DNA of 64,000 nucleotides from Liquidambar formosana (lineage: Eukaryota > Streptophyta > Magnoliopsida > Saxifragales > Altingiaceae): the NCBI GenBank assembly GCA_039720395.1, contig CM077831.1:1151001-1215000 (forward strand). The letters are read 5' to 3'. Positions 1-64,000 of the stretch are shown here, piece after piece. Under the pieces are notes generated by a model that had not been told where the DNA came from, searched no databases, and was given only the letters and a program-made list of their open reading frames with translations. Each line of letters opens with the position of its first letter. Positions within the stretch are counted from its first letter, which is position 1. Both the position numbers and the translations under genes were made by a program.

Positions 1-1589
1 GGGTTTCTAAAACCCTAAACCTTAAACCTATTAAATGCCAATGATTAATTACTAAACCATTAATGATCATGATTGGTCATAAATGACCAATCATTTAACC
101 CTAGGTTAGACACATTAATTACTAGGTTTAGTTATTAATTAATGCATTAATAGAATTAGGGTTTAATTAATACGAATTAGGGTTTCCTCATTAATGGGAA
201 TTAGGGTTTCCTAAGAAACCCTAAGGCTGCCGCCACCTATAGTGGGCTGCCATGGCAAAGCAAGGCTGCCATGGCTTGGCCAGGCCATGGGAGGCCATGG
301 CCAGCAAAGGGGGACTCAAGCCAGGGTGTGGGCCAAGCCCATGGACACGTGTGGAGTGGCCAAGAGGGCTGTCTTCTTCGAAGAACATTAGGGTTTCAAG
401 AACCCAGTACTGGCACCACCATTGGAGGACCTCCAAGGTCACAAAAGTTTCTAAAACTTAATCAATTCGACTCCACCAACAAAACCAGCTTTTGTATCAT
501 GTCCCTACATGAATTACTAAGCTAATTGAAGTGGTTTGGATGATCAAATCATCCCCAATTGTTCTAAACAATTCAAGAACAGTAGGCTGTCCAGAATTTG
601 ACAGCATACTGTCCCTGATCACAAATTGATTTAAAACCCAGCAAGATGATTAATTCAGGCTACCAAATTACTTTTCCTAGAATCCTACATGTCTTAGGAA
701 ACTAATAAAATTGGTTTCATGCAATTTGGAGTTCCCTAGCTCAAGATATGAACAAAACTCCATTGATGACTTTCTGCAGAAAAACAGCCTGCTATGTTCT
801 TCCAAGAAATCAAACTTTTTGATTCTTTATGCATCAAGACTCCTTTGATTATTAAAGAATATGATCTATACATCATATATCATCATCCTATAATGATTAT
901 TCATCAATTTTACAGAAGTATCTGATCATAACAGTAGCAAGAACCCTAGGGTTCTAAAACCCAGATTCAAACATGGTGGTCTTCTCCTTCTTCCTTCTGT
1001 TCTAGACTCATAATCCAATTATGATACATCCGAATGCTTGGGAACCCTTTCCTACCATGTCTAGAACATAACCCAAGTGGTGGCAACCATTGCCATGCTT
1101 TTGATCTCCATCAAAAACTCACAATTGTGGCTGTTACATCATTCCCGAGCAAAACTGTCTTCCCTGACAGCCTGTAGTAAAAAATTCATAACTTTCACTA
1201 CAAAACTCGGATCGACGAACCGTTTGTTGGGTTGTAAAGCTGATTCGAAGAGCTTTCTAACCATATATGGCTCGAAAATTTTGGAGAAGAACTCTGATTT
1301 CGGCATGCAAAACAAGATGACGATATTTCATGACTATCATAAAAACTGTTCATCATCTTCTCCAAACTCAATCCCCATTCAACTTTTGAATAACCAGCAG
1401 CCCTAAAACTATTTTAGAAGAGGAGTAGAAGGAGAATTAACCTAGGGTTCATAAACCCTAGGTTTGGCCATGAGAGGGAAACCATTCTAATGCATTAACA
1501 TAAATTCCAGATTTATTAACCAATCAATTTACCATGAATTACAGCCCATATGCAGTTTGTATTAGGCATAACCATGGCTCTGATACCAC
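1..1589 (-). other. Copia F leader, non-coding
   Basis: Untranslated leader between primer site and the (unseen) gag. It has repeated AAACCCTAA (telo-box-like) motifs in 1-230 and a palindrome at 69-94 with arms ATGATTGGTCAT/ATGACCAATCAT. I see no credible gene. The antisense ORF at 1077-1406 is discussed as a separate observation. Confidence 0.7.
1576..1588 (-). other. Primer binding site, initiator tRNA-Met
   Basis: The minus strand reads TGGTATCAGAGCC, complementary to the 3' end of plant initiator tRNA-Met. It starts two bases inside the LTR edge, as is usual for Ty1/copia. Confidence 0.93.
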
Positions 1590-3257
1590 TGTTGGGAATC
1601 AAACTAGAGAGGAAAAATACAAAGGCAGAATTTAAAATTTTTCCTATGATTCCCAAACCCATGAATCTTAATTATGCTTAATACAAACACCATAAACCTA
1701 ACTACCAAGAGAGTTAGGGTACTTACAATTGAACAAGTCTTCTCCTTTATGCTCCAAGCTTTGTCTTCTGATTGAGCAGTCCAAGTGCACTGCCTCCAAC
1801 AGTATCCACACCTAGCTTGAGCAAGTTGTCCTTTCCTTCTTCTTCCTTAGGGTTGCTAGAGGTGGAGAAGAGGGAGAGAGAGAGAGGGAGAGCTGTGAAA
1901 TTTTCGGCCAGCACTTGGGAGCCTCCAAGAGTGCATCAAGTGATGATGTCATCACATCATAAAAGGCTTTAAATAGCCTCCAACTAGGGCCGGCCAAGGG
2001 GGGATTCCAAACCCTAATCTAATTTGTGTAATTACTCTTAATTACACAATTAGCCCACTAGTTTGCATCAAATACAAATTAGCCCCTTAAAGAACTTTTC
2101 TTTAATCACTTATACCCTTTCTCTCATAGACAATCAAGCTCTCTTAGCATGATCAGTGTGTGACCCATTGGGTTCACATCATCAAGTAGTAGGAACAGCA
2201 CAAGTTGTGCACAATGGAACACTTTCCATTAAGGGTCTAATTGAAACTCCTTTCAATTCCCTAATTGATTATAACTCATTTATATCAATTAGGGCTTCTA
2301 CTAACCATGAGTAACACCTAGCATATGGCTCATGGTGTGGTCCTTAATGAGGTGAATAGTCATTTACAAAGAACCCTTCTGTTATAGTTTACAGGTTACA
2401 ATTCCATCCTTCCATCAACAAAATGTCTCTATTTGAACTAATAGGACATGGAAGTCTGTCAAGTCCCTAGTTCAATTACTTTATACTCATTCATTAATAT
2501 CAACTCAATGATGAACTTATGGAAACTCCTTTCCATATTCATTCTACCATGGGCCTATGGATTTAATGAGTTATATTCAATGAATGCTGTATGAGACATT
2601 CACTCTCTTTTTCCTGAGAGTGATGGATTCCTTGTTGATCACTCACATGCCTTCACACACATAGCAGTAGGGCCAATGAACACCCTTACAGACCCTTGAA
2701 TAGGATCTGCACTTAGTGTTATCAAACTTCTAAAGCTACATGTATAAGACAACCATGGTGTCTCAGGTCTAAGGATTACTTGTACCACTATAACAATGAG
2801 AAACTGATTGACAGGCAGGTTAAAACTCCATTCAGTTTATCTCATATCTTTGGTCACATTCAGTGTACCTATTCTTATAATAGGCACCCACTTGTTGGTT
2901 GTAGTGTCTCCACACAAATAGCTTGAGACTAGCTATCCTCCTATAGAGTCAACCTAACAAGTGCTAGTCCTATGGTTCATTACTGTCCATCATAGTGAAC
3001 CTTCAACTAGGAATGATTTAGGAGTTTAGTACAGAGATATATTTAGAGTCTCAAAATTACAACCCTTTGTAATTTCATATTCTCAACTCTAACTCCATGG
3101 ACATATTATGTAAATATAAATGATGCATATAAACATAATAGAATAAGCCCTTTTATTAAATCAATAATAAATGTGACATGCATAAATGAAATCAATTGAT
3201 TGTTCCTAATCCCTAAACAATCATCTCTATGATTGGCTCTAGGGCATAATCCTAACA
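1590..3257 (-). repeat. 5' LTR of copia element F
   Basis: 1668-bp LTR with TG...CA ends: on the minus strand it opens TGTTAGGATTATGCC and closes CCCAACA. The primer site lies directly beyond the CA end, which makes this the 5' LTR. It is about 9 bp longer than the 1658-1659 bp LTRs of the other copia copies. Confidence 0.92.
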
Positions 3258-4041
3258 GAGCCATCAACTCTTCGAAAGCCCCACGAGGTTGCATTGCTCG
3301 GATATTCATTTTCAAGTGGGTCTTAGGGCAATCCATTCCATCAAACTTCTGTAACTCTAGCATCTTGAATGAAGTCGGCAATCTCGCTTGAGGGAAGAGA
3401 GAAAGAGTGTGGATATCCACAAAATCATCAGCACGACGAATACCCTTCAAATTTTTCTCCAAAGACAACATCCTTGCAGCCATCATCTTTTGGTCATCAC
3501 TCACAGGAGGGTTTTCAGTGGTGGGGATGAAGGTAGATGATTGGGTATAAATGGGGATATTTTGTAGTGGAGGTGGAGGTGGTGGATTTTGAGGCGATGA
3601 TTGAGCATGTGGAGGTGGTAGATTTTGGGCTTGGCCTCCAGCTTGGGCAGATGGATTGGATTGATTTTGGGCAATGGGGACTTGAGTGTCGGGTATGGCC
3701 TGATTTGTAGGAATATTGTGGATAAGAACAAACGTTCGGTTGTTGATCTCTTGTGCCATTCTTATCGCAGTTTTAGACTTCACTGATACCTCTTCCAACT
3801 TCCCAAGGATATCATTCAATAGCCTCTCAATCCTCCGTGGATTCGCTGGAGTCCTAGAAACAAATGTCCTCTCAGGTGTAGCTAGGTAGTTCACTGCAAA
3901 AGTACCATCCATGGCGAGGTCTTGTTCGGTACTTCCTCTAATCAAACGGCCTAAAGAGTCACAGGTCCAAGCCAGCACTCTATTACAACCAAATGACCCA
4001 TACTTAGTTACAAAGTGACACAAAGCGCCTTTAATCTCCAT
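3258..4041 (-). pseudogene. Element E gag, N-terminal fragment
   Basis: Truncated Ty3/gypsy gag read on the minus strand from 4041. The N-terminal ~110 residues end in a coiled-coil-like stretch (KLEEVSVKSKTAIRMAQEIN), followed by a Pro/Gln-rich linker with runs of P around residues 125-170. The conserved block before the capsid domain follows: RRADDFVDIHTLSLFPQARL, then FKMLELQKFDGMDCPKTHLK. The same block occurs in the gag of element C (RRTDDMVDVRTLSLFPQARI), which supports the family call. The frame is broken by copia F just after the motif RGAFEELMA, so the capsid-like core and zinc knuckle are absent here. The true start codon is uncertain, because the first ~60 residues have no counterpart in C. 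Confidence 0.75.
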
Positions 4042-4840
4042 AATTGATTTAAACGGGCGGGTAATGGTCCAATAACGTTCCTTTAGTTGGGCCTCTCATC
4101 CTTATGAGCCCAATGGGCTTTAGGTAAGAAGGTCATACTAAAGGGATGTAGGTCGATTGATTTTAAAGTCATGTTACCCCTTAAAAGTAACCACCCACAT
4201 AGCATTCATTCATATCTCCAACCGCATTCAAGAGTAAGAAATCGGATCACTGTAACAAGGGCTTTGTATCATCTTCTCAAAGAACCATGACATGAATTGC
4301 ATTGCCATTCATTCCATTCACATTCATTCCCACAACACACATTCATGCCACGCATACATTCATTCTATACACACATACATTCAAACACACATCCACTCTG
4401 TACCTGTATTCATTCCACAAGCATGGTGACTTTAAAATAGGCGAGTCCATGTGTCCTAGACAGTCCGCTATATGCACTAAAAATGGTAGGATAGTGTCCC
4501 CTACTTGCTTGAACCAACTATATACCTATCACGTGTGGCATGAGGGATGCTGCGTGAGTCAAGTGGTACGTGTTGATCCATTTAATATACCCAAGGGTAA
4601 AACCCAAGGATACGTAGCAAGAGGAGTTGATAGCTTCGCAAACATAACACCCGAGAACGAAGGGAACTGGGGTCAAGGTTAAGCCAATCAGAAAAGGCAA
4701 GGATACATTGACCTATCATTCAAATGCAATTGCGCACACAATGCAATAAAGTGAACACACATTCAAGCGTATGTAAGTGATTGATTTTAATTTAAGTAAT
4801 TAAATTAGCCCATATAAATTTCTTGACTCTAGTCCACTAA
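4042..4840 (-). other. Element E leader, non-coding
   Basis: Leader between primer site and gag. The stretch 4500-4690 resembles the leader of element C at 55080-55290, including the shared block ATTTAATATACCCAAGGG. The plus strand near 4290-4420 is rich in CATTCA/CACACA. I see no separate gene. Confidence 0.6.
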
Positions 4841-4858
4841 TCCCCAGTGAAGTCGCCA
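4841..4858 (-). other. Primer binding site of element E
   Basis: The minus strand reads TGGCGACTTCACTGGGGA, three bases inside the LTR end. It has the form of a tRNA 3' end ending CCA and resembles the tRNA-Arg-like site of element C (TGGCGACTCTGCTGGGGA) with changes in the middle. The exact tRNA is not certain. Confidence 0.75.
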
Positions 4859-5349
4859 GACTGTGAACCACGGGTTTCGATCGGGGGGAAGGAAAACCCT
4901 TCTTTTAAAAAAAACTTGTAGAAATTTAAATTAATAAAAATCTGGTTTTTAAAAGGTTCACAAAAACATAACAAACAAGGAGTTGCTACTTCCTTTTTTA
5001 AGGAAAAAAGGAAAACCTTGAAAATAGTTTTAAAAGGAAACCTTTGAAAACAAACCACATGACTCCGATCAAGGAAAAGCAGGTCTATCAAAACAAGAGA
5101 GGATTCGAAGACTAAGTTACGATGTGGGAAGGTTCTAGGAAACATCCTATAGGCACCCACATCGCTCTAAAATGGGTCTCTGAATTTATATGGGCTATTT
5201 CAATCACTTCCTAATTAGTCACCACGCATATGTAAAGAATCATCCATAAACTATCCATTCATCTATAGACATCCATAAAGCATGTAAACATCCATGAACA
5301 AATAAGAGAGATATGGAAAGCAGTAGAGAGATAAAGAATAAGAAATAGA

Positions 5350-5490
5350 TCCATCCTACTCCTCTAGCAAATATGTGATGGATAAATGAATAAGCATGGG
5401 TCCTTCCTACTCCTCTAACAAATATGTGATGGATAAATGATGAAGCATGGGTCCATCCTACTCCTCTAGCATATATGTGATGGACAAATG
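5350..5490. repeat. 51-bp tandem repeat in LTR E
   Basis: Two full copies and one partial copy, starting at 5350, 5401 and 5452. Each begins TCCATCCTACTCCTCTAG (TCCTTCC in copy 2) and contains ATATGTGATGGA. Confidence 0.85.
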
Positions 5491-7032
5491 GATAAAAAGA
5501 AAGAAGAAGAAAGAAAAAAGAAAACCTAGGATACTTAGTATCCTAGGGTGGACTTGAACATCAAATGAGCGCCTACATACCTTACATACAAAGATGTAAG
5601 GATCAAAGTCCACGTAGTTCGATTGAGAAGGGGTTACTCCTTTTACAATAAACTATCAACCCTAACTTTCCAACTTAAGAAAGGTTTTAAAACTTAGGAG
5701 TTTTCAAAAATAGTTTGAGAAAAAGTAGGTATTTGAGAAAGAATAGAATTCTAACTCAAATAGACTTCTAAAGAGATTTGAATTCAAAAGTGAATAGAAC
5801 TCCAAATAAAACAGAATTTTGAGAGAGTTGGAAACTTAGGACTTCTAATCCAAATTAAAGACAATAACCCAAGGGGGGAGAAGAGAACAATCCACAAAAA
5901 AACTTACCATGAACCACTTACCATATGCAAATTATCCTGAAACATCGAGAAAACACCAATTAATCACCCTATGTATTCTATAGGGCAATTATTAAGCTCA
6001 AACCAACCATATTTATGCTCAAATAATCATTAGGAGACCTAAATCAAATCTGGACAGAATACTAAACATGCATATAATGACCTAAAACTCATGCAAATAA
6101 CAAAAATCAAAAGAAAAACACAAACCTAATATGCTCCAATATGCTCTAAACACCCTAACATGCACAAAACTATCAAAAACATGCTAATATGAATTACCAT
6201 GATGAAAATATCATATGATGATTGAAAACATGAAAAGAAAATCTAACATGATGTCTTAGCTAAGTATTTTATGTAAGAATGTGAAATAATCATCCTTACG
6301 GCGAGTTTTCTTAAGTAAAACTATTTGGAGATAATTTTACGTAGAAACCACTCCGCATGAATGATTTCTTCACATATCCTACATAAAATATATACCCAAG
6401 AATACAAAGAAACTCACAGCGCACTTAAACACACTCCAAAAAGCACCTATGCACAACCTCACCCTCTAAGGATGATAATTATTCTCGAAAGGAATAATCA
6501 TCCATACAGCTATGAAGACGAGGCTTACACAACAAGTGTCCTATACAAAAGATGCTTAAAATCATGCATATAATTGAACCATGAAGAGAAAATGACCTAA
6601 ACACATCAACTAATTTTCTGTGCAAAACGTACCTCTATCCTTAAGAGAGAAACTATCCTAACAGCAAACAGTTTGCAATCCTATTCCACTAGCATGCTTT
6701 CATATCATATTTGAATCATATACACTCTAAAATATAGAGTATATATGATTCATAATTCAATTCTAAGCCATAACTATGCAGAGAATGGAGTAGAAGAAGA
6801 AGGAATCGTAAAAAGATGTAAAGGAGATTTACAACAAAGCAAAGGTCTTCGCTGTGTTCTTCCTTCTCTTTGGCTTGGTTCCCTTCTAGTTCTCCTTTGA
6901 AATTACAGTAGAAAGCCTCCTCCAAGTGATATGGGTGTGTGCAAACTCGTTCTCTTTAGCTCTCTTATGAATATGATATGTCAAAAGTCCAAAAGTCCAG
7001 CCAAAAGTTCCTTATGCTGATGAATGAGCCTC

Positions 7033-7040
7033 TATTTATA
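7033..7040 (-). promoter_or_regulatory. TATA box of LTR E
   Basis: TATTTATA on plus, i.e. TATAAATA on the transcribed minus strand, in the same relative place as in LTRs B and C. Confidence 0.55.
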
Positions 7041-7237
7041 ACCAACCAACCATATGAACCAATGGTTGAGATTAATTCACCATAAAACCAATCTAGGGCT
7101 GTAATTAAATCCCATGGATGTTAAACAACTCAAAGCCACCTCCCAATAGGCTTAGAAGTCCTTTAGAAGGATGAAATTCGGAGTGGTAGAGTCCCATTCT
7201 GTCAAAAATTCAAAAAGAGATAAATTAGGATGAAATG

Positions 7238-7272
7238 CTCGGGTGACTGGTTGGGTGAACTAGTCACCTGAG
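7238..7272. promoter_or_regulatory. Short palindrome in U3 of LTR E
   Basis: Inverted repeat with arms CTCGGGTGACT (7238-7248) and AGTCACCTGAG (7262-7272), 13-nt loop, one mismatch. The outer arm sequence and the ~200-bp distance to the TATA box match the 80-bp palindromes in LTRs B and C. Confidence 0.7.
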
Positions 7273-7915
7273 AGCGAAGTCAGGTTTCCTCGGTTTTGAG
7301 GATTCCTAACCCGGTTTGGACTCCTAACTTCAAACGGACTTAAATTCTTCATTTTAACTCTAATTTGAGTGATTCAAATGCCAAAATTTCAAGGATTCAA
7401 TGTAGAATAAGCTTAGAATATTCTTGAACCAAAAATCCCTGACCACTGTCAGGTGGCTGGGTTTTCATGAGGCAATTACCTGAAAAAATGTCAATTAACC
7501 ATGGGGTAATGTGGTGAACCAATGCAAAACCTATCAATAAATTAAATTGGCACTTCAGTTAGACTCATTTCATCATTCTAAGGTCAATGGAACACTCCGG
7601 AACAAATTTGGAGGTCAATTGGAAAATATACGAAGTAAAAGATGAAATTGCCCTTCAAGTCGCAAAAGTTCTAATTAACTATCCAAACCTATGTGGAATT
7701 GAACCAAATTTGACACACATATCCAAGATGATTCTAGAAACTAAATGCAAGTGATGGGACTCAATAAAGAGACAAAAATATGCTTACAATGATGACCTAT
7801 TCTCCTAAGGCTTAAAAGGGCAAAAGTGTCCTTTAATGCTTAGGGATTCTTAGATGCTTCTAAACCCAACCAAATGATATCATGATCTCATGGGGATGAA
7901 AATGGGGTGTCTACA

Positions 7916-7994
7916 GCCACCTCAAAGGATTCCTCATCTTGGTCGTGGTAGAGGCAAATCAAGCAGGAAGAGGAGAACAGCGGGAGATCATTAG
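7916..7994 (+). pseudogene. PMD protein gene, last-exon remnant (locus A)
   Basis: C-terminal tail of a plant mobile domain gene, cut off on its left by element E. It reads PPQRIPHLGRGRGKSSRKRR and ends at TAG 7992-7994. It aligns with the end of the PMD gene at 32604-32900, which finishes PPQDMPPSRAP...SRKRRPTGNH. Only about 25 codons remain. The order (PMD end, 80-bp palindrome, DUF7745-like gene) is the same as at 32800-34659. Locus A is therefore a second, older copy of the same two-gene cassette, presumably from another Tat-like element whose other parts are not visible. Confidence 0.7.
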
Positions 7995-8227
7995 CTTAGC
8001 TTAACCTCTTGCTTGTAAAAGAATGGAACATCCTTCTTTGTGCTTTGTAACCCATCTTTGAACACTTTCTTTGGTACTTTTATGAGACTTTTGGAATTCC
8101 ATTATGATGATTTACTCATGTTTTTCATGCAAAAATAGGCTCAAAATGAGCTTTCCAAGGTCACAAAACCATATAGGGGTTAAACGGGGTCAAAAATAGG
8201 CAAAACTATGCAAAATGGGAAAGCGGC

Positions 8228-8307
8228 CTCGGGTGACCACCCAGGGCTGGGCGGCTAGCCGTCCAAGCCCAGGTGGCTAGCCGTCCAGGCCTGGGTGGTC
8301 ACCCGAG
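8228..8307. promoter_or_regulatory. 80-bp palindromic module, locus A
   Basis: GC-rich inverted repeat in AT-rich DNA: outer arms CTCGGGTGACCACCC (8228-8242) and GGGTGGTCACCCGAG (8293-8307) are perfect complements, with GGCGGCTAGCCG-type blocks inside. It ends 88 bp before a TATA box (8395) upstream of the DUF7745-like gene. The same 80-bp unit recurs at 11750, 33150, 38061 and 57735. Confidence 0.9.
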
Positions 8308-8394
8308 CCCGAAGCAGAAATCCCACTTCAAATAGGAATTTTCCTATTTTTATGGGTTTTCTCCTTCTAGAACTTGGATTTGTGACTTTTTCCC

Positions 8395-8401
8395 TATAAA
8401 A
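8395..8401 (+). promoter_or_regulatory. TATA box of DUF7745-like gene A
   Basis: TATAAAA, 55 bp upstream of the ATG at 8450 and 88 bp after the palindrome. Locus B has the same spacing (palindrome end 33229, TATAAAA 33317, ATG 33373). Confidence 0.6.
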
Positions 8402-8449
8402 CGCATCCAAGGGGTTCCTAAACCTACTTGTATTCATTCATTAGAAATT

Positions 8450-9636
8450 ATGGAGGCTCTAGATAAATTTTTAGGAGGGTTTTTGAGAGTTATGAGTGCT
8501 AAAGCAAAATCTGACTTCAAGTGCTTTGGCTTGGATCCATTGCTTTCCTTGAGGCATGTGAAGCTTGAAATGAACCTCTTAACTATTGCCAGATATTTTT
8601 GGGACCCCCAAATTCATGTATTTCGCTTCAATTATGAAGAATTATGCCCAACCATGGAGGAATTCTGTGCGTTGTATGGAGTTTCACTGATAGGTCCTTT
8701 CATTCTCCCTACACCTCGCCCAAGCTTTTTACTTCTTTCTCCAATTTACTTGGGATTCACCAACAATATGCATCCATGTTTGTAAAAGACTATATGGTAG
8801 ATTTGATGAAATTGGCAACATCTTTCTTGGCCTACGATAGCAAAGGTATTTTGAAATTTACCTTTCCTATTAAGCATGCTCTTGCTTTTTGCCTCATTGG
8901 TCGTTTCCTTATTTCAATTGGTACTCCCCATGTTCCCATACAAATTTGTGAGTTGATTCCTTTCCTTACCACAGGCCATAACTTGATCCCCATGGTACTA
9001 CCTGAAACCTTGAATAGCTTGGATAAAATCCATGAAGACCCAAAAGTTCCCTTAGGAGGTAGCCCCATTTTGCTATAGATGTGGCTACTTGAGATGTTGA
9101 GATTCTTGTCACCCACTATCATTACACTATACAAGCCCCAGCATTACTATCTTCGCCGCATTGAACTGCTTGGACAATTTTCATTGAGGGATTGGCTAGG
9201 TTACTTCCAAACCCTTTTATGGAGGAATATTAAGTGGTTCGTCTTCATATGGGGCTACAATAAACATGTGCTTTTGCGTACTTCAGGATGTGCCATGGTA
9301 AGACTCATAGGACTGAAGTCTACTTCCTTTTATTGGCCTTCAAGGATTCGTCGTCAGATGGGTGCCATGCAAACCATACCCACTTCCTTAAAAGGTGACT
9401 ACCCTATGGTGCCTGCGGGTCTTTTTGTGGTGACTTGGGCAAAGGATCGGTGGCCTAGCAAACTGACACTAACCCAAGTTACAAATATTGATGGTCCCAA
9501 TATGATGAGCCCTGAGTACAAGGAATGGTTGAAAAACAATTTGGGTGAGAGAGAGACTATTCGAAGAGAAAGTATTTTTGGACTTATCAAGGACACTACA
9601 CTTGGACCTTGTAGAGAGGATATTATGGAAGCAGTG
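8450..9636 (+). pseudogene. DUF7745-like protein gene A, broken
   Basis: Homolog of the gene at 33373-34659. It opens MEALDKFLGGFLRVMSAKAK, then FWDPQIHVFRFNYEELCPTM and EEFCALYGV. That block resembles the N-terminal part of the plant DUF7745 family (WDP...F.F...PT.EE). Function is unknown. The frame is lost by about one deleted base around 8720-8740, where it passes into the frame used at 8644-9078. An in-frame TAG sits at 9076-9078, where copy B has CAG. The frame then stays open from 9079 to the end (WLGYFQTLLWRNIKWFVFIW, WPSRIRRQMGAMQTIPT). The gene is truncated by the LTR of element B just after REDIMEAV. It is dead, lies antisense to the neighbouring retroelements and is probably retroelement cargo. 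The family assignment is from memory of the domain, not from a search. Confidence 0.7.
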
Positions 9637-11554
9637 TGTGGACCCCAAAAAGTGGGCCCACAGGGATTTAACAGAAAATAGGTTTGAAAAAGAAAAAGGA
9701 GTCGCGACCTTATTTTTTAAAGGAAACAAGGAAAACCCTAAAAAAATAGTTTTGTTTTAGGAAAACAAAAGATTGACTCCATGTTTAAAAATGGTAAGGC
9801 AAAAAGTCTTTTGGAAACCAGAGAAATCGAGGATTTGGAGGCTAAGTTACGATATGGGAAGGTTTTAGGCAAAGCCTATAGGCACCCATATCGCCCTAAA
9901 CGGTCTCTTAATTTAATTGGGCTAAATCAAAGTCTTAATCACACACAAATCACAATTATCATCACAAGACAGCATGCATATCATTCATTCATTCATCCAT
10001 ATAATTAAGTAAATCAAAGAAAAAACAGAAAAAGAAAGAGGGGGGAGAAAACCTAGGATACTTAGTATCCTAGGGCGGACTTGAACCTCACGAAGAGCGC
10101 CTACATACCATGTATGAAAATACATGGATCAAAGTCCACGTAGTTCAAAAGGGAATAGGGCTATAACCTAATGGAGGCCTATGGTAAACCCTAAGTTTCC
10201 TTTCAAGAAAAACATGGTAAGTTTCCAAAAATAAATGATTCTCAAAAGATCTTCAGGAAATATGGAATTTGATAAAAATGGAAACTTTGATTTAAAAGGT
10301 ATTTTTATGAAAGGATACTATAGGAATTGCCATGTTCCCCTATTAGGAAACAACCTTAGGGGGGAGAAAGGGAAAGTTTCAAAGAAAGGAAAGAAGGGTG
10401 AATTGGGGCACCCTTATACCCTACTTACCTTTAAGCAAAAGCAACCTGTCAAAATAACCACCCTATTGCATAAGGTAATTATCTTATTCGCAAGATTTCA
10501 TCTTGCAATAGCCAAAATAACCACCCCACATTGGTGGGGTAGTTGCACCTGTTGTACCTGTCAAGCACCTGCAATTTGTATGCAAAACACACCAAAAATA
10601 CCAACCAACCAAGCTAGGTTCCAATCAAGCAATTATCATGCTTAAACATAGGCTAACACATGCTCAAAACTCATCATTAAAGCCATTAAACAGATCTGGA
10701 CAGAATTGAAATAGAGTTTAAAATCAACCATAAATCATGTAAACAACATGAATAATAAGCTAACTAAAACCCTAATTCAACCCTACATGCAATGACATGC
10801 AAAAAACCCTAAAATCAACTATATGAAATGCTAAAAATATCATAGTTACCTAATATGGAACACATATGCAGCAACTATGAAGAAAAAACAGAGAAAATCC
10901 CTAAGCTATCATGCTATATGCAACTAAACCAACACAAAGATGATAAAAACCCTAGAATCGCACTAGTGCATAAAATCACACTAAATAGCCCTCTAGCATG
11001 TAAAAATGACCATGAACAAGATTATAATCATGCATGTTAACTCATGAAAGTATCCACACATGGTAAAAATGCTAGCTTGAACATGCAATAATAGCTATTC
11101 AATGAGAAACCCCTAAAAAGACACTAGAAACCCTAAAATCACAACCACATGTAAAATCACATGGGATGACATTATATCATGCAAAACCAGCCATAGACAA
11201 TATCCTAATCATGCATTCTAAGCATTAGAAGCATCAACACATGATAAAAACATAAGCTTGAACATGAAATAAGGCTATCCTATGCAGAAAACCCTAATTT
11301 GAATGAAAGAGAGAAAGGGGGAGAGGTATACCTATGGTGGTTGCTGTAGAGAGTCCTCCTCCTCTTATGCACTGCTGGGAATTCCTTCCTTCAAGCCTTC
11401 AAACCCAACTCCAGCCCTCCTTCAAGCCTTCTCTCTCACTCTCTCACTCAAAGTTTAGGTTAAACTACCCTAAGGATGGCTGCCATAGCCTCCAAGTCTC
11501 ACACATGCCTCACACTTCAGAAATTGCCTCCTCCATTGCTGAAGTATAAAGGGG

Positions 11555-11562
11555 TATTTATA
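11555..11562 (-). promoter_or_regulatory. TATA box of LTR B
   Basis: TATAAATA on minus, 188 bp downstream (in transcription direction) of the 80-bp palindrome. LTR C has the same spacing. Confidence 0.55.
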
Positions 11563-11749
11563 GGGTTTGAGGGAAAACCCTCAATGGTTGGGATTAAAAC
11601 CCTAGGTATTGATCCAAGGGCTCTTAGAGGTTCCCTTGGGGCTCAAGTAGGTCAAATAGGGCTGAAAATAAGGTTAAATGGCGGCTGGAGGCAAGCAAAT
11701 CCGAGGAAATAGGGAGGGAGCCGCGTCAAGACTCAAAAAAGGAAAGTGG

Positions 11750-11829
11750 CTCGGGTGACCACCTGGGGCTGGGCGGCTAGCAGCCTGGGCCCAGGCGGCT
11801 AGCCACCCAGGCCTGGGTGGTCACCTGAG
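11750..11829. promoter_or_regulatory. 80-bp palindromic module, LTR B
   Basis: Arms CTCGGGTGACCACCT and GGTGGTCACCTGAG, with internal GGCGGCTAG blocks. Some arm mismatches, consistent with the age of this LTR. Confidence 0.88.
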
Positions 11830-12537
11830 GCCATGTTATCCTCAGCCCAATTTTTGACCCTTTTGACTTCCAAATGTGTTTCAGGGCCCAAATCAACTCC
11901 GATTTTGACGAAACGAAAGCCAAAACGACCATGTTTCGAAGCAGAATGTAATTTGAGTCACTTGAGGGCAAGAAACCCTAGCCATGGCTGCATGGTTGGG
12001 TCCTACAAAGGCGGTTAACTGCTATGCCTCACCATCGCTTAGCTTAGGTATGCACATAGGGTCGCACCGAATGCTTTCTAATTCGAACTTCAACCTACCT
12101 AAACACATTTGGGGATGAAATTGAGACTAATCAAGGTCAAATGAGTAGTCATAGAGTGAAAATCATGAGCCAATTCGAGCTAACCCGAAATAGGTCTCTT
12201 AACCAACTTGAGCCTTGTTGAGCCATTCTAATCCCGAACCTTCAATTCATCAAATTGAACCCATAAATACCTCAAATGCAACCATATGAACTCCAATTAG
12301 CAACTTGGAGATCATTTCAAGGTCAAATGGAAAGTTTGTGGCCAAAAAGACGATTATGCCCCTTGAGTCACAAAAGTTCTTATTAGCCCTCAAGATCAAC
12401 TCCAAACCGAACCAAAATTCATACACATCATCCTTAGGACCCTAGAAACTCAATGCAAAAGACTAGACTCAAAAAGGAAACAAAAGGACACATGAAATGA
12501 CAAACCCTAGCTAAGGTGGCAAAAATGGGGTGTGACA

Positions 12538-12579
12538 GAAGCCCCTCATTGGTGAGCAAGTTTCACTTGCGGACCAATG
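12538..12579 (-). other. Polypurine tract and adjoining nested hairpin, element B
   Basis: The minus strand reads ATGAGGGGCTTC up to the LTR edge, the expected PPT. It overlaps a nested inverted repeat at 12547-12579: outer arms CATTGGT/ACCAATG, inner arms GCAAGT/ACTTGC with loop TTC. Element C keeps the same structure. Confidence 0.75.
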
Positions 12580-12756
12580 ACCAAAAGAACAACCCATTTT
12601 TGCCCGAGGAGTTGATTTCTTCAAGACCCACTGGGGAAAAGAGAGTGATCATATCATTGAATTCTTCGAATTCATCATACACAAGCACAAAGGTACTCCT
12701 CATAAGTTCTACAGAACTCTTCATACTGTATACCAGTTTCACTGGGGGGATAAGAT
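12580..12756. other. Spacer between PPT hairpin and tandem repeats, element B
   Basis: Non-coding; its start (AAAAGAACAACCCATTTTTGCC) matches the same place in element C at 38893. It contains a local inverted repeat near 12655-12675 (GAATTC...GAATTC). Confidence 0.5.
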
Positions 12757-13076
12757 AAGGTATCCATAGCTTACATCGAACTACGCTCGATGAAAGGTCT
12801 TCTCATACTACACCAATGTCTCTAGTGAATAATACGAGGTATCCATAGCTTACATCGAATCTGCGTTCGATGAAAGGTCTTCCCATACTACACCAATGGC
12901 TCTGGTGAATAATACGAGGTATCCATAGCTTACACCGGATCTGCGTTCGATGAAAGGTCTTCCCATACTACACCAATGGCTCTGGCGAATAATACGAGGT
13001 ATCCATAGCTTAAACCGAATCTGCGTTCGATGAAAGGTCTTCTCATACTATACCAATGGCTCTGGTGAATAATACG
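12757..13076. repeat. 80-bp tandem repeat, four copies
   Basis: Exact 80-bp period: GGTATCCATAGCTTA starts at 12759, 12839, 12919 and 12999. Each unit carries a potential hairpin CATCGAA-N6-TTCGATG, which is perfect in unit 2 and eroded in units 3 and 4. It lies between the PPT and the antisense PMD gene, in the position where element C has its much larger hairpin array. Confidence 0.93.
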
Positions 13077-13188
13077 TGAACAAGTCATTCAACAACAACA
13101 ACAAGCATCAATCATCAAGTTGCAAGATCAAATTCATCATCTTTCTTATCAAACCCATTTTTCTCACATACAAGCTCAACCATCAACA

Positions 13189-14151
13189 ATGGCTTCTAGC
13201 AATGATTCCAACATCAAGTATCCATACTATGTGATCAAGAATACATACAAGGCACCAATCTATGTTGAATCCCAAGATAAGGTGTTGCTTGAACCCAAGA
13301 AGCATCTCTCATACCTCCATTCCCAACATGAGGTTAGTTCTTCCCACCTTAACATGTTTATCTTGAAATCTTGATTTCTATTAGATAAAATGCATTCCCA
13401 TGATCTTCTTTTGATTGTTTCTATTATTGTTAAGCCAAGTTCATTGATTTGGCAAGGATTGAATGTGCAAAAAGCTTGTTTCCCAATGCTTGAGAAAAGA
13501 TGCCCACCAAGTGTTTGATAAAATGCCAAAGAGACAAGAACATGTTCAATTCTTGTAAAATCAATAGGTTTGCATTATAGTGTAAAGTCAAATGGTCTTG
13601 GCAAGGATTTGGTATACAAAATCTTTCATTTCATTGCTTGAAAACAAGTCACACACCAAGTGTTCGATAAAATGCCCGAAAGGCAAAACCATGTTCAATC
13701 CTTACAAAATCAATGAATTTGAATACACAGAGTTATGGGCATTCATTTCTAATTCATTTCATGAATCAAAACCTATATTTTAAGACGTTTAGAAAGACTT
13801 TTTGAAATCAATTACCAATGTATGCCCAATATCTCTATATTTTCAATGCTAACTCAATACACAATCCTTTGAAATAGCCCGATTTCCAAAGTCTCTGTAC
13901 AAGGACATCAATGAAGGGGCTCATCTCATGGTGGAGACATATGGAACATGCCCAACCACGTGCTCGCAAGATAATAAAGAAAGCAGGTTTTGGGCCCTTC
14001 CTAGATGCTCTATGGAATGAGCAATGGGATAGGCAAGCATTATTTGCCTTGACGGAATTATGGGGGGACACCACCAACACTTTCCATTTTAGCTTCGGGG
14101 AGATGACCATGACCCCTAAGGACTTCACCATGATAACTGGGTTGAGCTTGA
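13189..14151 (+). pseudogene. PMD protein gene B, 5' part (before Athila insertion)
   Basis: First exons of a plant mobile domain gene (PMD, transposase-related MAIN-like family) on the strand opposite to element B. A probable exon 1 runs 13189-13332 (MASSNDSNIKYPYYVIKNTY...) and ends at the donor GAG|GTTAGT; an upstream in-frame ATG exists at 13120. After an intron of about 0.5 kb, the PMD core starts near 13878-13911: SWWRHMEHAQPRARKIIKKA, GFGPFLDALW, then FSFGEMTMTPKDFTMITGL. The last is the family's hallmark 'GEMT.T..D...L.GL' block. The gene is cut at 14151 by Athila, and the frame resumes at 31195/31200 beyond the TSD. The exon 2 start is not certain. PMD proteins are found in host genes and in mobile elements; the surroundings favour retroelement cargo. 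Confidence 0.78.
13440..13700 (+). repeat. Duplicated ~149-bp intron segment with PPR-like fragment
   Basis: Two related segments in the first PMD intron, offset by about 149 bp: both have TTGGCAAGGATT near the start and GATAAAATGCC (13517 and 13666) near the end. In one frame each encodes HQVFDKMP(K/E)RQ, which resembles the 'VFDEMPER' signature of plant PPR proteins. Stops surround it, so it is at most a gene fragment. Confidence 0.5.
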
Positions 14152-15372
14152 TGCTGCGACTTTAATAATGCTCCCAAGTGTAGGATGTCGCGAAGTAATA
14201 AATTCTCGGTGAGTCCGAGGTCGAACCACAGGGAAGGGGAATAATTAGCAGAAAAGATTGAGAAAAGATTTTAGAAATTTGGTTGCTTGGTTGCAGAGAA
14301 TTAGTTTGATTGAAAACAATAATTTAAAAGCACTAAGGTTCAGAGGTCCACTCACAACAAGTATTAGTTATTTGCTAACGACTCAATTTTATAACTCAAC
14401 TGAGATTCATACGAAGGATGACCCCAGTCGGATGATGTAACAATTAATTTTATTCAAAACAATTCTAAAAATATGGATTCATAAGGTTGATTGATTTATT
14501 GCATGAGAAAACTAGTAATTTAATTCGCAGGGAATTCTAAGCATTCACCGTACCCGGAGTTAACGATAAATAAAAGAATTATACAGAATAAATACTTTGC
14601 AAAATAATCAAAATCAATCAAAACTATAAAACCTTACATTAAATCCATGAAAGAGTCATTAAACAAATACCAAATAATTGTTGTGGCTTCACTCCTAGCC
14701 TTAGCAAAACGTTTAGCTATTCATGATAATTGAAAACTACAAAACTAAAGAGAAGTAGAAGAAGAACAAGAGAGAGGTGTTTGTAGAAGAGAAGAGGAGA
14801 AGTAATATATAGAGGTGCAGCCACCTTTTCCTTTCCATGTGATCTTAGGGTTTCCAAGAGAAAGAGGAGAAAAATTAGGAAACAAATTGGGAATCCCGGT
14901 TTTTTCCAGCAGGGCTAACTTGTGACCCGTTTTTGACTTACTAAACGTTGAAATCATGAAATATTTGTGAAATACAATATTGTAGGGCTTCAAATCAGCT
15001 TTCTAGGGACACCAATTTTGCATAAATTGGACTTCGGAGTCAAAAGTTATGGCCAAAATACGGTAACTGCTCCAAACTTCCTTTTTAATCTTCTTTCCAA
15101 CTTTGAGGTTGCCAATTTCTTTGCTAAAATCTTCTAAAATTAATGCACTTCAGCCTTGCAAAGCTTCCATATAATTCCAAATAAATAGAATGCTTGACCA
15201 TAAGAAATTGGCTTCCTACAAAAATAAAACACACATTAATACACCACTTTAAGTATAAGAGCATGTATCAAAAGAATTCATATATAATGTGTAAAATGTG
15301 GAATTAAGTGCCAAATAAATGTGATAATGCCTACTAAAAGTATAACATTAATGCAATTTTAAGCTATTATCA
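14152..15372 (-). repeat. 3' LTR of Athila element (1221 bp)
   Basis: Plus-strand ends TGCTGCGAC...GCTATTATCA. The PPT lies beyond its right edge, so it is the 3' LTR. Near-identical to 29972-31194. Confidence 0.93.
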
Positions 15373-15384
15373 CACCCCCCAACC
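15373..15384 (-). other. Polypurine tract of Athila element
   Basis: The minus strand reads GGTTGGGGGGTG directly before the LTR start TGATAATAGC. Confidence 0.85.
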
Positions 15385-17077
15385 AGCATATTGCTAGTCC
15401 CTAGCAATCAAAGCAATTGAAATAGTTTTCTTCAAAAGAAAAACTCAAAACATGGCTACCAATTTCATCACCTTAGCAAAAGAATTAGTTAAAAGTTCAG
15501 GACACTCGCAACTATTAAAAACATCCCAATGAATTCAAAAACTCATTGTGTGTGAAGAATTTAGCCAACACAAATATAAACCCAATTTCAAGGTAAAGCA
15601 CAACCCAAATCTCTATCTGAAATATGCTTCAACTCAAATCTCACAGGGATTACACTCAACAAAATAATGCACTCTGAATAGGGTAAAACTCTCAAGTATA
15701 TGTGAGTGGAATAATGTAGAGCAAGAACAAGAATCTCACATATAAAATATTTGAAAAACGCTATCACAAGAAAGAATCATAAAGTCTCATGAAAGGAATG
15801 CCAAATACTAAGAATGTACACCACACATTGCATTATAGCTCAGTCATGTCAATATCCAAACCATACTATCCTCGAAATCAAATAGGACTTTTAATAGGAT
15901 GTAATGTTGGGATAAAAGAAGGAATTGAAACAAAAAGGTTATGGTGATAGTAAAAAGTGTATCCGAGAATGGTAGAAAGAACAAACTCACTTGAAACAAT
16001 TTTGTATTCAACTTATTCTTCCAAACTTTGGCAATCAAACACTTTTTTTTTTTTTTTTTTTTCACTTCTCAATACTTCACTAACAAAGCTTTCTCTTTCT
16101 TTTTCTTTTTTTCTTTCTTTTTTTTTCTTTTCTTTTCTTTTTTTTTTTCTTCATTTTTTTTTCACCTTTTTTTTAAAATTTTTTTTTTTTTAATTTTCCC
16201 ACCCATTCACCTTACTGATCATTGATAATATCTATTCTCAAAACACTTTGGGAAAAAGGTTATGAAAGAAAGGCTAATCAAAAGGCTCAACGGGCTAACT
16301 AGTGGTAATGTATCACAAAGAAAAGAAATTAAAGGCTCAAAGAAATCAAAGATGGCCTAAAATCATCTCTCAAAGAGTGGTATAATTTTTCAATATCCAT
16401 GACTTCAAAAGAAACAAGTGTGGTATAAAAAATATATTCTCAGCATTCAACCAAAAAAAAGAAATAATGAGACTAAACAATGAAATTTGAGTGTTTCCAA
16501 AAATCAAGGTAAGATTAAATATAATAACCCTCTAAAAAAAATTAATGGCTCAAATACTCAAGAGGGCTAAAAGTCTCCACATTTTTATTCATCAAGATCT
16601 CCAAAATCATCTTTACCCTTTAATCAAGAATCATATTCATGCGGCTAAAGTGCAAGTGCAATGTAATCCAAGTATGAAATTCAATAGAAAATTTTAAACA
16701 GGAGTAGCATAATGAACTTCAAACTAGATAATCATGCTAAGGCAACAAAATTTTTAAGCCAAAAATTTGTAAACCACTAAAATTTTTTTTTTTTGAAAAA
16801 TAAGATAAACTAACTAAGACCAAAATAAACTAACACAACACCAAAATTCCCTCCCCCAACCTAAAAGATACATTGTCCTCAATGGAAAAGGAATGGAAAA
16901 CAAAGTAGTAGAAATCATGGAGAGTACCTTAAGGTGCGAACCAAAAAGAAAACAAACAAACTCTAATACCTGCAAAATGGGTTAGACACGAAAAACACAA
17001 AAAAAAAAAAAAAAAACAAAAGGGAAAAAAAAAATAAATAACTAACTACGACACAAACACTAATACGAATGAGCTAA
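15385..17077. other. Athila 3' non-coding region
   Basis: About 1.7 kb between pol and the 3' LTR, where some Athila elements carry an envelope-like ORF. Here there is only AT-rich sequence with long T runs (16041-16190) and an A run (16998-17035). I see no envelope-like coding sequence, membrane segment or other gene. Confidence 0.65.
16041..16192. repeat. T-rich low-complexity tract
   Basis: Almost unbroken poly-T with scattered C, giving spurious Phe/Ser-rich open frames on plus. Confidence 0.95.
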
Positions 17078-17347
17078 TTAAGGGTTTGGTAAATCCTGGT
17101 AGACAGGATCCACCAAATCAATGGACTCATCCTCAGGTGAAAAATTCTCAAGAAATGGTTTAAGACGTTGTCCATTAACTTTAAAAACATTACCATTCTT
17201 AGGATTTTCAATCTCAACAGCTCCATGAGGAAAAACAGTTTTAACCACAAATGGTCCTGCCCAACGGGACCTTAACTTACTTGGAAACAAATGAAATATA
17301 GAATTATACAAAAGAACTTTTTGAGACTGTTCAAAAGATTTCCTCAA
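17078..17347 (-). pseudogene. Athila integrase C-terminal fragment
   Basis: Last ~89 residues of an Athila pol polyprotein. It reads QSQKVLLYNSIFHLFPSKLR, SRWAGPFVVKTVFPHGAVEI, then FKVNGQRLKPFL, the conserved C-terminal region of Ty3/gypsy integrase (GPF/Y type), and ends at the normal pol stop. It lies one frame away from the protease ORF upstream: that ORF terminates at TGA 17344-17346 after a run of A (near 17352-17357), where a 1-nt indel would explain the shift. Zinc finger and DDE core are absent here. Confidence 0.82.
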
Positions 17348-18564
17348 AATATTTTTTCATGAAAAACTTTCATTTGTTCTTTGTAAATTCTAGAATTGTC
17401 ATAAGCATCCCGCCTAATCTCTTCCAAAGAAATTATATGAGTGCACACTAAACAGCTAATTCCTTTAATGGCAGAAACATTTAATCCTATTGCACCTTTT
17501 TGCGCTTTCAAAATTTTCAGCAACTTGCCTTCTTGCAAGGGATCAAGTTTAGTAGATATTACCATAGGAAAAATCTCCTTAGGTCTAAAGAATGCATACT
17601 TGAGTTCTACTAGCAAAGGCTTTAATTCCAGCTTAGGTACTTTCTCATTTGATGGCAAAAGTTTAAGCTCACGGGGTGGTAGCTCTTCAAATTTAGGCCT
17701 CCGCGCATTCACATCCAATTCCTGTGTAGAATCCAATAAATAATAAAGATATGCAATTTTAGGATTCTCATTAAACTCCAAATCATGAGAATTAATCAAG
17801 TAAGCCTCTAAAGGATCAGAAAAACATGACACATTAAATTGTTTTTGAACAAGTGTATCAATTAAGTTAACTTCATGAAAGTCATCATCATCCCTAGGTT
17901 CTTTGCAAGTATTAAAAATATTCAATTCTTGGGTCATATTTCCAAAAGACAATTTAAGTATACCACTCCTACAATTTATTAAAGCATTGGAAGTTGCAAG
18001 GAATGGGCGACCCAGAATCACAGGAATTTGAGAAATAGTATTCAAAATAGGATGTGTGTCCAAAACAATAAAATCAACAGGAAAGTAAAATTTATCAATT
18101 TGGACTAACACATCTTCTACTATTCCCCTAGGTATTTTCATAGAACGGTCTGCAAGCTGAAGAGTTATTTTTGTAGGTTTTAACTCACCTAGACCCAACT
18201 GTTCATATACCGAATAAGGTAAAAGATTCACGCTAGCCCCAAGATCAAGTAAAGCTTGATCTATTTTAAAATTACCAATAACACATGAAATAGTGGGACT
18301 ACCTGGATCTTTATACTTAGGAGGACTATTATTTTGAATAATAGCACTCACCAGCTCAGTTAAAAATGCCTTCTTTTGTACGTTAAGCTTATGCTTAACC
18401 GTACATAAATCTTTCAAAAATTTAGCATAAGAAGGAATTTGTTTTATTGCATCCAACAAAGGAATGTTGACTTTCACTTGTTTAAAGATTTCAAGAATGT
18501 CTGCATTCTGATTCACTTTTTGAGTGGTTGGAATCTTTGAGGAAAAGGAATGGGAATGGGGCAT
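17344..18564 (-). pseudogene. Athila protease ORF fused to integrase tail (RT/RH/IN deleted)
   Basis: The 406-codon frame opens with the gag-pol linker (IPLLDAIKQIPSYAKFLKDL). It has the retropepsin-type aspartic protease, with active-site motif LLDLGASVNLLP at about residues 105-116 and ILGRPFLATSNALI at about 183-196. It then reaches the pre-RT segment (KLLKILKAQKGAIGLNVSAI, KGIS). Within a few residues the text changes to EEIRRDAYDNSRIYKEQMKV, which belongs near the end of integrase. RT, RNase H and the DDE core, together more than 2.5 kb in intact Athila, are therefore deleted with the frame kept. The start overlaps the end of gag by 52 nt in another frame; Athila gag-pol is usually one frame, so this is probably an indel. 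Confidence 0.83.
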
Positions 18565-19860
18565 CTCTCAACTACACTTGACTCGGGCTTATTAAGTTCA
18601 TTACTACTCTTTGTTTTTGAAAATTCTTCTTTTTCTTTGTCTTTGGGTGGTGGAATAGTTTTATCAATAACTTTTCCACTACGAAGAGTAGTAACGGACT
18701 TAGCATGCTCAAGTTGTGTATCAGATAAATTAGAATCACTAATACTAAATTGACCTTGGGGGTTAGGTTGTGGTTGAGATGGAAATTTACCTTTTTCTTG
18801 AATGCTTAATGAAGTGGTCAACTTAGTAAGAGTGTTTCTAATGTAACCTATGGCTTGAGAAGTCTGATTATTTATGGTGGCTTGACTCTGCATAAACTGT
18901 TGCAATGTTTCCTCTAAACCCTTCTTAGGAGGAGGATTATAAGGAACAAAATTAGAATGGCCTTGAGGTGGTAGTGTAACATTATCATTCCTCCAACTGA
19001 AATTTGGATGATTCCTCCACCCTGGATTATAAGTTTCAGAATAGGGTGAAGAAAAAGGCTTTTTATTTATATTTATAGCATTTGCTTGATCGTGCAACAC
19101 CTCTTTAAAAGCAGGAATAGTTGGGCAATCATTTGTAGAGTGTCCCACGGTCTCACAAATACTACAAACATCATTCAATTTAGGCACAGACATAACTTCA
19201 TTAACTTTCCTCAATTCCATGGCTTCTAATTTCCTAGTCAAAATAGCTACCCTAGCACTTAAGTCATCATCCTCCCTAAGATGGTACTTACCGCCTCCAG
19301 ATGGGTTGGTAGAAGGCTTGGACCTATCTAAAGTATCAGTTGTATCCCAAAATTGGGCATTCTCAGCTAACAGATCAAAATAGTCAAAAGCTTCATCAGG
19401 GTCCTTATTCATGAATTCACCATTGCACATCATCTCTACAAATTGGCGCATTTTAGGAGTTAAACTTTGATAGAAAAAACTAATGATATGCCAAGTTTCA
19501 TAGCCATGATGTGGACAAGAATTTAATAAATCCTTAAAACGTTCCCAACATTGGTAAAAAGTCTCATTATCTTTTTGTGAAAAATTCATTATTTGCCTTT
19601 TGAGAGCATTAGTCCTATGAAGTGGGAAGTGCTTTTTCAAAAATTCAGTTTGCATCTCTTGCCATGTGCCAATGGATCTAGGTCTTAAAGCATTAAGCCA
19701 ATTTTTCGCCTTATCCTTGAGAGAAAAGGGAAATAATTTCAATTTAATAGTCTCTTCACTACAAGTTTGGTCATGGAAGGTTACACAAACCTCATCAAAT
19801 TCCTTAAGGTGCAAATATGGGTTTTCAGATTCTAAACCACGGAATTTAGGTAGCAATGGA
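18513..19860 (-). pseudogene. Athila gag, main part (split by copia 1)
   Basis: Gag of the Athila element, minus strand, continuing from 29556-29817 on the far side of copia 1. It reads LPKFRGLESENPYLHLKEFD, then the retrotransposon gag core (FPFSLKDKAKNWLNAL, TWQEMQTEFLKKHFPLHR, ETFYQCWERFKDLLNSCPHH) in the first ~200 residues. A CCHC zinc knuckle (CSICETVGHSTNDC) lies near residues 231-244. A Pro/Gln/Asn-rich tail ends ...CPIPIPFPQRFQPLKK at TGA 18513-18515. It binds RNA and forms the particle in intact relatives. I see no stop codon within the frame; the copia insertion is the main lesion, plus the frame change into the protease ORF. Confidence 0.9.
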
Positions 19861-21519
19861 TGTTAGGATTATGCCCTAGAGCCAATCATAGAGATGATTG
19901 TTTAGGGATTAGGAACAATCATTTGATTTCATTTATGTATGTCACATTTATTATTGATTTAATAAAAGGGCTTATTCTATTATGTTTATATGCATCATTT
20001 ATATTTACATAATATGTCCATGGAGTTAGAGTTGAGAATATGGAATTACAAAGAGTTGTAATTTTGAGACTATGGATATATCTCTGTACTAAACTCCTTA
20101 AGCATTCCTAGTTGAAGGTTCACTATGATGGACAGTAATGAACCATAGGACTAGCACTTGTTAGGTTGACTCTATAGGAGGATAGCTAGTCTCAAGCTAT
20201 TTGTGTGGAGACACTACAACCAACAAGTGGGTGCCTATTATAAGAATAGGTACACTGAATGTGACCAAAGATATGAGATAAACTGAATGGAGTTTTATCC
20301 TGCCTGTCAATCAGTTTCTCATTGTTATAGTGGTACAAGTAATCCTTAGACCTGAGACACCATAGTTGCCTTATGCATGTAGCTTTAGAAGTTTGATAAC
20401 ACTAAGTGCAGATCCTATTCAGGGGTCTGCAAAGGTGTTCATTGGCCCTACTGCTATGTGTATGAAAGCATGTGAGTGATCAACAAGGGATCCATCACTC
20501 TCAGGAAAAAGAGAGAGAATGTCTCATATAGCATTCATAATATAACTCATTAAATCCATGGCCATGGTAGGATGAATATGAAAAGAGTTTCATGAGTTCA
20601 TCAATGAGTTGATATCTATGAATGAGTATAAAGTAATTGAACTAGGGACTTGACAGACTTCCATGTCCTATTAGTTCAATTGGAGACATTGTGTTGAAGG
20701 AAGGATGCAATTGTAACCTATAAACTATAACAGAAGGGTTCTTTGTAAATGACTATTCACCTCATTAAGGACCACACCATGAGCCATATGCTAGGTGTTA
20801 CTCATGGTTAGTAGAAGCCCTAATTGATATAAGTGAGTTATAATCAATTAGGGAATTGGAAGGAGTTCCAATTAGACCCTAAATGGAAAGAGTTCCATTG
20901 TGCACACCTTGTGCTATTCCTACTACTTAATGATGTGAACCCAATGGGTCACACACTGATCATGCAAGAAGGGCTTTAAAGTCTATGAGAGAAAGGGTTT
21001 TAGTGAATAAAGAATAGTTCTTTATGGGCCTATTTGTATTTGATACAAATAATAGGGGTTAATGTGCAATTAAGAGTAATTACACATAACCCTATTAGGG
21101 TTTCTTCCCCATGGCCAGCCCCCTTTAGTGGGCTGCCTATATAAGTCACACTTATGTGTGACATGGCATAATAGGCTTGCACAATAAACCCTAGCCGTCC
21201 AGCCCCTTGGAGGCTCTCTTCTCTCTCTCTCTCTTCTCCACCTCTAGCAACAACAAGGAAGAAGAAAGAAAAGGCTTGAAGCTCTAGCTAGGTGTGGATA
21301 CCGTTGGAGGCAGCACACTTGGGCTGCTCATTCACCGCTGTCCAGAGTAGAAGCTTGGAGTAAAACGGAGAAGACAAAAATCCTGTAAGTGTTCTAACCC
21401 TCTTCGTAGTTAGGGTTTGATTTTGTGTTATGCATAGTTAGATTCATGGGATTGGGAATCGTAGGAAAAATTTTTTATATTCCGCACTTCTATTTTTCCC
21501 TCTTGTTCGATTCCCAACA
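19861..21519 (+). repeat. 5' LTR of copia 1 (1659 bp)
   Basis: TGTTAGGATT...CCCAACA, followed by the primer site. TATA box 21138-21144, with a palindrome just downstream. Confidence 0.96.
21138..21163 (+). promoter_or_regulatory. TATA box and adjacent palindrome, copia 1 5' LTR
   Basis: TATATAA (21138-21144) followed at 21146-21163 by GTCACAC-TTAT-GTGTGAC, a perfect 7-bp-arm inverted repeat near the expected transcription start. The 3' LTR (29181-29198) and both copia 2 LTRs (45314-45331, 53370-53387) have it too. Confidence 0.7.
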
Positions 21520-21520
21520 G

Positions 21521-21533
21521 TGGTATCAAAGCC
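21521..21533 (+). other. Primer binding site of copia 1
   Basis: TGGTATCAAAGCC, one mismatch to the initiator-Met site found intact in copia 2, D and F. Confidence 0.88.
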
Positions 21534-24500
21534 ATGATTATGCATAATACAAAATACATATGGCCTGGTAATTATGGTGTAGTTGAATGATTCAAAAATC
21601 TGGAAAAGTTTTCTGCATAATTGGTTTTCCTCCATGGCTGAACCTAGGGTTTGCAACCCTAGGTCAATTCTCTTTTACTCCTCTTCTAATTGATGGTTAA
21701 GTGTATCCATGGATGCAATAGGTTGCATAGGGTTTGAGTTTGGAGAAGAAGAATGAGGAAACTAAGGTTTTATAAAACTGTTATGAACAGTTTTCATGGT
21801 TGCCATGAAAAACCGTCATCTTGTTTTGCCTGCCGAATTCAGAGTTCTTCTCCAAAATTTTCGAGCCATATATGGTTAGAAAGCTCTTTGAATAAGCTTT
21901 CCAACCCAACAAACGGTGCGTCAATCCGAGTTCTGTAGTGAAAGTTATGAATTTTTTACTACAGGCTGTCTGGAAACACAGTTTTGCTCGGGAATGATGC
22001 AATAGCCACAACTTTGAGTTATTGATGGAGATCAAAGGCATGGCAATGGTTGCCACCACTTGGGTTATGTTCTAGACATGGTAGGGAAAGGTTCCCAAGC
22101 ATTTAGATGCATCATAATTGGATTAAGATGCTAGAACAGAAGGAAGAAGGAGAAGAACACCATGGAGGCTGAATCTGGGTTTTAGAACCCTAAGGTTCTT
22201 GCAATTAATTCTAATTAAAGCTGCTGTATTTATGATGGAAGATCATTGTAGGATCATTATATATCATGTGTATATGATTTTCTTTAAGTTTCAAAAAGGT
22301 TTTGATGGAAAAAGATTCAAAAAGTTTGAAAATTTTTCATGAACAGCATAGCAGAATTTTTCTGCAGAAAAGTCATCAATGGAGTTTTGATTAGAACTTG
22401 AGTTAGGGAACTCCAAATTGCATGAAACCAATTGCATTAGTTTCCTAAGACATGTAGGATACTGGGAAAATTCGTTTGGTAGCCTAATTCATTCATCTTG
22501 CTGGGTTTTAAATCAATTTCTGACCATGGACAGTGTGCTGTCAAATTCTGGGCAGCCTACTGTTGTTTTGATTGTTTAGAACAATTGGTGATGATTTGAT
22601 CATCCAAACCTCTTCTATTAGCTTAGTATTTCATGTAGGTACATGATACAAAAGCTGGTTTCAATGGAGGAGTCGAATTGATAAGGATTTAGAAGCTATT
22701 GTGACCTTCAAGGTCTGCAACAATGGCTCCAGCAATGGGTTTTGGAAACCCTGATTGTTCTTGATGATGGCAGCCACTTCCACCACTTCTCACATGTCCA
22801 GAGGCTTGTCCCACACCCCTAGGATGTTCTTCCATGACTGGCCATGGCCTCCCACAGTCGTTGGTGGCCATGGCAGCCTAGCCAAGCTCAGGCAGCCCCC
22901 TGGTAGTGACGGCTGCATAGAGTTAAGGATGAAACCCTAATTTTGAGTTAATGATGAAACCCTAATTTCATTATGGCATTAATTAAAACCCTAATTGGAA
23001 TATTAATTACCTTAATTAAGAGTTAATGATTGGTCATTAAATGACCAATCATGGTTATTGATTGTTAGGGCATAATTAATACCATTAATGATGTCTAGGG
23101 TTAGGGTTTTGGAAACCCTAATTAGTGTAATTAATTAAGGGTAATTAATACCCTATTTGGCATTAATTAAACCCTAATCCCTTTTATTAAATACCATATG
23201 AACCTAGGGTTTTAATGATTGGACATTAAATGACCAATCATAAAGCATTTAATGATTAGGGCTTGCATTTAGGGTTTAGGGTTATGCATTTAGGGTTTAG
23301 GGTTTTAGGAAACCCTAATACACTAATTCATCATTTTAATGATTTTATTTAATTCCTATATTAATTATTTAATTAATATTGATTAATTTTATAATGTTTT
23401 AAATGGTTTAAAACACAATTAGGGATTAAATTAAAATCTGGAAATTCTTAATTAAATGAAATTGTTTTGTTTAATTAAGGAAACCCTAATATTGGATATT
23501 AGAGTTATTTTAGGAAACTTTACATGTTTTAAATTAATTTGATTAATTGAAACTGTAATGTCTTAAATGTTAAGACTTTATTTAATTCTGGATATTTTTG
23601 TTAAAACCTAATAAGATTAGGATGCATTAATGAGATTAATGTAAATCATTCGAGAGAATTACCATAATGCCCATATGTTTTAATGCTTACAGTTTTTCTT
23701 TACATTATGCAATGAGATTGTATGTATGTGTTTGGATGATGATTATGGACTATACCATTTAAACCAATTGTGATTGGCCGTCTTATGAATGGGATGTTAT
23801 TATTTACAAGAGTTGTAATTTTATTAAGGTGATGTAATTTATTTGGGGCTTGCATGCCACCTTCCCTCTCCCTCTCTCTCTATCATTCTCTTATGTACCC
23901 CACATTCCCCTTATGTATCCCTTTCTTTAAATTATGTAAATGTTATGTAATCGAGAGCGCGCTAAGGAGCATGGTGGACCCAAAGGAGCATGATAGAGCC
24001 CAACAAGCCAATGGTGGAGACCATCAAGCCAAGGGAGCAGATTGAAGGACTTGAAAGCTTAGAGAAGTGTTTCAAGACAGCATGCATGTTTCGAATGTGT
24101 TATTTTACGATCACCTACACCCACCTTAGACCTTGGATTCAATCTATTGGCTTGGATTGAATCCTCTCAAAGTCCATAATCATCATAGTGGGAGCTTTAA
24201 TTTATGAGATAATTGTATTAGCTCCAATACCATAGTTTGGTATATGTTACCTATTCACTTAGGGACTAATATCAAAATATGGTACTTTATATATGTTGAT
24301 ATATAATAGCATGCGATGTATGATTTATAATAGCATGAGATGTATGATTATAAATAGCATAATTTATATGTTTAAATTTTGATACATAGGATGCATGTTA
24401 ATTTGATGAGACCCTTTAAAACCCCTCTTATTTAATATTAAGTTGAAAATGGAGAAGTCATTAGGGAATGAATTCTTCATTGCCTTCCATCATTATAGGA

Positions 24501-24950
24501 TCATCTAACGTCCCTTAATGTGGGTACCTGGCTGCAGACATGTAGGAGCTACCCATGTTAAAGACATTACTTGAAACTATCACATATGAGATATCATGGG
24601 GTGCCTAAACTGGTATATACCAAGAAACTAACATGTGAGGTATATATTTGGCGAAACATACCTGTGTGAATGATGGGTTTAACTTAACTAGGGAAGTATT
24701 CCAAGAAACTAACATGTGAGGTGTATGTTCCCTAGAGGCAAAACGATTGGAACTTGCTTATGAAGCAATAGACAAAGAGTTGTCTTCTTATTGTGGGTTA
24801 GAAGTCAAGAAACTAACATGTGAGGCTTCTAGGTCACAGTGGGACCCCAATCCCCATTAGGAATGAGATTCCCGAATTCCATTAGAGGGTGTATGGAATT
24901 TGATAAAATAGTGGGAGGTACCATATGATTAAAGACCCAATCATTATGGA
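21534..24950 (+). other. Copia 1 leader, non-coding
   Basis: About 3.4 kb before the gag remnant, unusually long for copia. It holds telo-box-like AAACCCTAA motifs in either orientation (22930-23320) and two palindromes (23027-23053, 23215-23241). A repeated AAGAAACTAACATGTGAGG motif occurs four times (24620-24830). I see no gene in the sense direction. Confidence 0.7.
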
Positions 24951-24959
24951 TAAAAATGA

Positions 24960-27890
24960 AATCTAATTCTTTGTTTATGTAGATTACCTAATTACTCACC
25001 TCAAAACCCCTATTTCCTAATATAGGATATTGATAGTTTGACTAAACCCGATTTCTTTGATTGACTTAGGAAATTGAGAATTGTTCTCAATTTCAAAAGA
25101 TTGTTTATATGCTATTAGGCCTTTTATTAAAGGCCCTCCATAAAACATCCTAAGAAGAAAAAGACACTATGCGCAATTGGCATCTTGTTGCCATGCTATA
25201 TGATAGTATTGATGACTAATGAGCTTCAGAAGCAAAATTAGTCAATGCAAGTGCCTTTGATGTCCTACATCACATACAAAGGTTGTATTGTGAGTAAAAT
25301 AATACTATAAAGTATAGTACTTGTAAAGGACTTCTTCTGGACTAGGATTTAATAAAAGTTGTTTATTAATAATCATTCTTTTGAAAAATGATTAATCACA
25401 TAGATTAGCTTGAGAAGCTAGATGTGACTTAAAATGGAAGCATAGAGGAAAGCAAGTCTTGAAAAGTCAAAGACAAAGAAATATAATTATTTTGTAGTAA
25501 ACATAAGGTATTGTAAAGGGAACTTGATAAAGTATCAGTCTTCCTAGAAGAACCAAACTTTTGAAGTTTTGGTTCATGCTCTAAACTAAATTGTTGATTA
25601 GTTCTGCTTCTTGGTTTTTGGATTCTCGTGTAATCTAAATCGAAGCAAAAAGTTAAGTAGATAATAAGTTACCTTTAAAAATTTTAATAGAGCAAGAGTT
25701 GCTAGATTAATTTTGGGAACTTATTTCTTAACTAGGTCATTTAAGACATTCTAGAAATTTGATTTCTGAATTTAAATGACTAATTAGAGCGAATGCAACG
25801 TATTCCAAGAATACAAGAGATGTAGAGACTCTCATTTAAATGTAACGATTATGACTTGGTTATGAGATTACCAAACCCATCTTTTACTTGGTGAAGTGAG
25901 AGAGTTACATTTATAATTTGACTAATACATTGTGATGTATATAGTCATGTAGAGCATGCATTCAATTACAGTAGACTCATCTTAGAATACCATAGCTCAA
26001 TGGTGAATCTAAGAGAACGAATTGAACCCTATTAAGATATGGTTTGATCCATGATGAGTTTTACTAATGTATCCATCTAGGATATACCTTAAAATTGCTA
26101 CATATTGATAATTTAGGGTTCACTCCAGTTTTGTCCCAATTATATCAGATATGATATGGGAAGAAACCCAACTTAAAGAAGTTAAGGCTTGGGCTTGTGC
26201 TACGTTTGTCTGGAAACATAATGTAGACAATCTGGAAATAAGGTCAAGTAAGTGTTGAATTGTGGTATATCCCAAAAGTGGTTGGGATAGTATTTCTATT
26301 ACTCTAATGAACAAAAGTTGTCCATTAGGATGTTTGCTGGATTTTCTTAAGAAAGAGTTCATTCAAGAAAGATGCAAAAGTAGATAGAATTTATAGAATT
26401 GTCTGTAAAGCCACAAATGAACAAAGATCCAACCCTTGTCTCTGTTGAGACAAAAACCCTTAACTACACTACAATCTTTTCATAGATCAAATTGGATATT
26501 TCTTAACATAAGAGAGATATTGTATCTCTACTAGAATGTGAAAGAATTGTTCTTTGGTGATAAAGATCATCAAGATAATCCTATTGATTATGACTAGACG
26601 ATGTTTCACATCAACTCGAGAAATGACTAAGAGTCATTAAATCCAATATGGATAGGTAGAGACCTAAAAGGCTTGGCTATTTAAGAATGTTTTCAACATA
26701 GGCAAAAAGTTGTCTATAAAGAAACTTGTTTGATAATAGTTATGCTGAAATCCATTTGGATCTTGTTATCTATAAACACACATTTTGAATATGAGATATG
26801 TCAAAAAGGATATAAAGATGTTATATCAAATGGTGAAAAACCATAAAAGTGTGTAAGTTATAGAAGTCTATTAATAGACTACAAGGTTCTCATAATTAGA
26901 ACATCTATAAAGTTGAAGTAATCAAATTGTTTGATTTCTCTCATTGTATAGATGGACCATGAGTGTATAAAAGGTTAGTGGGAGTGCGATCGTTTTTCTT
27001 TATCCTATCAATAAGATGACATCCTAATCATTATGAATGATATATAAATGTTATCTAATGTGAAGTTTTAGTTTTTGAGAAAAACTTCTTCATGAAAGAT
27101 TTGGCAAAAGCATCCAACAAGATCTATAGAGATAGATCATATAGATTGCTAAGTATCTCCAAGTCATTAAACATAGTTGAAATGTTGAAGGAGTTCAACA
27201 TGGAGAATTCTAAAAGAGGTCTGATTTACTTCAGATAAGAATTCGTTATTCAAGGGCATGTGCCCTAGGATAACGCAAGTAAGGTTCTTAAAGTGTTAAG
27301 AAGCCTTATTCTACACTATGTATTGAACCTGATATCTATTATGTTGTAATTGTTACAAATAGTTGTCAGTCAATTCAAATTTGGAATATTGGATTGTATA
27401 TGGAAATTGTAAACTCATAGTAGATGGGTATATGGATTTGGATATAATCCATATGGGGTATATTTTATATTCACTTTAGTTGGTGGAATACTTAATGGAA
27501 GAACTGTATGAAAGATACAGTGGATTCCATTATTAAGGGTGAATTAATTGTCGCATTTTCTAGGAGACTGTTTGGATCTATAAGTTCATTTAGAACTTGG
27601 AGTTGTTCCTTCCATTGAGTTGCCCATACCTTGTTTTGTGACAACAATGGGTCTATATCTCAAGTATAGGAATCACGGTCTCATCAAAAGTCCAAACTCA
27701 TAGAGTGACAATTCCAAGTGATTAGAAGAATCATTGGAAGAGGTAATAGATACATTACAAAAGATATTATCTACAAAAGTTTTTTGTAGACTTACTGACT
27801 AAAGCTTTAAAACATAATTGGTTATGTCTAAGACCACCATCTTGAGAAGATAGGTATGCGATACATGGTCGATTGGCTTTAGTGCAAGTG
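24960..27890 (+). pseudogene. Copia 1 gag-pol remnant
   Basis: Degenerate coding region with no long open frame. The gag start is recognisable near 24985-25110 by comparison with element D (LTGPN/LDWLRN block at 63863 on), but shifted and mutated. Around 26940-27250 pieces of reverse transcriptase survive (FEKNFFMKDLAKAS, KIYRDRSYRLLSISKSL, MLKEFNMENSKRG), with the catalytic YVDD area destroyed. Around 27637-27750 the RNase H end is readable (CDNNGSISQV, then TAG at 27667-27669, then ESRSHQKSK and IGRGN). The total is about 2.9 kb against more than 4 kb for an intact copia gag-pol, so there are deletions as well as stops. The same TAG is present in copia 2 (46842-46844). Confidence 0.85.
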
Positions 27891-27896
27891 GGAGAT
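27881..27896 (+). other. Polypurine tract of copia 1
   Basis: AGTGCAAGTGGGAGAT directly before the 3' LTR, the usual copia PPT form. Confidence 0.88.
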
Positions 27897-29555
27897 TGTT
27901 AGGATTATGCCCTAGAGCCAATCATAGAGATGATTGTTTAGGGATTAGGAACAATCATTTGATTTCATTTATGTATGTCACATTTATTATTGATTTAATA
28001 AAAGGGCTTATTCTATTATGTTTATATGCATCATTTATATTTACATAATATGTCCATGGAGTTAGAGTTGAGAATATGGAATTACAAAGAGTTGTAATTT
28101 TGAGACTATAGATATATCTCTGTACTAAACTCCTTAAGCATTCCTAGTTGAAGGTTCACTATGATGGACAGTAATGAACCATAGGACTAGCACTTGTTAG
28201 GTTGACTCTATAGGAGGATAGCTAGTCTCAAGCTATTTGTGTGGAGACACTACAACCAACAAGTGGGTGCCTATTATAAGAATAGGTACACTGAATGTGA
28301 CCAAAGATATGAGATAAACTGAATGGAGTTTTATCCTGCCTGTCAATCAGTTTCTCATTGTTATAGTGGTACAAGTAATCCTTAGACCTGAGACACCATA
28401 GTTGCCTTATGCATGTAGCTTTAGAAGTTTGATAACACTAAGTACAGATCCTATTCAGGGGTCTGCAAAGGTGTTCATTGGCCCTACTGCTATGTGTATG
28501 AAGGCATGTGAGTGATCAACAAGGGATCCATCACTCTCAGGAAAAAGAGAGAGAATGTCTCATATAGCATTCATAATATAACTCATTAAATCCATGGCCA
28601 TGGTAGGATGAATATGAAAAGAGTTTCATGAGTTCATCAATGAGTTGATATCTATAAATGAGTATAAAGTAATTGAACTAGGGACTTGACAGACTTCCAT
28701 GTCCTATTAGTTCAATTGGAGACATTGTGTTGAAGGAAGGATGCAATTGTAACCTATAAACTATAACAGAAGGGTTCTTTGTAAATGACTATTCACCTCA
28801 TTAAGGACCACACCATGAGCCATATGCTAGGTGTTACTCATGGTTAGTAGAAGCCCTAATTGATATAAGTGAGTTATAATCAATTAGGGAATTGGAAGGA
28901 GTTCCAATTAGACCCTAAATGGAAAGAGTTCCATTGTGCACACCTTGTGCTATTCCTACTACTTAATGATGTGAACCCAATGGGTCACACACTGATCATG
29001 CAAGAAGGGCTTTAAAGTCTATGAGAGAAAGGGTTTTAGTGAATAAAGAATAGTTCTTTATGGGCCTATTTGTATTTGATACAAATAATAGGGGTTAATG
29101 TGCAATTAAGAGTAATTACACATAACCCTATTAGGGTTTCTTCCCCATGGCCAGCCCCCTTTAGTGGGCTGCCTATATAAGTCACACTTATGTGTGACAT
29201 GGCATAATAGGCTTGCACAATAAACCCTAGCCGTCCAGCCCCTTGGAGGCTCTCTTCTCTCTCTCTCTCTTCTCCACCTCTAGCAACAACAAGGAAGAAG
29301 AAAGAAAAGGCTTGAAGCTCTAGCTAGGTATGGATACCATTGGAGGCAGCACACTTGGGCTGCTCATTCACCGCTGTCCGGAGTAGAAGCTTGGAGCAAA
29401 ACGGAGAAGACAAAAATCCTGTAAGTGTTCTAACCCTCTTCGTAGTTAGGGTTTGATTTTGTGTTATGCATAGTTAGATTCATGGGATTGGGAATCGTAG
29501 GAAAAATTTTTTATATTCCGCACTTCTATTTTTCCCTCTTGTTCGATTCCCAACA
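27897..29555 (+). repeat. 3' LTR of copia 1 (1659 bp)
   Basis: Same length as the 5' LTR, 8 substitutions by eye (for example G/A near 20075/28111 and two close together near 21298/29334). Confidence 0.96.
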
Positions 29556-29817
29556 ATGGGATCATGCCAGGCTTAAATTTGAAATTATTAGCATTCAGAG
29601 AAAAAATGATGCAAGATGGTGCACTACTCCTAGAAGGTTGCAAATAATCTCTAAGAGTCCTTTTGTCATCCCTATCAATATTCTCAGTTTGTTCCTCATT
29701 ATCAGACATGGTATCAAGTGTGTGATTGTGTCCAAGAGAATCAATTAAATTGCGCCACAAATTTTCAGACTCAATTCTAACCAAACGATGAGTATGATCA
29801 CGATGCCAAATTTGCAT
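29556..29817 (-). pseudogene. Athila gag, N-terminal part
   Basis: Start of Athila gag before the copia 1 insertion. It begins MQIWHRDHTH at 29817 and includes the conserved RTLRDYLQPSRSSAPSCIIF and FKFKPGMIP blocks of Athila gag. The frame runs straight to the insertion point, and the next conserved block (LLPKF.GL) is found on the other side at 19860. No internal stop is present. Confidence 0.88.
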
Positions 29818-29947
29818 ACAAAAAAGAATAAATAAAAAAATAAAAAAAATAAAAAGTTGTGGAAAGAGTTTACCGGATTTGCGAAGAGATTCACAAAATA
29901 CAACAAACCTCCACTGAAAACAATGAACTGCTATTTATCCACGCCAG

Positions 29948-29965
29948 TCCCCGGCAACGGCGCCA
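29948..29965 (-). other. Primer binding site, tRNA-Asp (Athila)
   Basis: The minus strand reads TGGCGCCGTTGCCGGGGA, complementary to the 3' end of plant tRNA-Asp, six bases inside the LTR. Typical of Athila. Confidence 0.93.
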
Positions 29966-29971
29966 AAAACT

Positions 29972-31194
29972 TGCTGCGACTTTAATAATGCTCCCAAGTG
30001 CAGGATGTCGCGAAGTAATAAATTCTCGGTGAGTCCGAGGTCGAACCACAGGGAAGGGGAATAATTAGCAGAAAAGATTGAGAAAAGATTTTAGAAATTT
30101 GGTTGCTTGGTTGCAGAGAATTAGTTTGATTGAAAACAATAATTTAAAAGCACTAAGGTTCAGAGGTCCACTCACAACAAGTATTAGTTATTTGCTAACG
30201 ACTCAATTTTATAACTCAACTGAGATTCATACGAAGGATGACCCCAGTCGGATGATGTAACAATTAATTTTATTCAAAACAATTCTAAAAATATGGATTC
30301 ATAAGGTTGATTGATTTATTGCATGAGAAAACTAGTAATTTAATTCGCAGGGAATTCTAAGCATTCACCGTACCCGGAGTTAACGATAAATAAAAGAATT
30401 ATACAGAATAAATACTTTGCAAAATAATCAAAATCAATCAAAACTATAAAACCTTACATTAAATCCATGAAAGAGTCATTAAACAAATACCAAATAATTG
30501 TTGTGGCTTCACTCCTAGCCTTGGCAAAACGTTTAGCTACTCATGATAATTGAAAACTACAAAACTAAAGAGAAGTAGAAGAAGAACAAGAGAGAGGTGT
30601 TTGTAGAAGAGAAGAGGAGAAGTAATATATAGAGGTGCAGCCACCTTTTCCTTTCCATGTGATCTTAGGGTTTCCAAGAGAAAGAGGAGAAAAATTAGGA
30701 AACAAATTGGGAATCCCGGTTTTTTCCAGCAGGGCTAACTTGTGACCCGTTTTTGACTTACTAAACGTTGAAATCACGAAATATTTGTGAAACACAATAT
30801 TGTAGGGCTTCAAATCAGCTTTCTAGGGACACCAATTTCGCATAAATTGGACTTCGGAGTCAAAAGTTATGGCCAAAATACGGTAACTGCTCCAAACTTC
30901 CTTTTTAATCTTCTTTCCAACTTTGAGGTTGCCAATTTCTTTGCTAAAATCTTCTAAAATTAATGCACTTCAGCCTTGCAAAGCTTCCATATAATTCCAA
31001 ATAAATTTAGAATGCTTGACCATAGGAAATTGGCTTCCTACAAAAATAAAACACACATTAATACACCACTTTAAGTATAAGAGCATGTATCAAAAGAATT
31101 CATATATAATGTGTAAAATGTGGAATTAAGTGCCAAATAAATGTGATAATGCCTACTAAAAGTATAACATTAATGCAATTTTAAGCTATTATCA
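29972..31194 (-). repeat. 5' LTR of Athila element (1223 bp)
   Basis: TGCTGCGAC...TATCA on plus, adjacent to the primer site. It differs from the 3' LTR by about seven substitutions and a 2-bp indel (AAATAAATAG vs AAATAAATTTAG). Confidence 0.94.
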
Positions 31195-32900
31195 CTTGAA
31201 AGGCAAGCGCTTGGAATACTATGAACATGCCAATATGGATCAGAACTACATAGTAGCTTTACTCGGGGTGGAAGCGGAGTTAAGCCCAAAAGGTGTGCGC
31301 CGTACTTGGCTCTACAACACCTTTGCCATTGTGGAAGAGAGTGAGGGGACGGATCCCCAATACATTGTGAGAGCTTTCTTGCTCTACATGATTTCATGTA
31401 CCTTCTTTGCAGGCACCAATGACATGGCTCGACTAGAGTTGCTAGCTAGCATGGAGGATGTGAACAAAATTGGGAGATACAATTGGGGTGGGGCTGTTTT
31501 TGCAACCATGTATCGCTCCATGACTGACATGTCCCGAGGAGTTGCAAAGAACTTTGGGGGACTTCCTTTCGTTTGGGAGGTAACAAAGAACATTCAATTC
31601 TCTATTATTTCCCGAAACTTAACACATACATGATTTCTTCTATTTCTTTGATTTTGCACAGATATGGTACTACGAGTACCTGAACATGTGTCGCCCAACT
31701 CTTGCTAGTGATGCCATGTCATGGCCTATCCTCCAGAATTACACTCCATCTTGCTTGGCTATAAGAGCCTCCAACCGACATGATTATGCCCATGCAAGGG
31801 CATATCTTGCCAGCTTGACTGCTGATATGGTAAAATCTTTCTTTCTTTCTCTTTCTATCTTTTTATCTTTTTTCTCATTTCTCATTTCAAACTCAACAGG
31901 TAGAATGGGATCTATGGAGGTTGTGGGAGCATAGGCTACCCGAGAAGTACTCCTCTTGTTTGGAGTTGACAAGCAAAAGGGTCCTTTTTGAAGGCCCCAC
32001 AGGTAGATGCTGGTATCTTGGGGAGCGAGTCCTGAGACAAGTCCACGGAAACATGAATGCGGCTATGACACCTTCCATGCCACCAAAGAACATGAGGCAT
32101 ACTAACCACCTGGTGGGGGATGAACTAGAAGAGGCTCTAAGGGGTTGGGATGCTGAGGGATTCACCTCCCCTCGCATAGAATACACTGCCTTCTGTCAAC
32201 AATATCTGATGAATCCTAGGGTCACTGGTCTCCCACCTCAAGGGGTGAGCTCCCCAAACTCTTAAATTCTTTTTAAGATCATAAGAAAGACTTTCCTTAA
32301 CAAGCATTTGAATTTCAAGGCCGACGGGCAAGGGGACACAGTTCCACAGTTGGATCTACTACAGGGATGACTTACAATGACGAGGATGAAGACCTTGAAG
32401 GAAATCAACCTCCACCCCTCCCACAACTAAATTGGTATGTGAACTTGTGCAGTGGGACAAAATTTGTGAAGACTGACATTACCCATCCACCATTCGATGA
32501 GTATCCCAAGATCGACCCATATTATGAGAATGTGAGTTCTAAACTCTTACCTTCCTAAATTTAGATTCTTTCATTATCATTAACCATGTTTATACTTTCC
32601 TAGGTTCCACGGGAGTACGCCCAGGAATGCATTGAACTCAATGAACGATTGAGGAGGGATCTTGTGCGAATGAGTTTAGAGAACTCAGTTCTGGAAGCAC
32701 GCTTGAATCCCCAAGTAAGTGATCATATTTATCAACTGTCAACTAGGATTGGCACCATTACCCTACTAACTCATTATCTTTCTTTGCAACAAGCATCATC
32801 ATCTCATCCACCACAGGATATGCCCCCTTCTAGAGCACCTCATTCAAGTCATGATGGAGCTGGGCTAAGTCGAAAGAGAAGGCCCACGGGAAATCATTGA
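31195..32900 (+). pseudogene. PMD protein gene B, 3' part (after Athila insertion)
   Basis: Continues the PMD gene in frame after the TSD. Visible exons: 31195-31579 (GKRLEYYEHANMDQNYIVAL, GVRRTWLYNTF, FVWE), 31662-31829 (IWYYEYLNMCRPTLASDAMS, ...LASLTADM), 31900-32244 (VEWDLWRLWEHRLPEKYSSC, GPTGRCWYLGERVLRQVHGN), about 32320-32531 (DEDEDLEGNQPPP...YEN) and 32604-32900 (VPREYAQECIELNERLRRDL...SRKRRPTGNH, stop). Donors GTAACA, GTAAAA, GTGAGC and GTGAGT and acceptors TTGCACAG, CTCAACAG and TTTCCTAG fit spliceosomal introns; phases agree at three junctions. The 32244/32320 join is out of phase as I place it, so there is an indel or another site. Family function is not well defined (MAIN-type members act in plant development and silencing). 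Confidence 0.8.
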
Positions 32901-33149
32901 GTTTCACTCACCTCTTGTTAGGAATGTTGGAACTTATTATCTTCTTGTCATGTACTAATTAGGAATTTCAATTCCCAACCTTGAACTCCTATTATGGATA
33001 CTTAATGAATCTATGTTGAACTTTATTGCAATGATATGATCTTGTATTGTGTGAAAAATGGGCTTAAATCAAGCACAAAAGAGTTAAAATATCACAAAAG
33101 GGCCAAACAAAGGCATAGTAGGGCAAAACTGGGCAAAACAAAGCGGTGG
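32901..33149 (+). other. Spacer between PMD and DUF7745-like genes, element B
   Basis: Non-coding, related to 7995-8227 at locus A. Presumably holds the 3' end of the PMD transcript and the upstream promoter of the next gene. I see no separate gene. Confidence 0.5.
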
Positions 33150-33229
33150 CTCGGGTGACCACCTGGGGCTGGGCGGTTAGCCGCCTGGGCCCAGTCGGCT
33201 AGCCGCCCAGGCTTGGGTGGTCACCCGAG
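33150..33229. promoter_or_regulatory. 80-bp palindromic module upstream of DUF7745-like gene B
   Basis: Outer arms CTCGGGTGACCACC and GGTGGTCACCCGAG are perfect complements, with GCCGCC/GGCGGT-type inner arms. It ends 88 bp before TATAAAA (33317), exactly as at locus A. Confidence 0.92.
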
Positions 33230-33316
33230 CCCAAAGCCGTGTTTCGCCTGTTTTTAGGAAACTTCCTATTTTGACGGAATTTCACATTCTAAAACACGGA
33301 TTTCCGAATTTTTTCC

Positions 33317-33323
33317 TATAAAA
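33317..33323 (+). promoter_or_regulatory. TATA box of DUF7745-like gene B
   Basis: TATAAAA, 56 bp before the ATG. The block ATCCAAGGGGT after it is shared with locus A. Confidence 0.6.
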
Positions 33324-33372
33324 GCACATCCAAGGGGTCTCAAACCCTACTTAGATTCATTGAGAGCAAGTT

Positions 33373-34659
33373 ATGGAAGCCCTAGACAAGTTCTTAAGTG
33401 ATTTTCTGAAAGTTATGAGTGCGGAGGCAAGGAAGGAATTCAAGTGCTACTGCTTGGATCCATTGTTTTCTTTGATGCATGTGAAGCTTGAAACCACACT
33501 TCTTATTGCTGCTACATACTTTTGGGATCCCCAACTTCATGTATTCCATTTCAACTACGAAGAGCTATGCCCAACAATGGAGGAATTTTGTGCTTTGTAT
33601 GGAGTTTCACTTGTAGGACCTTTCATCCTCCCTACTCCACGCTCAAGTTACCTAATTTCCTTCTCCAACTTCTTTGGGATTTCTCAACAAGAGGTCTCCA
33701 TATTTGTGAAGGATCATATGGTGAATCTCATGGAAATAGCAACTTCCTTTTTGGCTCATGATAGCAAAGGTACCCTGAATTTCAACCTTACTACTCAACA
33801 TGCTCTTGCTTTTTGCTTGATTGGTCGCTTCCTCGTCTCCACGGGGACTCTCTATGTCCCTAGTCAAATATGTGAACTAATCCCTTTCCTTCTTGAACAT
33901 AACAACCTGATTCCCATGGTGTTAGCTGAAACCCTCAATAGCTTAGACAAGGTTCATGATAACTCACAAGCCCTATTAGGAGGAAGCCCCATTCTACTGC
34001 AGATGTGGCTTCTTGAAAGGCTTAATTTCTTGTCTCCTACCACCATTAATCCATACAAACCTCAACATTACTGTTGCCATCGGGTTGAACTCCCTGGTCA
34101 ATTTTCTTTGAGGGAATGGTTAGGATACTTCCAAACTCTCTCATGGCGAAACATCAAGTGGTTTGCCCTCATATGGGGATGCAAGGAACAAATTCTTCTT
34201 CGATCTTCTGGGTGTGCTATGGTCAAGCTCATAGGGTTGAGATCAACTTCATTCTATTAGACTTCAAGAATCCTTCGCCAGATGGGTGCCATGCAAACCA
34301 TACCTACTTCTGTGGTATTCGATCATTCGGTTGAACCTGTGGGCCCCACAATAGTTAAGTGGGCCAAGACTAGATGGACTGACCAGCTGAAACTGACTCG
34401 AATTGAAAACACTGATGGGCCTTATGTCATGAGCCCTGAATACAAGACATGGTTGAAGACTAACTTGGGTGAAAGAGAAACCCTACGCAGGGAAAGGATT
34501 TATGACCTTATCAAGGACACAAGGCTTGGGTTTTGCAGAGAAGACATTCTAGAAGCAGTGGAAGCAGCACATGCTCATGACTTACGAAAGAAGCGAAGAC
34601 TTGAAAGAAAGGAGAAGAAAGCAGACCAAGAGACTCTGAAGAAGAACAAAAGGACTTGA
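33373..34659 (+). pseudogene. DUF7745-like protein gene B, one internal stop
   Basis: Single-exon frame of 428 codons plus terminator, interrupted only by TAG 34258-34260 after LIGLRSTSFY; copy A has a Trp codon there. The N-terminus reads MEALDKFLSDFLKVMSAEAR, then FWDPQLHVFHFNYEELCPTM and EEFCALYGVSLVGPFILPTP, resembling the start of DUF7745. The middle is hydrophobic/helical (ATSFLAHDSKG, HALAFCLIGRFLVSTGT). The C-terminal half has LREWLGYFQTLSWRNIKW and a basic, coiled-coil-like tail (LRKKRRLERKEKKADQETLK). Function is unknown. It lies 470 bp after the PMD gene on the same strand, antisense to element B's pol. Having the same pair at locus A suggests a two-gene cassette carried by the retroelement. 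Gene-wide decay is light compared with the copia pol remnants. Confidence 0.75.
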
Positions 34660-35009
34660 AGACTTTAGAAATAGGATATCTATGGCATGTCAATAGTTCT
34701 TTATCTAACACCAATAAATTGCTATGTCAATCAATTAGTTCTAAATGAATTGCCAATAATAATTCAATTTTGAGATTTGCCGTTGTGGTGTTGTTTGGAC
34801 CGCACCCAAGGTAACTTTATGGGTTGCCTACGTATCCCCATCCTTTTTTCTTTTTTCTTTTTCTTTTTCTTTTTCTTTTTTTCTTCTTTTTTTTTTTCTT
34901 TTTCTCTTTTTTTTCTTTTTTTCTTTAGGAATGGGGAATCAGGCCCTCGTAGTTCAAATGCCTTAACTTTTGCCTAGACCGCCCTTATGGGTTTTCAACC
35001 TAGCAGGCC
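34660..35009 (-). other. Element B region between pol stop and antisense genes
   Basis: Non-coding. It holds a T-rich tract (34840-34925) and, at 34967-35005, the motif GCCTAGACCGCCC...GGTTTTCAACCTAGCAGG, which recurs three times in element C (about 41576, 41620 and 42480). TGGACCGCACCCAAGGTAAC at 34797 also recurs at 42326. Confidence 0.65.
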
Positions 35010-35762
35010 TTACACATAATACTTCTTCAATTGATCTAAGTTGGTAGGGCGAGCAAACTCAATTCCATCCAAATCCATGAGGCGAATAGCCCCTGCTGGC
35101 AATATCTCTTTAATGACATACGGGCCACCCCAACTTGGCTTGAACTTCCCTCGTGGATCAAAAATTGGAGCTCTGATTTCTTTCAACACCAAATCCCCTT
35201 TCTTCAAACCTCGGTCTTTGACATGCTTGTTGAATGCTCTCGCAACCCTTCACTGATATCCCTGCACATGATATAAGGCCCTCAATCGCCTTTCATCGAG
35301 CAATGCCAGCTCATGATAACGGTTCTTAACCCACTCTGCTTCTGCTATCTGACTCTCCATGGCAACCCGTAATGACGGTACCTCCAACTCAATAGGCAAA
35401 ACAGCCTCCATCCCATACACCAAAGAATAAGGGGTAGCCCCTGTTGACGATCTTATAGATGTTCTATAGCCCCACAAGGCTAAGGGTAACTTCTCATGCC
35501 AATCAGTGTAAGTGTCAGCTGTTTTTTGTAGTATCTTCTTAACATTCTTGTTGGCGGCCTCTACTGCTCCATTAGTTTGCGGGCGATAAGGGGAGGATAG
35601 ATGGTGCACTATATTGTATTTCTGCAAAAGCTCCGTGGTTTCTTTCTGAAAGTGCTGACCATTTCTGAAATAATCTCATGGGGTACCCCATACCTATAGA
35701 TGATGTTGAGTTGTATGAACTGCGCTACCTTCTTGGCATTCAGGGTCTTAAAAGATGCTGCC
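35010..35762 (-). pseudogene. Element B pol, integrase C-terminal half
   Basis: Minus-strand end of a Ty3/gypsy polyprotein. From 35762 it reads integrase core (LNIIYRYGVPHEIIS), the PQTNGAVEAANKN block with the third catalytic acidic residue (E), WGYRTSIRSSTGATPYSLVY, then the C-terminal GPY/F-type module (FKPSWGGPYVIKEILPAGA), ending at the pol stop at 35010. Two lesions are visible. About one base is missing near 35661-35665, where the second catalytic Asp (SDNG-type motif) should be. An in-frame TGA lies at 35250-35252. The N-terminal side of the same domain lies at 58523-58658 beyond element C. Coordinates follow the TSD CTGCC (35758-35762). Confidence 0.9.
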
Positions 35763-38700
35763 TGTGGACCCCGAAAAAGAGTTAAGGCCCACGAGGGGTT
35801 TTAAGTTTGAAAAAGGAAACGGAGTCGCCACCTTATTTTTTAAAGGAAACAAGGAAAACCCTAAAAAACAGTTTTGTTTTAGGAAAACAAAAGATTGACT
35901 CCATATTTAAAAATGGAAAGGAAAATGATCTTTTGGAAACCAGAGAAATCGGGGATTCGGAGGCTAAGTTACGATATGGGAAGGTTCTAGGCAAAGCCTA
36001 TAGGCACCCATATCGCCCTAAACGGTCTCTTAATTTAATTGGGCTAAATCAAAGTCTTAATCACACACAAATCAACAGTTATCATCGCAAGACAGCATGC
36101 ATATCATTCATCCATTCATCCATATAATCAAGTAAATCAAAGAAAAATAGAAAAAGAAAGAGGGGGGAGAAAACCTAGGATACTTAGTATCCTAGGGCGG
36201 ACTTGAACCTCACAAGGAGCGCCTACGTACCATGTATGGAAATACATGGATCAAAGTCCACGTAGTTCGAATAGGAATAGGGTTATAACCTAATCAAGGC
36301 CTATGGTAAACCCTAAGTTTCCTTTCATGTAAAGCATGGTAAGTTTCCAAAGTAAATGATTCTCAAAGGATTTTTGGTAAAATATGGAATTTTGATAAAG
36401 ATGGAAACTTTGATTTAAAAGGCAATTTTTAATGAAAGGATACTATAGGAATCACCATATTCCCCTATTAGGAAACAACCCTAGGGGGGGAGAAAGGGAA
36501 AGTTTCAAAGAAAGGAAAGAAGGGTGAATTGGGGCACCCTCATACCCTACTTACCTTAAGCGAAAGCAACTTGTCAAAGTAACCACCCTATTGCATAGGG
36601 TAATTACCTTATTTGTAAGATTTCATCTTACAATAGCCAAAATAACCACCTCACATTGGTGGGGGAGTTGCACCTGTTGTACCTGTCAAAGCACCTGCCA
36701 TTTCCATGCAAAACATACCAAAAATACCAACCAAACAAGCTAGATTCCAAATCAAGCCATTATCATGCCCAAACATGGGCTAACACATGCTCAAAACATC
36801 ACATCAAGGACAAATAACAGATCTGGACAGAATTGAAATAAGGCTTAAAATCAACCACAAGTCATGCAACAACATGAATTATAAGCTAACTAAAACCCTA
36901 ATTCAACCCTACATGCAATGACATGCAAAAAACCCTAAAATCAACTATATGAATGCTAGAAATATCATAGTTACCTAATATGGAACACATATGCAGCAAC
37001 TATGAAGAAAAAACAGAGAAAATCCCTAACTAATCATGCTATATGCAACTTTCCTAATACAAGGATGAATGAAACCCTAGAATCACACTAGTGCATAAAA
37101 TTCCATGAAATAACCCTAAATCATGCAAAACAGAATATGAACAGCACTCTAACCATGCATATTAATCAATGGAATGATCCACACATGATAAAGACATAGA
37201 CTTTCACATGAAATAAAGCTATTCTAAGCATAAACTCAATTTCAGCACTAAGGAAACCCTAGAATCCCAAACATTCAGTAAATCACATGGAATAGTATCC
37301 TAGCATACTAAACAGCCCACAAATATCATCCTAACATGCATACTAGCTAATGGAAACAACAAAATACAATAAAAACATAAGCTTTAATATGCAAAAGTGT
37401 TATTTCATGCAGAAAACCAATTTCAGCACTAAGGGAACCCTAGAATCCCAAACATGCAGTAAATCGCATGGAATAGCATCCTAGCATACTAAACAGCCCA
37501 TGAATATTATCCTAATCATGCATACTAACTAATAGAAGTAGCAAAACACAATAAAAACACAAGCTTTAACATGGAATAATGCTATCCTATGCAAAAACCC
37601 TAATTTGAATGAAAGAGAGAAAGGGGGAGAGGTATACCTATGGTGAAGTCCCCTTTTGCTGCTGTAGAGAGTCCTCCTCCTCTTATTGTACTGCTGGAAA
37701 TTCCTTCCTTCAAACCTTCAAGCCCAACTCCAGCCCTCCTTCAAGCTTTCTCTCACACTCTCTCACTCAAAGTTTAGGTTAAACTACCCTAAGGATGGCT
37801 GCCATAGCCTCCAATGTGCCTCTTACTTCAAAAATTCCCTCCTCCATTGCTGAAGTATAAGGGGGTATTTATAGGGATTGAGGTAAAACCCTCAATGGTT
37901 GGGATTAAAACCCTAGGGATTGATCCAAGGGCTCTTAGAGGTTCCCTTGGGGCTCAAGTAGGTCAAATAGGGCTGAAATTAGGGTTAAATGGCGGCTGGA
38001 GGCGTGCAAATCCTAAAAAATAGGGAGGGAGCCGCGTCAAGACTCAAAAAAGGAAAGTGGCTCGGGTGACCACCTGGGGCTGGGCGGCTAGCCACCTGGG
38101 CCCAGGCGGCTAGCCGCCCGGGCCTGGGTGGTCACCCGAGGCCATGTCAGCTTAAGCCCATTTTTGACCCTTTCGACTTCCAAATGCGTTTCCGGGCTCA
38201 AATCAACTCCGATTTTGACGAAACGAAAGCCAAAACGACCGTGTTTCGAAGGGGAATGTAATTTGAGTCACTTGAGGGTAAGAAACCCTAGCCATGGCTG
38301 CATGGTTGGGTCCTACGAAGGTGGTTAACCGCTATGCCTCACCATCGCTTAGCTTAGGTATGCACATAGGGTCGCACCGAGTGCTTTCCAATTCGAAATT
38401 CAACCTCCCTAAACACATTTGGGGATGAAATTAAGACCCATCAAGGTCAAATGAGTAGTCATAGAGTGAAAATCATGAACCAATTCGGGCTAACCCGAAG
38501 TAGGTCTCTTAGCCAACCTGAGCCTTATTGAGCCATTCTAATCCCGAACCATCAATTCATCGAATTGAACCCACAAATACCTCAAATGCATCCATATGAA
38601 CTCCTATTGACAACTTGGAGATCATTTCAAGGTCAAATGGAAAGTTTGTGACCAAAAAGACGATTATGCCCCTCAAGTCACAAAAGTTCTTATTAAACCT

Positions 38701-38848
38701 CAAGATCAACTCCAAATCGAACCAAAATTCATACACATCATCCTTAGGACTCTGAAAACTCAATGAAAAAGACTAGACTCAAAAAAGGAAACAAAAAGAT
38801 ACATGATATGATAAACCCTAGCTAAGGTGGCAAAAATGGGGTGTGACA
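35763..38848 (-). repeat. 3' LTR of element C (3086 bp)
   Basis: TGTGGACCCC...GTGTGACA. TATA box on minus at 37866-37873, 80-bp palindrome 38061-38140. Two ~180-bp-spaced related segments begin at 37241 and 37421 (TTTCAGCACTAAGG...). Confidence 0.96.
38061..38140. promoter_or_regulatory. 80-bp palindromic module, 3' LTR of C
   Basis: Arms CTCGGGTGACCACC/GGTGGTCACCCGAG, inner GGCGGCTAGCCGCC is itself a perfect palindrome. 188 bp upstream of the TATA box in the transcribed direction. Confidence 0.93.
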
Positions 38849-38891
38849 GAAGCCCCTCATTGGTGCAGCAAGTTTCACTTGCGAACCAATG
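38849..38891 (-). other. Polypurine tract and adjoining nested hairpin, element C
   Basis: PPT (minus ATGAGGGGCTTC) overlaps an inverted repeat 38858-38891: outer CATTGGT/ACCAATG, inner GCAAGT/ACTTGC. Element B keeps the stems, though the sequence between them differs. Confidence 0.78.
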
Positions 38892-39004
38892 ATAAAAGAA
38901 CATCCCATTTTTGCCTGGGAGAGTAATTGCATCAAATTCAAATGGAGAACTCCATCATCCTATGGAATTCATCACATATCTTAAGCAACTAGAAGTCAAT
39001 GTCT

Positions 39005-41043
39005 GGGTAAAGGTCAATACCCAAGACAAGTAGAAGTAACTCTAAGTGAAGGTCAACCCCTAGGATGAGTACAAGTCAATACTCGAAGAGAATCGGTATT
39101 GGGAGTGAAGGTCAATACTCAGGGTGAGTAATAGTCAATACTCGAAAGGAGTAGGGATGAATATGAGTGGAGGTCAACACTCGGAGTGAGTACCAGTCAA
39201 TACTCGAAAGGAATAGGAATCAGTATTCAGAGTGAAGGTCAACACTCGGGATGAGTACCAGTCAATACTCGAGATAAATATGCTTTAATGATTAGAATGA
39301 GTATGGGTCAATACATAGGGTGAGTATGGGTCAATACTCAAGATGAATATGCGATAATATTCAGGGTAAGAATGGGTCAATACTTAGGATGAGTATATAT
39401 CAGTATTCGGAATGAGTATAGGTCAATACTCAGGAGAGCCAATAAAACATCGTATGAGTAAGAGTCATTACTCAAACGAGAACCCATGATGGATAGAATT
39501 CAACATCCATACTGAAAATCTAAAAAGAAATTCCATGAATAGAAGTCAATACTTAAAAACACACAAGCAAGGGTCAATGCTTGCTATGAGTAAAGATCAA
39601 TACTCATAAAGAAAAGCTTACGAGCAAGGGTCATTGCTTAAAATGAGTAGGATTCAATACTCACAGAGAAAGTCACACGAGCAAGGGTTAACACTCAAGA
39701 TGAAATGTATATAAGCAATGGTCAATGCTTGAAATGAGTAGGATTCAATACTCACAGAGAAAATCACTCGAGCAAGGGTCAATGCTCAAGATAACATGTA
39801 TATAAGCAAAGGTCAATGCTTGAAATGAGTAGGATTCAATACTCACAGAGAAAATCATTCGAGCAAGGGTCATTGCTCAAGATAAAATGTATATAAGCAG
39901 AGGTCAATGCTTGAAATGAGTAGGATTCAATACTCACAGAGAAAATTATTCGAGCAAGGGTCAATGCTCAAGATAAAATGTATATAAGCAAAGGTCAATG
40001 CTTGAAATGAGTAGGATTCAATATTCACAGAGAAAATCATTCGAGCAAGGGTCATTGCTCAAGATAAAATGTATATAAGCAGAGGTCAATGCTTGAAATG
40101 AGTAGGATTCAATACTCACAGAGAAAATTATTCGAGCAAGGGTCAATGCTCAAGCCAAAGTCAATGCTTGAAATGAGTAGGATTCAATACTCACAGAGAA
40201 AATCACTCGAGCAAGGGTCAATGCTCAAGCAAAAGTCAATGCTTGAAATGAGTAGGATTCAATACTCACAGAGAAAATCACTCGAGCAAGGGTCAATGCT
40301 CAAGATAAAATGTATATAAGCAAAGGTCAATGCTTGAAATGAGTAGGATTCAATACTCACTTAGAAAATTATTCGAGCAAGGGTCAATGCTCAAGATAAA
40401 ATGTATATAAGCAAAGGTCAATGCTTGAAATGAGTAGGATTCAATACTCACAGAGAAAATCATTCGAGCAAGGGTCATTGCTCAAGATAAAATGTATATA
40501 AGCAAAGGTCAATGCTTGAAATGAGTAGGATTCAATACTCACAGAGAAAATCATTCGAGCAAGGGTTAATGCTCAAGATAAAATGTATATAAGCAAAGGT
40601 CAATGCTTGAAATGAGTAGGATTCAATACTCACAGAGAAAATCATTCGAGCAAGGGTTAATGCTCAAGATAAAATGTATATAAGCAAAGGTCAATGCTTG
40701 AAATGAGTAGGAGTCAATACTCATAGAGAAAACTATATGAACAAAAGTCACTGTTGGTGATGAGTAGGGGTCAATACTCAAAGAATGCTGAGAGATTGCA
40801 TAGGTAGAAGTCAATACCTAAAACAATAACATATGAATAGAGGAGACATGCCGAAGGGGTTTGGAATCAATACCTATGATGGATAAGAATCAATATTATA
40901 GAACAAACAAGGATCAATGCTCGAGAAGGGAGTATGAGTGAATACTCAAAATGAGTGAAGGTCAACACTCAAGATGAATAAAAGTCAATATTCCAAATGA
41001 GCAAAGGTCAATGCTCAAGAAAAAAGAGTATAGGTAAATACTC
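39005..41043. repeat. Array of covarying 18-nt dyads, with 91-bp tandem repeats
   Basis: About 2 kb built of modules of the form 5-nt arm, 8-nt loop (usually ending GTCAA), complementary 5-nt arm. Examples: GGGTA/TACCC at 39005-39022; GAGTA/TACTC at 39067-39084; GAGTG/CACTC at 39165-39182; GAATA/TATTC at 39211-39228 and 40976-40993; AAGCA/TGCTT at 39565-39582; GAGCA/TGCTC at 40999-41016; AGGTA/TACCT at 40802-40819. Between about 39690 and 40730 three modules (AAGCA, GAGTA, GAGCA types) are joined into a 91-bp unit repeated about ten times, plus two shorter ~64-bp units. The open frames in it are repeat artefacts. Confidence 0.93.
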
Positions 41044-43315
41044 ATAGGGTAGAACGAAACATTAGTTAAGTAGGAGTCACTACTCATAAGACAAGGTTGG
41101 TATGAGGACAAAGCCAACACCACATAAAGAAAGAATATCATTCACACGGCTACTTGGTGCAACCCAATGGTGAATACTCAAGCAAATATGGTCATGGGAA
41201 AATGGACCTCCAAAACTCAATGAACACTGCATATTACTAATGCACACATCAATTAATCAATCAACTCAAGTAAAATTGATTCACACAGATTTATGAGCAC
41301 AAGTTCATGCACAGAAATATTATCTAGAAATGGTTTTGCAAACCTATCATTCTTTTTCCTTAAAGACCTCTTTACATACTTAGCACAATCATGGAATTTT
41401 CAGAAGCATTTTTCTTTGTTTATAAAATGGTGGTCGAGCCTTCTTAGGAAACAATGCAATTTAGGAGGATCGGATCAAACCCATGAATTCTTTTTCAAGG
41501 TATAGGAATGGAGTGGAATCACCTCTTATTCTCTTCTTCTTTCTTCACTTCTCTTTTTTCAAAACCCTAACTTTTGCCTAGATTGCCCTTACAGGTTTTC
41601 AACCTAGCGGGTTGCCCTAATTTTTGCCTAGGCCGCCCTTTCGGGTTTTCAACCTAGCAGGCTCTTCTTCTTTTCCTCTTTTTTTTTTTTTTCTTCTTCT
41701 TTTTCCCTTCTCTCCTTAGCAAAAAGAAATTCAACTCATGAAGCCCCAGCCCATTCCCTTCATCAATTCATTCAAGTTCTTTGAACAATACAAACTAGCC
41801 CCAGCATTCATTCAAATTCTTCTTTAACAAGCATAATCAGCCCCTGGGTTCATAACACATTCACGTTCTTCAATTGAGCAAAATAAATCAGCCCCCAATC
41901 TCACGAAATCACATGCCTACAGCTAAGGCAAATCGTTTCATAGTGGTTACTGCTACCCCTTTTCCATCATTAAATCCATGACAAGGGTCTAAGTCAAAAG
42001 GTAAGAAGATATAGAATTTGATGGAACCCACAAATGAATCATCATGATTGAATACTTTCAAAGGACGAGGTCTATGACCACTAGAAACACACAAGACTCA
42101 AGAGAGGCGAAAGAGGAAAGTGGAGGGACATCCGAAGGACTCAAACCAAACAAGAACAAGAAGAATAATCAAATTAACTTTCTCGGTGGCATGTAGTATT
42201 TTAGCTCACTAATTTAATGAATAAGACTGTTCCTTCTTAACTTAGTCACAAAGAATTGCCTTCAATGGTTGGTTATATGTAAAGCCTCTTTCTTTTTCCT
42301 ATTTTTTTTTTTTTCAATGAATTGGACCGCACCCAAAGTAACTTTATGGGCTGCCTACGTATCTCCACATTGATCTTCACAAGACATTTACAAAACAAAC
42401 ATTTCTTTTTTTGGTGGAGAATCAGGTCCTCGTAGTTCAAGGGATTCATTCTTCATTTTTTCAATAACCCTAACTTTTGCCTAGGTCGCCTTTTCAGGTT
42501 TTCAACCTAGCGGGCTTAGGCTCTACACATAACCACATAGGGACCACCCTTTACTTGGCTTGAACTTCTCCAACGAGTCACAAACATGGGTTGTAGTCTT
42601 CTTTGATCATAAAACTCTCTTGATTGTTGTTGATTCTCCTTCTTGAGGCTTTTGGATGTTAATCCCCTCCCTTTTCTTTTGTACTTTTTTTTGTTTTTTT
42701 GTGCACTTTTCACTCTTTTTTTTTTTTTATTTTCACAATTTTTCTTTTGACTTTTGTTTTTTTAGGGAGAGGGAAATAAACATCTCCAAAAGCTCACCAT
42801 GCTAATTGATTTCTTCTTTTGATCTTTGAATTGCTTCTTACAAGGGTTTCAAGATCTTCTCAAGTTGCTTGACCTAGGTCTTCATGTAGTGTAGTGGGCG
42901 GGTGGCCCCTATGTTTACCATTTTGGACTTCTCATTGTTTCCAAGTTAATCAATTATAGCTCATTCATCATTCATTATGTTTGCTCTTCTAGTGGGAAGA
43001 GCTTTCGAGCTTCTTAGGAAATATTTTCATGCCACTTTGATTGTCAATTGATTGAGGAGAAGAGAAATAGAGAGACAATGGAATTATTGAAATCAAACTT
43101 TTTATTGAGGGAATGAAGGTGAATACATTGACAATGACTGGGACTCAAAAGACTCAAAACTTCAAAGGACGTTTGACTCGAAAGACGAAAACAATCAAAT
43201 AACTAGAAAACAAAGAAATAAACCCTAAGTCTTCTGTAGGACAAACAACCTAAACTCTTTATCACAAACAGTCATGACAAAATTGGTGCGACAATAAACA
43301 CTAAATGGATTGCCT
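41044..43315 (-). other. Element C non-coding region with remnant of pol end
   Basis: No intact gene. T-rich tracts lie at 41675-41705, 42300-42315 and 42715-42730. Three copies of the GCCTAG...GGTTTTCAACCTAGC motif occur (about 41576, 41620, 42480). At 42535-42590 the text corresponds to the last part of element B's pol (minus-strand VKGGPYVV against element B's WGGPYVI), next to the same motif as in B. A Tat-like pol was therefore once here and has been deleted down to a scrap. Confidence 0.7.
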
Positions 43316-44602
43316 TTAGAGTGAATGATTGGGTACCTTAGGTGGAGAGACAATCCCCTTGTCAAAGAGGTCTTGGATTTCATGTTTCAACCTTGGGCAT
43401 CGATCAGTGCTATGCCCTTTGCCTTGGTGGAAGTCACAATACTCATTCTCTTTAAAGCGACGAGGTAATGGGTTAGGCAACGGTGCTGGGTCAAGGGATT
43501 GAAGCAAACCTTTCACCTTCAACTTCTCAAAAACATCGCTTAATGGCATGTAGAGTTTGGTAAATTGGCGGGACTGTTGGGGAGATATGGCATTAACATG
43601 CCTATGTGTCTTTCCATTACTTCCAGTTCGGGAACTCCCTAATATCTCATCTTCCTCAATTGTACCGTCACCAATGGCATCTTCTACTTGAGTTCCAGCC
43701 CCAATCAAGGCCTTAAAGTTTGGAAAATAGCTTGCAAATAGATGCTTATGGTAGATAGGGAGGAGGTTCTTAACTACCATCTGAATCTGCTCTTCTTCAT
43801 TGGGTCGGTTCACCATTTGAGAAGCCTTTCGTCTCCACCTTGTAATGAAAGCAGAGAAAGTCTCATTAGCCCTTTGTTTCGTGGTCTCTAGGTCCCTTCT
43901 TGTGACATCCACCTCAGTGTTGTACTTGTAGTGCTCCGAAAACTCATTACATATGTCCTCCCAAGTCCGGGTTCTATTCTCATCCAAGGCTAGGAACCAC
44001 TTTAAGGCAGAAGTGGCTAAGGTTTCATGGAACATTTAGGCCAAGAGTTCATCTGTTGCTCCTCGAGGGTGCATGGCTCGTACATACATCTTCAAATGGG
44101 TCTTGGGGCAACCCGTTCCATCAAACTTTTCTAATTCGGGCATCTTGAATTGTAATGGGATACGAGCTTGAGGAAACAAAGATAGGGTACGTACATCTAC
44201 CATGTCATCCGTCCTACGGATTCCCTTTGTAGTTCTCTCCAATGCTTCTACCTTGCTAGCCAACACAGAGTCTGTATCAGAGGTCTTCCCCTTACTTCCC
44301 CCTTCTAGGTTAAAAATTTCAGGTGGTTCACTCCCCTTAGGTTTAGTACTTCCTCCTTCATTGGTCTTAGTGCCTTCTCCAGACTGAGTCCCATCTTCGG
44401 TGTTATCTCCCGGGGTACGGCCATTATTCTGTTCGGGTTCCGATATCTTATGTTGGATCTCTTGGGCCATTTTCAATGCTCTCTCAGATACATCAGTGGT
44501 GTAATCAAGCTTGGTCATGATGGCTTTCAAACAAGCCTCAAGGTCAAAGTTCCTTTCACTAGTCCCTTTGTTAGCCATCTTGGGTTCAAAATTTGAGTCC
44601 AA
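43316..44602 (-). pseudogene. Element C gag, with internal stop
   Basis: Ty3/gypsy gag on minus. The first frame (44602-44036) begins MDSNFEPKMANKGTSE, has a coiled-coil-like stretch, an acidic/Gly-rich linker and the block RRTDDMVDVRTLSLFPQARI, then FDGTGCPKTHLKMYVRAMHP. An in-frame TAA at 44036-44038 follows DELLA. The same frame continues (44035-43316) through the capsid-like core (FHETLATSALKWFLAL, TWEDICNEFSEHYKYN, ETFSAFITRWRRKASQMV), and near its C-terminus has a C-x2-H-x4-H-x4-C knuckle (CDFHQGKGHSTDRC), ending at 43316. It is the only recognisable protein gene of element C. Whether a shortened or read-through product is made cannot be seen. Confidence 0.88.
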
Positions 44603-44957
44603 CCTTAATAAGTTGTCACGGGTTTAATCCAACCCCCCTTCAAGAACAAAATCCCCTTTTTAGGCTATGACCAAAACATTGTAATAATATTTCCATGACT
44701 GCGCTAAATTGATAAATGTGATCTTATAAAGCATCCCCTTAGTTAGACATCTCATCTTCAAGGGTACCTTGAAGTGTGAAGTGACGTACTAAGGACATGA
44801 AGGTGAGTCACTTAGCCTTAGGTTCTGGTTATTAACCATCACAAAACCATCAAGAGTCACTTTCCCCCAAGTGTAGGCAAACTATGAGCTAGGTCTAAAC
44901 AGGATATCTCCCTAGTTAGACACCTTATCCTCAAAAGTGTCCTTAAGACGGAAGGTG
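44603..44957 (-). other. Element C leader, part 1
   Basis: Leader directly before gag, up to the copia 2 insertion; non-coding. TSD copy AGGTG at 44953-44957. Confidence 0.7.
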
Positions 44958-46615
44958 TGTTGGGAATCGAACAAGAGGGAAAAATACAAAGGCGGAATAT
45001 AAAAATTTTTCCTACGATTCCCAATCCCATGAATCTAACTATGCATAACACAAAATCAAACCCTAACTACAAAGAGGGTTAGAACACTTACAGAATTTTT
45101 GTCTTCTCCTTTTCGCTCCAAGCTTTGATTCCGGACAGCGGTGAATGAGCAGCCCAAGTGTGCTGCCTCCAACGGTATCCACACCTAGCTAGAGCTTCAA
45201 GTCCTTTCTTTCTTCTTCCTTGTTGTTGCTAGAGGTGGAGAAGATAGAGAGAGAGAAGAGAGCCTCCAAGGGGCTGGACGGCTAGGGTTTATTGTGCAAG
45301 CCTCTTATGCCATGTCACACATAAGTGTGACTTATATAGGAAGCCCACTAAAGGGGGCTGGCCATGGGGAAGAAACCCTAATAGGGTTATGTGTAATTAC
45401 ACTTAATTGCACATTAACCCCTATTATTTGTATCAAATACAAATAGGCCTATAAAGAACTATTCTTTATTCACTAAAACCCTTTCTCTCATAGACTTTAA
45501 AGCCCTTCTTGCATGATCAGTGTGTGACCCATTGGGTTCACATCATTAAGTAGTAGGAATAGCACGAGGTGTGCACAATGGAACTCTTTCCATTTAGGGT
45601 CTAATTGGAACTCCTTCCAATTCCCTAATTGATTATAACTCACTTATATCAATTAGGGCTTCTACTAACCATGAGTAACACCTAGCATATGGCTCATGGT
45701 GTGGTCCTTAATGAGGTGAATAGTCATTTACAAAGAACCCTTCTGTTATAGTTTATAGGTTACAATTGCATCCTTCCTTCAACACAATGTCTCCAATTGA
45801 ACTAATAGGACATGGAAGTCTGTCAAGTCCCTAGTTCAATTACTTTATACTCATTCATAGATATCAACTCATTGATGAACTCATGAAACTCTTTTCATAT
45901 TCATCCTACCATGGCCATGGATTTAATGAGTTATATTATGAATGCTATATGAGACATTCTCTCTCTTTTTCCTGAGAGTGATGGATCCCTTGTTGATCAC
46001 TCACATGCCTTCATACACATAGCAGTAGGGCCAATGAACACCTTTGTAGACCCCTGAATAGGATCTGCACTTAGTGTTATCAAACTTCTAAAGCTACATG
46101 CATAAGGCAACTATGGTGTCTCAGGTCTAAGGATTACTTGTACCACTATAACAATGAGAAACTGATTGACAGGCAGGATAAAACTCCATTCAGTTTATCT
46201 CATATCTTTGGTCACATTCAGTGTACCTATTCTTATAATAGGCACCCACTTGTTGGTTGTAGTGTCTCCACACAAATAGCTTGAGACTAGCTATCCTCCT
46301 ATAGAGTCAACCTAACAAGTGCTAGTCCTATGGTTCATTACTGTCCATCATAGTGAACCTTCAACTAGGAATGCTTAAGGAGTTTAGTACAGAGATATAT
46401 CTATAGTCTCAAAATTACAACTCTTTGTAATTCCATATTCTCAACTCTAACTCCATGGACATATTATGTAAATATAAATGATGCATATAAACATAATAGA
46501 ATAAGCCCTTTTATTAAATCAATAATAAATGTGACATACATAAATGAAATCAAATGATTGTTCCTAATCCCTAAACAATCATCTCTATGATTGGCTCTAG
46601 GGCATAATCCTAACA
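44958..46615 (-). repeat. 3' LTR of copia 2 (1658 bp)
   Basis: Plus-strand ends TGTTGGGAATC...CCTAACA; PPT abuts the right edge. Palindrome 45314-45331 next to TATA (minus TATATAA, 45332-45338). Confidence 0.96.
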
Positions 46616-46631
46616 ATCTCCCACTTGCACT
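46616..46631 (-). other. Polypurine tract of copia 2
   Basis: The minus strand reads AGTGCAAGTGGGAGAT, identical to copia 1. Confidence 0.88.
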
Positions 46632-49570
46632 AAAGCCAATCGACCATGTATCGCATACCTATCTTCTCAAGATGTTGGTCTTAGACATAACCAATTATGT
46701 TTTAAAGCTTTAGTCAGTAGGTCTACAAAAACTTATGTAGATAATATCTTCTGTAATGTATCTATTACCTCTTCCAATGATTCCTCTAATCACTTGGAAT
46801 TGTCACTCTATGAGTTTGGACTTTTGATGAGACCGTGATTCCTATACTTGAGCTATAGACCCATTGTTGTCACAAAACAAGGTGTGGGCAACTCAATGGA
46901 AGGAACAACTCTAAGTTCTAAATGAACTTATAGATCCAAACAGTCTCCTAGACAATGCGACAATTAATTCACCCTCAATAATGGAATCCACTGTATCTTT
47001 CATACAGTTCTTCCATTAAGTATTTCACCAACTAAAGTGAATATAAAATATACCCCATATGGATTATATCCAAATTCATATACCCATCTACTATGAGTTT
47101 ACAATTTCCATATACAATCCAATATTCCAAATTTGAATTGATTGATAACTATTTGTAACAATTACAACATAATAGATATCAGGTTCAATACATAGTGTAA
47201 AATAAGGCTTCTTAACACTTTAAGAATCTTACTTGTGTTATCCTAGGGCACATGCCCTTGAATAATGAATTCTTATCTGAAGTAAATCAGACCTCCCTTA
47301 GAATTCTCCATGTTGAACTCCTTCAACATTTCAACTATGTTTGATGATTTGGAGATACTTAGCAATCTATATGATCTATCTCTATAGATCTTATTGAATG
47401 CTTTTGCCAAATCTTTCATGAATTAGTTTTTCTCCAAAAACTAAAACTTTACATTAGATAACATTCATATATCATTCATAATGATTATGATGTCATCCAT
47501 ACTTAGGATAAAGAAAAACGATCGCACTCCCACTAACCTTTTATACACTCATGGTCCATCTATACAATGAGAGAAATCAAACAATTTGATTACCTCAACT
47601 TTATAGATGTTCTAATTATGAGAACCTTGTAGTCTATTAATAGACTTCTATAACTTACACACTTTTATGGTTTTTCACCATTTGATATAACATCTTTATA
47701 TCCTTTTTGACATATCTTATATTCAAAATGTGTGTTTATAGATAACAAGATCCAAATGGATTTCAGCATAACTATTATCAAACAAGTTTCTTTATAGACA
47801 ACTTTTTGCCTATGTTGAAAACATTCTTAAATAGCCAAGCCTTTTAGGTCTCTACCTGTCCATATTGGATTTAATGACTCTTAGTCATTTCTCAAGTTGA
47901 TGTCAAACATCGCCTAATCATAATCAATAGGATTATCTTGGTGATCTTTATCACCAAAGAACAATTCTTTCACATTCTAATAGAGATACAATATCTCTCT
48001 TATGTTAAAGAAATATCCAATTTGATCTATGAAAAGATTGTAGTGTAGTTAAGGGTTTTGTCTCAACAGAGACAAGGGTTGGATCTTTGTTCGTTTGTGG
48101 CTTTACAGACAATTCTATAAATTCTATCTACTTTTGCATATTTCTTGAATGAACTCTTTCTCAAGAAAATCCAGCAAACATCCTAATGGACAACTTTTGT
48201 TCAATAGGGTAATAGAAATACTATCCCAACCACTTTTGGGATATACCACAATTCAACACTTACTTGACCTTATTTCCAGATTGTCTACATTATGTTTCCA
48301 GACAAACGTAGCACAAGCCCAAGCCTTAACTTCTTTAAGTTGGGTTTCTTCCCATATCATATCTGATATAATTGGGACAAAACTGGAGTGAACCCTAAAT
48401 TATCAATATGTAGCAATTTTAAGGTATATCCTAGATGGATACATTAGTAAAACTCATCATGGATCAAACCATATCTTAATAGGGTTCAATTCGTTCTCTT
48501 AGATTCACCATTGAGCTATGGTATTCTAAGATGAGTCTACTATAATTGAATGCATGCTCTACATGACTGTATACATCACAATGTATAGTCAAATTATAAA
48601 TGTAACTCATTCACTTCACCAAGTAAAAGATGGGTTTGGTCATCTCATAACCAAGTCATAATCGTTACATTTAAATGAGAGTCTCTACATCTCTTGTATT
48701 CTCGGAATACGTTGCATTCGCTCTAATTAGTCATTTAAATTCAGAAATCAAATTTCTAGAATGTCTTAAATGACCTAGTTAAGAAATAAGTTCCCAAAAT
48801 TAATCTAGCAACTCTTGCTCTATTAAAATTTTTAAAGGTAACTTATTATCTACTTAACTTTCTGCTTCCATTTAGATTACACTATAATCCAAAAACCAAG
48901 AAGCAGAACTAACCAACAATTTAGTTTAGAGCATGAACCAAAACTTCAAAAGTTTGGTTCTTCTAGGAAGACTGATACTTTATCAATTTCCCTTTACAAT
49001 ACCTTATGTTTACTACAAAATAATTATATTTCTTTGTCTTTGACTTTTCAAGACTTGCTTTCCTCTATGCTTCCATTTTAAATCACATCTAGCTTCTCAA
49101 GCTATTCTATGTGATTAATCATTTTTCAAAAGAATGATTATTAATAAACAAATTTTATTACATCCTAGTCCAGAAGAAGTCCTTTATAAGTACTATACTT
49201 TATAGTATTATTTTACTCACCATACAACCTTTGTATGTGAAGTAGGACATCAAAGGCATTTGCATTGACTAATTTTGCTTCTGAAGTTCATTAGTCATCA
49301 ATACTATCATATAGCATGGCAACAAGATGCCAATTGCGCATAGTGTCTTTTTCTTCTTAGGATGTTTTATGGAGGGCCTTTAATAAAAGGCCTAATAGCA
49401 TATAAACAATCTTTTGAAATTGAGAACAATTCTCAATTTCCTAAGTCAATCAAAGAAATCAGGTTTAGTCACACTATCAATATCCTATATATTAGGAAAT
49501 AGGGGTTTTGAGGTGAGTAATTAGGTAATCTACATAAACAGAGAATTAGATTTCATTTTTATCCATAATG
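46632..49570 (-). pseudogene. Copia 2 gag-pol remnant
   Basis: Reverse complement of the decayed coding region of copia 1. The RNase H end is readable near 46800-46875 on minus (CDNNGSIAQV, TAG at 46842-46844, ESRSHQKS). RT fragments lie near 47300-47530. There is no open frame longer than about 80 codons in the sense direction. The antisense frame at 48149-48391 and its copia 1 partner are shadows. Total length and the checked stop match copia 1, so the lesions were already in the source copy. Confidence 0.85.
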
Positions 49571-52500
49571 ATTGGGTCTTTAATCATATGGTACCTCCCA
49601 CTATTTTATCAAATTCCATACACCCTCTAATGGAATTCGGGAATCTCATTCCTAATGGGGATTGGGGTCCCACTGTGACCTAGAAGCCTCACATGTTAGT
49701 TTCTTGGCTTCTAACCCACAATAAGAAGACAACTCTTTGTCTATTGCTTCATAAGCAAGTTCCAATCGTTTTGCCTCTAGGGAACATACACCTCACATGT
49801 TAGTTTCTTGGAATACTTCCCTAGTTAAGTTAAACCCATCATTCACACAGGTATGTTTCGCCAAATATATACCTCACATGTTAGTTTCTTGGTATATACC
49901 AGTTTAGGCACCCCATGATATCTCATATGTGATAGTTTCAAGTAATGTCTTTAACATGGGTAGCTCCTACATGTCTGTAGCCAGGTACCCACATTAAGGG
50001 ACGTTAGATGATCCTATAATGATGGAAGGCGATGAAGAATTCATTCCCCAATGACTTCTCCATTTTCAACTTAATATTAAATAAGAGGGGTTTTTAAAGG
50101 GTCTCATCAAATTAACATGCATCCTATGTATCAAAATTTAAACATATAAATTATGCTATTTATAATCATACATCTCATGCTATTATAAATCATACATCGC
50201 ATGCTATTATATATCAACATATATAAAGTACCATATTTTGATATTAGTCCCTAAGTGAATAGGTAACATATACCAAACTATGGTATTGGAGCTAATACAA
50301 TTATCTCATAAATTTAAGCTCCCACTATGATGATTATGGACTTTGAGAGGATTCAATCCAAGCCAATAGATTGAATCCAAGGTCTAAGGTGGGTGTAGGT
50401 GATCGTAAAATAAACCATTCGTAAGATGCATGCTTTCTTGAAAAACTTCTCTAAGCTTTCAAGTCCTTCAATCTGCTCCCTTGACTTAATGGTCTCCACC
50501 ATTGGCTTGTTGGTCTCCACCATTGGCTTGTTGGTCTCCATCATACTCCTTTGGGTCCACCATGCTCCTTAGTGCGCTCTCGATTACATAACATTTACAT
50601 AATATATAGAAAGGGATACATAAGGGGAATGTGGGGTACATAAGAGAATCATAGAGAGAGAGGGAAGGTGGCATGCAAGCCCCAAATAATAAATTACATC
50701 ACCATAATAAAATTACAACTCTTGAAAAATTATTACAACCCATTCATAAGACGGCCAATCACAATTGGTTTAAGGGGTATAGTCCATAATCATCATCCAA
50801 ACACATACATACAATCTCATTGCATAATGTAAAGAAAAACTGTAAGCATTAAAACATATGGGCATTATGGTAATTCTCTTGAATGATTTACATTAATCTC
50901 ATTAATGCATCCTAATCTTATTAGGTTTTAACAAAAATATCCAGAATTAAATAAAGTCTTAACATTTAAGACATTACAGTTTCAATTAATCAAATTAATT
51001 TAAAACATGTAAAGTTTCCTAAAATAACTCTAATATCCAATATTAGGGTTTCCTTAATTAAACAAAACAATTTCATTTAATTAAGAACTTCCAGATTTTA
51101 ATTTAATCCCTAATTGTGTTTTAAACCATTTAAAACATTATAAAATTAATCAATATTAATTAAATAATTAATATAGGAATTAAATAAAATCATTAAAATG
51201 ATGAATTAGTGTATTAGGGTTTCCTAAAACCCTAAACCCTAAATGCATAACCCTAAACCCTAAATGCAAGCCCTAATCATTAAATGCCTTATGATTGGTC
51301 ATTTAATGTCCAATCATTAAAACCCTAGGTTCATATGGTATTTAATAAAAGGGATTAGGGTTTAATTAATGCCAAATAGGGTATTAATTACCCTTAATTA
51401 ATTACACTAATTAGGGTTTCCAAAACCCTAACCCTAGACATCATTAATGGTATTAATTATGCCCTAACAATCAATAACCATGATTGGTCATTTAATGACC
51501 AATCATTAACTCTTAATTAAGGTAATTAATATTCCAATTAGGGTTTTAATTAATGCCATAATGAAATTAGGGTTTCATCATTAACTCAAAATTAGGGTTT
51601 CATCCTTAACTCTATGCAGCCGCCACTACCAGGGGGCCGCCTGAGCTTGGCTAGGCTGCCATGGCCACCAACGACTGTGGGAGGCCATGGCCAGTCATGG
51701 AAGAACATCCTAGGGGTGTGGGACAAGCCTCTGGACACGTGAGAAGTGGTGGAAGTGGCTGCCATCATCAAGAACAATCAGGGTTTCCAAAACCCATTGC
51801 TGGAGCCATTGTTGCAGACCTTGAAGGTCACAATAGCTTCTAAATCCTTATCAATTCGACTCCTCCATTGAAACCAGCTTTTGTATCATGTCCCTACATG
51901 AAATACTAAGCTAATAGAAGAGGTTTGGATGATCAAATCATCACCAATTGTTCTAAACAATTAAAACAACAGTAGGCTGCCCAGAATTTGACAGCACACT
52001 GTCCATGGTCAGAAATTGATTTAAAACCCAGCAAGATGAATGAATTAGGCTACCAAACGAATTTTCCCAGTATCCTACATGTCTTAGGAAACTAATGCAA
52101 TTGGTTTCATGCAATTTGGAGTTCCCTAACTCAAGTTCTAATCAAAACTCCATTGATGACTTTTCTGCAGAGAAAATCTGCTATGCTGTTTATGAAAAAT
52201 TTTCAAACTTTTTGAATCTTTTTCCATCAAAACCTTTTTGAAACTTAAAGAAAATCATATACACATGATATATAATGATCCTACAATGATCTTCCATCAT
52301 AAATACAGCAGCTTTAATTAGAATTAATTGCAAGAACCTTAGGGTTCTAAAACCCAGATTCAGCCTCCATGGTGTTCTTCTCCTTCTTCCTTCTGTTCTA
52401 GCGTCTTAATCCAATTATGATGCATCTAAATGCTTGGGAACCTTTCCCTACCATGTCTAGAACATAACCCAAGTGGTGGCAACCATTGCCATGCCTTTGA

Positions 52501-52999
52501 TCTCCATCAATAACTCAAAGTTGTGGCTATTGCATCATTCCCGAGCAAAACTGTCTTTCCAGACAGCCTGTAGTAAAAAATTCATAACTTTCACTACAGA
52601 ACTCGGATTGATGCACCGTTTGTTGGGTTGGAAAGCTTATTCGAAGAGCTTTCTAACCATATATGGCTCGAAAATTTTGGAGAAGAACTCTGAATTCGGC
52701 AGGCAAAACAAGATGACGGTTTTTCATGGCAACCATGAAAACTGTTCATAACAGTTTTATAAAACCCTAGTTTCCTTATTCTTCTTCTCCAAACTCAAAC
52801 CCTATGCAACCTATTGCATCCATGGATACACTTAACCATCAATTAGAAGAGGAGTAGAAGAGAATTGACCTAGGGTTCCAAACCCTAGGTTCAACCATGG
52901 AGGAAAACCAATTATGCAGAAAAAATTTTCCAGATTTTTGAATCATTCAACTACACCATAATTACCAGCCCATATGTATTTTGTATTATGCATAATCAT
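49571..52999 (-). other. Copia 2 leader, non-coding
   Basis: Counterpart of 21534-24950. Palindromes at 51291-51317 and 51480-51506, dense AAACCCTAA motifs around 51220-51600 and four CCTCACATGTTAGTTTCTTGG-type motifs around 49690-49900. No sense gene. Confidence 0.7.
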
Positions 53000-53012
53000 G
53001 GCTCTGATACCA
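53000..53012 (-). other. Primer binding site of copia 2
   Basis: The minus strand reads TGGTATCAGAGCC, a perfect initiator tRNA-Met site. Confidence 0.93.
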
Positions 53013-53013
53013 C

Positions 53014-54671
53014 TGTTGGGAATCGAACAAGAGGGAAAAATACAAAGGCGGAATATAAAAATTTTTCCTACGATTCCCAATCCCATGAATCTAACTATGC
53101 ATAACACAAAATCAAACCCTAACTACAAAGAGGGTTAGAACACTTACAGAATTTTTGTCTTCTCCTTTTCGCTCCAAGCTTTGATTCCGGACAGCGGTGA
53201 ATGAGCAGCCCAAGTGTGCTGCCTCCAACGGTATCCACACCTAGCTAGAGCTTCAAGTCCTTTCTTTCTTCTTCCTTGTTGTTGCTAGAGGTGGAGAAGA
53301 TAGAGAGAGAGAAGAGAGCCTCCAAGGGGCTGGACGGCTAGGGTTTATTGTGCAAGCCTCTTATGCCATGTCACACATAAGTGTGACTTATATAGGAAGC
53401 CCACTAAAGGGGGCTGGCCATGGGGAAGAAACCCTAATAGGGTTATGTGTAATTACACTTAATTGCACATTAACCCCTATTATTTGTATCAAATACAAAT
53501 AGGCCTATAAAGAACTATTCTTTATTCACTAAAACCCTTTCTCTCATAGACTTTAAAGCCCTTCTTGCATGATCAGTGTGTGACCCATTGGGTTCACATC
53601 ATTAAGTAGTAGGAATAGCACGAGGTGTGCACAATGGAACTCTTTCCATTTAGGGTCTAATTGGAACTCCTTCCAATTCCCTAATTGATTATAACTCACT
53701 TATATCAATTAGGGCTTCTACTAACCATGAGTAACACCTAGCATATGGCTCATGGTGTGGTCCTTAATGAGGTGAATAGTCATTTACAAAGAACCCTTCT
53801 GTTATAGTTTATAGGTTACAATTGCATCCTTCCTTCAACACAATGTCTCCAATTGAACTAATAGGACATGGAAGTCTGTCAAGTCCCTAGTTCAATTACT
53901 TTATACTCATTCATAGATATCAACTCATTGATGAACTCATGAAACTCTTTTCATATTCATCCTACCATGGCCATGGATTTAATGAGTTATATTATGAATG
54001 CTATATGAGACATTCTCTCTCTTTTTCCTGAGAGTGATGGATCCCTTGTTGATCACTCACATGCCTTCATACACATAGCAGTAGGGCCAATGAACACCTT
54101 TGTAGACCCCTGAATAGGATCTGCACTTAGTGTTATCAAACTTCTAAAGCTACATGCATAAGGCAACTATGGTGTCTCAGGTCTAAGGATTACTTGTACC
54201 ACTATAACAATGAGAAACTGATTGACAGGCAGGATAAAACTCCATTCAGTTTATCTCATATCTTTGGTCACATTCAGTGTACCTATTCTTATAATAGGCA
54301 CCCACTTGTTGGTTGTAGTGTCTCCACACAAATAGCTTGAGACTAGCTATCCTCCTATAGAGTCAACCTAACAAGTGCTAGTCCTATGGTTCATTACTGT
54401 CCATCATAGTGAACCTTCAACTAGGAATGCTTAAGGAGTTTAGTACAGAGATATATCTATAGTCTCAAAATTACAACTCTTTGTAATTCCATATTCTCAA
54501 CTCTAACTCCATGGACATATTATGTAAATATAAATGATGCATATAAACATAATAGAATAAGCCCTTTTATTAAATCAATAATAAATGTGACATACATAAA
54601 TGAAATCAAATGATTGTTCCTAATCCCTAAACAATCATCTCTATGATTGGCTCTAGGGCATAATCCTAACA
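53014..54671 (-). repeat. 5' LTR of copia 2 (1658 bp)
   Basis: Adjacent to the primer site. TATA (minus) 53388-53394 with palindrome 53370-53387. Confidence 0.96.
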
Positions 54672-55415
54672 AGGTGAGGTGACATACTAAGGACATAAAG
54701 ATGAATAAGCCCCAACTTCTTAACCCTTAATTAAACACTTCATTCCAAACAAGCCCCTATTGGTTTACTTAAAAGCCCATGATTAAATGATCTTAGCTCA
54801 CATACCTCTAATTAGTCCATCCTTCCTTTTGGGAGCCCTCTGGGTGAAGGGTGGATGTACTTACTAAGGGTACATAGGTGAGACCATATATCAAGTGTTA
54901 ATCACTACACATGGTTAAAGTAAACCTAAGCCTAGAACACAACTTATGAGCATAGCAACACAACACAAGCACGGCATGATATCATTACAATCAAGTGTGG
55001 GTGCATAAAGGTGAGACCATAGTGCCCTACAAGTCTGTCTATATGGACTAATGATAAGGGTAGGCTGGGGTCCTTCACTTGCTTGAGCAATCTTTATACC
55101 TAACCACATGTGGCATCAGGAACGCCGCGTGGGTCCAGCAGTACGTGATTAACTCATTTAATATACCCAAGGGCAAGCCCAAGGGTACTTGGCAAGAGAG
55201 GTTGAGAGCTTTCGCCCCAACACATGGAATCAGGAAAACCAAGGTTGAGGCTAGGCCCGTCAGTGGCAAGGGACATCGATCCTAACATGCAAGAGTTTGC
55301 GCACACAATGCAATAAATGAAAGCACACAATCAAGCGAATGCAATGTGATTGATTTTAATTAAACAAAAGAAATTAACTTAGCCCAATCAAATTGTATAG
55401 AGTCTAGCCCACAAA
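54672..55415 (-). other. Element C leader, part 2
   Basis: Between primer site and copia 2; non-coding. The stretch 55080-55290 is related to the leader of element E (4500-4690). Confidence 0.7.
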
Positions 55416-55433
55416 TCCCCAGCAGAGTCGCCA
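55416..55433 (-). other. Primer binding site of element C, tRNA-Arg-like
   Basis: The minus strand reads TGGCGACTCTGCTGGGGA, three bases inside the LTR, close to the complement of a plant tRNA-Arg 3' end. Confidence 0.82.
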
Positions 55434-57539
55434 AACTGTGGACCCCGAAAAAGAGTTAAGGCCCACGAGGGGTTTTAAGTTTGAAAAAGGAAACGGAGTC
55501 GCCACCTTATTTTTTAAAGGAAACAAGGAAAACCCTAAAAAACAGTTTTGTTTTAGGAAAACAAAAGATTGACTCCATATTTAAAAATGGAAAGGAAAAT
55601 GATCTTTTGGAAACCAGAGAAATCGGGGATTCGGAGGCTAAGTTACGATATGGGAAGGTTCTAGGCAAAGCCTATAGGCACCCATATCGCCCTAAACGGT
55701 CTCTTAATTTAATTGGGCTAAATCAAAGTCTTAATCACACACAAATCAACAGTTATCATCGCAAGACAGCATGCATATCATTCATCCATTCATCCATATA
55801 ATCAAGTAAATCAAAGAAAAATAGAAAAAGAAAGAGGGGGGAGAAAACCTAGGATACTTAGTATCCTAGGGCGGACTTGAACCTCACAAGGAGCGCCTAC
55901 GTACCATGTATGGAAATACATGGATCAAAGTCCACGTAGTTCGAATAGGAATAGGGTTATAACCTAATCAAGGCCTATGGTAAACCCTAAGTTTCCTTTC
56001 ATGTAAAGCATGGTAAGTTTCCAAAGTAAATGATTCTCAAAGGATTTTTGGTAAAATATGGAATTTTGATAAAGATGGAAACTTTGATTTAAAAGGCAAT
56101 TTTTAATGAAAGGATACTATAGGAATCACCATATTCCCCTATTAGGAAACAACCCTAGGGGGGGAGAAAGGGAAAGTTTCAAAGAAAGGAAAGAAGGGTG
56201 AATTGGGGCACCCTCATACCCTACTTACCTTAAGCGAAAGCAACTTGTCAAAGTAACCACCCTATTGCATAGGGTAATTACCTTATTTGTAAGATTTCAT
56301 CTTACAATAGCCAAAATAACCACCTCACATTGGTGGGGGAGTTGCACCTGTTGTACCTGTCAAAGCACCTGCCATTTCCATGCAAAACATACCAAAAATA
56401 CCAACCAAACAAGCTAGATTCCAAATCAAGCCATTATCATGCCCAAACATGGGCTAACACATGCTCAAAACATCACATCAAGGACAAATAACAGATCTGG
56501 ACAGAATTGAAATAAGGCTTAAAATCAACCACAAGTCATGCAACAACATGAATTATAAGCTAACTAAAACCCTAATTCAACCCTACATGCAATGACATGC
56601 AAAAAACCCTAAAATCAACTATATGAATGCTAGAAATATCATAGTTACCTAATATGGAACACATATGCAGCAACTATGAAGAAAAAACAGAGAAAATCCC
56701 TAACTAATCATGCTATATGCAACTTTCCTAATACAAGGATGAATGAAACCCTAGAATCACACTAGTGCATAAAATTCCATGAAATAACCCTAAATCATGC
56801 AAAACAGAATATGAACAGCACTCTAACCATGCATATTAATCAATGGAATGATCCACACATGATAAAGACATAGACTTTCACATGAAATAAAGCTATTCTA
56901 AGCATAAACTCAATTTCAGCACTAAGGAAACCCTAGAATCCCAAACATTCAGTAAATCACATGGAATAGTATCCTAGCATACTAAACAGCCCACAAATAT
57001 CATCCTAACATGCATACTAGCTAATGGAAACAACAAAATACAATAAAAACATAAGCTTTAATATGCAAAAGTGTTATTTCATGCAGAAAACCAATTTCAG
57101 CACTAAGGGAACCCTAGAATCCCAAACATGCAGTAAATCGCATGGAATAGCATCCTAGCATACTAAACAGCCCATGAATATTATCCTAATCATGCATACT
57201 AACTAATAGAAGTAGCAAAACACAATAAAAACACAAGCTTTAACATGGAATAATGCTATCCTATGCAAAAACCCTAATTTGAATGAAAGAGAGAAAGGGG
57301 GAGAGGTATACCTATGGTGAAGTCCCATTTTGCTGCTGTAGAGAGTCCTCCTCCTCTTATTGTACTGCTGGAAATTCCTTCCTTCAAACCTTCAAGCCCA
57401 ACTCCAGCCCTCCTTCAAGCTTTCTCTCACACTCTCTCACTCAAAGTTTAGGTTAAACTACCCTAAGGATGGCTGCCATAGCCTCTAATGTGCCTCTTAC
57501 TTCAAAAATTCCCTCCTCCATTGCTGAAGTATAAGGGGG

Positions 57540-57547
57540 TATTTATA
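57540..57547 (-). promoter_or_regulatory. TATA box of 5' LTR, element C
   Basis: TATAAATA on minus, the likely core promoter of element C. Confidence 0.6.
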
Positions 57548-57734
57548 GGGATTGAGGTAAAACCCTCAATGGTTGGGATTAAAACCCTAGGGATTGATCC
57601 AAGGGCTCTTAGAGGTTCCCTTGGGGCTCAAGTAGGTCAAATAGGGCTGAAATTAGGGTTAAATGGCGGCTGGAGGCGTGCAAATCCTAAAAAATAGGGA
57701 GGGAGCCGCGTCAAGACTCAAAAAAGGAAAGTGG

Positions 57735-57814
57735 CTCGGGTGACCACCTGGGGCTGGGCGGCTAGCCACCTGGGCCCAGGCGGCTAGCCGCCCGGGCCTG
57801 GGTGGTCACCCGAG
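57735..57814. promoter_or_regulatory. 80-bp palindromic module, 5' LTR of C
   Basis: Copy of the module at 38061; in U3, 188 bp upstream of the TATA box. Confidence 0.93.
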
Positions 57815-58522
57815 GCCATGTCAGCTTAAGCCCATTTTTGACCCTTTCGACTTCCAAATGCGTTTCCGGGTTCAAATCAACTCCGATTTTGACGAAACGA
57901 AAGCCAAAACGACCGTGTTTCGAAGGGGAATGTAATTTGAGTCACTTGAGGGTAAGAAACCCTAGCCATGGCTGCATGGTTGGGTCCTACGAAGGTGGTT
58001 AACCGCTATGCCTCACCATCGCTTAGCTTAGGTATGCACATAGGGTCGCACCGAGTGCTTTCCAATTCGAAATTCAACCTCCCTAAACACATTTGGGGAT
58101 GAAATTAAGACCCATCAAGGTCAAATGAGTAGTCATAGAGTGAAAATCATGAACCAATTCGGGCTAACCCGAAGTAGGTCTCTTAGCCAACCTGAGCCTT
58201 ATTGAGCCATTCTAATCCCGAACCATCAATTCATCGAATTGAACCCACAAATACCTCAAATGCATCCATATGAACTCCTATTGACAACTTGGAGATCATT
58301 TCAAGGTCAAATGGAAAGTTTGTGACCAAAAAGACGATTATGCCCCTCAAGTCACAAAAGTTCTTATTAAACCTCAAGATCAACTCCAAATCGAACCAAA
58401 ATTCATACACATCATCCTTAGGACTCTGAAAACTCAATGAAAAAGACTAGACTCAAAAAAGGAAACAAAAAGATACATGATATGATAAACCCTAGCTAAG
58501 GTGGCAAAAATGGGGTGTGACA

Positions 58523-58658
58523 CTGCCTCTACCCACTTAGTGAAGTAATCGATAGCCACCAAGATATACTCATACCCATTGGAGGCCTTCGGTTTAATCT
58601 GCCCAATTATATCTATTCCCCACACTGCAAAGGGCCAAGGCGACGACATGCTTGTCAA
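58523..58658 (-). pseudogene. Element B pol, integrase core N-terminal part
   Basis: Continuation of 35010-35762 on the far side of element C. Minus-strand reading gives SSPWPFAVWGIDIIGQIKPK, then GYEYILVAIDYFTKWVEA. The Asp in GIDIIG is the first catalytic residue of the DDE core. The fragment is cut on the right by copia D at 58659. The other half resumes beyond C without loss at the TSD. The zinc-finger part, RT and gag of B are not in the window. Confidence 0.9.
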
Positions 58659-60317
58659 TGTTAGGATTATGCCCTAGAGCCAATCATGGAGATGATTGTT
58701 TAGGGATTAGGAACAATCAATTGATTTCATTTATATATGTCACATTTATTATTGATTTAATAAAAGGGCTTATTCTATTATGTTTATATGCATCATTTAT
58801 ATTTACATAATATGTCCATGGAGTTAGAGTTGAGAATATGAAATTACAAAGGGTTGTAATTTTGAGACTGTAAATATATCTCTGTACTAAACTCCTAAAT
58901 CATTCCTAGTTGAAGGTTCACTATGATAGACAGTAATGAACCATAGGACTAGCACTTGTTAGGTTGACTCTATAGGAGGATAGCTAGTCTCAAGCTATTT
59001 GTGTGGAGACACTACAACCAACAAGTAGGTGCCTATTATAAGAATAGGTACACTGAATGTGACCAAAGATATGAGATAAACTGAATGGAGTTTTAACCTG
59101 CCTATCAATCAGTTTCTCATTGTTATAGTGGTACAAGTAATCCTTAGACCTGAGACACTATGGTTGTCTTATACATGTAGCTTTAGAAGTTTGATAACAC
59201 TAAGTGCAGATCCTATTCAGGGGTCAGTAAGGGTGTTCATTGGCCCTACTGCTATGTGTGTGAAGGCATGTGAGTGATCAACAAGGAATCCATCACTCTC
59301 AGGAAAAAAAGAGTGAATGTCTCATACAGCATTCATTGAATATAACTCATTAAATCCATGGGCCCATGGTAGAATGAATATGGAAAGGAGTTTCCATAAG
59401 TTCATCATTGAGTTGATATTAATGAATGAGTATAAAGTAATTGAACTAGGGACTTGACAGACTTCCATGTCCTATTAGTTCAATTGGAGACATTGTGTTG
59501 ATGGAAGGATGGAATTATAACCTGTAAACTATAACAGAAGGGTTCTTTGTAAATGACTATTCACCTCATTAAGGACCACACCATGAGCCATATGCTAGGT
59601 ATTACTCATGGTTAGTAGAAGTCCTAATTGATATAAATGAGTTATAATCAATTAGGGAATTGAAAGGAGTTTCAATTAGACCCTTAATGGAAAGTGTTCC
59701 ATTGTGCACAACTTGTGCTGTTCCTACTACTTGATGATGTGAACCCAATGGGTCACACACTGATCATGCTAAGAGAGCTTGATTGTCTATGAGAGAAAGG
59801 GTATAAGTGATTAAAGAAAAGTTCTTTAAGGGGCTAATTTGTATTTGATGCAAACTAGTGGGCTAATTGTGTAATTAAGAGTAATTACACAAATTAGATT
59901 AGGGTTTGGACTCCCCCCTTGGCCGGCCCTATTAGTGGGCTATATAATGCCCACTATAAGGTGATGACATTATCACAATCACTCCTCCCCAAGTGCTGGC
60001 CGAATTCTCCCTTGGAGGCTCTCTCTTTCTCTCTCTCTTCTTCACCTCTAGCAACCCTAAGGAAGAAGAAGGAAAGGCCAACTTGCTCAAGCTAGGTGTG
60101 GATACTGTTGGAGGTAGTGCACTTGGACTGCTCAATCAGAAGACAAAGCTTGGAGCATAAAGGAGAAGACTTGTTCAACTGTAAGTACCCTAACTCTCTT
60201 GGTAGTTAGGTTTATGGTTTTTGTATTAAGCATAATTAAGATTCATGGGTTTGGGAATCAAAGGAAAAATTTTAAATTCCGCCTTTGTATTTTTCCTCTC
60301 TAGTTTGATTCCCAACA
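58659..60317 (+). repeat. 5' LTR of copia D (1659 bp)
   Basis: TGTTAGGATTATGCC...CCCAACA. TATA box TATATAA at 59941-59947. The GTCACAC palindrome of copia 1 and 2 is not present here. Confidence 0.94.
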
Positions 60318-60318
60318 G

Positions 60319-60331
60319 TGGTATCAGAGCC
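60319..60331 (+). other. Primer binding site of copia D
   Basis: TGGTATCAGAGCC, a perfect initiator tRNA-Met site. Confidence 0.93.
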
Positions 60332-63300
60332 ATGATTATGCCTAATACAAACTGCATGTGGGCTGTAATTTATGGTAAAATTGATTGGTTTAATGAATTA
60401 AAATTTTGTTCATGCATAAAGCTTGGTTCCCTCTCATGGCCGAACCTGGGGTTTATGAACCCTAGGTTAATTCTCCTTCTACTCCTCTTCTAAAATAGTT
60501 TTAGGGCTGCTGGTTATTCAAAAGTTGAATGGGGATTGAGTTTGGAGAAGATGATGAACAGTTTTTATGATAGTCATGAAAAATCGTTATCTTGTTTTGC
60601 ATGCCGAAATCCGAGTTCTTCTCCAAAATTTTCGAGCCATATATGGTTAAAAAGCTCTTTGAATCAGCTTTACAACCCAACAAATGGTTCGTCAATCCGA
60701 GTTTTGTAGTGAAAGTTATGAATTTTTTACTACAGGCTGTCAGGGAAGACAGTTTTGCTCGGGAATGATGTAACAGCCACAATTGTGAGTTTTTGATGGA
60801 GATCAAAAGCATGGCAATGGTTGCCACCACTTGGGTTATGTTCTAGACATGGTAGGAAAGGGTTCCCAGGCATTCGGATGCATCATAATTGGATTATGAT
60901 TCTAGAACAGAAGGAAGAAGGAGAAGACCACCATGTTTTGAATCTGGGTTTTAGAATCCTAGGGTTCTTGCTACTGTTGTGATCAGATACTTCTGTAAAA
61001 TTGATGAATAATCATTATAGGATGATGATTTATGATGTTTAGATCATATTCTTTAATAATCAAAGGAGTCTTGATGCATAAAGAATCGAAAAGTTTGATT
61101 TCTTGGAAGAACACAGCAGGCTGTTTTTCTGCAGAAAGTCATCAATGGAGTTTTGTTCATATCTTGAGCTAGGGAACTCCAAATTGCATGAAAACAATTT
61201 TATTAGTTTCCTAAGACATGTAGGATGCTAGGAAAAATAATTTGGTAGCCTGAATTAATCATCTTGCTGGGTTTTAAATCAATTTGTGATCATGGACAGT
61301 ATGCTGTCAAATTCTGGATAGCCTACTGTTCTTGAATTGTTTAGAACAATTGGGGATGATTTGATCATCCAAACCACTTCAATTAGCTTAGTAATTCATG
61401 TAGGGACATGATACAATAGCTGGTTTTGTTGGTGGGGTCAAATTGTTAAGTTTTAGAAACTTTTGTGACCTTGGAGGTCCTCCAATGGTGGTGCCAGCAC
61501 TGGGTTCAGGAAACCCTAATGTTCTTTGAAGAAGACAGCCCTCTTGGCCACTCCACACATGCCCATGGGCTTGGCCCACACCCTGGCTTGAGTTCCCCTT
61601 TGCTGGCCATGGCCTCCCATGGCCTGGCCAAGCCATGGCAACCTTGCCTAGCCATGGCAGCCCACTATAGGTGGCGGCAGCCTTAGGGTTTCTTAGGAAA
61701 CCCTAATTCCCTTTAATGATGAAACCCTAAATCTATTAATGGCATTAATTAAAACCCTAATTGAGCAATTAATTACCATAATTAAAGTGTTTAATGATTG
61801 GTCATTAATTGACCAATCATGGTTTAATCATTAGGGTATAATTAATTGCATTTATGATGTCTAGGGTTTAGGGTTTAGGAAACCCTAATTCATATTAATT
61901 AAACCCTAATTCTATTAATGCATTAATTAACAACTAAACCTAGTAATTAATGTGTCTAACCTAGGGTTAAATGATTGGTCATTAATGACCAATCATGATC
62001 ATTAATGGTTTAGTAATTAATCATTGGCATTTAATTGGTTTAAGGTTTAGGGTTTTAGAAACCCTAATTAGTGCATATTAATTAGGAGTAATTAATATCC
62101 TAGGTGGCATTAATTAAACCCTAATCCTAATCATTAATACCGAATAAACCTAGGGTTTAAATGATTGGTCATTAATTGACCAATCATAAGGCATTTAATG
62201 CATTAGGGTTACACTTAGGGTTTAGAGTTAATGCATTTAGGGTTTAGGGTTTTAGGAAACCCTAATGCACTAATTAATTAATAAAATGATTCTATTTAAT
62301 TCCAAAATTGATTATTTAATTAATGGTGATTAATTTTATATTGTTTTAAATGGTTTAAAACACAATTTAGGATTAAATAAAAATCTGGAAATTTTAATTA
62401 AATAAAATTGTTTTGTTTAATTAAAAAGATCCTAATATTTGATATTAGAGTTTAATTAGGGGACTTTAAATGTTTCAATTGATTTGATTAATTGAAATTA
62501 AATGTCTTAAATGTTAAGACTTAATTAATTCAGGAACTTATGCATCTCCTAATAAGATTAGGACACATTAATGAGATTAATGAAAACCAATCAATAGAGT
62601 TACCATAAATGCCCAGATGTTTATTGCTTACAGTTTTTCCTTTATTATGCAATGTGATTGTATGGTTATGGATGGATGATGATTATGGACTATACCCTTA
62701 AACCAATTGTGATTGGCCATCTTATGAATGGGTTGTATTATTTTCAAGAGTTGTAATTTAATTATGGTGATGTAATTATTTATTTTGGGGCTTGCATGCC
62801 ACCTTCTTCTCTCTCTCTTTCGTTCTCTTATGTACCCCACATTCCCCTTATGTATCCCTTTCTTTAAATTATGTAAATGTTATGTAATCGAGAGCGCACT
62901 AAGGAGCATGGTGGACCTAAACAAGCCTATGGTGGAGACCATCAGGCTAATGGAGGAGATTGAAGGACTTGAAAGCTTGGAGAAGACTTTCAAGAGAGCA
63001 TGCTATGTTTTGAATGAATGTTTTACGATCACCTACACCCACCTTAGACCTAGGATTCAATTCATTGGCTTGGATTGAATCCTCTTAAGGTCCATAATCA
63101 TCATAGTGGGAGCTTTTAATGAGATTAATAGTGATAGCTCCAAATCCAAAGATCGTTATATGTCACCTTATAGGGACTAATATCGATAAGTGGATTATAT
63201 ATATATAATGTTGTTATATATTTCTTATTTAAATGCATGAGATGTATGTTAGATTAGTTAATTTGATGAGACCCTTAAAACCCCTCTCTTTTAATATTAA

Positions 63301-63862
63301 GTTGGAAATGGAGAATACAATAGGGAATGGATTCTTCATTGCCTTCTATCATTATAGGATCATCTAACGTCCCTTAATGTGGGTACCTGGCTGCAGACAT
63401 GTAGGAGCTACCCATATTAAAGATATTACTTGAAACTATCACATATGTAGATATCATGGGGTGCCTAAGCTGGTATATACCAAGAAACTAACATGTGAGG
63501 TATATATTTGGTGAAACATACTTGTGTGAATGATGGGTTTAACTTAACTAGGGAAGTATTCCAAGAAACTAACATGTGAGGAGTATGTACCCTAGAGGCA
63601 AAATAATTGGAACTTGCTTATGAAGCAATAGACAAAGAGTTGTCTTCTTACTATAGGTTAGAAGTCAAGAAACTAACATGTGAGGCTTCTAGGTCATAGT
63701 GGGACCCCAATCCCCATTAGGAATAAGATTCCCGAATTCCATTAGAGGGTGTATGGAATTTGATAAAATAGTGGGAGGTACCATATGATTAAAGACCCGA
63801 TCGTTATGGATTAAAAATGAAATCTAATTCTCTATTTTAATTTTTATATGTAGTTCATTGAA
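60332..63862 (+). other. Copia D leader, non-coding
   Basis: About 3.5 kb. Palindromes at 61794-61820, 61971-61996 and 62161-62187 (arms ATGATTGGTCA.../...TGACCAATCAT) are interspersed with AAACCCTAA motifs (61690-62270). Four AAGAAACTAACATGTGAGG-type motifs lie in 63480-63690. No sense gene. Confidence 0.72.
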
Positions 63863-64000
63863 ATGGCTCACCTCAACCCGTTATCCAAAATATTGGACAT
63901 CAACCGTTTGACTGGACCAAATTGTCTTGATTGGCTTAGGAATCTAAAAATTGTTTTGGATTCCAAGAATCTTACCTATGCACTTCATAATCCACTTCCC
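63863..64000 (+). CDS. Copia D gag, N-terminus (cut by window end)
   Basis: First 46 codons of a copia gag starting at ATG 63863. It reads MAHLNPLSKILDINRLTGPN, then CLDWLRNLKIVLDSKNLTYA, the conserved N-terminal pattern of plant copia gag (L...L.G.N...W...L...L). Open to the window edge. The same region is mutated in copia 1 and 2, whose versions begin near 24985 and, on minus, near 49530. What follows, including pol integrity, cannot be seen. Confidence 0.85.
   Translation, partial: MAHLNPLSKILDINRLTGPNCLDWLRNLKIVLDSKNLTYALHNPLP

Follow-up and report, generated by a model that had tools for sequence, protein, structure and literature searches.

Within a window of 64,000 nucleotides of the Liquidambar formosana genome (contig CM077831.1, positions 1,151,001 to 1,215,000), which is the whole stretch of DNA analysed here, a young LTR retrotransposon, named here element C, carries an array of short dyads (38987..41085, minus strand) whose arms have co-varied between modules at exactly the five arm pairs, beyond what a null model aware of the module tree produces. 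Each module comprises a 5-nt arm, an 8-nt loop and a second 5-nt arm, with the sense-strand majority GAGUA-UUGACCCn-UACUC. Because the two arms have changed in concert, their hairpin shape was probably of importance at some past time. The best explanation, to which we assign a probability of roughly 45%, is that the array represents many small RNA hairpins in the 3' untranslated region of a gag-only relative of Tat-lineage elements, with pairing favoured while the modules diversified. Selection, RNA as the form in which the arms pair, and a function are what we infer from these data. The hairpins would be formed by the sense strand (GAGUA-UUGACCnn-UACUC) in the genomic RNA of the non-autonomous element, and during the multiplication and divergence of modules in the replicating lineage the variants keeping the stem would have been favoured, so that the arms would have drifted jointly by G-C/A-T exchanges. 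Single hairpins would be dispensable, and it is their number that would matter. Their most likely use may be that of a structured, multivalent portion of the genomic RNA next to the 3' LTR, acting, for example, in Gag capture and packaging into the particles of an autonomous relative, or in RNA protection.

Element C, the host of the array, is read from the minus strand and is a young LTR retrotransposon of the gag-only kind. Its 3' LTR (35763..38848) and 5' LTR (55437..58522), both on the minus strand, show 3 differences in 3086 bp, have the ends TGTGG...TGACA, and are flanked by the 5-bp target-site duplication CTGCC (35758-35762 and 58523-58527). A putative primer-binding site, TGGCGACTCTGCTGGGGA (55416..55433, minus strand), was recognized by sequence reading only and is presumably tRNA-Arg-like; Tat-lineage elements use non-Met tRNA primers (Arg and others). 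The gag region (43316..44623, minus strand) consists of two consecutive open stretches in the same frame with one stop between them and contains a Retrotrans_gag domain (PF03732, E=1.8e-11), and there is no other sense-strand internal open stretch of at least 90 aa in the element. Gag, LTRs and the putative primer-binding site are thus present and no pol was found, as judged by open stretches of at least 90 aa and by six-frame pieces inspected by eye. Among the best 120 of 163 matches, the named relatives of gag include proteins of Castanea, Quercus and Fagus, together with one short match labelled Modestobacter, and none of 15 pattern matches of gag in viral contigs was confirmed. A 9.7 kb nested LTR retrotransposon (44958..54672, given without strand) lies inside element C, outside the array. 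The 5-bp target-site duplication, the TG...CA LTRs and a tandem array between the coding region and the 3' LTR are traits of the Tat lineage or of LTR elements found in element C and, there being no pol ORF, its Tat membership rests on a shared LTR family.

As the sense strand of element C is the minus strand, the array belongs to its 3' untranslated region and is separated from the 3' LTR by about 140-160 nt. Beside this LTR there is also a strong hairpin (38857..38892, minus strand; TCATTGGT...ACCAATGA, inner GCAAGT/ACTTGC), common to an older copy of the same LTR family, at 12538-12604. This older copy occupies 9679-14151 and 31196-33121, its LTR is about 88-90% identical, and it has an 80-bp tandem array of its own (12758-13076); plus-strand (antisense) plant-mobile-domain (PMD) fragments in it flank a later insertion (14152-31195). 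Within this insertion, which is bounded by a 1.2-kb direct repeat, lies a match to the plant C/D snoRNA snoR71 (19501-19607), the one match to Rfam at gathering thresholds in the whole window, with none in the array of element C. The LTR of element C itself contains a GC-rich 22-bp repeat, CCACCTGGGCCTGGGCGGCTAG, in 2.7 copies (38070-38128).

The dyad array that the preliminary description had placed at 39005-41043 is real, with limits at about 38987 and 41085, the outermost module (38987) being decayed and pairing at 2/5 positions. There are 56 perfect 5-8-5 dyads in 39005-41043, whereas 200 dinucleotide shuffles averaged 1.8 and never gave more than 6. A weight-matrix scan recognized 71 modules in 38849-41400 and two weak matches elsewhere in the window; 68 of these modules lie in 39005-41068, and the other three were excluded from the pairing statistics. 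The arms pair at 5/5 positions in 54 of the 68, at 4/5 in nine and at 3/5 in five, and when modules were chosen by the loop only, 49/67 were perfect. The examples listed in the preliminary description are all present, with the start of GAGTG/TACTC corrected from 39102 to 39103; the one at 39345 was not caught by the scan and was included by register. Pairing is perfect in 47/59 cases within the module and in 2/59 between the arms of neighbouring modules, which rules out intermodule pairing as the true structure and identifies the 18-mer as the unit. No open stretch of at least 90 aa exists within the array, so a protein-coding array is ruled out, and the array patterns had no match in viral contigs or prokaryote genomes.

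The array is divided into three parts, all read on the minus strand. The left part (39045..39272) holds an older higher-order unit of about 62 bp with three dyads, alignable across copies (TRF period 62); the middle part (39623..40736) is formed by an amplified 91-bp unit, with the three dyads AAGCA/TGCTT, GAGTA/TACTC and GAGCA/TGCTC, plus 75-bp variants (TRF periods 91 and 75); and the right part (40737..41085) contains divergent modules and, in a group of other copies, a GTGAA-loop subarray. The loop core is less constant than the near-invariant GTCAA initially proposed, since GTCAT, GTTAA and TTCAA also occur in element C, and GTGAA in the subarray of those copies; only its T (52/53 rows) and its first A (53/53 rows) are nearly invariant.

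The excess of pairing is found at arm positions 0-4, and none at flank or inner-loop positions. Among 41 distinct modules, 186/205 cells are paired and 27 modules are perfect, whereas the maxima over 5000 right-arm shuffles are 159 and 16. For the tree tests five rows were added by register (39149, 39276, 39345, 40858 and 40881). Against a tree and parsimony-matched null, which is approximate because the tree of 28 columns is likely poorly resolved, the 53 distinct rows have 236/265 cells paired (null mean 143.6, maximum 204 in 2000 runs) and 35 perfect modules (null maximum 19). On the same tree, seven compensatory double changes fall on single branches, where the null has a mean of 1.6 and reached 7 in 1/2000 runs. 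By corrected mutual information, the five true arm pairs are all within the top ten column pairs. The covariation persists when the recent 91-bp array is set aside (n=36; 155/180 cells, shuffled maximum 138), when each distinct loop is represented by a single module, and when the left and right parts are tested on their own. An independent count gave 90.9% of cells paired, falling to 33-47% when the partner was slid by 1-3 columns; three measures (paired cells, cells with a change on either side of the pair alike, and the covariation score) were each above all 500 shuffles, and the numbers of pairs with both-side change (87/500) and of further pair types (92/500) were not outstanding against them. 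Double changes occur at all five pairs, with G-C/A-T exchanges throughout. Right-arm shuffles, the tree-aware null, slid partners and part-wise tests thus agree with the earlier argument that the matched double changes go beyond plain duplication.

With regard to the strand, the stems of the modules in folded RNA have a mean probability of 0.55 on the sense strand versus 0.27 on the antisense strand, exceeding 0.5 in 40 versus 16 of the 68 modules. For folding as a whole the sense strand has no advantage: z for the array is -11.8 sense and -11.2 antisense, and the left part folds at -90.3 kcal/mol sense versus -112.4 kcal/mol antisense. Isolated module stems are weak, with a mean of about -3 kcal/mol. 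Two of the three units of element C tested, the 91-bp unit and 40930-41020, beat nearly all shuffles with z about -3.0 to -3.7, on a scale where some non-array control pieces reach about -2; the 62-bp unit does not fold clearly better than its shuffles on either strand. The modules described earlier as showing G-T wobble do not show it in RNA, because a plus-strand G-T is an A.C in an element whose sense strand is the minus strand. On that sense strand, no wobble bias was seen among the mismatches of element C (G.T 10 versus A.C 8), nor among distinct one-mismatch modules over copies (68 versus 59, in a scan that required a purine/pyrimidine arm pattern and so leans to transitions). The preference for G-U over A-C that is expected of a selected RNA structure was therefore not found.

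The same genome (718 Mb, 370 contigs) contains many copies of the family, and 67 other loci were examined, 39 retrieved by the array and 28 by the LTR end and the adjoining hairpin. Copy numbers are lower bounds, since the genome searches scored 40/267 and 40/1478 candidates, and the identical counts in L036/L037, L044/L045 and L061/L062 may stem from duplicated stretches. The 39 array-retrieved loci have 44 to 87 modules each, and a scan not conditioned on pairing found 1518 of their 2281 modules to be perfect. Their 11 fully paired arm types can each be reached by transitions from GAGTA/TACTC, in a scan without the purine/pyrimidine condition; among the 38 arm types with at least 10 occurrences, from the scan with that condition, nine are perfect. 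In the 28 loci retrieved by neighbouring sequence, the array is present in 22, with 23 to 81 modules; of the remaining six, five have arrays of 80-bp and/or 53-bp units instead, and the sixth, L070, is interrupted by another insertion. In L009, L033 and L036 the right part includes a subarray of GTGAA-loop dyads, with arms mostly GAGTA/TACTC and the first three loop bases variable. When the most frequent states over 40 copies are taken for the 23 modules of the left block (39005 to 39588), 14 are perfect and nine imperfect, two of the 23 (39188 and 39211) having 18-19 gapped rows.

Orthologous modules were followed in the left block, to which all orthologue tests apply. In 62 copies, a set that leaves out L070 and five sister loci, arm pairs were compared with decoy pairs, using the 112/115 arm pairs left after removal of columns gapped in more than 20 rows. 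Breaks (119, decoy mean 118.3) and restorations (24, made up of 2 compensatory changes, 8 reversals and 14 pairs unpaired at the root; decoy mean 25.9) match the decoys, so there is no clear sign of selection on pairing during the radiation of the family; paired cells at the leaves (5879, decoy mean 5746.8) stay inside the decoy maximum of 5944, and same-branch double changes with the pair kept number 0 (decoy mean 0.6). In 40 copies there is no same-branch double change between orthologous modules, and internal branches show no deficit of breaks (20, versus 50 on terminal branches, with tree lengths of 0.192 and 0.414). An excess of restorations in a base-matched test (17 versus 6.5) disappeared with decoy partners keeping the mutability of each site, and we do not rely on it, because hypermutable sites are uncontrolled there and controlled in the decoy test. 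Present-day genomic copies thus seem to lose hairpins at a neutral rate, and the covariation exists between modules, not as an excess in the recent history of the family. The proposal that pairing is or was selected consequently finds support for the past only, and not exclusively: under a modelled repeat phylogeny the covariation is significant among modules, whereas in the copies arm pairs break as often as decoys and regain pairing no more often, so that part of the outcome named beforehand as refuting the proposal was observed.

Outside CpG and CHG contexts, arms changed less than spacers over 40 copies, both at A/T sites (0.29 versus 0.42 changes per site) and at other C/G sites (0.45 versus 0.84), figures that carry no significance test, and the A/T sites of the loop core changed least (0.16 per site). 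Transversions are alike in arms (27 in 223 sites) and spacers (27 in 199 sites). The outermost pair of module 39005 is a pair switch with both intermediates present, the 40 copies comprising A-T 29, G-C 5, A-C 3, G-T 2 and A-A 1. The 24 distinct arm pairs include 22 paired double departures, each of them a transition plus a transition, and the 10 single transversions are unpaired. On the module tree, 23/42 transitions end paired versus 0/11 transversions (P=0.0012; 0/5 and P=0.047 without four decayed rows, which belong to the five added by register). Such transition-only paired changes are expected if compensation proceeds via a tolerated wobble, not by copying of one arm from the other.

Self-pairing explains arms that change freely while staying complementary, which leaves either selection on RNA hairpins or hairpin-templated copying. 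The latter, which we regard as the main rival even if a somewhat unlikely one, holds that during module duplication or reverse transcription the nascent strand folds back on itself so that one arm serves as template for the second, making hairpins perfect at birth that later decay neutrally. The seven one-branch double changes on the module tree (as one-step copying predicts) and the neutral decay of orthologous copies at the decoy rate fit copying at module birth, and amplified arrays are mostly perfect, both in the 91-bp unit of element C and in the GTGAA subarray of L033 and L009. The process is documented for RNA hairpins in passages of PMC8794818, and part of PMC7004042 offers abnormal strand transfer as a hypothesis for the 3' UTR arrays of this lineage. 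However, no double change between orthologous modules occurred in one step in either set of copies; 0/53 loops are nearer to the inverted than to the normal form, even though intrastrand switching need not invert them; and the paired changes are all transitions, whereas copying should carry transversions too. These three observations make us lean to selection on RNA hairpins, with which neutral decay also fits if selection was confined to the past or to the replicating lineage.

The other explanations are less probable still. Recognition at the DNA level, as 18-bp sites of a dimeric protein or as cruciform or hairpin DNA, perhaps for antisense transcription, would agree with mismatches that lack an RNA-strand bias, with the antisense PMD fragments beyond the array of the older copy, and with the 39 occurrences of TTGAC[CT], which we take to be the W-box core, on the sense strand of the array. 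We nevertheless consider it quite improbable, and the protein-bound dyad suggested in the preliminary description unlikely, because the arms change freely while complementary: a sequence-reading protein would fix the arm sequence, not the complementarity, and the array-retrieved loci show 11 fully paired types. Moreover, element C apart from its nested element has a single internal plus-strand open stretch of at least 90 aa (44309-44596, 95 aa), and this one lacks a PMD match; the loop C required in a W-box is replaced in the common GGATTCAA loop, which weakens a W-box array as an explanation. Chance, by which a few module types arose and were copied so that the apparent covariation is repeat phylogeny, draws on the recent origin of many modules by copying in the 91-bp array and on the decoy test, where the sampled copies show no excess of compensation; it is rejected by the tree-aware null, approximate as this is, and by the collapsed sets, while the left and right parts each show covariation and the signal is restricted to the five pairs, and we therefore judge it very unlikely.

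A sister subfamily with 80-bp and/or 53-bp arrays (L057, L059, L060, L064 and L065) extends the comparison. The hairpin at 38857-38892 occurs in these loci too, which were retrieved with that sequence. A pol with RVT_1 and RT_RNaseH, then RVT_3 and Integrase_H2C2, lies in order on the sense strand 3-13 kb beyond L064 (in L077), the two being taken as the same element, and rve stays below the curated cut-off. By its position, the RVT_3 in L077 is probably the aRH, the extra RNase H between RH and INT that is a Tat-lineage trait, and the relevant passage of PMC6317226 gives the domain order of angiosperm Tat elements as RT, RNase H, aRH and integrase. An open stretch with DUF7745 (PF24924) was seen antisense to an RT-bearing ORF (L076:7582-8058, minus strand). 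The sister arrays are unrelated in sequence to that of element C. One of the three pieces tested from the 53-bp array clearly beats its shuffles on the sense strand: the unit with ATGAGAAAGAT-tgc-ATCTTTCTCAT, whose folding exceeds 300/300 shuffles on both strands (z -4.4 sense, -3.5 antisense). A second unit is better than its shuffles on the antisense strand only (1 of 300), and a 46-bp piece has no clear advantage on either strand. Three 80-bp units fold better than shuffles on at most one strand, and with these mixed energies and one paired G-C to A-T change in 11 distinct 17-mers (27 occurrences) the 80-bp unit was rejected as a second clear hairpin array. Among the 22 distinct GAAAGAT modules of the sister loci, the six whose right arm ends in ATCTTTC or ATCTATC have GG, AG or AA before GAAAGAT, and the other 16 have GA.

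The good folding of the 53-bp unit is suggestive only as support for the hairpin reading. We think it doubtful, albeit worth stating, that Tat-lineage elements keep next to the 3' LTR an array of many weak RNA hairpins whose shape, unlike its sequence, is conserved, as GAGTA-type 18-mers in one subfamily and the unrelated 53-bp unit in the sister. If this were true, the hypervariable 3' UTR arrays would amount to a multivalent RNA element that turns over rapidly and serves packaging or protection.

Among the closest known systems are the hypervariable tandem arrays that Tat-lineage (Ogre/Retand) elements carry in their 3' UTR, for which Macas 2009 is cited. The array of element C shares with them the position between coding region and 3' LTR, the variation of copy number between copies and the subfamily-specific sequence, and differs in that its units are covarying hairpins. 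The statement that no such retrotransposon feature had been described must be narrowed, since the parts of PMC7004042 and PMC11963269 that concern the Tat lineage describe tandem arrays in this region. Covarying dyads in them are another matter: the main text of PMC7004042 contains no hairpin, dyad or palindrom-, that of PMC11963269 no hairpin, secondary structure or inverted repeat, with palindrom- only in its reference list, and among the open-licence PMC text listed we found no account of them. According to portions of the same papers, the origin and possible function of the arrays in the Retand 3' region are unknown (PMC11963269), and 3' region arrays seed plant satellites (PMC7004042). 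An array with five covarying pairs thus offers a testable handle, on either a structured RNA or a reverse transcription that makes perfect hairpins at module birth, and either answer touches compensatory evolution and how new satellites begin.

TR-GAG elements are gag-only non-autonomous plant LTR retrotransposons, which element C resembles in having LTRs and gag with no pol ORF found, and from which it differs by its 3.1 kb LTRs, its hairpin array and the stop in its gag frame. Centromeric satellite DNA with dyad symmetry also exists and likewise presents short dyads in tandem; however, the array of element C lies inside the 3' UTR of one element, in a single orientation, and its arms co-vary. 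Retroviruses have packaging stem-loops. Template-switch mutations, which create and maintain RNA hairpins as set out in part of PMC8794818, would likewise let perfect stems and compensatory changes arise by mutation, but the modules of element C show neither loop inversion nor same-branch doubles between orthologous modules. Packaging determinants are also described for Ty1 and Ty3 (PMC4974528, in part). These and the retroviral stem-loops are structured or cis-acting RNA near the end of a retroelement genome, and packaging is one possible job of the hairpins described here, whereas element C has dozens of similar hairpins in its 3' UTR.
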